A stretch of DNA of 48,113 nt from positions 1-48,113 of the IMG/VR virus record IMGVR_UViG_3300042312_000063; one strand, 5' to 3'. A program made the translations under genes and the position numbers. Every line of letters starts with the position of its first letter. Position 1 is the stretch's first letter. Of the stretch, positions 1 to 48,113 are shown in pieces. Below the pieces are notes generated by a model. It was not told where the DNA came from. It did not search any database and saw nothing but the letters and a program-made list of their open reading frames with translations. Source of the DNA: a virus.

Positions 1-1
1 G

Positions 2-112
2 GCTGACATGCTCAGTGAAATACTCACGGAAAAGCACGGCAAATCGATTGGCTCGCTGTCTTTTAGCATCTCTGTGCAGTTCGATTTTCTTGAAGATAAC
101 AACGGAGAGTAA
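2..112 (+). CDS. C-terminal fragment of a hypothetical protein
   Basis: The reading frame is open from the window edge to a TAA at 110-112 and encodes about 36 residues ending FLEDNNGE. The gene starts outside the window. Its last codons (GGAGAGTAA) double as the ribosome binding site of the next gene, whose ATG is 2 nt downstream, so the frame fits the local packing. No family is recognised. Confidence 0.6.
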   Translation, partial: ADMLSEILTEKHGKSIGSLSFSISVQFDFLEDNNGE

Positions 113-113
113 C
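102..113 (+). promoter_or_regulatory. Start-associated sequence ACGGAGAGTAAC (first of a recurring series)
   Basis: The word (C)GGAG(AG)TAACC plus 0-4 nt precedes many early start codons: ATGs at 114, 303, 962, 1161, 1359 (variant GGGAGTTACC), 2992, 5107, 5854, 7320, 8149 and 14065; weaker forms (GTAAC without a full GGAG) at 719, 2094 and 5531. It combines a Shine-Dalgarno with a GTAAC(C) extension that is not needed for ribosome binding, and often provides the upstream TAA stop. The late (minus) arm mostly lacks it. Confidence 0.75.
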
Positions 114-287
114 ATGCGTTCATTCATACCTCGCTTCAGCAACTTAAATGGTTTGCGAGAGCGCCTGATCTACGTCACCGTCTCGCTATGCGGACTATAC
201 GATGACCTAATCAGCATCCTCTCGTTCGGCACGCTCATCACCGATGTGCGCGCTGCTGCTTTGTTCGAATGGTTCGATGACGAGTAA
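114..287 (+). CDS. Small hypothetical phage protein (57 aa)
   Basis: The ATG at 114 follows GGAGAGTAAC with correct spacing. An upstream in-frame ATG at 15 has no such site and would lie inside the preceding gene, so 114 is preferred. The product has a hydrophobic stretch (residues about 15-40, with LIYVTVSLCG and SILSFGTLITD) and an acidic end (FDDE). Short phage proteins with a similar LxxRLIYV...FG pattern are familiar, but no function is known. It could be membrane-associated. Confidence 0.65.
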   Translation: MRSFIPRFSNLNGLRERLIYVTVSLCGLYDDLISILSFGTLITDVRAAALFEWFDDE

Positions 288-302
288 CAACGGAGAGTAA
301 CA

Positions 303-722
303 ATGGCTGGTCGTCATAAGATCTTTGACCTGCAGTACAGGCACTTGACGTTAAAGGAATGGGCGCGTGTTCGTAGTTATGAACGCAAGGAAGATGCACT
401 TGCAGCAGGTCTTAATATGGCCGTCACGCAGAATGTTCCGGTCACCCATATCCGTGTCGTTAACATCACCAACAACGAGGTTACTTATCTTTGTAACCAA
501 GGAGACAATGAAGTGAAGAAGAAGCAAACAGTATCAGAGTGCGAAGCGTTTCTCGAAATCAAGTTCGACGATGGCGCATCGGTACGCAAGCTAGGTCCGC
601 TCACACGAGAGAACGCTAGCTACATCTACGATACCATCAAGCGTAGCACGTACGATAACTGGGGCATCGAAGAGATCATCCTGTCAGTCCGCATGACAAC
701 TACTATGGGTAGTAACAAATGA
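303..722 (+). CDS. Hypothetical protein (139 aa)
   Basis: The start at 303 follows ACGGAGAGTAACA. The product is soluble and charged with no recognised domain. The N-terminal half (HKIFDLQYRHLTLKEWARVRS) is helical and basic. A GTTAC/GTAAC inverted repeat (479-498) lies in the coding sequence and encodes VTYLCN. The stop overlaps the next start (ATGA), so the two are probably translated together. Confidence 0.7.
   Translation: MAGRHKIFDLQYRHLTLKEWARVRSYERKEDALAAGLNMAVTQNVPVTHIRVVNITNNEVTYLCNQGDNEVKKKQTVSECEAFLEIKFDDGASVRKLGPLTRENASYIYDTIKRSTYDNWGIEEIILSVRMTTTMGSNK
479..498. repeat. GGTTAC-N8-GTAACC inverted repeat, copy 1
   Basis: Six-base arms GGTTAC (479-484) and GTAACC (493-498) flank an 8-nt spacer. 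It lies in frame in the 303-722 gene and encodes VTYLCN. It is one of at least 14 dispersed copies of the same element. Confidence 0.8.
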
Positions 723-958
723 CCACACCTATTCTCTCATTCGAAATACCGGAAAGCTACGATGAAGAGGATGAGATCACATCGCTACGTAGCGATTGCA
801 TCTTCAGTAAACGTAGCGATGGGTCACTCTGCATCTCGATCATCAATGGAATACATGACGACGATTGGAACCCTAAGGAACAGGAGTGCTGGTTCGATTT
901 GGATGCTGAGCAGGTAGCAACCCTGCGTGAGTTTCTCAAGCGTCACTACGGAGAGTAA
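719..958 (+). CDS. Hypothetical acidic protein (79 aa)
   Basis: It starts in an ATGA overlap with the upstream gene. The small, strongly acidic protein contains IPESYDEEDEIT and DDDWNPKEQECWFDLDAEQ, and its C-terminal residues LREFLKRHYGE are helical. No family is recognised. Small acidic early phage proteins are sometimes host-takeover inhibitors or DNA mimics, but nothing here proves that. Its final codons again form the ribosome binding site for the next gene. Confidence 0.7.
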   Translation: MTTPILSFEIPESYDEEDEITSLRSDCIFSKRSDGSLCISIINGIHDDDWNPKEQECWFDLDAEQVATLREFLKRHYGE

Positions 959-961
959 CCT

Positions 962-1144
962 ATGACACCCGAACAAGAAGCCGCACTTCGCGAATGTGCT
1001 GAGTTCCTCAAAGATATTGTAAACGCTTCGGATGAAGAGCCTTACAATCAGCGGGAGCTATTCGAAGTAGGCTTACGACTACTCAACAATCTTTACGAGA
1101 CTGGCTACCGCTTAGGCGGCGAACAGTTCGATCCACCATTCTAA
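962..1144 (+). CDS. Hypothetical 60-aa protein ending GEQFDPPF (paralog 1)
   Basis: The start follows TACGGAGAGTAACCT. The acidic helical body (EQEAALRECAEFLKDIV) is followed by LYETGYRLGGEQFDPPF. The next gene has the same length (60 aa) and the same last eight residues, although the bodies differ, so the pair looks like diverged tandem duplicates or proteins sharing a docking tail. Function is unknown. Confidence 0.65.
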   Translation: MTPEQEAALRECAEFLKDIVNASDEEPYNQRELFEVGLRLLNNLYETGYRLGGEQFDPPF

Positions 1145-1160
1145 CTACGGAGAGTAACCA
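1118..1160. repeat. Direct repeat covering the GEQFDPPF codons and downstream SD, copy 1 (copy 2 at 1318-1358)
   Basis: The end of the first 60-aa gene, its stop codon and the following ribosome binding site recur almost identically at the end of the second. Synonymous differences appear within the codons (GAT/GAC, GGC/GGT) and the SD differs slightly (CGGAGAGTAACC versus CGGGAGTTACC). Confidence 0.7.
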
Positions 1161-1343
1161 ATGGATCAGGTGCCGGTCTTTGAAACCATAACACCATTAC
1201 AGCAACGCATCGATAAGCTACTCGCTGCTCTCATTGACGCACAATGGGAAGGCGACGACATCAAGGAAGCAATGATCGAAGAAGAGCTGACCATGCTGCT
1301 CGCTAAGCAAGAAGCTGGTGAACAGTTCGACCCACCATTCTAA
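1161..1343 (+). CDS. Hypothetical 60-aa protein ending GEQFDPPF (paralog 2)
   Basis: It starts after GGAGAGTAACCA. The product is helical and acidic (LQQRIDKLLAALIDAQWEGDD, then AMIEEELTMLLAKQEA) and ends with the same GEQFDPPF as its neighbour. The shared tail is encoded with synonymous changes, which argues for conservation at protein level and not very recent duplication. Function is unknown. Confidence 0.65.
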   Translation: MDQVPVFETITPLQQRIDKLLAALIDAQWEGDDIKEAMIEEELTMLLAKQEAGEQFDPPF

Positions 1344-1358
1344 CTACGGGAGTTACCA

Positions 1359-1586
1359 ATGTTCTTCGAAATTAACGAATTACCTGATCTGACAGGACGC
1401 ACGATCAAGCGTGCAGTGCATCACGTCTGCGACAGTGGCTACCCATCAGTCATATTCGAGCTCGATGACGGCACGTTCTTCACTGTTGAAGAGACGGGGC
1501 AGTGCGGCTCCATCGCATACAGCAGAACACCCGAGACAACCATCCGTTACCCCAGAGGTTACAATGCAGAGTTACACAAAGTCTGA
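1359..1586 (+). CDS. Hypothetical protein (75 aa)
   Basis: The start follows CTACGGGAGTTACCA, a variant of the local start-associated sequence. The product appears beta-rich (TIKRAVHHVCDSGYPSVIFE, LDDGTFFTVEET) with no recognised family. Its 3' end overlaps the next gene by 23 nt. Confidence 0.6.
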   Translation: MFFEINELPDLTGRTIKRAVHHVCDSGYPSVIFELDDGTFFTVEETGQCGSIAYSRTPETTIRYPRGYNAELHKV

Positions 1587-1785
1587 GCAATCGTTCCTTT
1601 TATATCACGGACTACTGTGTGCGCTGTTCGCCGCAGCACAGGCAGACGAGCAAGTCTCATCAATGCTCAGGCGTCGCATATTCTTTGAGATGCCGACCCA
1701 CATCGCAGACCACCTTATGGAAGTCATCAACCACATAGCGGAGCAAGCCACCGATGACCGCAGCAGCGAAGATCAAACACCCTGA
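1564..1785 (+). CDS. Hypothetical helical protein (73 aa)
   Basis: The ATG at 1564 is preceded by CAGAGGTTACA, a usable ribosome binding site. The frame is also open upstream, but that would overlap the previous gene completely. The sequence is mostly helical (FLLYHGLLCALFAAAQADEQ) with an acidic end. No domain is recognised. It overlaps the next gene by 32 nt. Confidence 0.5.
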   Translation: MQSYTKSEQSFLLYHGLLCALFAAAQADEQVSSMLRRRIFFEMPTHIADHLMEVINHIAEQATDDRSSEDQTP

Positions 1786-2089
1786 CGCCGTGTTCGGCCC
1801 AGACGACGACCTGCTCATGCAGCTCGTAGACCGTCTTAAAGTCACGGACGTAAGTGCGCTATCACCAACCGCGCAGAACCAGATCGCAACAGCCATCAGC
1901 ACCGCTGCCAATCGCCTTGTCGAGGATTACACCTCGCTGGAGCGCGACCGCAAACAACTAGCAGAGGAGAGATCTCAACTCACATCTAAGCGTATCGAGA
2001 TCGAGACACGCGAAGCTGCCGTCACAGCACGCGAGACATTGCTTGGCCTACATCAACCACCGAAGCGCCGCTTCTTACTATGGAAGTAA
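1754..2089 (+). CDS. Hypothetical coiled-coil protein (111 aa)
   Basis: The N-terminal part contains FGPDDDLLMQLVDRLKVTD. Residues about 60-95 form a charged heptad-like coiled coil (LERDRKQLAEERSQL, RIEIETREAAVTARE). The C-terminus is basic and aromatic (PPKRRFLLWK). It probably oligomerises; its role is unknown. Confidence 0.65.
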   Translation: MTAAAKIKHPDAVFGPDDDLLMQLVDRLKVTDVSALSPTAQNQIATAISTAANRLVEDYTSLERDRKQLAEERSQLTSKRIEIETREAAVTARETLLGLHQPPKRRFLLWK

Positions 2090-2093
2090 CCAC

Positions 2094-2249
2094 ATGAAGA
2101 TCATCCTCACGACACTGGCACTGCTAGCCATGGGTACCATCGCCTATGCCTCGTGCCGCTCCCACACCTATTATGCCAATGGCCGGGTTGTAACATGCAC
2201 CATTTGTTGCGACCGTCACGGCAACTGCATGGAGACCTGCAATGACTGA
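2094..2249 (+). CDS. Small secreted Cys-rich protein (51 aa)
   Basis: The ATG at 2094 follows GGAAGTAACCAC. An upstream in-frame ATG at 2043 lies inside the previous gene. The product has a clear signal peptide (MKIILTTLALLAMGTIAYA, cleavage probably after AYA near residue 19) followed by a short mature part with six cysteines (CRSH, TCTICC, GNCMETC). It would be exported and disulfide-bonded in the periplasm or cell surface. No function is known. It stands out among otherwise cytoplasmic early proteins. Confidence 0.65.
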   Translation: MKIILTTLALLAMGTIAYASCRSHTYYANGRVVTCTICCDRHGNCMETCND

Positions 2250-2505
2250 AGCCATGACTGAGCAAGAAGCCGAGGCCCGTGCCGAAGCCAGCGCTAGGGC
2301 TGCTGCTGTTATCGTAGCTCTTATCCCAATGACCGCTAACAAGTTCGACGCAGATGTTGGCGCAACAGCGCTCATGACCTGCGGTATGATCGCAACCCGG
2401 CTAGTCGGTAAAGAGCCAGAATTGATGACACAGGAAGAGTTCATCAGTCATATGTATATGGCTATCGCTGCCACGGATGAGGATTTTCATCCGGTACAGC
2501 AGTGA
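2242..2505 (+). CDS. Hypothetical Ala-rich protein (87 aa)
   Basis: It overlaps the preceding gene by 8 nt. The N-terminus is an Ala/Glu-rich helix (EQEAEARAEASARAAAVIVA), followed by hydrophobic helices (GATALMTCGMIATRLVG) and an acidic end. It may be a small helical or peripheral membrane protein. No family is recognised. Confidence 0.6.
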   Translation: MTEAMTEQEAEARAEASARAAAVIVALIPMTANKFDADVGATALMTCGMIATRLVGKEPELMTQEEFISHMYMAIAATDEDFHPVQQ

Positions 2506-2539
2506 CTTAGGGTCAGAGTTACTATAAGAGTAGCTCGTC

Positions 2540-2977
2540 ATGAGTATCGGAAAGAAGATCAAGCAGATGCGTTTGATCCATGGTTGGTCACAGGCCGACC
2601 TAGCCAAGCGCGCTTTTATTCACTCCGACACCCTGCAGCGTATCGAGAACGATAAGCAACCCGCTGGTCCTAAAGTCTTGCGGGCCATCGCCTCGGCCTT
2701 CGATATGCAGCTAGAAGATCTATCCTCTAAGTCTCCAGAGCAGGCACCCACTAACTTCCAAGAACGGATGCAACGCCTGATCGATCTATCGCTCATGGGG
2801 TTACCACAGGAAGTAACAACTGACCCTAGCCAAGTGCCTGCCCCCTTCGAGCATAAGAACAGAGAAATTCGGCTGCAGCTCCATGCCGCTGCCGATATCA
2901 TTAAAGATCTATTAATCCACCAAGACGAGCCAGCACGGCAACGCGCACAAGAGTTCCTGCGTAAGCTACGTCTGTAA
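2540..2977 (+). CDS. XRE/Cro-CI family helix-turn-helix regulator (145 aa)
   Basis: Residues 1-60 form an HTH_3-type DNA-binding domain: IGKKIKQMRLIHGWSQADLA, then IHSDTLQRIENDKQ and PKVLRAIASAFDMQLEDL. This is the standard five-helix fold with the recognition helix near residues 27-38. The C-terminal part (60-145) is helical and unrecognised and could mediate dimerisation. It is the best candidate in this window for a sequence-specific repressor, and possibly a reader of the dispersed GTTAC/GTAAC dyads, though that link is inference. One dyad copy (2800-2817) lies within the gene. No peptidase S24 domain is visible. Confidence 0.85.
   Translation: MSIGKKIKQMRLIHGWSQADLAKRAFIHSDTLQRIENDKQPAGPKVLRAIASAFDMQLEDLSSKSPEQAPTNFQERMQRLIDLSLMGLPQEVTTDPSQVPAPFEHKNREIRLQLHAAADIIKDLLIHQDEPARQRAQEFLRKLRL
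2800..2817. repeat. GTTAC-N8-GTAAC inverted repeat, copy 2
   Basis: Arms lie at 2800-2804 and 2813-2817 inside the XRE regulator gene. Here the element is read in a different codon phase (encoding LPQEVT) from most other copies. Confidence 0.75.
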
Positions 2978-2991
2978 CCACGAGAGTAACC

Positions 2992-3387
2992 ATGCACCAC
3001 ACAGATTTCGTCACTGCATCTGCACGCATCCTTGGCGAGCGCGGTCAAGAGTATGGCCCAGTCGAGCCTTGCTTTGAGCGTATCGCGAACCTTGCCTCAA
3101 TCCTTCTCAATCGAAACGTAACACCATTTGAGGTGTGCATTATTCACATAGCTACGAAGCTAGCACGTTCGGTTGAGAGCCCAACTAAGTCCGATACGTG
3201 GGTCGATCTCATCAACTATGCAGCTTTCGCTGGTCAGTTCAGTAACGTCCGTAGTAACGGTAACGATAAGGTTAACATTGCGCAGCTCGAAGCAGACATG
3301 GCTACTGCTGAGATCGCTCGTAAGTTCGCCCCTCGTAGCCGACCAATCATCACAGAAGAAGTAGAGCAGAAAGCCCATGCGGTATGA
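2992..3387 (+). CDS. DUF6378-like phage protein (131 aa)
   Basis: The start follows CGAGAGTAACC. Residues 8-85 match the pattern I associate with DUF6378: ILGERGQEYGPVEPCFERIA, then VCIIHIATKLARS and DTWVDLINYAAFAGQ, that is, an RxxxYG motif, a helical LxLxKLAR segment and a D..VD...Y segment. The family is widespread in phages and may be related to MazG-like nucleotide hydrolases, but its activity is not established. The C-terminus is unconserved. It overlaps the next gene by 11 nt. Confidence 0.7.
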   Translation: MHHTDFVTASARILGERGQEYGPVEPCFERIANLASILLNRNVTPFEVCIIHIATKLARSVESPTKSDTWVDLINYAAFAGQFSNVRSNGNDKVNIAQLEADMATAEIARKFAPRSRPIITEEVEQKAHAV

Positions 3388-3673
3388 AGTTAGGCTCAAC
3401 CCGTTAGAGCCAATCTACCACGCACGCACGGCTGCTGAGCTCATGCTGCACGATCTTAATATGGACGATCTCGTGTCAGCACGTGCTCACGCAGCTATGC
3501 GTGCAGCGTACAATGCAGTCCCTCAGACTGGTGAAAACTTTGAGATCAGGAACCTGATGGCATCTATATCCACCGCTGCCACCGGCACACTGAACGGCAG
3601 TAAAGAAGCACGTACTAGCGTAGTAACCCGCTGCATTAGTATTATCGAAGAAGCGAGGAAGATTTGTGAGTAA
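3377..3673 (+). CDS. Hypothetical protein (98 aa)
   Basis: It overlaps both neighbours, consistent with a translationally coupled string. It is mostly helical (AAELMLHDLNMDDLVSARAH, MRAAYNAVPQ) with a conserved-looking C-terminal helix (RCISIIEEARKICE). No family is recognised. Confidence 0.6.
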   Translation: MRYEVRLNPLEPIYHARTAAELMLHDLNMDDLVSARAHAAMRAAYNAVPQTGENFEIRNLMASISTAATGTLNGSKEARTSVVTRCISIIEEARKICE

Positions 3674-3893
3674 TGTAACGCCCCAAAATGGGCCAAACCG
3701 CCTATTTCGCTACGTTGACGGATCAGTAATGCCGTCCCATAATACAGTCTCACACCTAGACAAATCTAAAAATCTACTTCTCATCAATCGTGATTTGTTT
3801 GACCAACTACCACGACATGAGAAGCAACGCATCTGGAATACAGATCAGATACTGATCGAAGTGACTACCACCCAACCCGATTACTTCGCCTAG
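3666..3893 (+). CDS. Hypothetical protein (75 aa), GTG start
   Basis: Reading begins at a GTG that overlaps the end of the previous gene. GAGG in GAAGCGAGGAAG lies 11 nt upstream as a plausible ribosome binding site. The sequence contains NRLFRYVDGSVMPS and LLLINRDLFDQLPRHEKQRI, the latter resembling a short helical hairpin. Function is unknown. Confidence 0.55.
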   Translation: MSNVTPQNGPNRLFRYVDGSVMPSHNTVSHLDKSKNLLLINRDLFDQLPRHEKQRIWNTDQILIEVTTTQPDYFA

Positions 3894-3919
3894 TAACAAC
3901 CACCATAGGAACCACCGCC

Positions 3920-4999
3920 ATGAATTTCGAAACTCTCAGCACTATTGCGCCCGGTCTTTTCGACAGCGGCATCTCCATCGAGCTTCAATCGTCGCCCGGT
4001 CTTGGCAAGTCCGAGTGGGTTGAGCAAATGCGCGCTATCATGTCCCAACGCGACGGCTTCGAATGGGGCCTTGCTACCTGCTTCCTCGCCACCATGACGC
4101 CAACTGACCTAATGGGTTACATGGTGCCACGTGATCGCGAGTTCGGCGGCAAGCAAGTCTCCGTCTCTGCCTTTACTCTCCCCCCGTGGATGCAGGACCG
4201 TAATGGTGTGCCAGTCACCGAGTTCAAGCGTGGCTTCCTATTCCTTGACGAGTTCGGTCAGGGTGAGCCTGAGACTAAGCGCGCCTCTGCCGAGCTGCTG
4301 CTCAATCGCCGCCTTGGTCCGTGGCAACTGCCCGATGGCTGGTCCATCATCGCAGCATCTAACCGTAGCCAAGATCGCTCTGGCGTCACCAAGTCCTTCG
4401 ACTTCGTTATCAATCGCCGCCTGCAGATCGAGGTTACTCCAGATGTTACCTCGTGGGAGGTATGGGCCAACAAGAACAATATCGAGCCTCTGTTCGTAGC
4501 GTTCGCTGTGTCCAACCCACACATCGTTTTCGAGGGCAAGGTTCCCGACAAGCAAGGTCCGTGGTGCACGCCACGCTCGCTCGTAATGTTGTCTCGCTTG
4601 ATCCGTGCCACCTACCCCAACGGCCAGATCCCGACCGACCCCGTTGTCATCGAGCTTGCGTCCGGCATGATCGGCGAGGCTGCAGCGCAGCAACTCATCG
4701 CCTTCGTCAAGCTAGGTCACGAGCTCCCCAAGTTCAGCGACATCATTGCTGACCCTGCTAATGCTCCGCTGCCCAAGGCACCAGACGCGCGTATGCTCTC
4801 GATCTACGAGCTCTCATCCCGTGTCGATGCCAAGACAGCCAAGCCAGTCCTGCAGTACGTCGACCGCTTCCCCAAAGAGTTCGCTGCTACGTTCGCCAAG
4901 TCTACGTGCCAGCGTATCCCCGAGCTCATCATGACCGATGCGTTCTCTAACTGGGCAACCAAGAACGCGACCATCGTGTCCATGATGCACGCAGCTTAA
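3920..4999 (+). CDS. MoxR-like AAA+ ATPase (359 aa)
   Basis: A Walker A motif (SSPGLGKSEW, K30), a Walker B motif (GFLFLDEFGQGE, D110/E111) and a sensor-1-like segment (WSIIAASNRSQDRSGV) mark an AAA+ ATPase of the MoxR/CbbQ type. MoxR ATPases act as chaperones or activators for partner proteins with von Willebrand A domains. The zincin/VWA protein at 5854-7122 is such a partner, separated only by two small genes. The pair probably works as a remodelling machine; the substrate is unknown. The residues after about 250 form the usual helical lid. An inverted repeat-like GTTAC pair (direct orientation) occurs near 4434. Confidence 0.85.
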   Translation: MNFETLSTIAPGLFDSGISIELQSSPGLGKSEWVEQMRAIMSQRDGFEWGLATCFLATMTPTDLMGYMVPRDREFGGKQVSVSAFTLPPWMQDRNGVPVTEFKRGFLFLDEFGQGEPETKRASAELLLNRRLGPWQLPDGWSIIAASNRSQDRSGVTKSFDFVINRRLQIEVTPDVTSWEVWANKNNIEPLFVAFAVSNPHIVFEGKVPDKQGPWCTPRSLVMLSRLIRATYPNGQIPTDPVVIELASGMIGEAAAQQLIAFVKLGHELPKFSDIIADPANAPLPKAPDARMLSIYELSSRVDAKTAKPVLQYVDRFPKEFAATFAKSTCQRIPELIMTDAFSNWATKNATIVSMMHAA

Positions 5000-5073
5000 T
5001 CGCGGGCCGACGCTAACGACCCCACTCGCGATTAGGATAGGCCCACCCCTGATCCCCCCTCATGGGGTGGGCC
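4997..5073 (+). terminator. Two tandem hairpins after the MoxR gene
   Basis: The first stem is TAATCGCG (4997-5004) with CGCGATTA (5027-5034). The second is GGCCCACCCC (5040-5049) with GGGGTGGGCC (5064-5073), a perfect 10-bp stem with a 14-nt loop. No U-tract follows, so this may be a transcript-end, processing or attenuation element and not a classical intrinsic terminator. Confidence 0.55.
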
Positions 5074-5106
5074 GCCCCATAACACCATTACAATTAGGAG
5101 TAACCG

Positions 5107-5529
5107 ATGCTTCCAGAGACTTATATGAAGCTGTCCGACGATCTCCGTGCGCTGACGTTAGAGATCATGGGCTGCACCATTCACGAGGAACGTAGTTCGG
5201 ACTACATGACCAACTCAGGTATGTCTAAGTTCGCGAAGCAGATCGCTAGAGAATTGAAGCGACCGTACATTCCATACATTCGCCTTACAGAATATGCCAG
5301 ACTGGAAATTCCAAATAAGAAATACCTTGACGTACTGCACGCGCCACTTCGATTGGTTGCTGTGAAGCGCGAGTTCGCTACCTTTGATATGCCAGTACGA
5401 TACGAGGCACTAAAGGCGTACACCACATATAACTTTAGGGGTGAAGGTCTAACGATATTTCATACTTGGCTGCAGCGCACACAGGCAGATCCCGATATGC
5501 GCAAAGCGCTCAAGTTACCACCGAAGTAA
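5107..5529 (+). CDS. Hypothetical protein between MoxR and VWA genes (140 aa)
   Basis: The start follows TTAGGAGTAACCG. The protein is basic and aromatic with segments such as FAKQIARELKRPYIPYIRLT and LHAPLRLVAVKREFATFDMP. Its position within the MoxR/VWA block suggests an accessory role, but no domain is recognised and this is only inference from neighbours. Confidence 0.65.
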   Translation: MLPETYMKLSDDLRALTLEIMGCTIHEERSSDYMTNSGMSKFAKQIARELKRPYIPYIRLTEYARLEIPNKKYLDVLHAPLRLVAVKREFATFDMPVRYEALKAYTTYNFRGEGLTIFHTWLQRTQADPDMRKALKLPPK

Positions 5530-5530
5530 C

Positions 5531-5848
5531 ATGGGGAAGGACTACTGGGGACCGCCCACCTATGTGAAAGGGCAACGCATCTACAACATCAACAATCTGG
5601 CAGACATTGCCGAGCTATCTGGAGACACTATGCAAAAGACAGTAACCATCCAACTGAAGGTCCGCTTCAAGGATAAGGATCGCTTCAACATCGTACGCCG
5701 TGCCGCTGCTCAGTCCGCACGAGGCTTGCTCGCTGCCGCTCAACTCATCTCCGACGAGCACAAGCCGATGATCGCGGTCACTGCGTTCGACCCATTTGAC
5801 GGCAACGAAGGTATTGATATCTTCGAACACACCACCGACGAGGAGTAA
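5531..5848 (+). CDS. Hypothetical protein between MoxR and VWA genes (105 aa)
   Basis: The ATG at 5531 is 1 nt after the previous stop. An internal ATG at 5630 (MQKTVTIQLKVRFKDKDR) has a better ribosome binding site (TGGAGACACT), so a 72-aa form is possible. The 5630 form looks like a compact alpha/beta domain with beta strand VTIQLKVRF, helix RRAAAQSARGLLAAAQLI, strand MIAVTAFDPFDG and an acidic end. Function is unknown. Confidence 0.6.
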   Translation: MGKDYWGPPTYVKGQRIYNINNLADIAELSGDTMQKTVTIQLKVRFKDKDRFNIVRRAAAQSARGLLAAAQLISDEHKPMIAVTAFDPFDGNEGIDIFEHTTDEE

Positions 5849-5853
5849 CCACT

Positions 5854-7122
5854 ATGACTGCACGCACAGTTAACTCTATTCCGACTTGCGAGATCACATC
5901 TTCTCAGCTCCGTCTATGGACAGAGACACGCGCAGCTTTCCTTTGGAATTGCCCCGCCTTCTCTCATGTTCTCTACACTATGATGAACCCGTTAGGTTCA
6001 GAGTACATCGCCACGTTCACCAAAGACGTGCCGTATGCTGCGACTGACGGCGTCAATGTCCTCATCAACCCCGATACATTCTTCAAGCTCCCTCTCTCCG
6101 AGCGTATCTTCATCCTCGCTCACGAGGTTATGCACGGCATCTGGGATCACTGTGGTCAGGGTAAGCGTCTCGCCAAGTTAGGCGAGGTGCGTTACTCCGA
6201 TGGTACCAAGCTCCCATACGATCATAAGACCATGAACAAGGCGACTGACTACATTATCAATGACGCGCTCATCGAGGCTGACGTCGGCTCGTTTCCGACA
6301 ATGGGCTTACATGATCGCACCATTGCAACAGGTAACGACAGCGCCATGGATGCGTACCGCAAAGTATATGAGAACGACGATGGCGGTAGCGGCGGTAATG
6401 ATGGCGGCGGTTTCGACGAGCATCTCGAACCCGGTGATGGCAAAGGTAACTCCGAGCGTAACGAGATCGAGTGGAAGCAGGCTGTAGCTGCTGGACTTGC
6501 TGCTGCTAAAGCTCAGGGCAAGTTACCGTCCAACATCGAGCGTATGTTCGGCGACATCCTCGATCCTCAGGTTCCGTGGACAGACAAGATCGATGCGTTC
6601 TTCGCTCGCAAGGTTGGCTCAGGCAGCTATGACTGGCGGCGTCCTGATCGTCGTCTTATCTCTCGCGAAGATCCTATCTATGCACCCGGTCGCTCAGGCC
6701 ACGCTGCGGGTACTATCGTAGTAGCTATCGATACGTCCGGTTCTATCGCTGCAGATCCCGGCATCATCGACCGCTTCTTCGCCGAGCTCTCTGGTATCGT
6801 CGAGGATCTCAAGCCTCGTCGCCTTCTCGCAGTGTGGTGCGATGCTAAGGTTCATCGCATCGACGAGGTCGAGGACGCTAGCGATCTTCGTGCGCTACGT
6901 GCCAAACCAGTTCCCGGTTGGGGTGGTACGTCCTTCGTTCCTGTGTTCGACTGGGTTGCAGAGCATGACCTGTCTCCAGACGCTCTGGTCTATCTGACAG
7001 ATGGCGACGGCTCGTTCCCCGACACACAACCAAGCTATCCAGTCCTCTGGGGTGACATCTCCAACGAGGCCAAAAAGTATCCATGGGGCGACGTAGTCGA
7101 GTGCCCCATCAAGGCATCCTGA
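5854..7122 (+). CDS. Zincin metallopeptidase/VWA-like protein (422 aa), partner of MoxR
   Basis: The architecture matches the VWA-like metallopeptidase families (DUF2201/DUF2201_N type). The N-terminal domain carries HEVMH (H90, E91, H94) in the context RIFILAHEVMHGIW, a zinc-protease signature. A Gly/Asp-rich linker (about 170-195) follows. The C-terminal VWA-like domain has a MIDAS DTSGS (293-297) and further acidic strand ends (LTDGDG). In bacteria such proteins are encoded next to MoxR ATPases, as here. A role in remodelling host or phage complexes, or in counter-defence, is conceivable but not shown. The start follows CGAGGAGTAACCACT. Confidence 0.85.
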   Translation: MTARTVNSIPTCEITSSQLRLWTETRAAFLWNCPAFSHVLYTMMNPLGSEYIATFTKDVPYAATDGVNVLINPDTFFKLPLSERIFILAHEVMHGIWDHCGQGKRLAKLGEVRYSDGTKLPYDHKTMNKATDYIINDALIEADVGSFPTMGLHDRTIATGNDSAMDAYRKVYENDDGGSGGNDGGGFDEHLEPGDGKGNSERNEIEWKQAVAAGLAAAKAQGKLPSNIERMFGDILDPQVPWTDKIDAFFARKVGSGSYDWRRPDRRLISREDPIYAPGRSGHAAGTIVVAIDTSGSIAADPGIIDRFFAELSGIVEDLKPRRLLAVWCDAKVHRIDEVEDASDLRALRAKPVPGWGGTSFVPVFDWVAEHDLSPDALVYLTDGDGSFPDTQPSYPVLWGDISNEAKKYPWGDVVECPIKAS

Positions 7123-7319
7123 CGGGGGGTAGTCTCCTACCCACGACCGCTAGTGGGGTCGGGTGAGCGTGACAGCGTGCGGTTTTCCTTCTTTTTCACC
7201 GCACGGTCTGAAGGCGCGACAAGGCAGGGTTCGGTGCCCCCGTACAGGTAAGCCGAAACATACCACCGTGAAACCTTGCAATCCCCACACTTCTCTTTCG
7301 TAACTATTAGGAGTAACCG
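7123..7319 (+). other. 197-nt intergenic region with several inverted repeats
   Basis: No gene is supported here. Directly after the VWA stop there is a hairpin GGGTAG-TCTC-CTACCC (7127-7142). A second stem pairs CGTGCGGT (7176-7183) with ACCGCACG (7198-7205) around a pyrimidine-rich loop. Further down, CAAGG near 7219 can pair with CCTTG near 7274, enclosing GTTCGG/CCGAA complementarity. It may be a leader, terminator complex or structured RNA. It does not fold into a convincing tRNA by eye. Confidence 0.4.
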
Positions 7320-8015
7320 ATGTCTGCTTTTAGCCCACCAGTCTTCCATGTGCTCTGCAACGCATTAGAAACTCTCAATAGGCGTATGTACTCATTGTAT
7401 GAGTGCAACATCAACGCTTACGAGGTCTTTGACTATTTTGTCCCAAAGGAAGATCAGGACGCACTGCACCGCGCACAACAACTAGGCGCACGATCCGCAA
7501 CTTACAATGAAGTGACTTCCTTCAAATACGACAACGCAGTCTTTCAAGTCGACCTGCGCGGCGTGCAGAAGCTAGTCCCCAACTATCTCGCAGGATCATC
7601 CCGCACACTGACGCCAGACCTGCCGTTCTTCACACGCATATCGGAGTACATCGACAAGATCACACCGATAGCTGACGAGTTCGCAAATGTCCGCGCAGTT
7701 CTTAGCCTACTCGACAAACATTGTAAGAACCCTAAACAGGTTAGGTTCTTCATGCCGGGTATCACGACCCTATTCATGACCGCCGATATGAAGGATCACG
7801 CTAGGGTACTTACGCCTACACCTAAGTTACGTAGTCAGCCGACAATACCAATGGGTACTCGGCAGGCCATTATCGATGCTAACGCAACCATCGCCAAGGC
7901 TACACTACTTCCGACCAAGGACAACTCTCCGTCGGCTCGTAGGTATAGTGTTAGATTTGGCACCAACTACGTCACCGAATGGGGCGACACAATCCGTCGT
8001 CTGGAGTGCTCATAA
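7320..8015 (+). CDS. Hypothetical protein (231 aa)
   Basis: The start follows TTAGGAGTAACCG. No recognised domain. The N-terminal half is helical (HVLCNALETLNRRMYSLYEC); the middle contains FFTRISEYIDKITPIADEFA and VRFFMPGITTLFMTADM. The C-terminal part is basic and Thr/Ser-rich. It sits alone between two structured intergenic regions, so it probably has its own transcript boundaries. Confidence 0.65.
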   Translation: MSAFSPPVFHVLCNALETLNRRMYSLYECNINAYEVFDYFVPKEDQDALHRAQQLGARSATYNEVTSFKYDNAVFQVDLRGVQKLVPNYLAGSSRTLTPDLPFFTRISEYIDKITPIADEFANVRAVLSLLDKHCKNPKQVRFFMPGITTLFMTADMKDHARVLTPTPKLRSQPTIPMGTRQAIIDANATIAKATLLPTKDNSPSARRYSVRFGTNYVTEWGDTIRRLECS

Positions 8016-8019
8016 AAAA

Positions 8020-8052
8020 GGGCGGCGAGGGTAACCACCAACCTCGCCGCCC
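8020..8052 (-). terminator. Perfect 11-bp hairpin, intrinsic terminator in minus orientation
   Basis: GGGCGGCGAGG (8020-8030) pairs perfectly with CCTCGCCGCCC (8042-8052) around an 11-nt loop. Six A residues (8014-8019) precede it on the plus strand, giving a U6 tail for minus-strand transcripts. On the plus strand no U-run follows, so it could act only weakly there. It would stop antisense transcription through this arm. Confidence 0.7.
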
Positions 8053-8071
8053 ACTAACTCCCACCCAAGGA

Positions 8072-8089
8072 GAGCCACCGCCGTGGCTC
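8072..8089 (+). terminator. Small perfect hairpin upstream of the DNA polymerase gene
   Basis: GAGCCAC (8072-8078) and GTGGCTC (8083-8089) form a 7-bp stem with a CGCC loop. No U-run follows, so it is either a leader structure of the polymerase mRNA or part of a termination/processing element together with the stronger hairpin just upstream. Confidence 0.45.
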
Positions 8090-8148
8090 CCGATTAAATA
8101 GATCTTGTGCCCCCAACTGTCAACACCGCTACTACTAGAGTAACCAAC

Positions 8149-10023
8149 ATGCAGACAATTTATTTAGACTTCGAGACGTACTACTCGAATGAATACTCGC
8201 TGCGGAAGATGACGCCAGTGGAGTACATCTTAGATCCACGCTACGAAACTATTGGTGCTGCCATAGCTATTGATGATGGCGAACCTTTCTGGTTGGGCGA
8301 GGCAGAGTTCAGGCAGTGGGTACTCGATAACTATCAAGAGTTACTTAACTCGAAGATCGTCAGCCACAATGCGCTATTCGATATGTGCATCTTGGAATGG
8401 CGATATTCTCTCGTGCCGAAGCTCATGATTGATACGCTCGGCATGGCGAGGGCCAAGTGTGCCTATAACACCAACTCACTATCTCTTTCTTCACTAGCCA
8501 CCCACTTTGGTATCGGCGTCAAAGGTGATGCGATCATGAAGGTCGCTGGCATGAACGCTGTGGCGATGAAGCAGGCTGGTGTCTACCAAGCTCTCGCCGA
8601 CTATGCGCTTAACGATGTTGATTTGTGCCGTGAGATTTATCGTCGCCTGCAACCATACCCAGTGACAGAACTTGTCATCCAAGACATGGTTCTGCGCTGC
8701 GCTGTGCAGCCATCCTTTACTCTCAATAGTAACTTGCTCGCTGAACATCTTCACGAAGTCAGGATGAGTAAGGAGGCTCTGCTCTTCAAAGCTGGCCTAA
8801 CATCACGAGACGATCTGATGAGCAACGAGAAGTTTGCTCAAGCTCTGCGTAACTTCGGCGTCGAGCCTCCCATGAAGACATCACTTACAACTGGCAAGGC
8901 TACGTATGCTTTCTCGAAGACAGACCCAGCGTTCTTAGAATTAGAAGAACACGATAACCCAGACGTGCAGGCTCTTGTCTCTGCCCGCCTTGGGCTCAAA
9001 TCTACATTAGAAGAGAGCCGCACAGAGAAATTCCTGCGCATCGCTAACCTGCAATGGCCGGATGGAAAGTGCGCTATCATGCCTATCCCGCTGCGCTATT
9101 CTGGTGCCCACACCCACCGTCTTTCCGGCGATTGGGGCATCAACATGCAGAACCTCCCACGTGGCGGCAAGTTACGTAAGGCGCTCGTAGCCCCAGAAGG
9201 TTTCTCTGTCGTCGCCGCTGACGCGGCACAGATCGAAGCCCGCATGGTTGCTTGGTTCGCTGGCGAGCAGAAGCTCGTCGATCAATTCGCTGCCGGTGAG
9301 GACGTATACTGCTCGTTCGCCTCGGTCGTGTTCGGTCGCACGATCACCAAGGCCGACAAGAAGGAGCGCTGGATCGGCAAGACCGCAGTGCTCGGTCTGG
9401 GTTACGGCATGGGGTGGATGAAATTCCAATCCACCGTCAAAATTCTCTCTAAGAACCAGCTAGGAGAACAGATTGAGCTCGACGATGCTGAGGCCCAGCG
9501 CATCGTCACTGCCTACCGCACGACATACCCCAAGATCCCTGCAACGTGGCATATGCTGAATAGCCATCTGTCCTTCATGGCTAGTGCGTACGAGGATGAG
9601 CACAACTGCATTGGTCCGGTTACTTCGGGCGTAACCATCTATCGCGAGCGTATCGACCTGCCATCCGGTCTATCGCTCTACTACCATAAGCTCAGGCAAG
9701 AGGACGGTCAGTGGGTCTTTGACTTTGGGCGTACGAAGAACAAGCGCATCTTTGGCGGCAAACTACTAGAGAACATCGTCCAAGCTCTAGCACGCATTGT
9801 TGTGATGGATGCTGCGCTGCGTCTACGCAAGAAGCTCTCTACGTATGAGATCCAACTGTCTGGTCAGGTTCACGACGAACTTATCTACATTGTGCCAGAC
9901 GACATGGTCGCTGTGGTTACTAAGCTAGTACTGGACGAGATGAGTACCGCCCCGAAATGGGCAGAGGGTTTGCCTCTGTCTGCAGAAGCAGAAGCTGGAC
10001 CATCGTACGGAGACGCAAAATGA
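8149..10023 (+). CDS. Family A DNA polymerase with 3'-5' exonuclease (624 aa)
   Basis: This is the replicative DNA polymerase. The N-terminal DnaQ-like exonuclease has Exo I IYLDFET (D7, E9), Exo II SHNALFDM and Exo III YALNDVDLC. The polymerase domain has motif A VVAADAAQIEARM (D358), a motif B-like block RWIGKTAVLGLGYGMGW and motif C QVHDELIYIV (H575-E577). No 5'-3' exonuclease domain is present, as usual for phage enzymes. The ATG at 8149 follows CTAGAGTAACCAAC; an in-frame GTG at 8107 lacks a ribosome binding site. A GTTAC/GTAAC dyad lies inside at 9618-9636. Confidence 0.95.
   Translation: MQTIYLDFETYYSNEYSLRKMTPVEYILDPRYETIGAAIAIDDGEPFWLGEAEFRQWVLDNYQELLNSKIVSHNALFDMCILEWRYSLVPKLMIDTLGMARAKCAYNTNSLSLSSLATHFGIGVKGDAIMKVAGMNAVAMKQAGVYQALADYALNDVDLCREIYRRLQPYPVTELVIQDMVLRCAVQPSFTLNSNLLAEHLHEVRMSKEALLFKAGLTSRDDLMSNEKFAQALRNFGVEPPMKTSLTTGKATYAFSKTDPAFLELEEHDNPDVQALVSARLGLKSTLEESRTEKFLRIANLQWPDGKCAIMPIPLRYSGAHTHRLSGDWGINMQNLPRGGKLRKALVAPEGFSVVAADAAQIEARMVAWFAGEQKLVDQFAAGEDVYCSFASVVFGRTITKADKKERWIGKTAVLGLGYGMGWMKFQSTVKILSKNQLGEQIELDDAEAQRIVTAYRTTYPKIPATWHMLNSHLSFMASAYEDEHNCIGPVTSGVTIYRERIDLPSGLSLYYHKLRQEDGQWVFDFGRTKNKRIFGGKLLENIVQALARIVVMDAALRLRKKLSTYEIQLSGQVHDELIYIVPDDMVAVVTKLVLDEMSTAPKWAEGLPLSAEAEAGPSYGDAK
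9618..9636. repeat. GGTTAC-N7-GTAACC inverted repeat, copy 3
   Basis: The sequence GGTTACTTCGGGCGTAACC forms a perfect 6-bp dyad inside the DNA polymerase gene, where it encodes VTSGVT. It is the most symmetrical simple copy of the dispersed element. Confidence 0.85.
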
Positions 10024-10121
10024 GCCAAGCACCCCAAACTTGTTACTTTACATGGCGGTAAAATAGGACTATCTTTTTGGTGTTCGAGGACTGATCCTTG
10101 GGCGTTTCCTCCCTTGACTTG

Positions 10122-10151
10122 GCGGGGGCTAAAACCCCCCGCTCCTTTTTT
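10122..10151 (+). terminator. Rho-independent terminator
   Basis: GCGGGGG (10122-10128) pairs with CCCCCGC (10136-10142) around a CTAAAAC loop and is followed after TCC by six T residues (10146-10151). It lies about 100 nt after the polymerase gene. The region 10024-10121 between them holds no gene I can support. Confidence 0.85.
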
Positions 10152-10161
10152 CGGTGCGGCT

Positions 10162-10335
10162 ATGGATTGGATGGCTACTATAATTGTAATTTCGATCTGC
10201 ATCGCTATCGGCATGATGATCGAAAGGCTACGCTGGCAGATCAGAGCGTACAAAGAAACTCTGCGTGCCGAAGAAGAGGTACGGTATCTATACGCTGAAG
10301 ATATCGAGGGTCGTCGCAATGAACCCAACCACTGA
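10162..10335 (+). CDS. Small single-pass membrane protein (57 aa)
   Basis: The ATG at 10162 gives MDWMATIIVISICIAIGMMI, a clear N-terminal transmembrane helix, followed by a charged helical tail (RLRWQIRAYKETLRAEEEVR). An upstream ATG at 10114 falls before the terminator and is not preferred. No strong ribosome binding site is visible. It overlaps the next gene by 17 nt. Its role is unknown; the topology would also fit a small phage membrane effector. Confidence 0.6.
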   Translation: MDWMATIIVISICIAIGMMIERLRWQIRAYKETLRAEEEVRYLYAEDIEGRRNEPNH

Positions 10336-10669
10336 GATCGAGATACTAAAGGGCCGCATTGGTGATCTAGAAAAGACGCTAAAGCTAGTTGACCCACTAA
10401 CCGCAACGTACAAACTACCGCCCGCTCTTCGTAAAATTTTTGGACTACTCGTAGCACTGCCGTACGTAACCCACGAAATGCTCGAACAGCAGCTTGGCCT
10501 TACAGCATCGGCACGGGTAGCCATCCACCGTCTTCGCCGTCGCCTTAAACCGTACGGCATCGAAATCAAATCGCGTTTCTCTGTTGGCTATTGGATCGAG
10601 AAAGAGACGCGGGACAAAATTCAAGGGGTTACTTCTAGTGGTAACTCCAAGACCGAGCTCTCTGCCTGA
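10319..10669 (+). CDS. Winged-helix DNA-binding protein, OmpR C-terminal type (116 aa)
   Basis: The ATG at 10319 follows GAGGGTCGTCGCA and is preferred over the in-frame ATG 54 nt upstream, which lies deep in the previous gene. Residues 1-30 are a likely coiled coil (IEILKGRIGDLEKTLKLV). Residues 45-100 fit the trans_reg_C winged helix: VTHEMLEQQLGLTA, then AIHRLRRRLKPYGIEIKSRF and GYWI, including the typical LRRRL recognition helix and the GY wing. No receiver domain is present. It is probably an early transcription regulator of phage genes. Its last codons contain a dyad copy encoding VTSSGN. Confidence 0.8.
   Translation: MNPTTEIEILKGRIGDLEKTLKLVDPLTATYKLPPALRKIFGLLVALPYVTHEMLEQQLGLTASARVAIHRLRRRLKPYGIEIKSRFSVGYWIEKETRDKIQGVTSSGNSKTELSA
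10628..10645. repeat. GTTAC-N8-GTAAC inverted repeat, copy 4
   Basis: Arms lie at 10628-10632 and 10641-10645 in the last 40 nt of the winged-helix regulator gene, encoding VTSSGN. Confidence 0.8.
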
Positions 10670-10681
10670 CAGTGCGAGAGA

Positions 10682-10785
10682 CGACAGCAATGGTGCTGTC
10701 GCTGGTTCATAGCTACATAGTGGCTCTGCTCCAACCCTACTGTCTCTCTGTTCAACTTGCTCCCGGCGAAAGCCGGGGGCCTTTT
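10682..10785 (+). terminator. Two hairpins after the winged-helix gene; the second is terminator-like
   Basis: The first hairpin is CGACAGC (10682-10688) with GCTGTCG (10695-10701). The second is CCCGGC (10762-10767), a GAAA tetraloop and GCCGGG (10772-10777), followed by GGCCTTTT, a plausible weak intrinsic terminator. The 60 nt between them hold nothing I recognise. Confidence 0.6.
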
Positions 10786-10796
10786 GGAAAACCATC

Positions 10797-10886
10797 ATGA
10801 GCGAGTACTTCATCCACGTCTTCATCTTTATGGTAGGTGTAGCCGCAGGATCATTGTTCGCTTGTTTTTATGAGCGTTCAAAATGA
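10797..10886 (+). CDS. 29-aa membrane peptide upstream of dCMP deaminase
   Basis: An ATG at 10797 opens MSEYFIHVFIFMVGVAAGSL followed by FACFYERSK: a short N-terminus, one hydrophobic helix and a charged end. The stop forms an ATGA overlap with the deaminase start, which supports its being translated. It could be a real micro-protein or a leader peptide that couples translation to the deaminase gene. TTTTGGAAAACC upstream gives a weak ribosome binding site. Confidence 0.45.
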   Translation: MSEYFIHVFIFMVGVAAGSLFACFYERSK

Positions 10887-11347
10887 TGCTGGACATACCC
10901 GATGTCACAAAGAAATGGGATCACAGGTATCTTCAACTCGCTGCTATCGTTGCTACGTGGTCAAAAGATCCGTCCACGAAAGTCGGTGCAGTTATCGTAC
11001 GACCCAACCGCACCGTTGTGTCGCTTGGTTATAACGGGTTTCCGCGATCCGTTAGAGATGACGGGGCGCTTTATAACGACCGTCCGACCAAGCTATTGCG
11101 GACGGTACATGCAGAAGCGAACGCGATCCTAACGGCAGGTCAATCTGTCAAAGGCTGCACGATTTACGTATCACCATTACACCCTTGCGCTACGTGTGCT
11201 GGGATCATCATCCAGTCTGGTATCTCACGTGTTGTAGCTTACATGCCAAGTAAACCACTGGCTTGGGAGCAGAGTTTTGCTGCAGCGCAAGAGATGTTCG
11301 ACGAAGCCCGCGTTGTGGTTAACGTGACTACGGAAGTAACCGACTGA
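10883..11347 (+). CDS. dCMP deaminase (154 aa)
   Basis: It converts dCMP to dUMP, feeding dTMP synthesis. The zinc site is clear: HAE (H76-E78) and PCATC (C102, C105), within the ComEB/dCMP deaminase fold, with the typical N-terminal block SKDPSTKVGAVIV and GYNGFPRSV. The length is normal for the family. It lies within the replication module. No thymidylate synthase is seen in the window. Its end carries a near-perfect copy of the dispersed dyad (11324-11340), encoding VTTEVTD. Confidence 0.93.
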   Translation: MMLDIPDVTKKWDHRYLQLAAIVATWSKDPSTKVGAVIVRPNRTVVSLGYNGFPRSVRDDGALYNDRPTKLLRTVHAEANAILTAGQSVKGCTIYVSPLHPCATCAGIIIQSGISRVVAYMPSKPLAWEQSFAAAQEMFDEARVVVNVTTEVTD

Positions 11348-11354
11348 GGAAGTA

Positions 11355-11537
11355 ATGACTACCACCCAATACACTTTGATCCATATGCCAACCACCAAAA
11401 GAGGCAGATGGTTTATTGCCCGCCGCAGTGTCGGAGATACCTACATAACCGTGGCCGAGTGCCACACCGAATACGCGGCGCGGGAACTGCTGAAAGAACT
11501 CACGCAGAAGCCCGATAAACTGGAACGGATCGAATGA
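11355..11537 (+). CDS. Hypothetical protein (60 aa)
   Basis: The start follows GAGGAAGTA. The protein has two beta-like strands (YTLIHMPTTKRGRWFIARR, DTYITVAECHT) and a C-terminal helix (YAARELLKELTQ). No recognised family. Its stop overlaps the start of the next gene (ATGA). Confidence 0.6.
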   Translation: MTTTQYTLIHMPTTKRGRWFIARRSVGDTYITVAECHTEYAARELLKELTQKPDKLERIE

Positions 11538-12226
11538 GTTTCACAGTTACTACCACACGTAACCGGCCAAAGCCTTTCTCTTGGTCTTACAGCAAGCTCA
11601 AGAACTACGAGACTTGCCCTAAGCGTCACTGGCATCTCGACATCGCCAAGGACGTGAAGGAAGAAGAGAGTGAGCATATCCAGTACGGTAACGCTCTGCA
11701 CAAGGCACTAGCAGAACGTATCGAGAAAGGTACCCCTCTGCCGAAGCCGTTCGAGAAGAACGAAGAGTGGTGCCTAAAGGTTATTGGTGACGGCACAGCT
11801 CGGCTTCTCGTCGAGCAGAAGCTAGCTATCAACAAAGACTTTGGGCCATGCTCATGGTTCGGAGATGAGGCTTGGTACCGTGGTATCGCTGACGTGATTA
11901 AGATCGTCGGCCCCGTAGCTGTCGTACTAGACTGGAAGACTGGGAAGATCCAAGAAGACGGATCGCAGCTTGCGCTTATGGCTCAGTGTGTTTTCGCACA
12001 CCACCCAGACGTGCAGAAGATCCGCACAGAATTTGTCTGGCTTAAAGAAGACGCAACCACACGCGCTGACTTCACACGTGATGACATGCCTAAGATTTGG
12101 AATGGTCTGCTGCCTCGTGTGAAGACGTTAGAAGACGCCTCAGTCTCGGTTAACTACCCACCCAAGCCGGGAAATCTTTGCCGCCGTTGGTGCCCTGTTA
12201 CACAGTGTCCGCACAATGGTGAGTGA
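11534..12226 (+). CDS. PD-(D/E)XK nuclease, Cas4/RecB-like with Cys cluster (230 aa)
   Basis: The core has IQYGNALHKALAE, then YRGIADVIKIVGPVAVVLDW followed by KTGK: the GxxD...(D)xK pattern of the PD-(D/E)XK nuclease fold. One N-terminal cysteine (YETCPKRHW) and three C-terminal cysteines (LCRRWCPVTQC) match the four-Cys Fe-S layout of Cas4 and AddB-type exonucleases. Phage members are thought to process DNA ends during recombination or replication. It sits in an overlapping string with the VRR-NUC nuclease and the helicase, so the three probably cooperate. Confidence 0.85.
   Translation: MSFTVTTTRNRPKPFSWSYSKLKNYETCPKRHWHLDIAKDVKEEESEHIQYGNALHKALAERIEKGTPLPKPFEKNEEWCLKVIGDGTARLLVEQKLAINKDFGPCSWFGDEAWYRGIADVIKIVGPVAVVLDWKTGKIQEDGSQLALMAQCVFAHHPDVQKIRTEFVWLKEDATTRADFTRDDMPKIWNGLLPRVKTLEDASVSVNYPPKPGNLCRRWCPVTQCPHNGE
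11546..11563. repeat. GTTAC-N8-GTAAC inverted repeat, copy 5
   Basis: Arms lie at 11546-11550 and 11559-11563, 12 nt after the nuclease start codon, encoding VTTTRN. Confidence 0.8.
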
Positions 12227-12510
12227 TGTCGACGCCGGAAGGCAAAGTAAAACGAAAGGTATCGGAGTTACTAAAGAAGTACCCCGGTATGTATTACGAA
12301 ATGCCCGTTCCCGGTGGGTACGGGAAAAGCGGTCTAGATTATTTTGGCTGCTACAAAGGAAAGTTCTTCTCGGTCGAGACTAAAGCGCCCGGTAAGAAAC
12401 CAACTGAACGACAACAACTAACCATCGCTGCAATCACCCGTGCTGGCGGTGCCGTCTTCGTCATCGATGGGGACACCACCCAACTCAAAGAATGGCTCGA
12501 CCACCAATGA
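12226..12510 (+). CDS. VRR-NUC domain nuclease (94 aa)
   Basis: The ATG at 12226 shares bases with the previous stop. A compact VRR-NUC fold is visible: an N-terminal helix (EGKVKRKVSELLKKYPGMYY), GKSGLDYFGCYKGKFFSVET (catalytic D and ExK), the following K of ETKAP and a C-terminal helix after TERQQLTIAAI. Stand-alone phage VRR-NUC proteins are structure-specific endonucleases or Holliday-junction resolvase-like enzymes. It is coupled by ATGA to the helicase downstream, which is a common pairing in phages. Confidence 0.88.
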   Translation: MSTPEGKVKRKVSELLKKYPGMYYEMPVPGGYGKSGLDYFGCYKGKFFSVETKAPGKKPTERQQLTIAAITRAGGAVFVIDGDTTQLKEWLDHQ

Positions 12511-14048
12511 TCCATATCTCTTCCAAGCATCGCGTCGTCGGAGTGCCTTACCGCCCCGACGTCGCAAACCTCTTTCCCTCTGCGAAGAAGGTTACTCTGA
12601 ATGGTAACCCGCACATTGTAATTCCTCACAACCTTGAGGAAACAAGAGTGCTTCGCAATCTCGGGTACGAAATCCCCGCGCCCGTGCTGTCTCACTACGA
12701 TTGGGCTGATGGAAAGCCGTTCGAAGTGCAGAAGAAAACCGTGGCGATGCTCACCACAAACCCGCGCTCTTATGTGCTGAACGGCATGGGTACGGGTAAG
12801 ACTAAGAGCGCGCTGTGGGCGTTTGATTACCTCCGCTCAGTAGGCATGGCTAACAAGATGCTGGTGGTAGCCCCGCTGTCGACGATGAACTTCACTTGGG
12901 CAAGAGAGATCTTTAACACACTGCCGCACCTGTCTAGCGTGACTTTACACGGCTCACGCACCAAGCGATTGGAGCGCCTCGCAGAAGATCACGATATCTA
13001 TATCATTAACCACGATGGCCTGAAGGTTATCGCTGACGAAATAAAGAACCGCAAAGACATCGACGTCCTATGCCTCGACGAGCTTGCTGTCTATCGCAAT
13101 GGTGGTTCAGACCGCACGAAGAAAACGCGCGAGATCGCTAAGCATTTCCCATGGGTATGGGGGATGACAGGGTCGCCAACGCCTAACGAACCAACGGACG
13201 CTTGGGCTCAGGCAACCATCGTAACACCGAACACAGTACCGAAATACTTCTCGCGCTTTCGCGAAGACCTGATGCAGCGCGTCACACAATTTAAGTGGGT
13301 ACCTAAGCCAGACGCTATCGAGAAAGCTTTCTCTGCTCTGCAACCTGCCGTGCGTTACACACTCGACGATATCCTCGAACTCCCCGAAGTGGTGGAGAGG
13401 ACGCAGGATATCGAGATGGGTCCGAAGCAGGAGAAGATCTACAAACAGATGAAGGACAACGCCTACGCAGCGATTGCAGCGAAAGAGATCACGGCTATGA
13501 ACGCAGGTGCCGTCCTCAATAAGTTGTTACAAATCAGCGCGGGCTGGGTCTACGCCAAGGAGAAGGAGGTTGTTACACTAGATAACGACAATCGCCTGCA
13601 AGCCCTAGTCGATACTATTGATAGTACCGAACGTAAGGTCATCGTCTTCGTGCCGTTTGTCCATGCCCTGCAAGGCATCAAGACGCGGCTCTTCAAGGAG
13701 GGCATCGAGTGCGAAGCTGTCTCTGGAGAGACGCCACGCGCACACCGAGATCAGATCTTCAACATCTTCCAGAACACCGGCAAGCTCAGGGTTCTGGTCG
13801 CTCATCCGCAGTGTATGGCCCATGGTGTTACATTGACTGCGGCTGATACTATTATATGGTTTGCCCCTACAACCTCGCTCGAAATCTTTGAGCAAGCCAA
13901 TGCCCGCATCCGCCGTGTGGGGCAGAAGCATAAGCAACTCGTTCTTATGTTTCAGTCGACGGATGCAGAACGTCGAATGTACTCGCGACTAAGGTCTAAG
14001 CAGAAAGTCCAGAATACCCTTCTCGAAATGTTTGCCGAGAACTCGTAA
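12507..14048 (+). CDS. SNF2-type superfamily 2 helicase/ATPase (513 aa)
   Basis: The ATG at 12507 overlaps the preceding stop (ATGA); an in-frame ATG at 12492 is less likely. Motif I is NGMGTGKTKS (K98), motif II is VLCLDELAV (D191, E192), motif III is GMTGSPTPNEPTDAW and motif VI is QANARIRRVGQ, which together define an SNF2-like SF2 ATPase. In phages such proteins drive recombination, replication restart or branch migration. The neighbouring VRR-NUC supports a role at branched DNA. A dyad copy lies near its 5' end, encoding VTLNGN. Confidence 0.92.
   Translation: MIHISSKHRVVGVPYRPDVANLFPSAKKVTLNGNPHIVIPHNLEETRVLRNLGYEIPAPVLSHYDWADGKPFEVQKKTVAMLTTNPRSYVLNGMGTGKTKSALWAFDYLRSVGMANKMLVVAPLSTMNFTWAREIFNTLPHLSSVTLHGSRTKRLERLAEDHDIYIINHDGLKVIADEIKNRKDIDVLCLDELAVYRNGGSDRTKKTREIAKHFPWVWGMTGSPTPNEPTDAWAQATIVTPNTVPKYFSRFREDLMQRVTQFKWVPKPDAIEKAFSALQPAVRYTLDDILELPEVVERTQDIEMGPKQEKIYKQMKDNAYAAIAAKEITAMNAGAVLNKLLQISAGWVYAKEKEVVTLDNDNRLQALVDTIDSTERKVIVFVPFVHALQGIKTRLFKEGIECEAVSGETPRAHRDQIFNIFQNTGKLRVLVAHPQCMAHGVTLTAADTIIWFAPTTSLEIFEQANARIRRVGQKHKQLVLMFQSTDAERRMYSRLRSKQKVQNTLLEMFAENS
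12590..12609. repeat. GGTTAC-N8-GTAACC inverted repeat, copy 6
   Basis: Core arms lie at 12591-12595 and 12604-12608, with G/C extensions at both ends, near the 5' end of the helicase gene. Confidence 0.8.
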
Positions 14049-14064
14049 CCACCGGAGTAACCAC

Positions 14065-14460
14065 ATGACTGATAATAGGATCGACATCAGCGTACGTGTC
14101 GAGCAGTACGTCAAGTTGCGGGATAAGATCAAAGAGATCGAGACCCGCCACAAAGAGGAATTAAAACCGTACAAGGATACACTTGAGAAACTAAATTCAG
14201 TTATACTGCAGCATCTCACTCAAGTAGGTGGCGAAAGCATCCGCACCCAAGCTGGTACGGCTTACGTCACCGAGAAGAAAACGGCGTCACTTGCCGATCC
14301 GCAGGCTTTCATGGACTACGTTGTTACTAACAGCGCGTGGGACTTGTTGGACCGCAAGGCAAACGTGAAGGCTGTCACTGACTATATCGATGAACACAAA
14401 GCACCCCCTCCGGGTGTCAACTATTCGACGACCAATATGGTCGGCGTCCGTCGCTCGTAA
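14065..14460 (+). CDS. Conserved phage hypothetical protein (131 aa)
   Basis: The ATG at 14065 follows CCGGAGTAACCAC; the frame is open upstream to 14032, but that start lies in the helicase gene. The N-terminal coiled coil (KLRDKIKEIETRHKEELKPY, LEKLNSVILQHL) is followed by IRTQAGTAYVTEKKTASLAD, then WDLLDRKANVKAVTDYIDEH and PPPGVNYSTTNMVGVRR. I recognise this layout as widespread in phages, usually next to the ssDNA-binding protein as here. A replication accessory role is likely, but the function is unknown. Confidence 0.7.
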   Translation: MTDNRIDISVRVEQYVKLRDKIKEIETRHKEELKPYKDTLEKLNSVILQHLTQVGGESIRTQAGTAYVTEKKTASLADPQAFMDYVVTNSAWDLLDRKANVKAVTDYIDEHKAPPPGVNYSTTNMVGVRRS

Positions 14461-14475
14461 TCCCAAGGAGTATCT

Positions 14476-15435
14476 ATGAGCAATATCACTATCCCATCCA
14501 AGTTCGGTGCCGTCTCGACGGTATTCGCAAACGCAGCAATCAATAACGACCTGTCCGCTGGTGTCGTGTCGGGCTTCGGCATCATCAGCTACCGTGGCAA
14601 AGTCTGGCGTACTAAGTATCGCGGCGAAGAGCGCGATCTCATGCGCGAAGATGGTGACGGCCCGCGTGCATCCATCGAAGTCGTGATCGTAAAGGCAACT
14701 GGACACCTGTCCAAAATCTTTTACGAGAACGGGTATGTAGAAGGTTCGACAGCCGCACCGGATTGCTGGTCATCAAACGGCGTTACCCCCGATAGTAACG
14801 CCCCGAAGAAGCAGCACTCAGCTTGTGCGACATGCAAGCAGAACGCCTTCGGCGCTCGCATCACACCATCAGGCAAGGCTGGTAAGGCTTGTTCGGATAG
14901 CAAGCGTCTCGCCATCGTGCCGCTGGAAGACCTCGACAACGAAGTCTATGGTGGTCCTATGCTGCTTCGTGTCCCGGCTGCATCGCTCAGCGACCTCGCT
15001 ACGTTCGGCACCAAGATGCAGGCTCTCGGCTATCCCTATCAGTCCATCGGTGTTCGCATCTCGTTCGACACCAAGGAAGCCTATCCGAAGTTCGTGTTCT
15101 CGGCGATCCGTCCGCTGACCGACGAGGAAGCTGCCAAGGTCGTCGCTTATCAAACAGACCCGCGTGTTGCGCGTGTCCTGTCTGAAGCATCTGACTATCA
15201 GGCTGGCACTGCTCCTGAAGCCGCTCCGGCTCTAGACGCCGTGTTTGAACAGCCACCGGCTGCGAAGGCTGCTCCGGCCCCCGTGCCGCACGACCCGGTT
15301 ACTGGCGAAGTAACCGAAGCCCCCAAGGCTGCGGCTAAGAAGCCTGCGGTTAAGAAGCCTGAGCCTGTTAAGGAAGAGGCTGCACCGTCATCCTTTGAAG
15401 ACGAGCTTGACGCTGCATTGGACGACCTGATCTGA
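14476..15435 (+). CDS. Probable single-stranded DNA-binding protein (319 aa)
   Basis: The core (residues 1-215) has a cysteine cluster that may bind zinc (C99, CATCKQN and a later C), as in several phage ssDNA-binding proteins. It is followed by a long Ala/Pro/Lys-rich linker and a short acidic tip (SFEDELDAALDDLI), the hallmark of SSB protein-interaction tails. It lies between replication genes. I infer the SSB role from this layout and context and not from a named family match. The gene contains two copies of the dispersed dyad (14779-14802 and 15296-15316), one in the linker. Confidence 0.65.
   Translation: MSNITIPSKFGAVSTVFANAAINNDLSAGVVSGFGIISYRGKVWRTKYRGEERDLMREDGDGPRASIEVVIVKATGHLSKIFYENGYVEGSTAAPDCWSSNGVTPDSNAPKKQHSACATCKQNAFGARITPSGKAGKACSDSKRLAIVPLEDLDNEVYGGPMLLRVPAASLSDLATFGTKMQALGYPYQSIGVRISFDTKEAYPKFVFSAIRPLTDEEAAKVVAYQTDPRVARVLSEASDYQAGTAPEAAPALDAVFEQPPAAKAAPAPVPHDPVTGEVTEAPKAAAKKPAVKKPEPVKEEAAPSSFEDELDAALDDLI
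14779..14802. repeat. GGCGTTAC-N8-GTAACGCC inverted repeat, copy 7 (8-bp arms)
   Basis: This is the longest perfect arm among the copies inside genes: GGCGTTAC (14779-14786) and GTAACGCC (14795-14802). It lies in frame in the SSB-like gene, encoding VTPDSN. Confidence 0.85.
15296..15316. repeat. CGGTTAC-N7-GTAACCG inverted repeat, copy 8 (7-bp arms)
   Basis: Arms CGGTTAC (15296-15302) and GTAACCG (15310-15316) flank TGGCGAA. It lies in the linker of the SSB-like protein and encodes VTGEVT. Confidence 0.85.
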
Positions 15436-15443
15436 CGCATCAC

Positions 15444-15467
15444 GGGCAGGGGCTACGGTCCCTGCCC
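15444..15467 (+). terminator. Hairpin after the SSB-like gene
   Basis: GGGCAGGG (15444-15451) pairs perfectly with CCCTGCCC (15460-15467) around an 8-nt loop. It is followed by CCCAATAATCT without a U-run, so it is a candidate terminator or mRNA 3'-end stabiliser. Confidence 0.55.
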
Positions 15468-15497
15468 CCCAATAATCTCCCCACTCGGAGTACCGCC

Positions 15498-18443
15498 GTG
15501 TCTTTCAGTGACGCCCAAGAATTTTTAGCAAGAGCCCTGCCGTGGCCAGAGGATGGTCAGGGGTTCGTTAACATTCACTGGACCACAGTACGCCGCAAGC
15601 CGGATGGAGTTATCGACGAGACCGCTAAACCGCTATGGTCTGGTCGAGCTAGCTCATCCGTTGCGGAAGCCATTCGTACAATTCAATGGGCCAGCAAGCT
15701 CGAAGATACCCGTGACATCTACGTCTGCATGTCACGCCAATCTATGTGCGATGAGCGCACATCAAAGAAGGGTCACAAGTACCGCAACGCTGTGCGGCAT
15801 AGTGACAATGCCCTGTCTCTCAAGTCCTTCTTCATTGACGTCGATGTGAAGGAAGGTGCCTATAGTACTACAAAGGAAGCGGTGACTGCGTTCGGGCAGT
15901 TCCGTCGGGCGGCAAATCTGCCGCCGCCTACATTTGTAGTAGCATCGGGGTCAGGCGGTTTTCATGCACATTGGGTACTCGCAGAACCAATCTCGCGCAA
16001 TGAGTGGTTGGAATACTCACATAAGCTCGTGGCTGCGGTTAAACAGTTCGGCCTGCTATGCGACACCCAGTGCAGTATCGACGCGGCCCGTGTGCTTCGC
16101 GTACCGGACACACGCAACTTCAAGTATGAGCCCCCGCGCGATGTTCGGTTCCTCCTTCCTCCCGGCGAAGAGTATTCATTCGAACGCATAAAGACAGCGC
16201 TTGAGCCATACCAGACGGGCTACAAGGCTGAGCCGACACTGCCAGCTCGCACCCCGATCACGGGCGACAATGACCTCGCTGCGGGCATTGAGGTGGTCAA
16301 GGCAAACCCTGTTGTCCTAGCTGACACGGCACGGGAGTGTGCCTTCATCCGCGAAGCTATCGATACTGGCGGCGCTGCCTACGACAACCCGCTCTGGAAC
16401 CTGACAACCCTGATCTCAACCTTCACAGAAGGCGGGCGACAGGACGCGCACATCATGGCGTGCGGGCATCCTGAGTACAGCGCTGAAAGCACGGACGAGC
16501 TCTATGACCGCAAGGTTGTGGAGCGTGAGAAGAAGAACCTCGGCTGGCCCAAGTGTACGTCTATTGCCGCTGGTTACTCTGGTTGTAACGTCTGCCCGCA
16601 CCGCATGGATGGGAAGTCCCCCTTAAATTTTTCCCAAGCGAACAAGCCAGCAGTCTCTAACACCATCAAACCATCTAACGACCTCCCTGAGGGGTACGTT
16701 AGAGACGCGGATAAAGTGGTCTATCAACTGGTCCAAGATGCCAAAGGTCAGACGATCAACGTGGCTGTTGCCCCCTATCCTGTTACGGATGGATGGCTTC
16801 AGCGTAATCCTTGGATGCTCAACTTCACGGTTGAGATCAATGAGGACATCACCACGCAGATCAGTATCCCGTTCGAACTGCTCCCCACAAAGGAGCCATT
16901 CTTCAAGCACGTCAGCAATCAAGGAATGAACCTGCAAGAACACTTCATGCGTAGGTTCAAGGAGTTTATCATGGCTTGGGTAGACAAGCTCAGACAGGGA
17001 CGTAACTCGGTAGTAACCTCATCGCCATTTGGCTGGGTCGTCAACAACGGTAAGGACGAGGGCTTCTCCTACGGTGGGTTAGTTTACACCCCCCATGGGG
17101 ATCGCCCTGCAGCGAACACAGACCCCGTACTGCAGCGCCAGTACACACCTAGCGGTGACCGTCAGCCGTGGATCGATGCGGCTCAGATGATTACCGATCA
17201 GAAGCGGCAAGACCTCAACATAATCCTTGTGTCTGCGTTCGCAGCCCCGCTCCTGAGGCCGCTCGGAGAGCAAGGTGTTTTGATCTCAGCGTTCTCGACA
17301 GAGACAGGCATCGGCAAGTCGACGGCTGTGAAGGTGGCGCAGTCGGTTTGGGGTGACCCCATCCGTGGCGTCCAGTCACTCAGCGACACACCTAACTCAG
17401 TCATCAACAAACTGGGTGAGCTCAAGAACCTTCCGCTGTACTGGGACGAGCTCAAGAGCGTTGAGGACACAGACCGCTTCGTCAACAAAGTCCTTTTCCA
17501 ACTGACAGGCGGCAAGGAGAAGTCGCGCCTCAACACCCGTGCTGAACAGCGCCACTCCGGTGTGTGGGAGACGCTGATGTTAGTGGCTTCTAACGAGCCG
17601 CTCATCGACCACGTCGCTAGAGCCAATCGTACCTCCTCTGCCGGTACTGTCCGCATGATGGAGTACACGGTTACTCCGGGAGTAATCGGTCAGATCGACC
17701 CGACAGAAGCATCGCTCAAGATCTCTCGTCTCAAGGACAACCACGGCATCATCGGGCGGGACTACGCTGAGTTCCTTGGCCACAATCATGACCAAGTTCT
17801 TGCAGACGTAACCGATACTTCAAAGCGCCTGACCGAGAAGCTCAAGCTCAATCCCGATGAACGCTTCTGGCGCGTGTGTGCTTCGTCTCTCATTCAGGGG
17901 GCGACGTACGCCAACCAGTTAGGTTTCACGGCAATCGATCTCGATGTGTTCGAAGAGTATGTCTGCAAGCTGATCGGTGAGATGCGTCACGAGCGTAAGT
18001 CTCAGACGGTCAACATGAAGGACAAGCTCAACGTGTCGGACGTCATGTCTCGGTACCTAGACACCATGAGAGCACGCAACACCCTCTTTACGAACCGCAT
18101 CCACGTATCGAAGGGTAAGCCCCCAGCCAACTCCATCAGCGTGCAGCGTGACGCTTCTAGGCTTGACGCAGTACGTGTACAGGTCGGCCTTGAAGACGGG
18201 CTGCTACGCATGACTGAGTACGATTTCAGAGACTGGCTTGGCGAGAACAACTACTCTCCTACTATCTTCATGAAGGCCATGGAGCAGGAGTTCGGGCAGC
18301 AGCAAGTCACTGGTCGCATGGGCTCCGGCACGCAGTACGCCTCGGGTACCCAGCGACTTCTGCAGATCCAGCTAGCTGGCACACCACTCGCCGAGATCGC
18401 AGCAAAAGACATCGAGCCGGAGGTAAATGCAAATGAAGGTTGA
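15498..18443 (+). CDS. Primase-helicase fusion (AEP-like primase plus DUF927-like helicase, 981 aa)
   Basis: The GTG start follows CTCGGAGTACCGCC. The N-terminal region has an archaeo-eukaryotic-primase-like DxD (SFFIDVDV, D114/D116) and a conserved GSGGFHAHWVL block, followed by an ARVLRVPDTRNFK segment. A cysteine motif (SGCNVCPH) lies near residue 365. The C-terminal half is a DUF927-like SF3/AAA-type helicase with Walker A STETGIGKSTA (K607), Walker B LPLYWDEL and a VASNEPL sensor. It would prime and unwind DNA for the family A polymerase. No separate DnaB-type helicase is seen. A dyad copy and a near copy lie at 16573 and 17670. Confidence 0.85.
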   Translation: MSFSDAQEFLARALPWPEDGQGFVNIHWTTVRRKPDGVIDETAKPLWSGRASSSVAEAIRTIQWASKLEDTRDIYVCMSRQSMCDERTSKKGHKYRNAVRHSDNALSLKSFFIDVDVKEGAYSTTKEAVTAFGQFRRAANLPPPTFVVASGSGGFHAHWVLAEPISRNEWLEYSHKLVAAVKQFGLLCDTQCSIDAARVLRVPDTRNFKYEPPRDVRFLLPPGEEYSFERIKTALEPYQTGYKAEPTLPARTPITGDNDLAAGIEVVKANPVVLADTARECAFIREAIDTGGAAYDNPLWNLTTLISTFTEGGRQDAHIMACGHPEYSAESTDELYDRKVVEREKKNLGWPKCTSIAAGYSGCNVCPHRMDGKSPLNFSQANKPAVSNTIKPSNDLPEGYVRDADKVVYQLVQDAKGQTINVAVAPYPVTDGWLQRNPWMLNFTVEINEDITTQISIPFELLPTKEPFFKHVSNQGMNLQEHFMRRFKEFIMAWVDKLRQGRNSVVTSSPFGWVVNNGKDEGFSYGGLVYTPHGDRPAANTDPVLQRQYTPSGDRQPWIDAAQMITDQKRQDLNIILVSAFAAPLLRPLGEQGVLISAFSTETGIGKSTAVKVAQSVWGDPIRGVQSLSDTPNSVINKLGELKNLPLYWDELKSVEDTDRFVNKVLFQLTGGKEKSRLNTRAEQRHSGVWETLMLVASNEPLIDHVARANRTSSAGTVRMMEYTVTPGVIGQIDPTEASLKISRLKDNHGIIGRDYAEFLGHNHDQVLADVTDTSKRLTEKLKLNPDERFWRVCASSLIQGATYANQLGFTAIDLDVFEEYVCKLIGEMRHERKSQTVNMKDKLNVSDVMSRYLDTMRARNTLFTNRIHVSKGKPPANSISVQRDASRLDAVRVQVGLEDGLLRMTEYDFRDWLGENNYSPTIFMKAMEQEFGQQQVTGRMGSGTQYASGTQRLLQIQLAGTPLAEIAAKDIEPEVNANEG
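16573..16589. repeat. GTTAC-N7-GTAAC inverted repeat, copy 9
   Basis: Arms lie at 16573-16577 and 16585-16589 in the primase-helicase gene. It is read out of the usual codon phase (encoding GYSGCN), which argues that the DNA word and not a peptide is conserved. An imperfect copy with one arm mismatch lies at 17670-17686. Confidence 0.75.
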
Positions 18444-18633
18444 TTTGTTCGATTGGGTCGATGAGCTCGACCCAGACACACGCAAACTCCAAGACCGCAT
18501 CAAGTGGTTAGAGATGACCAAGAAGCGGTATGAAGATGCTCTCAACGAGATCATCTACGACAAGAAAGTTAACACCCTCGTGCAGGCTGTTATCCGTGCA
18601 AAGCAGGCACTTGGGGTGGCGAACGATGACTAA
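18433..18633 (+). CDS. Small hypothetical coiled-coil protein (66 aa)
   Basis: GGAGG (18419-18423) lies 9 nt before the ATG at 18433; another in-frame ATG at 18427 is only 3 nt away and less likely. The acidic N-terminus (FDWVDELDPDTR) is followed by helices (RIKWLEMTKKRYEDALNEII) and an Ala-rich end. It overlaps the end of the primase-helicase. Function is unknown. Confidence 0.65.
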   Translation: MKVDLFDWVDELDPDTRKLQDRIKWLEMTKKRYEDALNEIIYDKKVNTLVQAVIRAKQALGVANDD

Positions 18634-18820
18634 CTGGAGACTTAGAAAACAACTGCGAGAAGAACGTCTAAGCCGCCCCCTTGGGAAGCTGGATTTCGAG
18701 GTTGTTACAAAGTTAGAGACAGCTCATAACGGGCGCGTCATTCCAATGACTTTACCCTTGGTAAAGTGGCTGGATAGGGCTGACAAACGTATTAAGGCAT
18801 TGGATAGTCTAAGGAAATGA
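18626..18820 (+). CDS. Small basic hypothetical protein (64 aa)
   Basis: The ATG at 18626 overlaps the previous gene by 8 nt; the frame is open further upstream inside that gene, but the internal ATG fits the packing. The product is basic and helical (WRLRKQLREERLSRPLGKL, ALDSLRK). No family is recognised. Confidence 0.55.
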   Translation: MTNWRLRKQLREERLSRPLGKLDFEVVTKLETAHNGRVIPMTLPLVKWLDRADKRIKALDSLRK

Positions 18821-18822
18821 CG

Positions 18823-18838
18823 GTTACACCCTTGTAAC
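18823..18838. repeat. GTTAC-N6-GTAAC inverted repeat, copy 10 (intergenic)
   Basis: Arms lie at 18823-18827 and 18834-18838 in the short gap before the 18876 gene. Its right arm is also the left arm of the larger hairpin at 18830-18867. Confidence 0.75.
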
Positions 18839-18867
18839 AGGTAGTGGCTATACTCCCTGTTACAAGG
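18830..18867 (+). promoter_or_regulatory. Perfect 12-bp inverted repeat overlapping a ribosome binding site
   Basis: CCTTGTAACAGG (18830-18841) is the exact reverse complement of CCTGTTACAAGG (18856-18867), with a 14-nt loop. The right arm ends in AAGG, the first half of the AAGGAGG ribosome binding site of the gene at 18876. It could be an operator for a dimeric repressor or an RNA hairpin that hides the ribosome binding site. The arms contain the same GTAAC/GTTAC word as the dispersed repeats. Confidence 0.75.
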
Positions 18868-18875
18868 AGGCCACC

Positions 18876-19103
18876 ATGTCCAATGTTATCAAGTTCACTG
18901 GCGAGACGCTCTTAGACCTTAACCCAGACGATATCCTTGAAGAAGCCAAGGGTAAGCTGGAGAAGGTCATGATTATTGGCTACACCGAGGAAGGTGACGA
19001 ATACTTCAGCTCCTCGTTTGCCGACGGCATGACCGCTGTATGGTTGCTTGAGCGCTTCAAAAATTTTCTCGTCAATATAGTAGACGATGAGGATGACGAC
19101 TGA
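18876..19103 (+). CDS. Hypothetical acidic phage protein (75 aa)
   Basis: It has the strongest ribosome binding site in the window (AAGGAGG). The sequence includes KVMIIGYTEEGDEYFSSSFA, then MTAVWLLERFKNFLVNIV and a DDEDDD tail. A similar core (G...EG..YF.SS.ADG....WLLER) is familiar from small proteins of many phages, with unknown function. The strong ribosome binding site within a hairpin suggests regulated expression. Confidence 0.7.
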   Translation: MSNVIKFTGETLLDLNPDDILEEAKGKLEKVMIIGYTEEGDEYFSSSFADGMTAVWLLERFKNFLVNIVDDEDDD

Positions 19104-19333
19104 TGGGGCGACCCAGAAATCCATTCACCAATAAAACGTACAACATCATCCTGTCGGAAGAGCTGTACGATTGGGTACAAAAAATAGCGCGCCAGAAAGG
19201 TAAGTCTGGCGCGTCTTATATCCGTGAGATATTAGCTAAAGAGAAGCGGATCGAGGACAGGTTAAAGGATGTGATGGATGCCTTAGACACCATCGCGCCA
19301 CCCACGATTACGGTTCTTGGAGACGACACGTAG
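19103..19333 (+). CDS. Ribbon-helix-helix-like DNA-binding protein (76 aa)
   Basis: The N-terminus GRPRNPFTNKTYNIILSEEL (beta strand) is followed by the helices DWVQKIARQKGKSGASYIREILAKEKR, which fit a CopG/Arc/MetJ ribbon-helix-helix fold. The remainder is a helical tail. Such proteins bind palindromic operators as dimers of dimers, so this is a second candidate reader of the dispersed dyads (inference). Its last 51 nt overlap the oppositely oriented HNH gene. Confidence 0.65.
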   Translation: MGRPRNPFTNKTYNIILSEELYDWVQKIARQKGKSGASYIREILAKEKRIEDRLKDVMDALDTIAPPTITVLGDDT

Positions 19334-19549
19334 GTTACTCTTAGAGTTACCACCGCCGTGACGTAGCGGCTTCTTATGATCTACGTCTTTCCCATCACCC
19401 TTCTGCACACGGCCTTCCTTCATGAGCATGTCGCGCGCTTTGTTGCGCTCGACACGGTTCTTCACCTGCTCAGGCTTGGCGTTGTAGCCACGAGACAGCT
19501 TCTTCATTTGCTCAGGCGTGCGGTGAGTGACGGGATCGCGCTTGCTCAT
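19283..19549 (-). CDS. Small HNH-type nuclease-like protein (88 aa)
   Basis: This is the last gene of the minus-strand late unit. The C-terminal half, VDHKKPLRHGGGNSKSNLRV followed by VSKNRNRGW, matches the DH...N..N core of HNH proteins (H in DHKKPL, N in SNLRVV). The first cysteine pair of larger HNH enzymes is absent. Related short phage proteins are common. The basic N-terminus would aid DNA binding. It ends inside the convergent gene and so defines the boundary of the two arms. Confidence 0.75.
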   Translation of the reverse strand: MSKRDPVTHRTPEQMKKLSRGYNAKPEQVKNRVERNKARDMLMKEGRVQKGDGKDVDHKKPLRHGGGNSKSNLRVVSKNRNRGWRDGV

Positions 19550-19551
19550 TC

Positions 19552-22500
19552 TTACTTCCCGGTGTTGTAGTAGTCGATGTCTTCGAGGATATACTGGTTC
19601 CGCTTGTTCGTGCGGATACCCTGCACGACAGTACCCTTCTTCTCTTCCGTTTGTCGACGCTTCTCAGAGGCACGAAGATCTTTCATGTCGATCTGTGCGT
19701 CCTTCGGTTTGCCACGATTGAACTTCTCAATCGCGATCATCGCCTTCGCACGGTTGTTAGGGTTAGACACCCAGTCATTCATGAGCTTCTGACGCTCTTT
19801 ATTGTAGCGTGCAAGATCACCCTGAATGGCGCTGCGCTCTTCAAAGCGCTCTGCCTCGCGTGCAGGCGTGAAGCCGATAGCCCGCGTGACTTTCTCTTGC
19901 GTCGTGTAAGGAGTGAACGTCTGGCGACCAGCTTCGTTCTTGAGACCTTCCTTACTAACGCGATCAGCTTTGAGATAATCAGAGAGCGCTTTGATCGGGA
20001 TGGTAAGCTCAGCGGCTTTCTGCCAGTCACCGCTCATCGCTGCACGGAAGCCCTTAACAGCATCGACAACGTATGCCGTAGGAGCACCGCCAACGAGCTT
20101 GGCGACGTACGCCCATGCCGCGTCTTCAGTATCGCCGCGCGGTTCGCCGAACAAGATTGTCGGGAAGCCGAGACGGTTAGATGTATCGACGCCAATCATG
20201 CGCGTGAGACCACGACTTGCGATCTCGCCACCTTCGTTGCCAAGCATACCAGCCATGTAGCGACGGACCATGCGTTCGAAGTCGCTTGGCTTGAAGTCAG
20301 AGATGTTAAGTGCGTTCGCAAGCAACAGTGCGATCTTCGCCAACTCCATGCCGGGAAGCCCAAGCACGCCAGCCATAGCCGCGTAGCTTGCCGTATAGAT
20401 AGCGAGAGCGCGAACAGCCTTAACGCGATCTCCGGGGCTTTCGTTGCGGATGGCGCGACCAACTTGGCGTCCAACTGCGTGGATCGAACCCTGCAAGAAC
20501 AGTTTGAACTGCAGAGGGAGGCGCAAGTACTTGTTGCGGAATGTTGGCGGTACGTTCGTCGGAGACGAATTGAACTGCGAGTTACTGACCACGTCCTGCG
20601 CGTAACGCATGGCCTTCTCGTGGTCACCGCCATTACGCTTCATCTCAAGACGATAAGCAGCAAGTGCGGTAACGGTACGGTTAACTGCTTCCACTGCACG
20701 GGGCAGAGCGCGTGCAACATTCGACAGGTAGTCGATACCCTTATCCGCACCAGCAACAACTTTGTCGCCGATTGTTTTACCACCGCGCTGGCGCTTGATA
20801 GCCGTCATGTCAAACCCGGCGTCAGGGTCGACGACACCACGATCAACGAGGAAGTCTAGAAGCTCCTGCTCCTTAGGAGACAGACGGGCCTTAACCTGCT
20901 CGATGTAAGGCGCGTTACCATCTTTGCCTATAACAGCTTTAACCGTTTCAGCAGCGCCGCGACCGAGCAACCGTCCAGCCGAGACATCATTGTACGCTTT
21001 TACGATGTGGTAGGCAGAGCGTGCTGCACCGTGATCGCCACCAAGCTCAGCAAACGTGTACGTAATCTGCGTGAGGTTGGTCATGCTGTAGCCAAGCGAC
21101 AGCAGTTTGTCCGCGTAGGACAAAGCGTTCACGCGGTCTACACCACGGCCAAACGAAGATGCTTCTTCGATAGCGTTAGAGCCGATGACACGGTTCTCAA
21201 CTTCGTTAGCAAGACGGCGAGCCATCGTGCCGTTGCCGGTACCCAGTGCAGAGAGCTTTTCGGTACGGTCGTTAAGATCCTTCAGCGCCTTAGTCATCGC
21301 CTCTTGGAACTTCGTGCGGGCCATATAGCCTGCAGAGCGCTCCATATATTCGATGGTGTTACGCACGAAGTCAGTCGACATACCCGCCACGTTACGGCGA
21401 GGCATCTGTGTGCTCTGAATACGGTTCGGACCCATCATAGTGATGGAAAACTCGTTCAGAATACCAGTGATCTCGTTGCGCTGAGTAGGTGTCAGCTTAG
21501 ACGTACCGAGCCGCTGCTCAGCCGTCTCCATCAGGGAACGGATCTGGTTAGGCAGCAGGTCGCGCCACTGACCAGTCGTGAGGTTCTTACGATCCTCTGG
21601 GTCAGACATTGCCAGACCTTCATCACGCAACTCCTTGGTGCGGGACTTGGCTTCCGACAGGCTCTCGACAAACTCGGTATAGCGATCCTGCACGGTGACA
21701 CGGAAGCGCTGCTCGCCATCAACGTCCTGCTTAGTGACCTTGATCTGCTCGCCCTTGTCGTCCGTGAAGAAGTCTTTACCCGTCTTAGGATCGATATAGA
21801 CGCTCTCAAAGCTAGTGGGGAGAGACTGCTTACGCACCCACTCCTCAGCATCTTTGCGGTCCTTAAAGTCGAATGTGTTGTCGCGCACCTTAGTGGCGTT
21901 GGCCGGAGCTTCGATCTTGTATCGGCCATGGACAACGAAGTCGCCACGACGAGCGAAGTTAAAGTACGGGCCATCAAGACGGGCAGCGTCAACTACGTTC
22001 GCAATATGCTTGGCTAGGATCGGACCAACCGCATCGACATCTGCAGCCGTAGTTTTGCCATCCATGAAGCGCTGTGCCACTGCGGGATCATCGATATCCG
22101 CACCGCGAAGAACGGCATCGACGACTGTACGCAAACGCGCATCAAGCATCTTAGGCAGCATGTCACGGATCTTTGTATAGATCTGTGCCAGCTCTGGCGT
22201 CTTATCTGCAAGTGCCTTGAAGCGTTCGGCTAGCTGCGGATGCTGAGACTTGCCCCAGACACCGGACATTTTGTCCTTACCAAGATGCTTGTTCTTGGGG
22301 TCTGCAAGGGGAACATCGGGATGCACTTGGGCGCGGGAAGCGTCGAGTGCAATCGCAACCATTTCCTCAAAGCCGTTACCCTTGAACTTGTTGCTAGCTG
22401 CAGCGAGCTCAATGAGGTCAGCTTCGAAGTCAGTAAGGATTTTAGCCTTCTCTCTACCCTGCATCTGTACAAGGTCAGAGATAGTGCGGAGCGGGTTAGT

Positions 22501-25500
22501 ATCCTTCCCAAATATGCGGTCGCCCATCTGAGCGATTTCGTTCAAACGAGAAAGCGCAATAGTGGCTTTGGTAGGAGTTCTGTAACTCGCAGTCGGTACG
22601 AACATCGCTTCTGCGACGGTCGTAGCTTCCTTCTTAATCTCAGTCTCAGCCTTTGGCTTCGGCTGTTCGTTACTACCGAAGTTACTGGCGAGCTCATCGA
22701 TAAAGGGCTTAGCGTTCTTAAAGTTGAAGTCGGCACCGAGCTCTTCTTTAAGTACGTTCACAAGCTCCGTTGCCGTCTCGCGATCAACGCCACGGCTCTC
22801 AAGCTCACGACGGATGCTAGCGTCGATACCACGACGAGCAGCGTAGTCTGGAACATTAACGTCGCGAACTTCGCGCGCGGCCATGGCACGCGCCATCTCT
22901 TCGGGCTTGAGTGCAGAGTATTTTGCACCGCGAGGAAGTGCCTCACGTTCTTCAAATGCACGGTCAGTATAGCGGATAGCTTCTTCAAGGGCCGAGCGTG
23001 TATTCGGCGTAGTGCCAAGCGTCTGACGGACGAGGTCGACCATCGCCTTGAACGTGTCACGCACCCAGCCGCCAGCCGGGTTGATGTTCATAGCGCGGAG
23101 CTGTGCGTCAGAGATCTTGATCTCTGTGAGCAAGTCTTGGAAGTCAGGGTTGGACCAAGTCTCCGAGATAAACTCGTCAGCGTTCTTGAGGCCGTACCGA
23201 ACATCAAGCGCTTCGTATGCTGCTTTGAGCTCGGGGTTGTTCTCAAGCTCGCTCTTCACAAAATCGCGAAGGCTTTCGATCTGCTTAGCAAGAGCCTTGT
23301 TACGGCGGATAGCATTTGCCAGCACACCATGCAGCGCCTCATGGATAATGAGGTTGCGTCCTTCCCGCGTGCCGGGAACATAATAGTCCTCATGGATGAG
23401 GATATGGTTCTTGATCGGATCGTAAGCACCTGCAATGCGGTCGCTACGCCCAGTCAGGATATTGGCGCGGCGCATTGTGTCGTTATCGACGACCATTACC
23501 TTCATGTCGCCAATGAGGCGCATGATACGGCTTTCGATAAAATCGCTTAACGCGTTACGAACCTTCTTCTTGTCCCCAGTGAGTACGTTCTCAGCGAACA
23601 TCTCACGGACAGTCGTTTCGCGGCTTGCGTAGATTGGCTCGTCTGAGATCTCGTTAATGAGACGGCGGAACTCGCTTGTCTGCAAACGGCTGATCGGAAA
23701 CTCAGCGTTGGCACGAACAGCGGCAAGGAACTCGCCCTTGTCAGAACGGACGATCCAATTCTTAAACTGGCTATCCGTCATGTTGTTCAGGCGTTCGGCA
23801 AGGCGAGCCTTCTCAGAACCACGCGACGAGTACTCAGCCTTCAGAAGATCATAGATGCTGACTTCGCGACCAGTAAGTTTGGCGTAATTATCAGCCGCGT
23901 CTTCTGCGGCTTTGGCGCGGTTCTCGTCCAGAGAGATGTAGTTCTGCTGATCGTTAACGTCAGACTGACCGCCAGACTTATCACTCTTTTTGCTGTCGAG
24001 ATGAAGACGTGCAATCTCTTCGAGCTGCTCCTTTGGAAGAGCAAGGAACGCATCCTTATCCTTCTGCCGCTTGAGCTGAGTTTCTACGATATCGTCAATG
24101 GCAGCTTTAACCTGCGCGTCAGTGTAGTCGCGCTTCTCCACCTCAGGAGGAGTTTCGGGTTCAGGAAGTTCTGCCTTAGCTGCAGCTTCTTCCTCTGCTA
24201 CGCGACGACGTTCGATGGTCTCAAGATTAGCTTCATGTTCTTGCTGCCATGCAGCATCAATCTTTTTAGTGCGCTCAGTGTTTGCAGCCGAGCGGCCACG
24301 TGTCTGACCAGACTTCGCTTCAGCGGCGTCCTTGTAATACTGCGGTGCAGCATCTCCAGCGGTCTTAACGGCAGTGAGGGCGCGGCGCACAAATCGGTCG
24401 CGTGCTTTCGGGTTAGTCGTATCAGGGGCAACACCGAAGTCACGGTTGTCGCCTTCTGTAGTCAAGCGATAACCGCGCTGCGCGGCAGCGGCTTCGCGGG
24501 CAAGTTCTGCTTCCTGCTCAGCGCTACGAAGGATACGACGCGGCGGCTGCTCAGCCTTCGGCGGCGTTACTTCGGTAGTAACAGGAGCTTCCGACGCTGC
24601 TGCCTTTGGCTTTTCGGGAGCCTTAACGCGGCGGCGCACACGCTCAACGATTGGCCCAGTCTTGGGACCGGCACCGGCGGGAGGAGTTTCGACGCGCTCT
24701 GCTATGACTTCCTGCGGTGTGCGGACTTCGACAGTATCAGTAGGTGCAGCCTGTTCGGCTACCTTGGCGATATCAGCGTTAACCGTCTCGCTGCTCGTCA
24801 GAGCATCAGTCTTCGGCGTACCAGCTTCATCACGAACTGTGATGGCTGCAGGCTCTGCGCCACGCTCTTCGACGGCACGAACTGCTTCTGTCTTAGAAGT
24901 ATCACCCATGCCAAGGGCTTCGTTAAGACGCCCCTTTTTATCAAGATCACGCAGAGCTTTGGCGGTAATCTTTTTGGGGTTGTAGTACGCACGAGTACCG
25001 CTCGGCAGCTTGATGGACTTCATACCTTCTGGCAGAGGAGGGATGCCATTCTGCACAAGTTGGCGATCTTCAAACGTCACACCTTCTGGGAACAAAACAG
25101 TAGAACGGCCAGCTTCAGGACTGACCATATCATTGACCTGAGCCTCAAACTGTTCGGGCTTCTCGGCAACAGTTGGTTCGCCCTGCGTGCGTTGTTCGAT
25201 TGTAGGCTCAGGCTGGGTTGCTTCGATACCAGCTTTGATATTTTCGTCTTCGATCTGACGCTTTGTCTTACCTTCTGGCGGTGTCAGCGATAGCTCGCTG
25301 AAATCTAACCTGCCTGTGGTCCAATGGCTTTTACCGTTCTTGCTTGTATAGAAGCCAAACGATGGACCAGTTGTGCCGTCAGAAAATACAGACCGCACAA
25401 CGGTGCGCGGTAAGCGGCGTCTGCCAGAAAGGAAAGCACCAATCCCAGTCGCAGGTTCCTTGTGCTCGACTGTGAATGTGAGAACGCCATCCGGCGTATA

Positions 25501-26982
25501 TAGCTTTGTTCCCTCGGGAAGCTTCTGCAGCGTCTCATACGCGGCACGTGGATACGCTTTTGTACCCTGCGCTTCAACAACATCAGAGAACGAGACGTCA
25601 GCGGGGGCAGGCTTAGCTTCTTCAGTAGTTTTAGCTGCGGCTTCCTCAGCCGCGCGCTGCTCTCTAACGCGGCGCACAAGCTCTTTAGCTCGCTCGTTAA
25701 GATCGTTCTTCGCTGCGGCCTCAACCGTCGGATCGATATCAGTTGTCGTTGCCGTACCAGCGTCAGGCTTTACTGCTTCTGCTACTGCCGGATCGACACC
25801 AGCGGGTGGGCGGGCAGCACGTTCTTCTGCACGGCGCTCGATGCGGCCAGCAACCTTTACACCACCAAACGGGACACCGCTGAAGAACGCATTAACAGTA
25901 GCATCCGCGACCTTAGCTGCACGATGAACAAAGTCTTCGTTACCACCGAAGTAACCGGCCAGAAGCTCGGTCGTTGCAGCGCTAGCGAACCCGCCAACGG
26001 CAAACATGGCAGGATCGGCGACGGCCAGACGAGCAAGATCGCGTGTGAAGTTCTGTGTGAACTTACCCGGATCGCCGATGTACTTAACCATCAAACCAGT
26101 GGCGAGACCGTTCACGGCACCGCCAATGAGTGAAATCCTACGGACGTCCTGCTGTGTTAGCTCGCCAGACTTGAGCTTGTCTTGGATGCCCTTGTCTTCG
26201 AGCAAAGCGTTGTACGTCGCACCGATACCTTGCACGGCACCAATGCCCACGCCTGTCGCGACACCGCCAAGCATGAAAGGAGCGAAGCCACCAAAGCCTT
26301 CGCCAAAACGCTCCATCAGGTATGTGCCGAAATCCCCGACACCCCTAACTTCGCTCAGGCTATTGATCTCACCGCGAACCAGTTTGGCCTGACCTTCAGA
26401 CCAATCAGCAAGATCTTTGGCCCAGTCCAGTTTGATCTCTTCGTTCGTCAGAAGTTCTGACATCACGTTGAGACCACGTGCCGCTTCACCAATCGAACCA
26501 GCCATACCCTTAGCGGCAGACATGGTGAACGGTGCGACGAGCTTAGAAGCGAGCTGACCAGCTACGACGTTACCGCCAGCGGGGTCATAGAAGTCGCCCA
26601 TAGCGTTACTAACGCCAAGGCCAACGTCACGAAACTGATCGCCTTCGTTACCAAGCCCTTGGTCACGCGGCTGCTCTTGGAAAACAGAACTGTCGCGCAC
26701 ACGCTCGGGCTCGGAGGCTGGCATGGGGGCATCGCGCATGATCGCAAGACCTGCGCTATCACCCATCGGATCAGTGCCCATCAGCGGAGGCTCAACGCGC
26801 CCCGGTGCGGTCTCTTTCTCTGGCTCAGTCGAGCTAATATCACGCAGATATTGTTCGCCAGCCTTTAGAGCTTGGCCGACAAAACCCGGCTTCGGATTGT
26901 TTTCATCATAGAGAAACTGTTCGAAATCCAGTTTCTCATCCGCATTGCTTTTGAGAAACTGTTCGAAATCGAGCTCAGCCAT
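19552..26982 (-). CDS. Giant internal virion protein with zincin motif (2476 aa)
   Basis: The ATG at 26982 overlaps the previous stop (ATGA). The N-terminus repeats LDFEQFL twice within 25 residues, possibly a packaging or docking tag. Hydrophobic Gly/Ala-rich segments occupy roughly residues 110-300, then Ala/Glu/Lys/Pro-rich low-complexity and coiled-coil sequence to about 1000. A zinc-protease motif NLIIHEALHGVLA (H1214, E1215, H1218) follows. The C-terminal region (about 2100-2476; LRLPLQFKLFLQGSIHAVGR and hydrophobic helices) resembles polyvalent LPD38-type phage proteins. Such giants are packaged and ejected with the DNA. A role in cell-envelope or host-protein processing is inferred. 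Confidence 0.85.
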   Translation of the reverse strand: MAELDFEQFLKSNADEKLDFEQFLYDENNPKPGFVGQALKAGEQYLRDISSTEPEKETAPGRVEPPLMGTDPMGDSAGLAIMRDAPMPASEPERVRDSSVFQEQPRDQGLGNEGDQFRDVGLGVSNAMGDFYDPAGGNVVAGQLASKLVAPFTMSAAKGMAGSIGEAARGLNVMSELLTNEEIKLDWAKDLADWSEGQAKLVRGEINSLSEVRGVGDFGTYLMERFGEGFGGFAPFMLGGVATGVGIGAVQGIGATYNALLEDKGIQDKLKSGELTQQDVRRISLIGGAVNGLATGLMVKYIGDPGKFTQNFTRDLARLAVADPAMFAVGGFASAATTELLAGYFGGNEDFVHRAAKVADATVNAFFSGVPFGGVKVAGRIERRAEERAARPPAGVDPAVAEAVKPDAGTATTTDIDPTVEAAAKNDLNERAKELVRRVREQRAAEEAAAKTTEEAKPAPADVSFSDVVEAQGTKAYPRAAYETLQKLPEGTKLYTPDGVLTFTVEHKEPATGIGAFLSGRRRLPRTVVRSVFSDGTTGPSFGFYTSKNGKSHWTTGRLDFSELSLTPPEGKTKRQIEDENIKAGIEATQPEPTIEQRTQGEPTVAEKPEQFEAQVNDMVSPEAGRSTVLFPEGVTFEDRQLVQNGIPPLPEGMKSIKLPSGTRAYYNPKKITAKALRDLDKKGRLNEALGMGDTSKTEAVRAVEERGAEPAAITVRDEAGTPKTDALTSSETVNADIAKVAEQAAPTDTVEVRTPQEVIAERVETPPAGAGPKTGPIVERVRRRVKAPEKPKAAASEAPVTTEVTPPKAEQPPRRILRSAEQEAELAREAAAAQRGYRLTTEGDNRDFGVAPDTTNPKARDRFVRRALTAVKTAGDAAPQYYKDAAEAKSGQTRGRSAANTERTKKIDAAWQQEHEANLETIERRRVAEEEAAAKAELPEPETPPEVEKRDYTDAQVKAAIDDIVETQLKRQKDKDAFLALPKEQLEEIARLHLDSKKSDKSGGQSDVNDQQNYISLDENRAKAAEDAADNYAKLTGREVSIYDLLKAEYSSRGSEKARLAERLNNMTDSQFKNWIVRSDKGEFLAAVRANAEFPISRLQTSEFRRLINEISDEPIYASRETTVREMFAENVLTGDKKKVRNALSDFIESRIMRLIGDMKVMVVDNDTMRRANILTGRSDRIAGAYDPIKNHILIHEDYYVPGTREGRNLIIHEALHGVLANAIRRNKALAKQIESLRDFVKSELENNPELKAAYEALDVRYGLKNADEFISETWSNPDFQDLLTEIKISDAQLRAMNINPAGGWVRDTFKAMVDLVRQTLGTTPNTRSALEEAIRYTDRAFEEREALPRGAKYSALKPEEMARAMAAREVRDVNVPDYAARRGIDASIRRELESRGVDRETATELVNVLKEELGADFNFKNAKPFIDELASNFGSNEQPKPKAETEIKKEATTVAEAMFVPTASYRTPTKATIALSRLNEIAQMGDRIFGKDTNPLRTISDLVQMQGREKAKILTDFEADLIELAAASNKFKGNGFEEMVAIALDASRAQVHPDVPLADPKNKHLGKDKMSGVWGKSQHPQLAERFKALADKTPELAQIYTKIRDMLPKMLDARLRTVVDAVLRGADIDDPAVAQRFMDGKTTAADVDAVGPILAKHIANVVDAARLDGPYFNFARRGDFVVHGRYKIEAPANATKVRDNTFDFKDRKDAEEWVRKQSLPTSFESVYIDPKTGKDFFTDDKGEQIKVTKQDVDGEQRFRVTVQDRYTEFVESLSEAKSRTKELRDEGLAMSDPEDRKNLTTGQWRDLLPNQIRSLMETAEQRLGTSKLTPTQRNEITGILNEFSITMMGPNRIQSTQMPRRNVAGMSTDFVRNTIEYMERSAGYMARTKFQEAMTKALKDLNDRTEKLSALGTGNGTMARRLANEVENRVIGSNAIEEASSFGRGVDRVNALSYADKLLSLGYSMTNLTQITYTFAELGGDHGAARSAYHIVKAYNDVSAGRLLGRGAAETVKAVIGKDGNAPYIEQVKARLSPKEQELLDFLVDRGVVDPDAGFDMTAIKRQRGGKTIGDKVVAGADKGIDYLSNVARALPRAVEAVNRTVTALAAYRLEMKRNGGDHEKAMRYAQDVVSNSQFNSSPTNVPPTFRNKYLRLPLQFKLFLQGSIHAVGRQVGRAIRNESPGDRVKAVRALAIYTASYAAMAGVLGLPGMELAKIALLLANALNISDFKPSDFERMVRRYMAGMLGNEGGEIASRGLTRMIGVDTSNRLGFPTILFGEPRGDTEDAAWAYVAKLVGGAPTAYVVDAVKGFRAAMSGDWQKAAELTIPIKALSDYLKADRVSKEGLKNEAGRQTFTPYTTQEKVTRAIGFTPAREAERFEERSAIQGDLARYNKERQKLMNDWVSNPNNRAKAMIAIEKFNRGKPKDAQIDMKDLRASEKRRQTEEKKGTVVQGIRTNKRNQYILEDIDYYNTGK
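24566..24582. repeat. GTTAC-N7-GTAAC inverted repeat, copy 11
   Basis: GTTACTTCGGTAGTAAC lies in the minus-strand giant virion gene, encoding VTTEVT. The identical 17-mer recurs at 36008-36024. Confidence 0.85.
25939..25955. repeat. GTTAC-N7-GTAAC inverted repeat, copy 12
   Basis: GTTACCACCGAAGTAAC lies in the giant virion gene in a different codon phase (encoding GYFGGN). Confidence 0.8.
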
Positions 26983-29015
26983 CACAGTCCCTCAGTCGAA
27001 AATCCGTTTTCTTTCAGGTAGTTTAGCATATCCTGACGTCTAGCTGGGTTCTCTTTTAGGACACGCTTAGCTTCTTTCATATCTTCTGCGGAGAGAGGAG
27101 AAGGACCACGGTCACGAACTGACTTCTGCACGCCCATGATCTGGCGTGCCGTCGCACCATCAACGATCACAGGGCGGTTGTCACCAATACGCAGACGACC
27201 TGAACTGTCGAAACGTACAGGCGTGTTTGGGTCGACAGCTTCATTCATCAAACGAGCCACTTGGCCCTTAGTCATCTCGTTCTTCTGGCCAATGACAACG
27301 GCAGCATCTTGGATGCGGCCAATGTCTTTTTTCGGTAAGCGCTTGGCAAGCATAGTCGGAGCTTCTGGAGTACCAGCAATAGCTTCTTCGTACTCTTTGT
27401 AGACATCGTTGAGCTTCTCGCCCTTGACCGAAAGGTTCGTCGTGTTCTCCGAACGGATATCGGCCTTCGTCGATCCAAGCTGACCAGTCGTCATGCTCTC
27501 AACAAAGCGGCCACGAGCGCGTGCCGGGGCAGTAGCCTCAGAACGTGCATCGCCTTGGACGACCGGGATCGCTTCGCCAGTGTCGACATCCTTGTCAGAC
27601 AGCATATCGACGTAACCACGGGTAGTAACCGCACGGGTCATTTTATCGACGTCGACCGCTTCGCTAGCCTTAGCCTTTGCTGAACCGCTGGGAGACAATG
27701 GTGTCACGCCAAGACCGCGCAATGCGTAAGCTACGCCAGTATCAGAGCGCTTCTTAGCTGGGATATTCTGACGTACACCAGCAACGATCTTGCCGTAAAC
27801 TTCGGTAGCCTTGTCCTCAATCCGCGCACGCTCTTCCTCCGTCTCAGCGGCAGCGTGTTGGCGTTTGAGGATGTTATGCTCCTTAATCAGAGCGGTAGTA
27901 TCAATAGCTTCAGTGGCTGGAGCTGTTGCACCGGCCTTAGCCTGAGGCTTCGCACCAATCCCACGCGCTTTGGCTTGCGCTGCAACCTGACCGAGCTGTT
28001 GTGTGAACGCCTGACCGCTTCTGAGTTGCTGCGCCATCTGGGCAAGCTGCGGCGGTGTAGCGTTAATCTCTTCCTGAGTGACGTTACCCTTAACGATCTT
28101 AGCTTTAACTGCCCCATCGGGGCCGACGGTGAAGTCTTCACCCTCAGTCGCAACTGCCGGACGGATCTGCATCGGGCCCGGAAGATCGTAATTGTAGGCG
28201 TCGGCGATCAACTTAGCTGCAGAGCGAACGTCACCGTCTTCGAGTGCCTGTGTGGCAAGCATACCGCGCGTCTGCGAGTTAGCCTTGTTGTACATAAGAA
28301 GGCCATTGGCAGCGGCGGCACCCTTATCGGGTTCGCCCTTCTTATCATAGTACTCGTACATCGCTGCGATACGCGCCGCGCTCTTGGCTTCCTCAGGAAG
28401 CACATTGTCGGGATCGATGATCTGATCGAGGGCTGCAATTTGGTCCTTAGTGAACGCGCCCTTGTTCTGGGCGAACGCGCGATACTTGTCTTCGCCGCCG
28501 TCGACAGCCACAGCTTCGTTACTAGCCGTGAGGTTCTGGACCATGTTCTTAACACCGGCATCCACGCCGGGAGACGCAAGCTCGAACATCTTGTCTGCTA
28601 CGTCGAACTGCTCAGTATTAGTGGGAGCGGCTTCATCTGACGGCGTAGTAGCATCGTCAACAGCGCGCTTTATGCTCGAACCTACGAGACCGCCAGTCGC
28701 GTAAAGTTCAGACGTGCCTGCCCCAATGTTGGGGTCCATCTTGTTGTAGTTAATGATGTCTTCGTCGAGCTTATTTAGTGTGTTGATGTCGCCAGCGCGG
28801 AACGCGCGACCGCGAGCACCAAGCAGGCTCTTCGCACCAGCTTCGAAATCAGACAACGAACTATCTTCGTCTTCGTCACTACCATAACCGTAATGGCGCT
28901 TTGAAGCACCACTACGGGCCTTGAGGTAGGCTTTGCGGTACTCGCTATCGTCCATCATCTTCCAGCCAGACTGCAGGCCAGCGGTGAACTCTTTAAGCTC
29001 TTGAGCGAAACCCAT
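26982..29015 (-). CDS. Internal virion protein (677 aa)
   Basis: The start overlaps the previous stop as TAATG. The protein is soluble, acidic and repeat-poor. The N-terminus is MGFAQELKEFTAGLQSGWKM; there are many helical Ala/Lys/Glu segments and one short Gln-rich helix (QLAQMAQQLRSGQAFTQQLG). Position and size between a shorter Ala/Gly-rich virion protein and a giant one match the internal (ejection) protein trio of podoviruses. No enzymatic motif is seen. Confidence 0.65.
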   Translation of the reverse strand: MGFAQELKEFTAGLQSGWKMMDDSEYRKAYLKARSGASKRHYGYGSDEDEDSSLSDFEAGAKSLLGARGRAFRAGDINTLNKLDEDIINYNKMDPNIGAGTSELYATGGLVGSSIKRAVDDATTPSDEAAPTNTEQFDVADKMFELASPGVDAGVKNMVQNLTASNEAVAVDGGEDKYRAFAQNKGAFTKDQIAALDQIIDPDNVLPEEAKSAARIAAMYEYYDKKGEPDKGAAAANGLLMYNKANSQTRGMLATQALEDGDVRSAAKLIADAYNYDLPGPMQIRPAVATEGEDFTVGPDGAVKAKIVKGNVTQEEINATPPQLAQMAQQLRSGQAFTQQLGQVAAQAKARGIGAKPQAKAGATAPATEAIDTTALIKEHNILKRQHAAAETEEERARIEDKATEVYGKIVAGVRQNIPAKKRSDTGVAYALRGLGVTPLSPSGSAKAKASEAVDVDKMTRAVTTRGYVDMLSDKDVDTGEAIPVVQGDARSEATAPARARGRFVESMTTGQLGSTKADIRSENTTNLSVKGEKLNDVYKEYEEAIAGTPEAPTMLAKRLPKKDIGRIQDAAVVIGQKNEMTKGQVARLMNEAVDPNTPVRFDSSGRLRIGDNRPVIVDGATARQIMGVQKSVRDRGPSPLSAEDMKEAKRVLKENPARRQDMLNYLKENGFSTEGL

Positions 29016-30109
29016 TAGACGGCTCCACGGGATGCAAATGTCGGGGGTTGAATTGGTGCCATACCAACTTCAGGGATTGCTCCAGAACGCTGCGGAAGAT
29101 CCGTGCGCTCCTTCTTAGCTTTCTCGATCATTTGGTGCATGGTCTTCTCGCCGACCCAAGCGACGACGTCCTTAGGAACAACGAACTCGCCAGCGTTCAG
29201 ACGGGCAGGGACATCGTCGACGGCCTTACCACGTGTCGGAGAAGCTTCGGCTGGGACTGCGCCACCAGAGACCGGACCACCATCTTCAAGGTAAGACATA
29301 GCCGCTTTGGCTCCGATACCAAGAACGGTACCAGCCAGACCGCCCCAACCTGATGAGCTGGACTGATTAGCCTTCCAAGCATCAAGCGAGTTCTGGTAAC
29401 CCATATTGAGGATGTTGCCCCAAGTACCAACGGCTTGGTTGCCGAGACCCTGCCACTGAGTAGCCGTTCCCATGGTGTTAGCACCGGAGGCTGTGGTAGC
29501 GAGGCCAGCATTGACTGCTTGGTTACCACCCTGAAGTGCAGTGCCGTATGTAGCGGCAACCTGACCGGGGTAGCCCCTGCCGACGTTGATGGCTTCAGAA
29601 CGCAGGGCGCGGGATACCGCGTCAACCTGAGCGTTGGCTTGGTTACCAGCAGCCGCCGTAGCAGCCGCCTGACCTGTACGAGCGCCGATATCAAGAGCAG
29701 CGTAACGGGTCGAGCTCGGATCAATACCGAAACTCTCAAGGTTACGGGTAGCGGCCTCGCGAGCGCGGTCAAACTGCTGGGCTACGCCAGCTTGGGCGCG
29801 TCCAACTTCAAGTTCGCGGCGTTCTTTAGTGCCATATGTCGAGGCGTCCCGTATGAGGTCCATCTCAAGCGGGCGGTATTTCTCGGTATAGAAGGCGCGA
29901 TCAGCTTCGGCGGCTCGCTGATTGTCCTCCATGATCTGCATGGCGCGGCCAATGACGCGGTCTGAGACTTCGCGGTCAAGCCTATATTGTTCCTTAGCCC
30001 AGTCTAGCTGCTCACGGCCTAGCTTATAGGAGTACTCGGCAGACTTCTCTGAGGCTGCGGCGAGTTGGCTATAATCTGGTGCCGGAGGTGCCTTAGCTTT
30101 ACCACCCAT
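29015..30109 (-). CDS. Internal virion or ejection protein with a C-terminal ordered domain (364 aa)
   Basis: The N-terminus (MGGKAKAPPAPDYSQLAAAS) and following helices (YSYKLGREQLDWAKEQYRLD) are typical of the first protein of podovirus-like ejection clusters. The middle is Ala/Gly/Gln-rich (QAAATAAAGNQANAQVDAVS). The last 90 residues hold GGPVSGGAVPAEASPTRGKA, then DDVPARLNAGEFVVPKDVVAW, a conserved motif of phage virion proteins. No enzyme signature. Coupled by TAATG to both neighbours. Confidence 0.7.
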   Translation of the reverse strand: MGGKAKAPPAPDYSQLAAASEKSAEYSYKLGREQLDWAKEQYRLDREVSDRVIGRAMQIMEDNQRAAEADRAFYTEKYRPLEMDLIRDASTYGTKERRELEVGRAQAGVAQQFDRAREAATRNLESFGIDPSSTRYAALDIGARTGQAAATAAAGNQANAQVDAVSRALRSEAINVGRGYPGQVAATYGTALQGGNQAVNAGLATTASGANTMGTATQWQGLGNQAVGTWGNILNMGYQNSLDAWKANQSSSSGWGGLAGTVLGIGAKAAMSYLEDGGPVSGGAVPAEASPTRGKAVDDVPARLNAGEFVVPKDVVAWVGEKTMHQMIEKAKKERTDLPQRSGAIPEVGMAPIQPPTFASRGAV

Positions 30110-30549
30110 TACGCAGCCTCCTGCATCAAAAACTCGCGGCTAGGTTTCAGTTTTAGCCAACGGCAGTCTTCACGAACCATAGACACAACGATCAAGTCCT
30201 CGTCTGGGAAGACATCCTTGATCCGAGCCTCTATCTTAAACCCTAATTTAAGGTCAAAGTCTAGGGCATGACTGTTGTTTGCAGGTATTTGGCCGAACAG
30301 TTTCCGGCATCCTAGCTGCACAAATGGGTAATGGAACGTGATCCAAAGCATGTCCCTACTGGCCCACTTTGCATCAATACCATAGGTGTGCAGGTTAATA
30401 CTTGCACCAGTGTACCCATTGAAAATAACGCCACCAGTCAACTCACCATTGCGGACATTAGAGATGACGCGGTCGACGGCTGGATTGAACTGTACGCCTG
30501 CCCCTTCGGCTATTAGATATCCGTGAACTGGATTACCTAGCTCGATCAT
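30109..30549 (-). CDS. GNAT-like acetyltransferase, phage virion-cluster type (146 aa)
   Basis: The ATG at 30549 overlaps the preceding stop (TAATG); the frame is open seven codons upstream. The conserved C-terminal part ALDFDLKLGFKIEARIKDVF followed by PDEDLIVVSM and EDCRWL corresponds to the acetyl-CoA-binding and LGF segments of GNAT-fold proteins seen next to ejection proteins in many podoviruses. Whether it is enzymatically active is unknown. Possible roles are protein modification in the host or in the particle. Confidence 0.7.
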   Translation of the reverse strand: MIELGNPVHGYLIAEGAGVQFNPAVDRVISNVRNGELTGGVIFNGYTGASINLHTYGIDAKWASRDMLWITFHYPFVQLGCRKLFGQIPANNSHALDFDLKLGFKIEARIKDVFPDEDLIVVSMVREDCRWLKLKPSREFLMQEAA

Positions 30550-33074
30550 TAACCACACAGATAGATGCAAGCGACAAGTTTAACTTCGTCCGGTGAAGAG
30601 AATGTAACATTCTCACGGGCTTTGGCAACGGTGCAACCACGGACAATGTCATCGGCTTGCTTCATACCTTTACCCGGCATGGAGGACGAGACAATGAGGT
30701 CGCCTGTCTCAATGTCGCCATTTTCTCCACAGACGAGAACCTGACCTTCACCCAAAGCATTGACGGCGATGTAGTCGTAGTTACCGCGCATGGCCTCCCA
30801 GATAGGGGTCATCTCGTTCTCGACATACCTGTCCTCTGTAAGGATAACAGGCCACTCTACGCTCCCATCACGAGCTGCCTCTGTCTGAGGGGGAGGGTTC
30901 TGATCGAATACTGCCGGTGGCATGGTATTGCCGAGACGTCCGTGTTTATACGCAACTACCCCAACAACACCTTTTTGGTTTTGGCGACTGCTTTTCTCAA
31001 CCCGGCAAAGGACGTTAGACACACTACGACGGACAAGGCACTCCACATCGACAACGATCTCTCCAATTTCGACGTCATAGTCTATCTCAGTAAGAGCATC
31101 GTGAGCACCAGTAAACGGGCCATAGTTTATCCCGTTACCTTCGGCATAAAAATCATAGCCGTTAGCTACGCCGACAAGTCCAGATGTGTACCCAGTTGAG
31201 AAGTTAGATCGGCCACGAACGCCATGGTTGAAGGCTCCACCATCAGCGCCAAGGCCGTAGATACACTCAACTCCGTTAGCACTGGTACTAAGTGCTGGTA
31301 GGTTTGGGTCTGCGATGTTGCCGCCACTTAGGCAGGTAGTAATCGGTCGCCACAGAAATACGTTCTGGTTGCCGGTATACGCCTGCAAAATGTACTGGCC
31401 GCTACTATTGGTAATTAGAAGGTTCACAGCCGTGAGCGTGCCGCCACTAATGCGGTTAGCGCTTAAACTACCAGTAGTGATTTTACCCGCGTCGAGATCG
31501 CCAATATAGGCGCTGCCTATAGCTGCGAGATCGATATAGGTCGCGACGTTAGAAGTCCTGATCTTGTCTAATACTGCAAATGGCCCGAGCCCACTCACCT
31601 GCGTATTAGGAAGCGACCCAGTAATCTTAGAAGCCGACAGCGCAGCATCAACCGCGAGCTGACCGCTACTAATAAAAAACGGTGTCGCTGTACCAGTTGG
31701 TGTGGTTACGATGAACTGGTCTGTGTTGAACTTGATACGACTTGTGCCATTTGAGAACGCTTGGATACGCATCCCAGCACTGCTGTAGGTAGAGTTAGGA
31801 CCACTCTCAGCCGCACGGACCTGTACCTGAAATTCTGCAGCCGCTCCGTCCGATGGACTAGCGCTTGCCAGAAGTTGGTAGAACCCGCCAGCCGAACCAC
31901 CAGTGGTCTTAACTTCAAGGCTGTTAAGGTCAGACGCTAGGGCGCTCGTACCATTAGCTGTCGTAACCTGCGTACCGTTAATCGTCGCAGTGTTACCATC
32001 AGGGCCAATCGATACAAGGTTATCGAGGCGAGTAGCCGTAGTCTTATCGCCGTCAGTCTTTGAAATGCTCTCGGTGACAAGAGTTGAAAGCAGCACGCCG
32101 AGGCTGTCGACGTTTGTAACAACTTGCCACGCCGACCCCGTCCACTTTTTAAGGGTGTTAGCTAAAGCGGTATCCAGCCAAAGATCATTAACGGCAATAA
32201 CGCGAGGCGTCCTAGACTGAATGAACGCAGTTGTCTGCGTCTGCCAGCTAGATCCGTTATAGACCTTCAGTAACGTAGTCGTAGTGTCGAACCAGATAGT
32301 TCCAACAGATGGCGAAGTTGGAGCTGTCGACTGAATGAACGCAGACCGAGTAGCCCATAGAGAACCATTCCACTGCTTAATAACTGGTGGCGACGTGTTA
32401 ACATCGACCCAGTAATCGTTAACTAGAAGCGAGCGTGGGAAGTTACTTTGGATATAGGTATAGGCGTTAGTTGACGCGGTAGTAACAGCGTTAATCTGTG
32501 TGGCAATCGCACCATCTGGACCTGACAACGCAAGGATATCGGTAGTAACCGCCGCGATCATGCCCTGCGTTTGAGCGTTTACCGTATCGATACGGCCAGA
32601 CAACGCCTGTGTCGCTGTCGAGCGGGCTAGCTGCTCTGTTACGATCTTAGCGTTAGTGTCATCGACTGCCGCATCTAGCTGAACGATCTGAGCTTTAGTT
32701 ACGGCATTGGTATCCTCAATACCTTGCCGAAACATATCTAGCGCGTTCTGCAACGTGGCGAGCGCAATACGCGCCTCACGCTGGTTCTGCTCAGCTAATT
32801 TAGCTGCTTGCGCCGCCGCTTTGTCTAGGATCTGATCGAGTGTCGGATCTAGGAGGATCTTACTCCAGTTCGTCTTCTCTGTAGATATAGTGACCGCTTT
32901 CTTAATGGCGGTATCGAGATCTGCAACCGTAGCAACCCATGCACTGCTATCGCCAGTCTGACGACTTAGAACCTCTACAGTCTGCTTGAGGGCGCGAACA
33001 GCCGTTGCGACACTATCTAGTGTCGTTCCAACTTCGGGGATAGCTGCGTATTTGTTATTACGAACATCAACCAC
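30549..33074 (-). CDS. Tail fibre/tail protein with Peptidase_G2-like C-terminus (about 841 aa)
   Basis: GGGAG lies 7 nt before a GTG at 33074, preferred over a TTG at 33080. The N-terminal half is a long helical coiled coil (DLDTAIKKAVTI, EQNQREARIALATLQNALDM). Three short repeats with the pattern DYWxD/WFDTTTTLxKxWNGSxW follow (residues about 235-320), and then beta-rich trimer-like segments. The last 160 residues end with DYIAVNALGEGQVLVCGENG, GDLIVSSSMPGKGMKQADD and VAKARE, the signature of a self-cleaving intramolecular chaperone domain (Peptidase_G2 type). It is probably a receptor-binding or central tail spike. Confidence 0.8.
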   Translation of the reverse strand: MVDVRNNKYAAIPEVGTTLDSVATAVRALKQTVEVLSRQTGDSSAWVATVADLDTAIKKAVTISTEKTNWSKILLDPTLDQILDKAAAQAAKLAEQNQREARIALATLQNALDMFRQGIEDTNAVTKAQIVQLDAAVDDTNAKIVTEQLARSTATQALSGRIDTVNAQTQGMIAAVTTDILALSGPDGAIATQINAVTTASTNAYTYIQSNFPRSLLVNDYWVDVNTSPPVIKQWNGSLWATRSAFIQSTAPTSPSVGTIWFDTTTTLLKVYNGSSWQTQTTAFIQSRTPRVIAVNDLWLDTALANTLKKWTGSAWQVVTNVDSLGVLLSTLVTESISKTDGDKTTATRLDNLVSIGPDGNTATINGTQVTTANGTSALASDLNSLEVKTTGGSAGGFYQLLASASPSDGAAAEFQVQVRAAESGPNSTYSSAGMRIQAFSNGTSRIKFNTDQFIVTTPTGTATPFFISSGQLAVDAALSASKITGSLPNTQVSGLGPFAVLDKIRTSNVATYIDLAAIGSAYIGDLDAGKITTGSLSANRISGGTLTAVNLLITNSSGQYILQAYTGNQNVFLWRPITTCLSGGNIADPNLPALSTSANGVECIYGLGADGGAFNHGVRGRSNFSTGYTSGLVGVANGYDFYAEGNGINYGPFTGAHDALTEIDYDVEIGEIVVDVECLVRRSVSNVLCRVEKSSRQNQKGVVGVVAYKHGRLGNTMPPAVFDQNPPPQTEAARDGSVEWPVILTEDRYVENEMTPIWEAMRGNYDYIAVNALGEGQVLVCGENGDIETGDLIVSSSMPGKGMKQADDIVRGCTVAKARENVTFSSPDEVKLVACIYLCG

Positions 33075-34407
33075 GTCCAAGCTCCCTTGAAGTCGACGCG
33101 ATCTGAATATCAGTTACGATCACACGAGCTTCAATCTCGAACTGCCACTCCTCAGCCATAAAGCCTGACGGCAGGCGGAACTCTTCCCCTGAGGTACGGA
33201 GCTCTCGCGAGAAGCGCAACACGCCGTCGCAATAGACGCGGAAGATACCATACATACTCGCAGTGAGCGTAGTTGGGTTTACAACACGGTCGATAAGGGT
33301 AGGTGCGCCGGGAGGAACAGTGAAATAGATCTTGGCTGCGCCAAGGTTTTCTTTCTTGTTCATCTTAAAGATCTTCGACCGCCACTTATACGGTTGAAGA
33401 TTTGTGCTGTCTGGGTTGTCGAGGACAAAAACCTGACCGCCTTTGATAATCAAAGGCAAAGCTGACCACGGGTCTGCGATGATGTTACTAATCGCGTACG
33501 ACGTATCTTTAAGCTGGATGTACCCAAGGCGCGAGTTTGAAGCCGACGGATCAATCATGATCCCATTCGTCTCCGTAATGCCCGGTGTCTCGTACGCCAT
33601 ATAGGCAGTGTTAAACTGCACGGCGCGAAGCTTATAGATGTTGCTGCGGCTCTTCCACTCCGCCGGACCAATAAGTCCCTGCGTCAAGTTCGTAACCTGA
33701 CCGGGAGTGGCAACGACAAGACCATTCGGGCTGGAGTAAATGACGCCGTTTGGCGTTGAGATGATTGAAGCTCGCGACGTGCATGGCTCGTAAGAGTTAA
33801 TCTTGGCGAGCGACATAACAGACGGATGCACGCCTGTGGCAGTCCACGGTGAGCCTGTCGTGCAGATAATAAGCGTCTGACCCATGACGCCACAGCCAAC
33901 AACAGGGTAGTCGACGGCTACAGCATATTCGGCAGGCCATGCGTGCGGGCGGTATGGTTCGCAGAACCACACTTCGTTATCTTTCCACGCAGCGATGATC
34001 CCGTTAGGCATCGCTACCCAGCCTTTCAGGCTGCTATCTGGCGGTATCCATCCGGTACTCTGCAACTGTTCGTTACCAGTGATATCGTCATCAGTCTTGT
34101 TGTCAGAATAGCTGGTAACACCTACTGCGATCTCATCGACACGAAAATAAGTTGCGATACCTAGTACAGATGTAACAGTACGATACACGCGCTTAGTCGT
34201 GATCGATCTACCGTTTAACTGCGATGAGGTAGGGTCCGGGATCAGCAGCGACCAAGTCTCGCCGACGTTACCAGTCTTAACGGTCGGAGCGCTTGGGGGG
34301 CCTTCTTCGCCGAACTCAGATACATACGTATATACGTACGACCGGACAACCGTAATCGGGTCGACCCAAAAGTCATCTCCACCAGAACCAACGGTTGTAT
34401 CAGTCAT
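33067..34407 (-). CDS. Phage tail/neck protein, C-terminal part of a split gene (446 aa)
   Basis: It begins in an ATGA overlap with the upstream gene. The region RSYVYTYVSEFGEEGPPSAP, then a beta-propeller-like series (AWKDNEVWFCEPYRPHAWPA, GTTLIICTTG-like strands) is a widespread podovirus tail protein. In other phages I know, this region continues directly from the N-terminal domain that here sits in the preceding gene (34404-35891). So the protein appears split in two, or is joined by frameshifting at the overlap. It is a structural protein of the tail or neck. Confidence 0.7.
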   Translation of the reverse strand: MTDTTVGSGGDDFWVDPITVVRSYVYTYVSEFGEEGPPSAPTVKTGNVGETWSLLIPDPTSSQLNGRSITTKRVYRTVTSVLGIATYFRVDEIAVGVTSYSDNKTDDDITGNEQLQSTGWIPPDSSLKGWVAMPNGIIAAWKDNEVWFCEPYRPHAWPAEYAVAVDYPVVGCGVMGQTLIICTTGSPWTATGVHPSVMSLAKINSYEPCTSRASIISTPNGVIYSSPNGLVVATPGQVTNLTQGLIGPAEWKSRSNIYKLRAVQFNTAYMAYETPGITETNGIMIDPSASNSRLGYIQLKDTSYAISNIIADPWSALPLIIKGGQVFVLDNPDSTNLQPYKWRSKIFKMNKKENLGAAKIYFTVPPGAPTLIDRVVNPTTLTASMYGIFRVYCDGVLRFSRELRTSGEEFRLPSGFMAEEWQFEIEARVIVTDIQIASTSRELGRG

Positions 34408-35891
34408 CCGTTACCCCCCGTGCCACCGCCACCGCCAGTGTTCGGATCATAAGGTGAAAAATATGCGTTCTGGTTTACGACTGGGAACGCGGTAAATCCG
34501 TTAATCTGGTTACCACTCAGATCAAGAACCTTAACGCGGCTATCTTCGGCAGCGTCATAAGTTACGAGAACTTGATCGCCATAGAGCGTAGTGATCGGAA
34601 TAGTAAGGACAACAAGAGCATCAACCCCGTCGACATTGACTTGTGTCGGGACATGGTTTGTACCGTTAACAATAACCCCGAAGCGTGTCGGAGCCGGGGA
34701 GTTTGTAATCAACTTCTCGTTGAACTTCAGGTTCACGATATTATTGATTGCCGAGTTAGCAATCATAGACGGCCTTGAGTTATCGCCAGCCGTGTTCTCA
34801 ACCGGCTTCATCACGAAGCCCTGAGCATCATTACCAGCCGTATCTTGGATCGCATTAGCGTCGTTGCTAATCGTAGGATCAGTGTATGAGACAGTAACAA
34901 CTGCACCGACGGATACTGCGCTCGCGAGCGTAAGGATCACGCAACGATCAGGCGGGTAGATCGACATCGAAGACACGTTAACCTTCGCGCCGTTTGCCAA
35001 AACATTGAACGTCGACGTTGCCGGAAGATTGGTATCTTGAAGCGGATTTGCATCCGTAAACCAGACCTTGAGCGTCACACCATCCGGCTCAAGAAGGGCC
35101 TGACGGAACGTAGGTCCGATCTTGTCTGACGTATCGTTCCCGACTGTAAGCGTAAATGAAGCAACGTCGTTACCAGCTTCATCCTGCAGGGCTGACTTAT
35201 CGTCACCAGTGGTTGGATCTTTGTACGTCAGAGTAATGACTTCGTTTGGATCTACGGGCTCGGACAGGTTGAGCGTGCATGTGCGCGCTGGGCCGTCGAT
35301 AGCAACTGACGCGATCTCAAACGTGCGCGTAGGCGAAGTCACCGTAAACGCAGTGGCAGGTGGAGGGTTAACTGCATCAAGCCTACGCTCCTCAGTGAAC
35401 TTGATGAGAAGCATGGCACCGCTAACACTGGCAGACGATACAGTCGGAGCAACTGTATCGTCTGGCGTAACTGGAGCAGCAACATTGGGAGCGCTACCCG
35501 GTGCAGGTATCCCAAGTTTATAGGCGCTATTCCCAGTAGCGATGCGAGAGTACGTATTGTACGTCGGGACTGTATTAGGTCCGACCCAGTAAAACCGCCT
35601 GTAACTGTCATCACGAACCGGAGCTCGTAAGACCTCTACATCGATATCTTGGAACTCCATCCACACGGACGTGTTAAACGTATCTCCAGAATATGGATCG
35701 CTCGGGATACGGTAAACGCGAGTAGCAGCCGGGTTAACTAGATTACGCACAAGGCGCGGCGACTTCATGCCGTCGAGCGCACCAGAGTACATCCATGTGT
35801 TTTCGGCCAGCGCCGCACCACCGTCAGGGAGCAGACGATCATCCTGTATGGGGATCATACCCCCAAAGACGTTGATGCGAAGCGCGACCAT
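34404..35891 (-). CDS. Phage tail/neck protein N-terminal part carrying SwmB-like Ig domains (495 aa)
   Basis: The first 130 residues (INVFGGMIPIQDDRLLPDGG, AENTWMYSGALDGMKSPRLV) are the N-terminus of the same widespread tail protein. They are followed by three tandem ~105-residue SwmB-like Ig-fold domains, recognisable by repeated D...P.......G..L...F.E... and LT(Y)xDPTxxxDxxALQDxAGNDxxxF. A Gly-rich tail (PNTGGGGGTGGNG) ends it just before the next start. The added domains probably decorate the particle and bind cell-surface polysaccharide or protein. Confidence 0.8.
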   Translation of the reverse strand: MVALRINVFGGMIPIQDDRLLPDGGAALAENTWMYSGALDGMKSPRLVRNLVNPAATRVYRIPSDPYSGDTFNTSVWMEFQDIDVEVLRAPVRDDSYRRFYWVGPNTVPTYNTYSRIATGNSAYKLGIPAPGSAPNVAAPVTPDDTVAPTVSSASVSGAMLLIKFTEERRLDAVNPPPATAFTVTSPTRTFEIASVAIDGPARTCTLNLSEPVDPNEVITLTYKDPTTGDDKSALQDEAGNDVASFTLTVGNDTSDKIGPTFRQALLEPDGVTLKVWFTDANPLQDTNLPATSTFNVLANGAKVNVSSMSIYPPDRCVILTLASAVSVGAVVTVSYTDPTISNDANAIQDTAGNDAQGFVMKPVENTAGDNSRPSMIANSAINNIVNLKFNEKLITNSPAPTRFGVIVNGTNHVPTQVNVDGVDALVVLTIPITTLYGDQVLVTYDAAEDSRVKVLDLSGNQINGFTAFPVVNQNAYFSPYDPNTGGGGGTGGNG

Positions 35892-35898
35892 TTAACAC

Positions 35899-36060
35899 TC
35901 ACTTACCGTTCTTAGCCAAAGCCTTCTTGCCAGCTTCAATCTCTTCGAGCGTAGCTTTGCTCAAAGCAACAGGAGCGGCATCGGCCTTCTGTTCTGTTAC
36001 GGTAACAGTTACTTCGGTAGTAACTTCCGAAGTAGCTTCGACTTTAGGTGACTTAGCCAT
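35899..36060 (-). CDS. Small Val/Thr/Lys-rich protein (53 aa)
   Basis: AAAGGAACTAAC precedes the ATG at 36060; the frame is open 8 codons upstream. The protein starts MAKSPKVEATSEVTTEVTVT and ends KKALAKNGK. Its repetitive VT segment is encoded by two overlapping copies of the dispersed GTTAC/GTAAC element, so amino-acid composition may follow from a DNA-level signal. Function is unknown; it is one of five tiny proteins starting with MAK. Confidence 0.6.
   Translation of the reverse strand: MAKSPKVEATSEVTTEVTVTVTEQKADAAPVALSKATLEEIEAGKKALAKNGK
35994..36024. repeat. Two adjacent GTTAC/GTAAC inverted repeats, copies 13 (and a spacer-1 palindrome)
   Basis: CTGTTACGGTAACAG (35994-36008) is a near-continuous palindrome with one central base. 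It is followed directly by GTTACTTCGGTAGTAAC (36008-36024), the same 17-mer as at 24566. This is the densest site of the element in the window. Confidence 0.85.
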
Positions 36061-36071
36061 GTTAGTTCCTT

Positions 36072-36326
36072 TCAGCAGTTCCAAGCCCGCAACGACTTGT
36101 TGATGCGGGAGTTAGGGTCATTGGCTGTTTTAGCGCTAGTCAGTTTCTTTTTCATCCCTTTCATTCGGGCACAGAAACTGTCACGGCGCGGCCCACCTTC
36201 GGGTTGTGGTGGCTTGAGACCCGGCTTACCGGGATTAGCTTTGTTGTAAGCTGCGCGGCCCTTGGCGTTCAAGCCGCCTTTAGGGTCTTTTCCTTCCTTA
36301 CGCTGCCATGCTGGGGTCTTAGCCAT
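36072..36326 (-). CDS. Conserved small basic phage protein (84 aa, DUF6321-like)
   Basis: The ATG at 36326 overlaps the previous stop (ATGA). Sequence features: MAKTPAWQRKEGKDPKGGLN then AKGRAAYNKANPGKPGLKPP, RRDSFCARMKGMK and a C-terminal NDPNSRINKSLRAWNC. This arrangement is a family often met in phage structural regions and I think it is DUF6321, though I cannot confirm the number. It is Lys/Arg-rich and probably nucleic-acid-binding or a minor virion component. Function is unknown. Confidence 0.7.
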   Translation of the reverse strand: MAKTPAWQRKEGKDPKGGLNAKGRAAYNKANPGKPGLKPPQPEGGPRRDSFCARMKGMKKKLTSAKTANDPNSRINKSLRAWNC

Positions 36327-36490
36327 CACTTACCCTTCCGAGCTGCACGCATATTATCGACGAGGTTAGGGTACGGACGTCCAGCTTTACTCGCCATAGC
36401 TTTAGCTTTGGCTTTCTGAGCTTCAGACATCTTCTTAGAAGGACCGAGGCCCTTTGGTCTCGGCTTATCCCAAACAGGTGTCTTTGCCAT
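36326..36490 (-). CDS. Tiny basic protein MAKTPVWDKP... (54 aa)
   Basis: It is too short for many gene finders but is flanked by ATGA overlaps on both sides. It reads MAKTPVWDKPRPKGLGPSKK, then MSEAQKAKAKAMASKAGRPY and ends NMRAARKGK. The MAKTPxW opening matches its downstream neighbour. Strongly basic; function is unknown. Confidence 0.65.
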   Translation of the reverse strand: MAKTPVWDKPRPKGLGPSKKMSEAQKAKAKAMASKAGRPYPNLVDNMRAARKGK

Positions 36491-36672
36491 CACTTGCCCT
36501 TGTTCATTTTGGACAAGGTCTGAGCCAAGCGAGCACGCTGACCAACTTTGCCTTTTTGCTTAGCTGCCGCTTCGAGCTTAGCCTTGGGGATCTTCTGACC
36601 CTGAGGGACACCTAGATCCTTATGGAGCTGACCCGGCTTCTTAATCGCTTTGGCGATCCAGTTCTTAGCCAT
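36490..36672 (-). CDS. Conserved tiny basic protein (60 aa)
   Basis: Coupled by TAATG to the gene upstream. It reads MAKNWIAKAIKKPGQLHKDL, then GVPQGQKIPKAKLEAAAKQK and ends RARLAQTLSKMNKGK. I recognise this pattern (W.AKA.KKPGxLxxxLGVxxGxKIPxxKL) from many phages, where it lies among virion genes. It is presumably a small virion or DNA-associated protein; function is unknown. Confidence 0.7.
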   Translation of the reverse strand: MAKNWIAKAIKKPGQLHKDLGVPQGQKIPKAKLEAAAKQKGKVGQRARLAQTLSKMNKGK

Positions 36673-37472
36673 TACCAGTTTCCTGACGAGAACGGCTGCT
36701 CATTCTTAATAAGCAGGATGGTAAACATTGATGAGACCAGATTGTTATTGTTTGAGCCCACAGCAGTGGCACCAACACAATACTTCTCTGGGATCACAAG
36801 CGGGTATTTGAAGTTGTACTCAACAGCGCCATTGTTAATAGCGACGACTGCACCGACGCGGGCCACATGATCGGGGCCGGTAACAAGTAACTTACCAACA
36901 ACGCTAGTCGTTCCAACTTCTTGACCAGAAGTGAACATACCCTCGACGATATAACCGGTAAAACCATTCGGCACGGTGAAGTGCCCAGTGGTTCGTTGGT
37001 TGAATGTTGGGAAGATTAAATCCCAACGAACGGCTGGTACGCCAAGCGTAACTACCCCAGTCCCGATGTTAATAACGCCTACGTTATGGCCAGCAGACCC
37101 AACGGTAAGGACAGTTACGTTGTTGACCGCTGCAAAGGTATTGGTCGTGGTAACAGCAGTCTGACCGCTCAGGGTGACGATCTCAAAGATTTCGTCGTAG
37201 TTAGCGTTGACCCCGTCAATCCGAATAGTACGGGCACCTATACCGGCACCAGCGTCGTCCGTTGAGGTTGAGCTAACGAGAAGTTGAGCCGGTGACTGGC
37301 CGTGCGGAACCTTGCCGCCATCCGGCCAAACACTTTCTTCAGCCGTATCTAAGTCTTGGTTATAACCAAAGACGGTTAGAGACCGGTGATAAGGGATATT
37401 GCCACGGGCGACCTGCAGCTCAAAAGGCTCAGACTTACGGTTCTCTGATATCGAAGATACAGGACGACCCAT
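36672..37472 (-). CDS. Putative structural protein (266 aa)
   Basis: It starts MGRPVSSISENRKSEPFELQ and is beta-rich throughout with repeated Val/Thr/Gly strands (TVLTVGSAGHNVGVINIGTG, TGHFTVPNGFTGYIVEGMFT). No signal peptide or enzyme motif. Similar proteins occur in marine phage structural regions (my recollection); a capsid or tail decoration protein is likely. Confidence 0.6.
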   Translation of the reverse strand: MGRPVSSISENRKSEPFELQVARGNIPYHRSLTVFGYNQDLDTAEESVWPDGGKVPHGQSPAQLLVSSTSTDDAGAGIGARTIRIDGVNANYDEIFEIVTLSGQTAVTTTNTFAAVNNVTVLTVGSAGHNVGVINIGTGVVTLGVPAVRWDLIFPTFNQRTTGHFTVPNGFTGYIVEGMFTSGQEVGTTSVVGKLLVTGPDHVARVGAVVAINNGAVEYNFKYPLVIPEKYCVGATAVGSNNNNLVSSMFTILLIKNEQPFSSGNW

Positions 37473-37484
37473 GGCATACCCCCC

Positions 37485-37502
37485 AGTTAAGACAGCTTAA
37501 CT
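37485..37502 (-). promoter_or_regulatory. Small perfect hairpin between minus-strand genes
   Basis: AGTTAAG (37485-37491) pairs with CTTAACT (37496-37502) around a 4-nt loop, in the 31-nt gap ahead of the 266-aa structural gene. Its role is unknown; an mRNA processing or translation control site is possible. Confidence 0.4.
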
Positions 37503-37503
37503 A

Positions 37504-37656
37504 TTAGCAGCCTTTGCGACCTTTCACCATGCCGCCTTTCTTCATGAACGGCATCTTGGTGTCCTTCTTCATCATGTCAGCCTTAGGGCTCATCTTCTTG
37601 TCCATAGCTTTTCCCTTCTTCTCGAAAGGCATAGGACGCTTTGACATTTTAGCCAT
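37504..37656 (-). CDS. Tiny Lys/Met-rich protein (50 aa)
   Basis: The ATG overlaps the stop of the Rz1-like gene (ATGA). The product reads MAKMSKRPMPFEKKGKAMDK, then KMSPKADMMKKDTKMPFMKK and ends GGMVKGRKGC. It is extremely basic with no hydrophobic segment. The KKGGMVKxxKGC ending is common in tiny proteins of marine phages (my recollection). Function is unknown. Confidence 0.6.
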   Translation of the reverse strand: MAKMSKRPMPFEKKGKAMDKKMSPKADMMKKDTKMPFMKKGGMVKGRKGC

Positions 37657-37850
37657 CAGTCTTCTCCGCAGAAGCCCATCCGTCGGGCGTTGTTGAACTT
37701 ATTCCCCCGAATGGTTTCGGGGGTATCTTTGGCAGACCAACTGGTGGCAGGCCAAACTGCGCACACGCTACTGACAGTCACGGCAGTGTCCGTCGTTCTC
37801 ATGCAACTTGCTAGGATCAGTGCTGACAGCATCACCACGACGTATCGCAT
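37656..37850 (-). CDS. Rz1: Outer-membrane spanin subunit, Rz1-like lipoprotein (64 aa)
   Basis: A short signal sequence ends in the lipobox LILASC (Cys16), so the protein should be lipidated and anchored in the outer membrane. The mature part contains WSAKDTPETIRGNKFNNARR and a terminal Cys, as in Rz1-like subunits of many phages. AGAGG precedes the start. It is embedded out of frame in the 3' end of the Rz-like gene, the usual nested spanin arrangement. Together they would fuse the inner and outer membranes in the last lysis step. Confidence 0.8.
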   Translation of the reverse strand: MRYVVVMLSALILASCMRTTDTAVTVSSVCAVWPATSWSAKDTPETIRGNKFNNARRMGFCGED

Positions 37851-38010
37851 TTGTGATCCTCTCTAGAGTATTGTGCATGATCTCTAACTGGGCATCGCTA
37901 CGGGCATCGCCCCTAATCTTCCAGTAGAGACCACCGAGAATAGCTATGGTGACGAGGAATATACCAACATAGCGTCCGATTGGCGAGAGGAACCAAGCTA
38001 TAACCGGCAC
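37768..38010 (-). CDS. Rz: Inner-membrane spanin subunit, Rz-like (80 aa)
   Basis: A GTG at 38010 follows AGAGGG and lies 2 nt after the endolysin stop; the frame stays open upstream, but that would overlap the endolysin. The N-terminal transmembrane helix (VGIFLVTIAILGGLYW) is followed by a periplasmic helical domain (SDAQLEIMHNTLERITNAIR) and a Cys-containing end (GHCRDCQ). It partners the Rz1-like lipoprotein nested in its 3' end. Confidence 0.75.
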   Translation of the reverse strand: MPVIAWFLSPIGRYVGIFLVTIAILGGLYWKIRGDARSDAQLEIMHNTLERITNAIRRGDAVSTDPSKLHENDGHCRDCQ

Positions 38011-38012
38011 GG

Positions 38013-38780
38013 TTAAGCGCCCTCTTCCTTGAGCATCTGGTATCGCCAATACCATATAGCGACCGCCATAACGACAATGGCTATAGCGATCCAAAAGCTT
38101 GGCGAACGCACCAAGGCTGTCAAAATCCCGACACTGTCGTGCGTAGTGGACGCCGCTGAGACCGCTTGGTTGAACTGGCTCGCAGCCTCAAGACCGCCAG
38201 CAATCCCTACGCCGACGGAGGTGTTGGCGATGCGGGACTTCGTAATCGGCTTCGGAGGCTGCGGTACGTCGACCGGTGTGGCAGCAGATGCCACGCGATT
38301 AGTCTTGATCTCCCGCCATAGAGCCACTTCAGCGCGACGGCGATTAACAAGTCCCGGAAGAACCTTCCCATTGTCGTTCACCCACTTCATGAACTCAGCG
38401 GGAACCTGATCGAATTTCTTAGCGTTAACACGCTTGAGCAGAGTAGAGCGAGCGAAGGCCCCCCTGCCGACATTGAACGTGAAAGAAACCAGAGCGTCAA
38501 ATTGCTCTTGGGTGAGGTCGACCGTGACAAGTTCTGACACCTGCTGGGCAACTGCCGTAACGTCCCTATCGAAGATATTCTCGCCTTCAGCCTTAGTGAT
38601 AACCATCCCGGCTTCTGGGATCGGATCACCGGCAGCGGCGGTATGACCGTATCCAATAGTTAACATCCCGATAACAGGCCCGCCCTTGTAATGCTTCTTT
38701 GGCTTGGCGTCGTCATAGCAGTAGGGGATGAAGGTCTCCCAGCTCTTGATGAGCTTGCGACCCTTTGGTCCTACGTTCAT
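38013..38780 (-). CDS. Endolysin, GH24 lysozyme-type muramidase with C-terminal transmembrane helix (255 aa)
   Basis: The ATG at 38780 overlaps the preceding stop (ATGA) and has GGAG upstream. The catalytic triad of T4-lysozyme-like enzymes is recognisable: E15 (KSWETF), D24 and T41 (LTIGYGHT). The motif NVGRGAFARSTLLKRVNAKK and PGLVNRRRAEVALW are also GH24 features. The usual domain ends near residue 160. A further 95 residues lead to a transmembrane segment (FWIAIAIVVMAVAIWYW), so the enzyme may stay membrane-tethered until released. It hydrolyses peptidoglycan during lysis. Confidence 0.92.
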   Translation of the reverse strand: MNVGPKGRKLIKSWETFIPYCYDDAKPKKHYKGGPVIGMLTIGYGHTAAAGDPIPEAGMVITKAEGENIFDRDVTAVAQQVSELVTVDLTQEQFDALVSFTFNVGRGAFARSTLLKRVNAKKFDQVPAEFMKWVNDNGKVLPGLVNRRRAEVALWREIKTNRVASAATPVDVPQPPKPITKSRIANTSVGVGIAGGLEAASQFNQAVSAASTTHDSVGILTALVRSPSFWIAIAIVVMAVAIWYWRYQMLKEEGA

Positions 38781-38995
38781 CGTGGAAGGCTCCATAAATA
38801 ACTAAGTACTTTGGTGGCAGCGATTGTAATGGCTGATGCTGCACCGCCAACCATAACCATGACCTTCCACCCGCCTCTGGCCTGATGCAAGATCTGAAGC
38901 ATCTCATTCTGGTTCTTAATAAGTGTCGCAACATCCCGCTCCAAGCGGTCGATCTTGGCTTCAAAGTTACCGACTGTGCGCTGGATGTCGTCCAT
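38777..38995 (-). CDS. Holin candidate with coiled coil and transmembrane helix (72 aa)
   Basis: The N-terminal charged coiled coil (FEAKIDRLERDVATLIKNQN) is followed by one hydrophobic helix (VMVMVGGAASAITIAATKVL), similar in layout to XhlA-type holins or haemolysins. It is directly coupled to the endolysin gene. The function is inferred from position and topology. Confidence 0.7.
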   Translation of the reverse strand: MDDIQRTVGNFEAKIDRLERDVATLIKNQNEMLQILHQARGGWKVMVMVGGAASAITIAATKVLSYLWSLPR

Positions 38996-39001
38996 GGTTG
39001 G

Positions 39002-39292
39002 TCACCGGGCTGTCAAGTTGTATGAGATGGTATTAACTTCGGTGTCGCCTTTAGAGGTCAGCGCCCTTATTTCGACATCGTACTGTACATTGGCTTCGCC
39101 ACCAGAGACATAGAAAACTACAAGTTTGCCATCGACGAGATGGTACTCGTCGACATCGAACTGGTTTTGTGTCTGAGGAGTTACTACGAAAGTAACCTCT
39201 TCAACGAGCTCATCGTCATCGAGCCATATACTATAGTCGATGTTGTAGCGTTTCCGCTCGGTCGGTCTCTTGAAGTATCTTCCTAAGAGCAT
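39002..39292 (-). CDS. Fibre-tail adaptor-like protein (96 aa)
   Basis: The ATG at 39292 has GGAG 9 nt upstream, preferred over an ATG at 39316 inside the bilin reductase gene. Sequence: RYNIDYSIWLDDDELVEEVT followed by strands typical of a small Ig-like fold (VEIRALTSKGDTEVNTISYN). The YxxDYSxWL opening matches a family of short phage proteins that I know as fibre-tail adaptors (Gp77-like); the assignment is tentative. A dyad copy is encoded as VTFVVT. Confidence 0.6.
   Translation of the reverse strand: MLLGRYFKRPTERKRYNIDYSIWLDDDELVEEVTFVVTPQTQNQFDVDEYHLVDGKLVVFYVSGGEANVQYDVEIRALTSKGDTEVNTISYNLTAR
39180..39196. repeat. GTTAC-N7-GTAAC inverted repeat, copy 14
   Basis: GTTACTACGAAAGTAAC lies in the adaptor-like gene just downstream of the bilin cassette, encoding VTFVVT. 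Confidence 0.85.
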
Positions 39293-39942
39293 GGCGGCAA
39301 CTCCGGGAATAGGCATGTCTGGATGAAGTCATGCACTGTCTCTTCGTCAAAGCCAAGAGACATCATGACCTTAGGCGTATGCGGGTTGCACTTTTGGTTG
39401 CGACAATACCTATTCTGAGCGTCGGTATACTCGCCACTTATAGCACCTATGCTATTGAGGTGGTAGTTCAGGGTGTCGTCTACTAAGTCTAAAACTGTCT
39501 TCAGTTCGGCTTGATCTGAGATGTTACCTGCAGCGACCATGCTTGAGCTAAATATCTCGCGCGCCCAATCTGGTAAAGATCTCTCCTTACTCCACTCAAG
39601 ACCTTTGACCCGGTTAGAGAACCACTCAAGCATCGGGCTATTGGGGTCTATGGGGCTGAAATCGTGGAAGGCTCCGGTGACTTTGTTTGGTCCTGCGATC
39701 AGGTCAAAGCCAAAAATGGGCGAGCCGTCAGTAGTGTGTGGGAACACCGTCAGGTGCATCATGTAGAGCTTCTTCGTGTCCCGCACGTCGACGACGTCGA
39801 GATGGGCGCGACGGAAGGTATCCGCACGCCAGACACAGTTAAGCCATGGGTATCTGTGGCCTTCGTCTACTGGTTCGTAAGACGAGAAGCGTGCGATGAT
39901 TTGATCTTTAAGGGCGTCAAGATGCGCGAATGTCGTGGGCAT
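39283..39942 (-). CDS. Ferredoxin-dependent bilin reductase (PcyX/PebS-like, 219 aa)
   Basis: It belongs to the Fe_bilin_red family (PF05996), which reduces biliverdin to phycobilins using ferredoxin. Core motifs: AHLDVVD (D49, at the place of PcyA Glu76), LYMMHLTVFPH (H63, PcyA His88), PIFGFDLIAGPNKVTGAFHD (D80, the central Asp105 of PcyA; H63 to D80 spacing matches PcyA), and C-terminal DAQNRYCRNQKCNPHTPKVM followed by a terminal LFP. The E-to-D change and the motif style resemble PebS/PcyX-type enzymes that make phycoerythrobilin in four-electron steps; the exact product cannot be read here. GACGAGGTGTCGG precedes the ATG. It overlaps the heme oxygenase gene by 26 nt. No ferredoxin gene is seen in the window. 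Confidence 0.88.
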   Translation of the reverse strand: MPTTFAHLDALKDQIIARFSSYEPVDEGHRYPWLNCVWRADTFRRAHLDVVDVRDTKKLYMMHLTVFPHTTDGSPIFGFDLIAGPNKVTGAFHDFSPIDPNSPMLEWFSNRVKGLEWSKERSLPDWAREIFSSSMVAAGNISDQAELKTVLDLVDDTLNYHLNSIGAISGEYTDAQNRYCRNQKCNPHTPKVMMSLGFDEETVHDFIQTCLFPELPPCS

Positions 39943-40453
39943 CCGACACCTCGTCGAACAGTCTTAAGGCGAAGTCAAAGACCCGGTTCGCCTCTTCTCC
40001 AAGCTCGTCAGATAGTTTCTCACGAACCTTCTTCACCAGCTCTGCACGATCCTTAAAGTCGTACATGGTGCATGAGCCGGGAGCGACCTTCTTGATGATC
40101 TGCCCGCCATAAAGGTCTGCGAAGTGCCGTCCGTATACATGAGCCCAGAGATAGTCCGGCTTCACCCAGTCGAGGTAGCGGATATACTCTCTGGTTGATG
40201 GGTATATGTCAGACACACGCTCTAGTTCGTAAAAATCGCGCCAGATGTGCTGTGACCTGTACAGGTCTTCGATACCATCAAACATGCCATGCTGGTAAAT
40301 CTTCTGCTCAAGCGCTTCGTAACAAGTCGCTTGGTTGGCAAGGAAGTCCGCATAGATTTTGTCCGGCATTTCGCCGGACAATAGAAGCACAACAAAGCGG
40401 TGGTGTTCCGCCTTGTCATGCTTCTCTTTGATAGCGTCCCGAAGGCTCATCAT
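39917..40453 (-). CDS. ho1: Heme oxygenase, phage type (178 aa)
   Basis: It opens heme to biliverdin, CO and iron. Proximal-histidine helix: IKEKHDKAEHHRF, with H12 at the position of human HO-1 His25, then the family pattern SGEMPDKIYADFL and YEALEQKI. The distal helix YGRHFADLYGGQIIKK corresponds to YxRYLGDLSGGQ, keeping the catalytic Asp (D113, like Asp140) and the GG kink; the first Gly of that motif is Ala112 here. At 178 aa it is slightly shorter than cyanobacterial HO1. The start is coupled (ATGATG) to the upstream gene, and no clear ribosome binding site is present. It directly precedes the bilin reductase. Confidence 0.88.
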   Translation of the reverse strand: MMSLRDAIKEKHDKAEHHRFVVLLLSGEMPDKIYADFLANQATCYEALEQKIYQHGMFDGIEDLYRSQHIWRDFYELERVSDIYPSTREYIRYLDWVKPDYLWAHVYGRHFADLYGGQIIKKVAPGSCTMYDFKDRAELVKKVREKLSDELGEEANRVFDFALRLFDEVSDAHDIRAS

Positions 40454-40707
40454 GCAGCCGGGAGGGAAGGGGGTGCCGGAAGGCCGAGTTCTTCCGCTAG
40501 AGCAACCGCTGCGGCGTGCTCAATCTCTTGCACTTGGCGGTCGGTTTTACCGGCATATCGGTCCTTAACGCTGTCTGTTGCAGCGTCATAGTAGAACCTA
40601 TGCTGCAACTGGTTAGAGTTAGGAGCTTCATAGGCCCCATCATCTGTCACAACCAGAACTGGGTTGTTAGCCAAATCGCCGAGGACATTGAATTTAAGTT
40701 TTGCCAT
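40450..40707 (-). CDS. Hypothetical protein upstream of heme oxygenase (85 aa)
   Basis: It starts MAKLKFNVLGDLANNPVLVV and ends PAPPSLPAA. A mixed alpha/beta protein with a helical HAAAVALAEEL end. It is a structural-region neighbour and is translationally coupled to the heme oxygenase; no function is recognised. Confidence 0.6.
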   Translation of the reverse strand: MAKLKFNVLGDLANNPVLVVTDDGAYEAPNSNQLQHRFYYDAATDSVKDRYAGKTDRQVQEIEHAAAVALAEELGLPAPPSLPAA

Positions 40708-40717
40708 TTCTCAGACC

Positions 40718-42139
40718 TCAGTACGGAAGGTTAGATTGGAAGTCGAACTCAGAAACGTGAGTAAGACCCGGATAGTTAGTTGTATTTGGGCCCGGTGCTG
40801 ACGGGAAATACACAGTAGTTGTGAATACATCTGGAGATCCACCAGCCGTCAGCGACGGTGAAGCATATCCAAAGATGTAAGCTGCCGTGTAGTTAGAAGC
40901 GTAGAAATTCCCGTTTTCAATAAACGCAAACTGGTTGTTGCGATATTTAACAGGATAAGAACCAGAGGTAGTGTTGTTGCTAGTTGGCGAAGAGATCCAC
41001 GAGCTATTGCGTTTGTCGATAACCCACCCACGCATACCACACTGGTAGTAGTAATAGACTGCCCAAGCGCAAACCATGCTACCATCACGTGTCTGCATTT
41101 GGCGCTGACCGTATGCCTCGCCCTGATCCACCCCATAAGATGTCGTCATGCTTTGCGAGCCAACAAGTGTATTTGACAGAGAAGCATCGCCTGTGGCGCG
41201 AGTTATCTTCCACAAATAATAGTTATTGCTATTCTCGTTAAACGAGCTGACGAAGATAGAACCATCATCGACGAGAACCCATTTTGAGTTAAAACGCCCT
41301 TCGTTGGTGTTTACCCAAGATGCAAGAGTTGTATTAAGCAGTACGTCAGGGTTGCCAAGCGTTGCCACGTTACCCACTACAGCGTCAAAATCAAAGTTCT
41401 TCCAGATACCGATATTGACACGACCGCTAGTCGTAGACGTAAAGCAAGCGACCATAAGTTCTTTACGAACGGCGTTATAGGACGCGGAGCCGTACATAGA
41501 CGTAATCTGGCTACCGCCATCATACGTCGTAAAGATGCTTGCTAAATTCTTCTTAGGACGCGGGAACGGATCAGTAGCCGTGACAGCGTAAGGAACTGGT
41601 GTCTGCTCTGGACTAACAGTAAGCCACCCAGATGAAAACTGCATAGTCAGCTTCTTATTGGCGTGGTCGCTATTAACAAAAGCTCTATTAGCGCGGACTG
41701 GTGCGGTTGCAGTCTGTGTTAAGAAGCGGAGAGACGATGACATAATAATGCCACGCTCAGAAGCCCAAGCAGCAGCTTGACCGTATTCGCCCATACTCGC
41801 GGTACCGCAAAGTGGGAGCGAATACGATGATGTTGACATAGCTGTTTGTGTATTTGGTCCCATGCTAGCGTTGTACATTTGCCCAGCATTTTGGACATAT
41901 GTTGTATTCTGGTTCTCAAGATCGTTAGTAAACCCTGCAGCGTAATTCTGGCCGATTAAGTTCGCCGCTGCCCCGATACGCCGAAACTCACCGTCGTAGA
42001 ATACTGCTCCGCAAAACGTTGACGACGTGTTGAACGACATCATTGCATACGATGCGCGCGGCATAGCTTGCCCTGACATCGTATTGAAAGCGCCGATTGT
42101 GTTCTGGGTACCAGAAGTGACTTGCGAAAGGAAAGCCAT
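40718..42139 (-). CDS. Putative tail or fibre-associated structural protein (473 aa)
   Basis: A beta-rich, Ser/Thr/Asn-rich protein with segments suggestive of repeated propeller blades (for example SKWVLVDDGSIFVSSFNENS, RDGSMVCAWAVYYYYQ, NQFAFIENGNFYAS). It lies directly downstream of the 970-aa fibre gene, 15 nt away. No catalytic motif is seen. It probably binds the fibre or cell surface. Confidence 0.6.
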   Translation of the reverse strand: MAFLSQVTSGTQNTIGAFNTMSGQAMPRASYAMMSFNTSSTFCGAVFYDGEFRRIGAAANLIGQNYAAGFTNDLENQNTTYVQNAGQMYNASMGPNTQTAMSTSSYSLPLCGTASMGEYGQAAAWASERGIIMSSSLRFLTQTATAPVRANRAFVNSDHANKKLTMQFSSGWLTVSPEQTPVPYAVTATDPFPRPKKNLASIFTTYDGGSQITSMYGSASYNAVRKELMVACFTSTTSGRVNIGIWKNFDFDAVVGNVATLGNPDVLLNTTLASWVNTNEGRFNSKWVLVDDGSIFVSSFNENSNNYYLWKITRATGDASLSNTLVGSQSMTTSYGVDQGEAYGQRQMQTRDGSMVCAWAVYYYYQCGMRGWVIDKRNSSWISSPTSNNTTSGSYPVKYRNNQFAFIENGNFYASNYTAAYIFGYASPSLTAGGSPDVFTTTVYFPSAPGPNTTNYPGLTHVSEFDFQSNLPY

Positions 42140-42154
42140 CGTTATTTCTCCGTG

Positions 42155-45067
42155 TTAGACCAGACGCCAGCCGTAGGTGGCCCCAGAATAAGTCAGTTCG
42201 ATAGATGCGTTTTGGACATCGAGGAATAGGTCTTCACTAAGACCCATAATCTTCAGTCCATTTCGTGCGACACGCAGATTGAATTGTTGGAACGTGCCAG
42301 CTAGATCCGCGATCTTCACGCGCGCATTAAGCGAAGGCGATGCCGGGAGTGTTACCGTGAACGGACCAGATGTCGTATTGCAGAAGAGGAAATCTCCAGA
42401 GACCGCCGTGTAGTTTGCGGTTTTGGTATTCCACGATCCGCCGACGCTAGCGAGACCCGTATCAACATAAGTCTTAACCGCGTACTCAGTAGGCACCGCC
42501 GTGTTGGAGTTACCCGACAGTGTAGCGTCCGACGAGAACTCGTTGATGGTCTCGCCGAGCTGCGCACCAATCGAACCCAGTCGCAGCGAGGTCAGACCGG
42601 CGAGGTCGAACGCGCTGGCGTTAAGAGTTGCACGGCCCGTTGCTTGGTCGATGCGGAAGTACTCGCCAACTCGGAAGTTACCATCTTGGTCGGTCGAGAC
42701 GTAGAACACGCGACCGGGGAAAGCTTCATCCGTCTCATTACCCTGCGCTGCCGGTTGTGTCGGCTCTCCCGGATAATTGGTTGTCGAAACACCGCCCGTG
42801 CCAATCGACAAGAAGTCGTGACCGGTAAGGCGGATTTGCGAGTACTTCGAGCGAAGCGTAACAACCGCACCGCTGGCAGAACCTGACGGCTTTTCTTGTG
42901 CCAGAACAACCGTGATGATGCTGCTGGCGTTGGTCCAAGTACCCGTGACGCTCTGCACCACATAGGCAAACGTGTCGCCAGTAATCTGGATCGACTGACC
43001 GGGCTTCGGCAGTGCGGTGAGGTTATTCATCACCAGCACGAAGCCCTTCTGATTTTCCAGAGCGCCGTTCGAAACCGTCCCTGTGCCGCCACCTGTAAAG
43101 GTCAGCGCCTGACCGCTTGTGAACGTACCGGTCGCATCGCGGACGTACACCTTGTTAGCAGTCGTCTGGACATTGGTCACAGTCGCCGAACCGGTCGCCG
43201 AAGTGACCGTATCTCCGACGTTGATATTGCCACCACCGTACAAGAAGTTGAGCTGCTGGCCGAGCAACGCACCTGTTACTGGGGTTTCGCCAGCGTCAAA
43301 GCCACGCGACGTTGCACCCCAAGTGCCATAGCTATTGTTACCGTTGAGTGCGCGGATGAAGCCGCCACCCGACGCGGTATAGCCAAAGTAGCAGTAGTAG
43401 GTGAAACAGGAGACGATTTCAGCCTTACCGCCGTCCTTCACCCAGTAGCCGATACCGTTGTCGTTGATGACGGTGTAACCGTGGAAGATCATTGTCTTCG
43501 CACCGGTCGCATGGACCGTGCCGTCGATCAGAGCGCCAATCGCACCGGAACCGATAAACGCGCACTCCAGAACGTAGGGCGACTTATGGGTAATCGGCGA
43601 AGCCGGATTGAACCCAACGACCACACCTTTAATCGTCGAAGTTGTGACGTCGGCGGCTGTTGTGCCCGGAACCCAACCGGTCATACCAGTAAACGTCATC
43701 TTGTTCAGGATTGAGCCATTGCTCATCTGGAACATAGTCGACTGGTTGTTTGGAGTTACGCCATCATCGCTCAAACCAGCCTTAGGCTGCACGATGACGG
43801 TACGTTGATTATCACCAACAATGGCGACGTTAGCCGGGACAACAATCGGAAGCTGCTCCGAATAAGTACCAGTTTTGACAAAGATGGTTGAGCCAGTCGG
43901 AGCCTGTTGGCAAGCATACTTGATCGACGCAAACGGATAGGCTTGGTTCTTACCAGCCGTAGTCGCGTCTACACCGTGCGGAGCAACCCAGAAAACCTTG
44001 TCTGAAGCTGTTGCACCAATCCAATCAATCGTCGATCCGTCAGCAGAAACAGTAAGCGAGCGACCATTATCACCAGAGACAATAGCCGGAAGAACGTCTG
44101 CGCCACCGAGAACAAACGCTGCCCACTTACTAGCTGTAAGGTCGGTATTAAAGTCAGCGGCAGAGGTGTGATCTATAGTCGCGATGTAAGCCGAACCGAC
44201 AGCATCCTTCACAACATCATCGCGAAGGTATGATGTGGCAGTCGCCCATGCACCGCGCCAGCGGATGCCGCTGTTAAACTTCACCCACTTATTAGCAGCG
44301 AGGTCCGTCTCGAACGTAGTTGAAGCATTACGAACAACACAGATGTACGAGTTACCGCCGTGGTTAACCACGTCGTTAATGTAGTATTCTGTAGCTGTCG
44401 TCCACGCTCCGCGCGAACGGATGCCTTCATTGAACAACTGCCAATAAGCAGAGTTCAGAACGCCCGTGCTATTGATAGGGAGCTGATTAGTGTTGTTGGC
44501 CGTAGCTTTGTAAATGTTCGCGCCATAAGCTACGACATCGCCGGGGACGTAGGCAGTTGCAGAAGACCAGATACCGGCAGCGGAAATACCCTCGACAAAC
44601 CGATCCCAGAAGGTCGTGTTGGTCGGCAGATTGCCCGAGGTGTCCTGCTTGGCGATGTACGCCGACGCGCCGTACTGAACAACGTCGTTCTTCTGGTACT
44701 GTGTAGCTCCGCTATAAGCACCTTCGTACTGAATACCATCCGCGAACTGCGACCAGTAAGTCGCGTTCGGCGGGGTGTTACCCGTCGTGTCCTTAATCGC
44801 GATGTAAACTTTACCGCCGTGAGCAACGCCGTCGCCGACTTTGTAAGCTGTGCCAGAGGCGTAGGCACCCTTGAACTTGATACCCTCAACCATCAGAGCC
44901 CAGTAATCAGTCTCTGTCGGCAGGTGTCCTGACGTCTTCAGCCCGTAGGTATAGACGTAGACGTTACCGCCGTACTTAACGATGTCATTCGTTTCGTAAA
45001 CGGTGCTCGAAGACCAGTCGCCGCTGAAGCTGAAGCGGAGCTTCCCAAGGTCAATCAAAGTTGTCAT
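42155..45067 (-). CDS. Tail fibre with six N-terminal repeats and a beta-helix (970 aa)
   Basis: Residues about 12-320 hold six ~47-residue repeats of the form GxWxxxTxYxxxDVVxYGxxxYxAxxxxxxxxPxxxxxWxxFxEG, which resemble carbohydrate-binding-module repeats of phage fibres. Residues about 350-640 form a right-handed parallel beta-helix (KVFWVAPHGVDATTAGKNQA, GSTIFVKTGTYSEQLPIVVP). The C-terminal part contains LRLGSIGAQLGETINEFSSD and ends with a compact beta domain. The start overlaps the previous stop (ATGA). It is probably an adsorption fibre; host range may change here by recombination among the repeats. Confidence 0.82.
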   Translation of the reverse strand: MTTLIDLGKLRFSFSGDWSSSTVYETNDIVKYGGNVYVYTYGLKTSGHLPTETDYWALMVEGIKFKGAYASGTAYKVGDGVAHGGKVYIAIKDTTGNTPPNATYWSQFADGIQYEGAYSGATQYQKNDVVQYGASAYIAKQDTSGNLPTNTTFWDRFVEGISAAGIWSSATAYVPGDVVAYGANIYKATANNTNQLPINSTGVLNSAYWQLFNEGIRSRGAWTTATEYYINDVVNHGGNSYICVVRNASTTFETDLAANKWVKFNSGIRWRGAWATATSYLRDDVVKDAVGSAYIATIDHTSAADFNTDLTASKWAAFVLGGADVLPAIVSGDNGRSLTVSADGSTIDWIGATASDKVFWVAPHGVDATTAGKNQAYPFASIKYACQQAPTGSTIFVKTGTYSEQLPIVVPANVAIVGDNQRTVIVQPKAGLSDDGVTPNNQSTMFQMSNGSILNKMTFTGMTGWVPGTTAADVTTSTIKGVVVGFNPASPITHKSPYVLECAFIGSGAIGALIDGTVHATGAKTMIFHGYTVINDNGIGYWVKDGGKAEIVSCFTYYCYFGYTASGGGFIRALNGNNSYGTWGATSRGFDAGETPVTGALLGQQLNFLYGGGNINVGDTVTSATGSATVTNVQTTANKVYVRDATGTFTSGQALTFTGGGTGTVSNGALENQKGFVLVMNNLTALPKPGQSIQITGDTFAYVVQSVTGTWTNASSIITVVLAQEKPSGSASGAVVTLRSKYSQIRLTGHDFLSIGTGGVSTTNYPGEPTQPAAQGNETDEAFPGRVFYVSTDQDGNFRVGEYFRIDQATGRATLNASAFDLAGLTSLRLGSIGAQLGETINEFSSDATLSGNSNTAVPTEYAVKTYVDTGLASVGGSWNTKTANYTAVSGDFLFCNTTSGPFTVTLPASPSLNARVKIADLAGTFQQFNLRVARNGLKIMGLSEDLFLDVQNASIELTYSGATYGWRLV

Positions 45068-45294
45068 AGGAACCTCGCCTGAAGATGTCCGTTAGATGCC
45101 CACTGGAACTGCACAGTATCGCGCGTCCAAAACCACTGCTTATAGTCGTACTTGTCAACTACCCCATCTTGGGGAAGTACAACAGGTGACCCATCGTTAA
45201 TAATCTCCATGACGAGACCACCGTCATCCGGGTTAAACCGAAAGCCGTAAAAGGTCTTATCAGCGAGATCGCTACCTTCGTAAAAGCCCGCCAT
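45064..45294 (-). CDS. Small structural-region protein (76 aa)
   Basis: The start overlaps the previous stop (TAATG). The protein is beta-rich and aromatic (LADKTFYGFRFNPDDGGLVM, QWFWTRDTVQFQWASNGHLQ). It is the sort of small protein that precedes phage fibre genes (my recollection). No function is recognised. Confidence 0.6.
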   Translation of the reverse strand: MAGFYEGSDLADKTFYGFRFNPDDGGLVMEIINDGSPVVLPQDGVVDKYDYKQWFWTRDTVQFQWASNGHLQARFL

Positions 45295-45620
45295 TACGAA
45301 ACCCCTGCGAGGATAGACGCTATAACATCAAATGCGTCGGCAAGCACGCTCTGAGCTATGATGGCATCGCCAGACGCCAGAACGAGCTTATTCCCACGCA
45401 TAACCTCGACGTTTTCACCGTTACCGATCCGAAGATCTTTAACGATAAACGTATCGCCGCCTGCCTTCCGAAGGATCAAGCTCACCGGCAAAATGCCACC
45501 CGTCTTATTGGCAAGGTTGCACCCAATCAGGATCGCCTTCGACCCTGCGGGCACAGTGTAGACCACAGCCTCGGCTGTGCCAACATTCCGTGCAACGGCA
45601 TTGATGAAACTTGTGGCCAT
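45294..45620 (-). CDS. Small virion-type beta protein (108 aa)
   Basis: Beta-strand-rich (EAVVYTVPAGSKAILIGCNL, LPVSLILRKAGGDTFIVKDL) with a compact C-terminal GNENVEVMRGNKLVLASGD-like hairpin. Similar short beta proteins accompany tail genes in T4-like and podovirus-like marine phages (recollection). Role probably structural. Confidence 0.55.
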   Translation of the reverse strand: MATSFINAVARNVGTAEAVVYTVPAGSKAILIGCNLANKTGGILPVSLILRKAGGDTFIVKDLRIGNGENVEVMRGNKLVLASGDAIIAQSVLADAFDVIASILAGVS

Positions 45621-45623
45621 TCG

Positions 45624-45800
45624 TCACCCAAGCGCTATGGATAGGACAAGAGCAACATCATTAGCAATCGGCTCGATAGAAGCCTGCGTGTCCTGAATTT
45701 CTTGGTTCAGGTTGATGAAGTTCTGGTCCACTTCTGCGTTGGTTAGGGGGCTACCTTTGGCGGTAGGTCCAACCTCGCGGGTCGTGATCTCTGCTGCCAT
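45624..45800 (-). CDS. Small tail-region protein (58 aa)
   Basis: It is too short for many gene finders. It reads MAAEITTREVGPTAKGSPLT, then NAEVDQNFINLNQEIQDTQA and ends LVLSIALG. The segment PLTNAEVDQNFINLN is a common motif of phage tail or baseplate-associated proteins. It lies between two other structural-region genes with gaps of 3 and 16 nt. Confidence 0.65.
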   Translation of the reverse strand: MAAEITTREVGPTAKGSPLTNAEVDQNFINLNQEIQDTQASIEPIANDVALVLSIALG

Positions 45801-45816
45801 CTGAGCCCCCTACCGA

Positions 45817-46266
45817 TTAGTTGACCGTGACCGTCCAAGTGACCGTCATGCTGTCACCCGCCTGCTTGTTAACCACCGGGAACACCGTGCGGCAAAGCAT
45901 TGTACCACCGGTACCGGCATTAAAGATACCAGCTTCCGTGACCGCGCCAGTACCAACGCCAGCGGCGAAGGAGGCGATGTACGTGATCTGGTTAGCCGTC
46001 ACTGTCGTGCTTGTCAGCGTAACGCGACTTGCCGAAATCTCGGTCTCAAGCGTCGTATCAGCAGCGGCTGCGGCGGTCGTCCCCGTGCCAAGGCTCATAT
46101 GGCTCATGACGCTAGCCGTAGCGTCCTTCATACGGTTAACGATGAAGTTGAGACCGGTATTCACGACAAGGTTCTTGAGGAGAACATCCTCCTTTACCTG
46201 ACCGTCAGGACCAGAGAGCACAACGCGGAGCTCACCGGTAGCTTTGAGAGTGTCGATGTTCTGCAT
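45817..46266 (-). CDS. Putative tail/decoration structural protein (149 aa)
   Basis: It contains LVVNTGLNFIVNRMKDATAS, an Ala/Thr-rich middle (GTGTTAAAAADTTLETEISA) and a beta C-terminus (AVTEAGIFNAGTGGTMLCRT). The arrangement LxVNTGL...MSxMxxGTGTT...TEAGIFN is frequent in phage structural proteins. Probably a tail-tip or decoration component. Confidence 0.65.
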   Translation of the reverse strand: MQNIDTLKATGELRVVLSGPDGQVKEDVLLKNLVVNTGLNFIVNRMKDATASVMSHMSLGTGTTAAAAADTTLETEISASRVTLTSTTVTANQITYIASFAAGVGTGAVTEAGIFNAGTGGTMLCRTVFPVVNKQAGDSMTVTWTVTVN

Positions 46267-46275
46267 CTTCTGTCC

Positions 46276-47667
46276 TCAAGTAAAAGTTCGTTCTTGGCCG
46301 ACATACCCCTGTGAGAAGTATGTACTATCACAATAATCAGTCCAAAACAGCCCACCTGTGTCGTTTGCTGTAAGAACTTCAGCCAATGGCTTCTGCAGCG
46401 ATACTTGCCGCTGCTCAACTAAGACTAGGTTCTCGACTACTGCCTTATTGAAGATAGTAGTCTGATCGTCCTCTGTCGTAGTAGTTCCGTCAAAGTCGTC
46501 TGTAACCGAAACCCCATTATACAAGTTTTTGTATAACGTAGGCGCATAAGTATCTGTTATTGTTTGATTATCTAGCTGCGGGGGGACGCCACCTGCAGCG
46601 ATGCGGACAACTTCAACAAGCTCGCTATTGGTAACTACGTCCAACGCTACAAAGTTGATGTCCCGTAGGATGCTGTCGGTAGTTGTTACAAAGTCATTGA
46701 GTGACTTTGTAAACGCATTAGTCAGGATCTCAGAACTGATTACAGCATCAGTAGACCCCTTGTAGAACTCTACCGTCCGATCTTCGAACGTATGTGCATT
46801 ATCAGTCGTAGCAATTTCAGCCGACGTATAGAACAAGTCAGAAGTATGGACTGTGCTGGAAGTCGGCTTATCAAGGTCATGTACAGCCTGCTCAGTCGCC
46901 AAGAACGTATCGGAGCGCTGTACGCTCATATCGAACTGGTGGTTCTCTGAAGTCAGAACCGTATCGAGTAGAGCCTTATTCAGGAACATGACCTGACCGT
47001 CGTCGGTCAAAGCCACAACCGAGATATCGTCTGTCGCGTCTGCTACGTCCAAGAACTCGCGTACGTAGGCCACGGTACGAGAGTACAGATCCGAAGTTAC
47101 TACCGTATCAACTGCGGCCTTGCCCACCAAGTTGGTAGTAAGGTCTGATTGTGTAATGGTGTCTTGACGAGACGTGTCCAAAGAATAGGACAGATCTTCG
47201 TTTGCTAGGACTATGTCCTGCCGAAGTTTGTTTATAGCAGTAGCAAAGTCGCCATCCGAGCTGGCAACAATCGTAAACAGCCCCTTGCCGATAGCCTTCG
47301 CGTTCGTATCCGAAACAATAAAGGCATCCTGCAAGGACTTACCAACGCCACGAATAGCTTGGTCGATTGCGTCGACTTCGTCCGCGCGTAGCTTCGCAAT
47401 GGAAAAAATACGCTGGTCGAGAGTGGTAGCTACGTCATCCAGATTAATAAGGATGAAGAAGCGACCAGTATCGACGTTATCAGCCTGCAGAAGTGTGGCG
47501 CGAACAGCGACAGAAAGAGCGTTAGCGGATGCGCTTGCAACCAGTAAAGCGGCTGAGGCAAGGGCTTCTAGCTTAACTTCAGCTTCGACAGCCTCTACGC
47601 GCGCACGAGCTTTAAGCAGCGAGTACGCTGCTACAGCTTTGAGGCGCAGGCTGTCGATCTTCGTCAA
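46276..47667 (-). CDS. Repetitive structural protein (463 aa)
   Basis: An Ala/Glu/Val-rich N-terminal helical part (AVAAYSLLKARARVEAVEAE, EALASAALLVASASANALSV) is followed by about a dozen degenerate ~28-residue repeats with the pattern DxVxTSD or (D/S)xxxTxDxxxxxxxK (for example DTVVTSDLY, DTVLTSENH, STVHTSDLF, DFVTTTDSI). It looks like a filamentous or brush-like virion component. No catalytic motif. It is joined by ATGA to the upstream gene. Confidence 0.65.
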   Translation of the reverse strand: MTKIDSLRLKAVAAYSLLKARARVEAVEAEVKLEALASAALLVASASANALSVAVRATLLQADNVDTGRFFILINLDDVATTLDQRIFSIAKLRADEVDAIDQAIRGVGKSLQDAFIVSDTNAKAIGKGLFTIVASSDGDFATAINKLRQDIVLANEDLSYSLDTSRQDTITQSDLTTNLVGKAAVDTVVTSDLYSRTVAYVREFLDVADATDDISVVALTDDGQVMFLNKALLDTVLTSENHQFDMSVQRSDTFLATEQAVHDLDKPTSSTVHTSDLFYTSAEIATTDNAHTFEDRTVEFYKGSTDAVISSEILTNAFTKSLNDFVTTTDSILRDINFVALDVVTNSELVEVVRIAAGGVPPQLDNQTITDTYAPTLYKNLYNGVSVTDDFDGTTTTEDDQTTIFNKAVVENLVLVEQRQVSLQKPLAEVLTANDTGGLFWTDYCDSTYFSQGYVGQERTFT

Positions 47668-48059
47668 AACTGCTTCCTAACCTGAAAGATAAGGGGCGAA
47701 TAGACGGTCTGAATACCAGCGTTTGGAGCCGGAAATGTGACTTCGATTTCGCCTTCGTACTGACCGGCTGGGATATTGAGCTGGCCAGTAGAGAATTGAA
47801 ATGCAACGCGACCGCCAGAACCCGGCTCATCGTACGCCTGACCCGGAAGGGCCTGAGTGACGTTACCGTCAGCGTCTTCATAACCAGCCTGCAGGTAGCC
47901 TGTCAGGTTAAAAAGAACTGTCGACGATCCAGACGCACGAAACTTCAGGAGCACAGATGAACCTGCGATATCCACGATATCCCCGGTGTTCGCATCCGTA
48001 ATCACGCACTTAATCTGCGGTCGTGTATCGCCTTGGACTAGCTTGATCTTACTGGCCAT
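47664..48059 (-). CDS. BppU-N-like/Ig-like tail protein (131 aa)
   Basis: It reads MASKIKLVQGDTRPQIKCVI, then DIAGSSVLLKFRASGSSTVL and ends PLIFQVRKQF. The GDTxPxIxxxxTDxNTGxxxDxxGxxVxxxFR opening and the PAGQYEGEIEVTFP strand are features of an Ig-like domain found at the N-terminus of baseplate upper proteins (BppU_N type). Probably a tail or baseplate accessory protein. Confidence 0.7.
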   Translation of the reverse strand: MASKIKLVQGDTRPQIKCVITDANTGDIVDIAGSSVLLKFRASGSSTVLFNLTGYLQAGYEDADGNVTQALPGQAYDEPGSGGRVAFQFSTGQLNIPAGQYEGEIEVTFPAPNAGIQTVYSPLIFQVRKQF

Positions 48060-48078
48060 GGATCACCACTGCAATTTT

Positions 48079-48113
48079 CTACGAGACGCGAAAGTCTGGG
48101 GGAAGGACCAGCG
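48079..48113 (-). CDS. C-terminal tip of a further late gene (partial)
   Basis: One minus-strand frame is open from the right edge to a TAG at 48079-48081 and reads LVLPPDFRVS, which resembles the PPxxR endings of phage structural proteins. The other frames are less convincing. The piece is too short for more. Confidence 0.3.
   Translation of the reverse strand, partial: LVLPPDFRVS

Follow-up and report, generated by a model that had tools for sequence, protein, structure and literature searches.

Ferredoxin-dependent bilin reductases (FDBRs) of the PcyX type have reportedly been described by Ledermann et al. in 2016 and 2018. Among cyanophages, phage-borne enzymes of the heme-to-bilin pathway are represented by pcyA (P-SSM4 and others) and by pebS (P-SSM2), the gene that PMC13198022 concerns, so far as its passages go. 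That hemO-pcyX cassettes also occur in phages of non-cyanobacteria is already known: passages of PMC11480375 describe such cassettes, along with valaS-hemO-pcyA/X cassettes, in marine pelagimyophage-like contigs and in the freshwater phage CB_2, present the phage heme oxygenase (HO) and FDBR proteins as active, name Asp55 as PcyX-specific and phycoerythrobilin (PEB) as the PcyX product, and call it 'still enigmatic' that HO and bilin reductase genes occur together in these phages. In Mosig EXVC030M, a T4-like phage of Pelagibacter, HO lies directly upstream of, and overlaps, a PcyX-type FDBR, and genes for a ferrochelatase and for several 2OG-Fe(II) oxygenases lie next to these two. Ferrochelatase and 2OG oxygenases are mentioned for podoviral pelagiphages in passages of PMC9599517, and a curli operon in passages of PMC7029224; the word 'bilin' appears in neither set of passages.

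The locus that we compare with these systems lies in the window, that is, the whole 48,113-nucleotide stretch of viral DNA that was analysed (IMG/VR record IMGVR_UViG_3300042312_000063). The two overlapping genes of the initial annotation are confirmed at their positions. As in Mosig, HO is located directly upstream of an overlapping PcyX-type FDBR (Table 1), and, as in the marine hemO-pcyX cassettes represented by 5owg and Mosig, the pair is found beside virion structural genes. The FDBRs of Mosig and the window are 47% identical, and the HOs 34%. In contrast to Mosig, neither a ferrochelatase nor a 2OG oxygenase was recognised next to the window pair. A DNA-level search of phages with positions 38777-40453 yielded no match.

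Table 1 Features in and around the HO-FDBR pair (window coordinates)
Feature	Position	Strand	Basis
Phage lysozyme (endolysin)	38013..38795	-	PF00959, 9.3e-40
72-aa small protein, possible holin	38777..38995	-	Position before lysozyme only
gp77/gp4-type fibre-tail adaptor	39002..39316	-	PF23148, 1.9e-15
PcyX-type FDBR, 219 aa	39283..39942	-	PF05996, 5owg match, tree, fold
HO/FDBR gene overlap, 26 nt	39917..39942	-	Coordinates
Heme oxygenase (HO-1 type), 178 aa	39917..40453	-	PF01126, PDB matches, predicted fold, residues
85-aa gene, no assigned function	40450..40707	-	Stop overlaps HO start by 4 nt
473-aa protein between fibre and HO	40718..42139	-	No Pfam or PHROGs family match
Tail fibre, 970 aa	42155..45067	-	phrog_9851, 3.1e-213

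Inspection of the sequence reveals GAGG shortly 5' of the FDBR start, at the overlap with HO, and the adaptor gene in turn starts within the FDBR gene, overlapping its end by 34 nt. HO and FDBR would presumably form one translationally coupled unit. Most of the recognised virion genes, together with the lysozyme, are encoded on the minus strand and the replication genes on the plus strand; this division is broken by two plus-strand genes, one matching 'minor head protein' (phrog_13900, 14032-14460) and the other the terminase, which is encoded in the twin contig, a longer contig of the same phage. Because the pair sits in the structural and lysis arm, it is probably expressed late, within what looks like a late operon. 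Among the neighbours originally named for the pair, the fibre, the adaptor and the lysozyme are recovered by family matches, but the holin is not: the 72-aa protein has no match in Pfam or PHROGs, so this label remains a guess. The 85-aa gene likewise matches no family in Pfam or PHROGs, and its relatives, among the loci compared, are confined to the twin contig (L002/L082) and to L083/L084.

The assignment of the upstream gene as HO holds at the level of family, fold and residues. The protein matches PF01126 (1.4e-17, 64.6 bits against a curated cut-off of 23) and heme oxygenases in the PDB (from 9.2e-12), and its predicted structure (pLDDT 95.7) adopts the all-helical HO fold, with Z 22.1 and an rmsd of 2.1 over 175 aligned residues against rat HO-1 (1dvg). 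H12, the proximal ligand, and the distal-helix motif YGRHFADLYGGQ are present as initially named; the distal-helix Asp and Gly-Gly are D113, G116 and G117. Among the 63 distinct HOs longer than 150 aa (87 of 91 sequences, window included, with the four of 150 aa or less excluded), the distal Asp and the Gly-Gly never vary, and 62 have the proximal His, the remaining row being gapped at this position. The window HO differs from most of its relatives, Mosig included, at position 112, which corresponds to Gly139 of human HO-1: Gly is found here in 61 of the 63 distinct HOs, and Ala in the window protein (identical to that of L002) and in L003/L004. Solved structures of HO G139A mutants exist, and the G139A mutant specifically is reported to remain active. 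According to passages of an in silico study (PMC8388933), Ala at this position occurs in some HOs, including that of A. thaliana, and mutation of Gly139 or Gly143 costs oxygenase activity. We treat Ala112 as a variant that is not counted against membership in the HO family; it does not decide the predicted activity.

The downstream protein matches PF05996 (1e-20, 74.8 bits against a curated cut-off of 31), so both products fall into the families originally named for them. Its closest solved structure by sequence is 5owg (PcyX_EBK42635), with 183.6 bits, compared to 57 bits for cyanobacterial PcyA. The core residues of the initial annotation, D49, H63 and D80, align with the positions of PcyA Glu76, His88 and Asp105, respectively. 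At the first of these positions, Asp replaces the PcyA Glu in 5owg and Mosig as well, whereas all six PcyA references contain Glu; the aligned residue of 5owg is Asp55 (chain position 63 minus a numbering offset of 8). At the His63 position, the PebS reference has Asn. All three residues are retained in each of the 66 distinct FDBRs (from 89 sequences), and thus, the relatives keep the predicted binding residues of this enzyme as they do those of HO. In a phylogenetic tree of 75 rows, with three partial references and several long branches flagged, the window FDBR groups with 5owg and Mosig in a 68-row clade (support 100/99) that excludes the six PcyA references and the single PebS, the latter on a long branch of its own; PcyA of the alphaproteobacterial 'AX' clade and the FDBR of CB_2 lie outside the sampling of this tree. 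The predicted structure (pLDDT 92.7) aligns with 5owg with Z 22.9 and an rmsd of 1.2 over 168 residues (43% identity in the structural alignment), with PcyA with Z 23.0 and an rmsd of 2.5 over 206 residues, and with PebS with Z 17.9 (VIA-align). Because the Z values for 5owg and PcyA are tied and Foldseek places PcyA chains first and 5owg fourth, the fold alone cannot split PcyX from PcyA. Judging from the sequence, this FDBR is of the PcyX type, neither PcyA, given the absence of Glu76, nor PebS, given its grouping apart. With the equivalent of Asp55 in place and PEB produced by the characterised PcyX, PEB is the expected product by analogy, which narrows the previously proposed phycobilin to one compound.

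An alternative, which we regard as improbable, is that the FDBR is a PcyA that makes phycocyanobilin (PCB), as the CB_2 enzyme does, and provides a photoactive chromophore for a host phytochrome. In the passages of PMC11480375, CB_2 likewise combines HO with an FDBR of the PcyA/PcyX branch and is proposed to infect alphaproteobacteria, and its vPcyA/X makes PCB and builds photoactive Cph1. Potential acceptors exist as well, with a PHY domain in 31 of the 385 genomes sampled from the class, taken as Alphaproteobacteria, of G038, the Rickettsiales bin that contains locus L090; the other 354 have no PHY match. However, the published description (passages of PMC11480375) sets CB_2 apart from the window, the CB_2 enzyme being without the PcyX-specific Asp that the window FDBR carries at the Glu76 position. 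Glu76 itself is a PcyA-specific residue on which 18-vinyl reduction depends (passages of PMC10151467), and the tree places the window FDBR with PcyX.

In the proposed pathway, HO would open host heme to yield biliverdin IXalpha, CO and Fe(II), and the PcyX-type FDBR would convert biliverdin to PEB, a pink pigment, in a four-electron reduction, with reduced ferredoxin from the host. By analogy with the characterised enzymes, we consider this route from heme through biliverdin to PEB highly probable, and the route together with the HO-FDBR unit, taken as a whole, quite probable. Searches of the related contigs for ferredoxin, phytochrome and photosynthesis genes yielded matches to Fer2, PHY and Photo_RC in none of the 34 carrier records, an absence that carries little weight because many of these records are fragments and the 4Fe-4S ferredoxin families were outside the search. 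For the same three families, there is no match in the window or in the longer twin contig, in agreement with the original statement that the window contains no photosynthesis gene. Among the 14 known genomes used as controls, Fer2 was matched in 12, Photo_RC in one and PHY in one. With no Fer2 gene travelling with the pair, the electron supply would rest on the host. AlaS (TIGR01821) is matched in six of the 34 records and has no match in the window or the twin contig, which distinguishes the window from the three-gene valaS-hemO-pcyA/X cassette of CB_2.

Comparison of four proteins with phage records identifies the Rhizobium phages RHph_TM3_14A, TM27A, TM27B and TM29 as the closest isolates, with 59% identity for the terminase (TerL, sequence taken from the twin contig behind L002), 46% for the DNA polymerase, 43% for the primase and 39% for the internal virion protein. 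A gene-by-gene comparison gives 61% for the portal, 57% for the helicase and 49% for the exonuclease, and the adaptor has a counterpart in the equivalent place of a Rhizobium phage, with 42% identity over 83 residues. Thus, the window phage shares with these phages the gene order and the replication, packaging, internal-virion and adaptor proteins, whereas the host-recognition genes differ, a GH25 lysin takes the place of the window lysozyme, and no HO or FDBR relative was found in the Rhizobium phages. The twin contig ends in 40 bases that recur as bases 88-127 of the window, so that the genome apparently closes at about 60.5 kb; the Rhizobium phage genome is 60.9 kb. Two shared genes are about 0.95 kb apart in the Rhizobium phage and about 8.7 kb apart in the window phage, where the fibre block and HO-FDBR lie between them. 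A short tail is suggested by the gp4/gp77-type adaptor and the internal virion protein, and also by weaker matches to phages of Burkholderia, for example BcepIL02, which we take to be podoviruses. Hence, unlike the T4-like Mosig, the carrier is a relative of Rhizobium phages with a genome of roughly 60 kb, and because these are the closest isolates, our best guess is that the phage infects an alphaproteobacterium.

The view of the initial annotation that the host is probably not a cyanobacterium fits the affinities of the terminase, polymerase, primase and internal virion protein. These affinities, to which the portal can be added, make it very improbable that the pair sustains the phycobilisomes of a cyanobacterium, the role proposed for cyanophage bilin genes. 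The same two kinds of reaction would be involved, and cyanophages do carry pcyA and pebS, but the cyanophage PcyA proteins, from phages with cyanobacterial hosts, are merely 23-29% identical to the window FDBR, and Photo_RC is matched in none of the 34 records. The PcyX cassette now also has a compact carrier; the isolates nearest to this phage grow on Rhizobium, which can be cultured, and this link suggests where a workable host may be sought.

To assess the conservation of the pair, IMG/VR viral contigs were scanned with six peptides of the window FDBR, which yielded 109 relatives, of which 80 were kept; together with two loci fetched by HO (L083/L084), the window, Mosig and five metagenome-bin contigs, these comprise 89 loci, for which the 34 carrier records were available. 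At all 89 loci, HO is upstream of FDBR on the same strand; the two genes overlap at 81 and are separated by 543-1487 nt at the other eight. The HO family is matched in all 34 records, although the HO of L022 is split in two frames and a few HOs are truncated by contig ends. Because L002 comes from the same phage as the window and several loci duplicate one another, the 89 loci represent a smaller number of independent cases, with 66 distinct FDBRs.

Three disjoint neighbourhoods emerge from the genes within 7 kb, with functions assigned through one representative per gene cluster. In the first, ClpS (42 of the 89 loci), Hsp20 and Hsp70 are encoded upstream of the pair, and CsgG downstream in 27 of the 42 ClpS loci, along with a curlin-repeat protein. 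The second is characterized by T4-like head-closure and tail-sheath-stabiliser genes (17 loci), and the third, to which the window belongs, by a podovirus-type internal virion protein (13 loci); four loci are outside all of these groups. Genes of the 2OG-Fe(II) oxygenase type are located within 7 kb at 11 of the 89 loci, at 10 of them directly upstream of HO. In the open-licence literature (titles and abstract openings), there is no earlier report, among the matches listed, of the cassette in a short-tailed or Rhizobium-type phage, and none of the cassette with ClpS, Hsp20 or curli genes. Both the Rhizobium-phage-like short-tailed carrier and the ClpS/Hsp/curli-linked context are apparently new. 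With the HO-PcyX couple retained across the three neighbourhoods, the question now centres on the two enzymes and what they make.

It could be argued that the pair is a functionless passenger dragged along with swapped tail-fibre (host-recognition) blocks, given that it lies inside the expanded block described above and that a homologous fibre is encoded upstream within 7 kb at 29 of the 89 loci. We find this extremely unlikely. Between the window and its close relative L003, dN/dS is 0.079 for FDBR and 0.158 for HO, compared to 0.076 for the nearby lysozyme (the HO values for L008-L016 and L023-L029 were saturated and excluded), and these low values, a sign of purifying selection, suggest that the pair is functional rather than a set of chance ORFs or pseudogenes. 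Moreover, the pair recurs in disjoint neighbourhoods, the largest of which, with ClpS, contains no window-type fibre within 7 kb, and its catalytic residues are invariant; the split HO of L022 is the one broken copy seen.

For a possible bacterial source, genome contigs were scanned with two conserved peptides, a design that would miss bacterial PcyA. The scan matched 27 stretches, of which five encode an FDBR relative, all in metagenome bins. L087, L089 and L090 are best read as phage contigs binned with bacteria because their ClpS/Hsp20-type neighbours match those of phage loci; L086 belongs to none of the context groups. Within the class of G038, three of the 385 genomes have an FDBR match, two of these above the cut-off, one of which is G038 itself; the FDBR of the other (L098) scores only 17.7 bits against the FDBR profile and is outside the tree. 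A search of plasmids gave no match.

As for the purpose of the pair, late-infection disposal of host heme, with recovery of iron, is our leading, albeit tentative, choice; the end product would be a reduced bilin that is less harmful than heme or biliverdin and is possibly an antioxidant. In favour of this purpose are the invariable position of HO ahead of the reductase and the clustering nearby of 2OG-Fe(II) oxygenases and, in Mosig, ferrochelatase; it is weakened by the lack of any recognised iron-handling gene beside the pair in the window. A different role, to which we assign a low probability, is that PEB binds and locks a host photoreceptor, a bacteriophytochrome or another one, and alters light signalling. 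Bacteriophytochromes normally take biliverdin, which counts against such a role, and the scope for it is limited by the occurrence of a PHY domain in just 31 of the 385 class genomes. It is nevertheless consistent with the invariance of the product-setting Asp in all 66 distinct FDBRs, with a PHY-domain acceptor being matched in none of the 34 phage records and with the photoinactivity of the PEB adduct of Cph1 (passages of PMC10151467). More broadly, and in our estimate also improbably, PEB could be an effector, made late by phages of non-photosynthetic bacteria, that occupies host phytochromes or other bilin-binding proteins, thereby blinding or resetting light or stress sensing. If true, this would explain the invariant PEB-specifying Asp despite there being no phytochrome in the searched phage records. 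While heme disposal with iron recovery stays our preferred purpose, the invariance of the PcyX Asp hints more strongly than any other finding at an importance of PEB itself, and it keeps a role as an effector or photoreceptor ligand alive.

Two further observations concern iron and heme. Iron-loaded phage tail fibres, the 'Ferrojan horse' idea, were considered and rejected, repeated HxH motifs being missing from the fibres (none in the window fibre and at most one in any of 37 fibres). Removal of heme alone would not require the second enzyme and its product-setting Asp to be invariant, although the invariance may be mere inheritance.

Beyond the window, the heme oxygenase (HO) and PcyX-type ferredoxin-dependent bilin reductase (FDBR) genes recur in a ClpS-HO-PcyX arrangement, which is found at 42 loci (L049, L053, L061, and 39 more). 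Hsp20/Hsp70 genes lie upstream at most of these loci, and CsgG is encoded downstream, within 7 kb, in 27 of the 42. At these loci, the bilin pair is embedded in a recurrent phage stress/curli island. An HO-FDBR pair with ClpS/Hsp20-type neighbors is also present in a 335 kb contig from a Neomarinimicrobiota bin (L089), which is probably a large phage binned together with the bacterium.

A single phage contig (record G030, 85,853 bases) carries two HO-FDBR pairs in opposite orientations, separated by about 6 kb (L076, 9375-17943). At another locus (L022, 9414-9948), HO is broken into two reading frames, and the FDBR frame is open. In the window phage, HO residue 112 (codon at 40118-40120) is a natural Ala at the Gly139 position; among 63 distinct HOs, this Ala is present only in the window phage and at loci L003 and L004.

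Two other window products have family matches.

Additional genes of the window with family matches
Feature	Window position	Match	Remark
2477-aa protein	19552-26985	'DarB-like antirestriction' family, phrog_10089	C-terminal similarity
Acyl-CoA N-acyltransferase match	30109-30570	phrog_4470	within virion-protein cluster

A Rhizobium phage encodes an annotated N-acyltransferase near its own virion-protein cluster; blastp of the window against this phage did not link the two products. The Rhizobium phages carry a homolog of the 2477-aa protein (35%).
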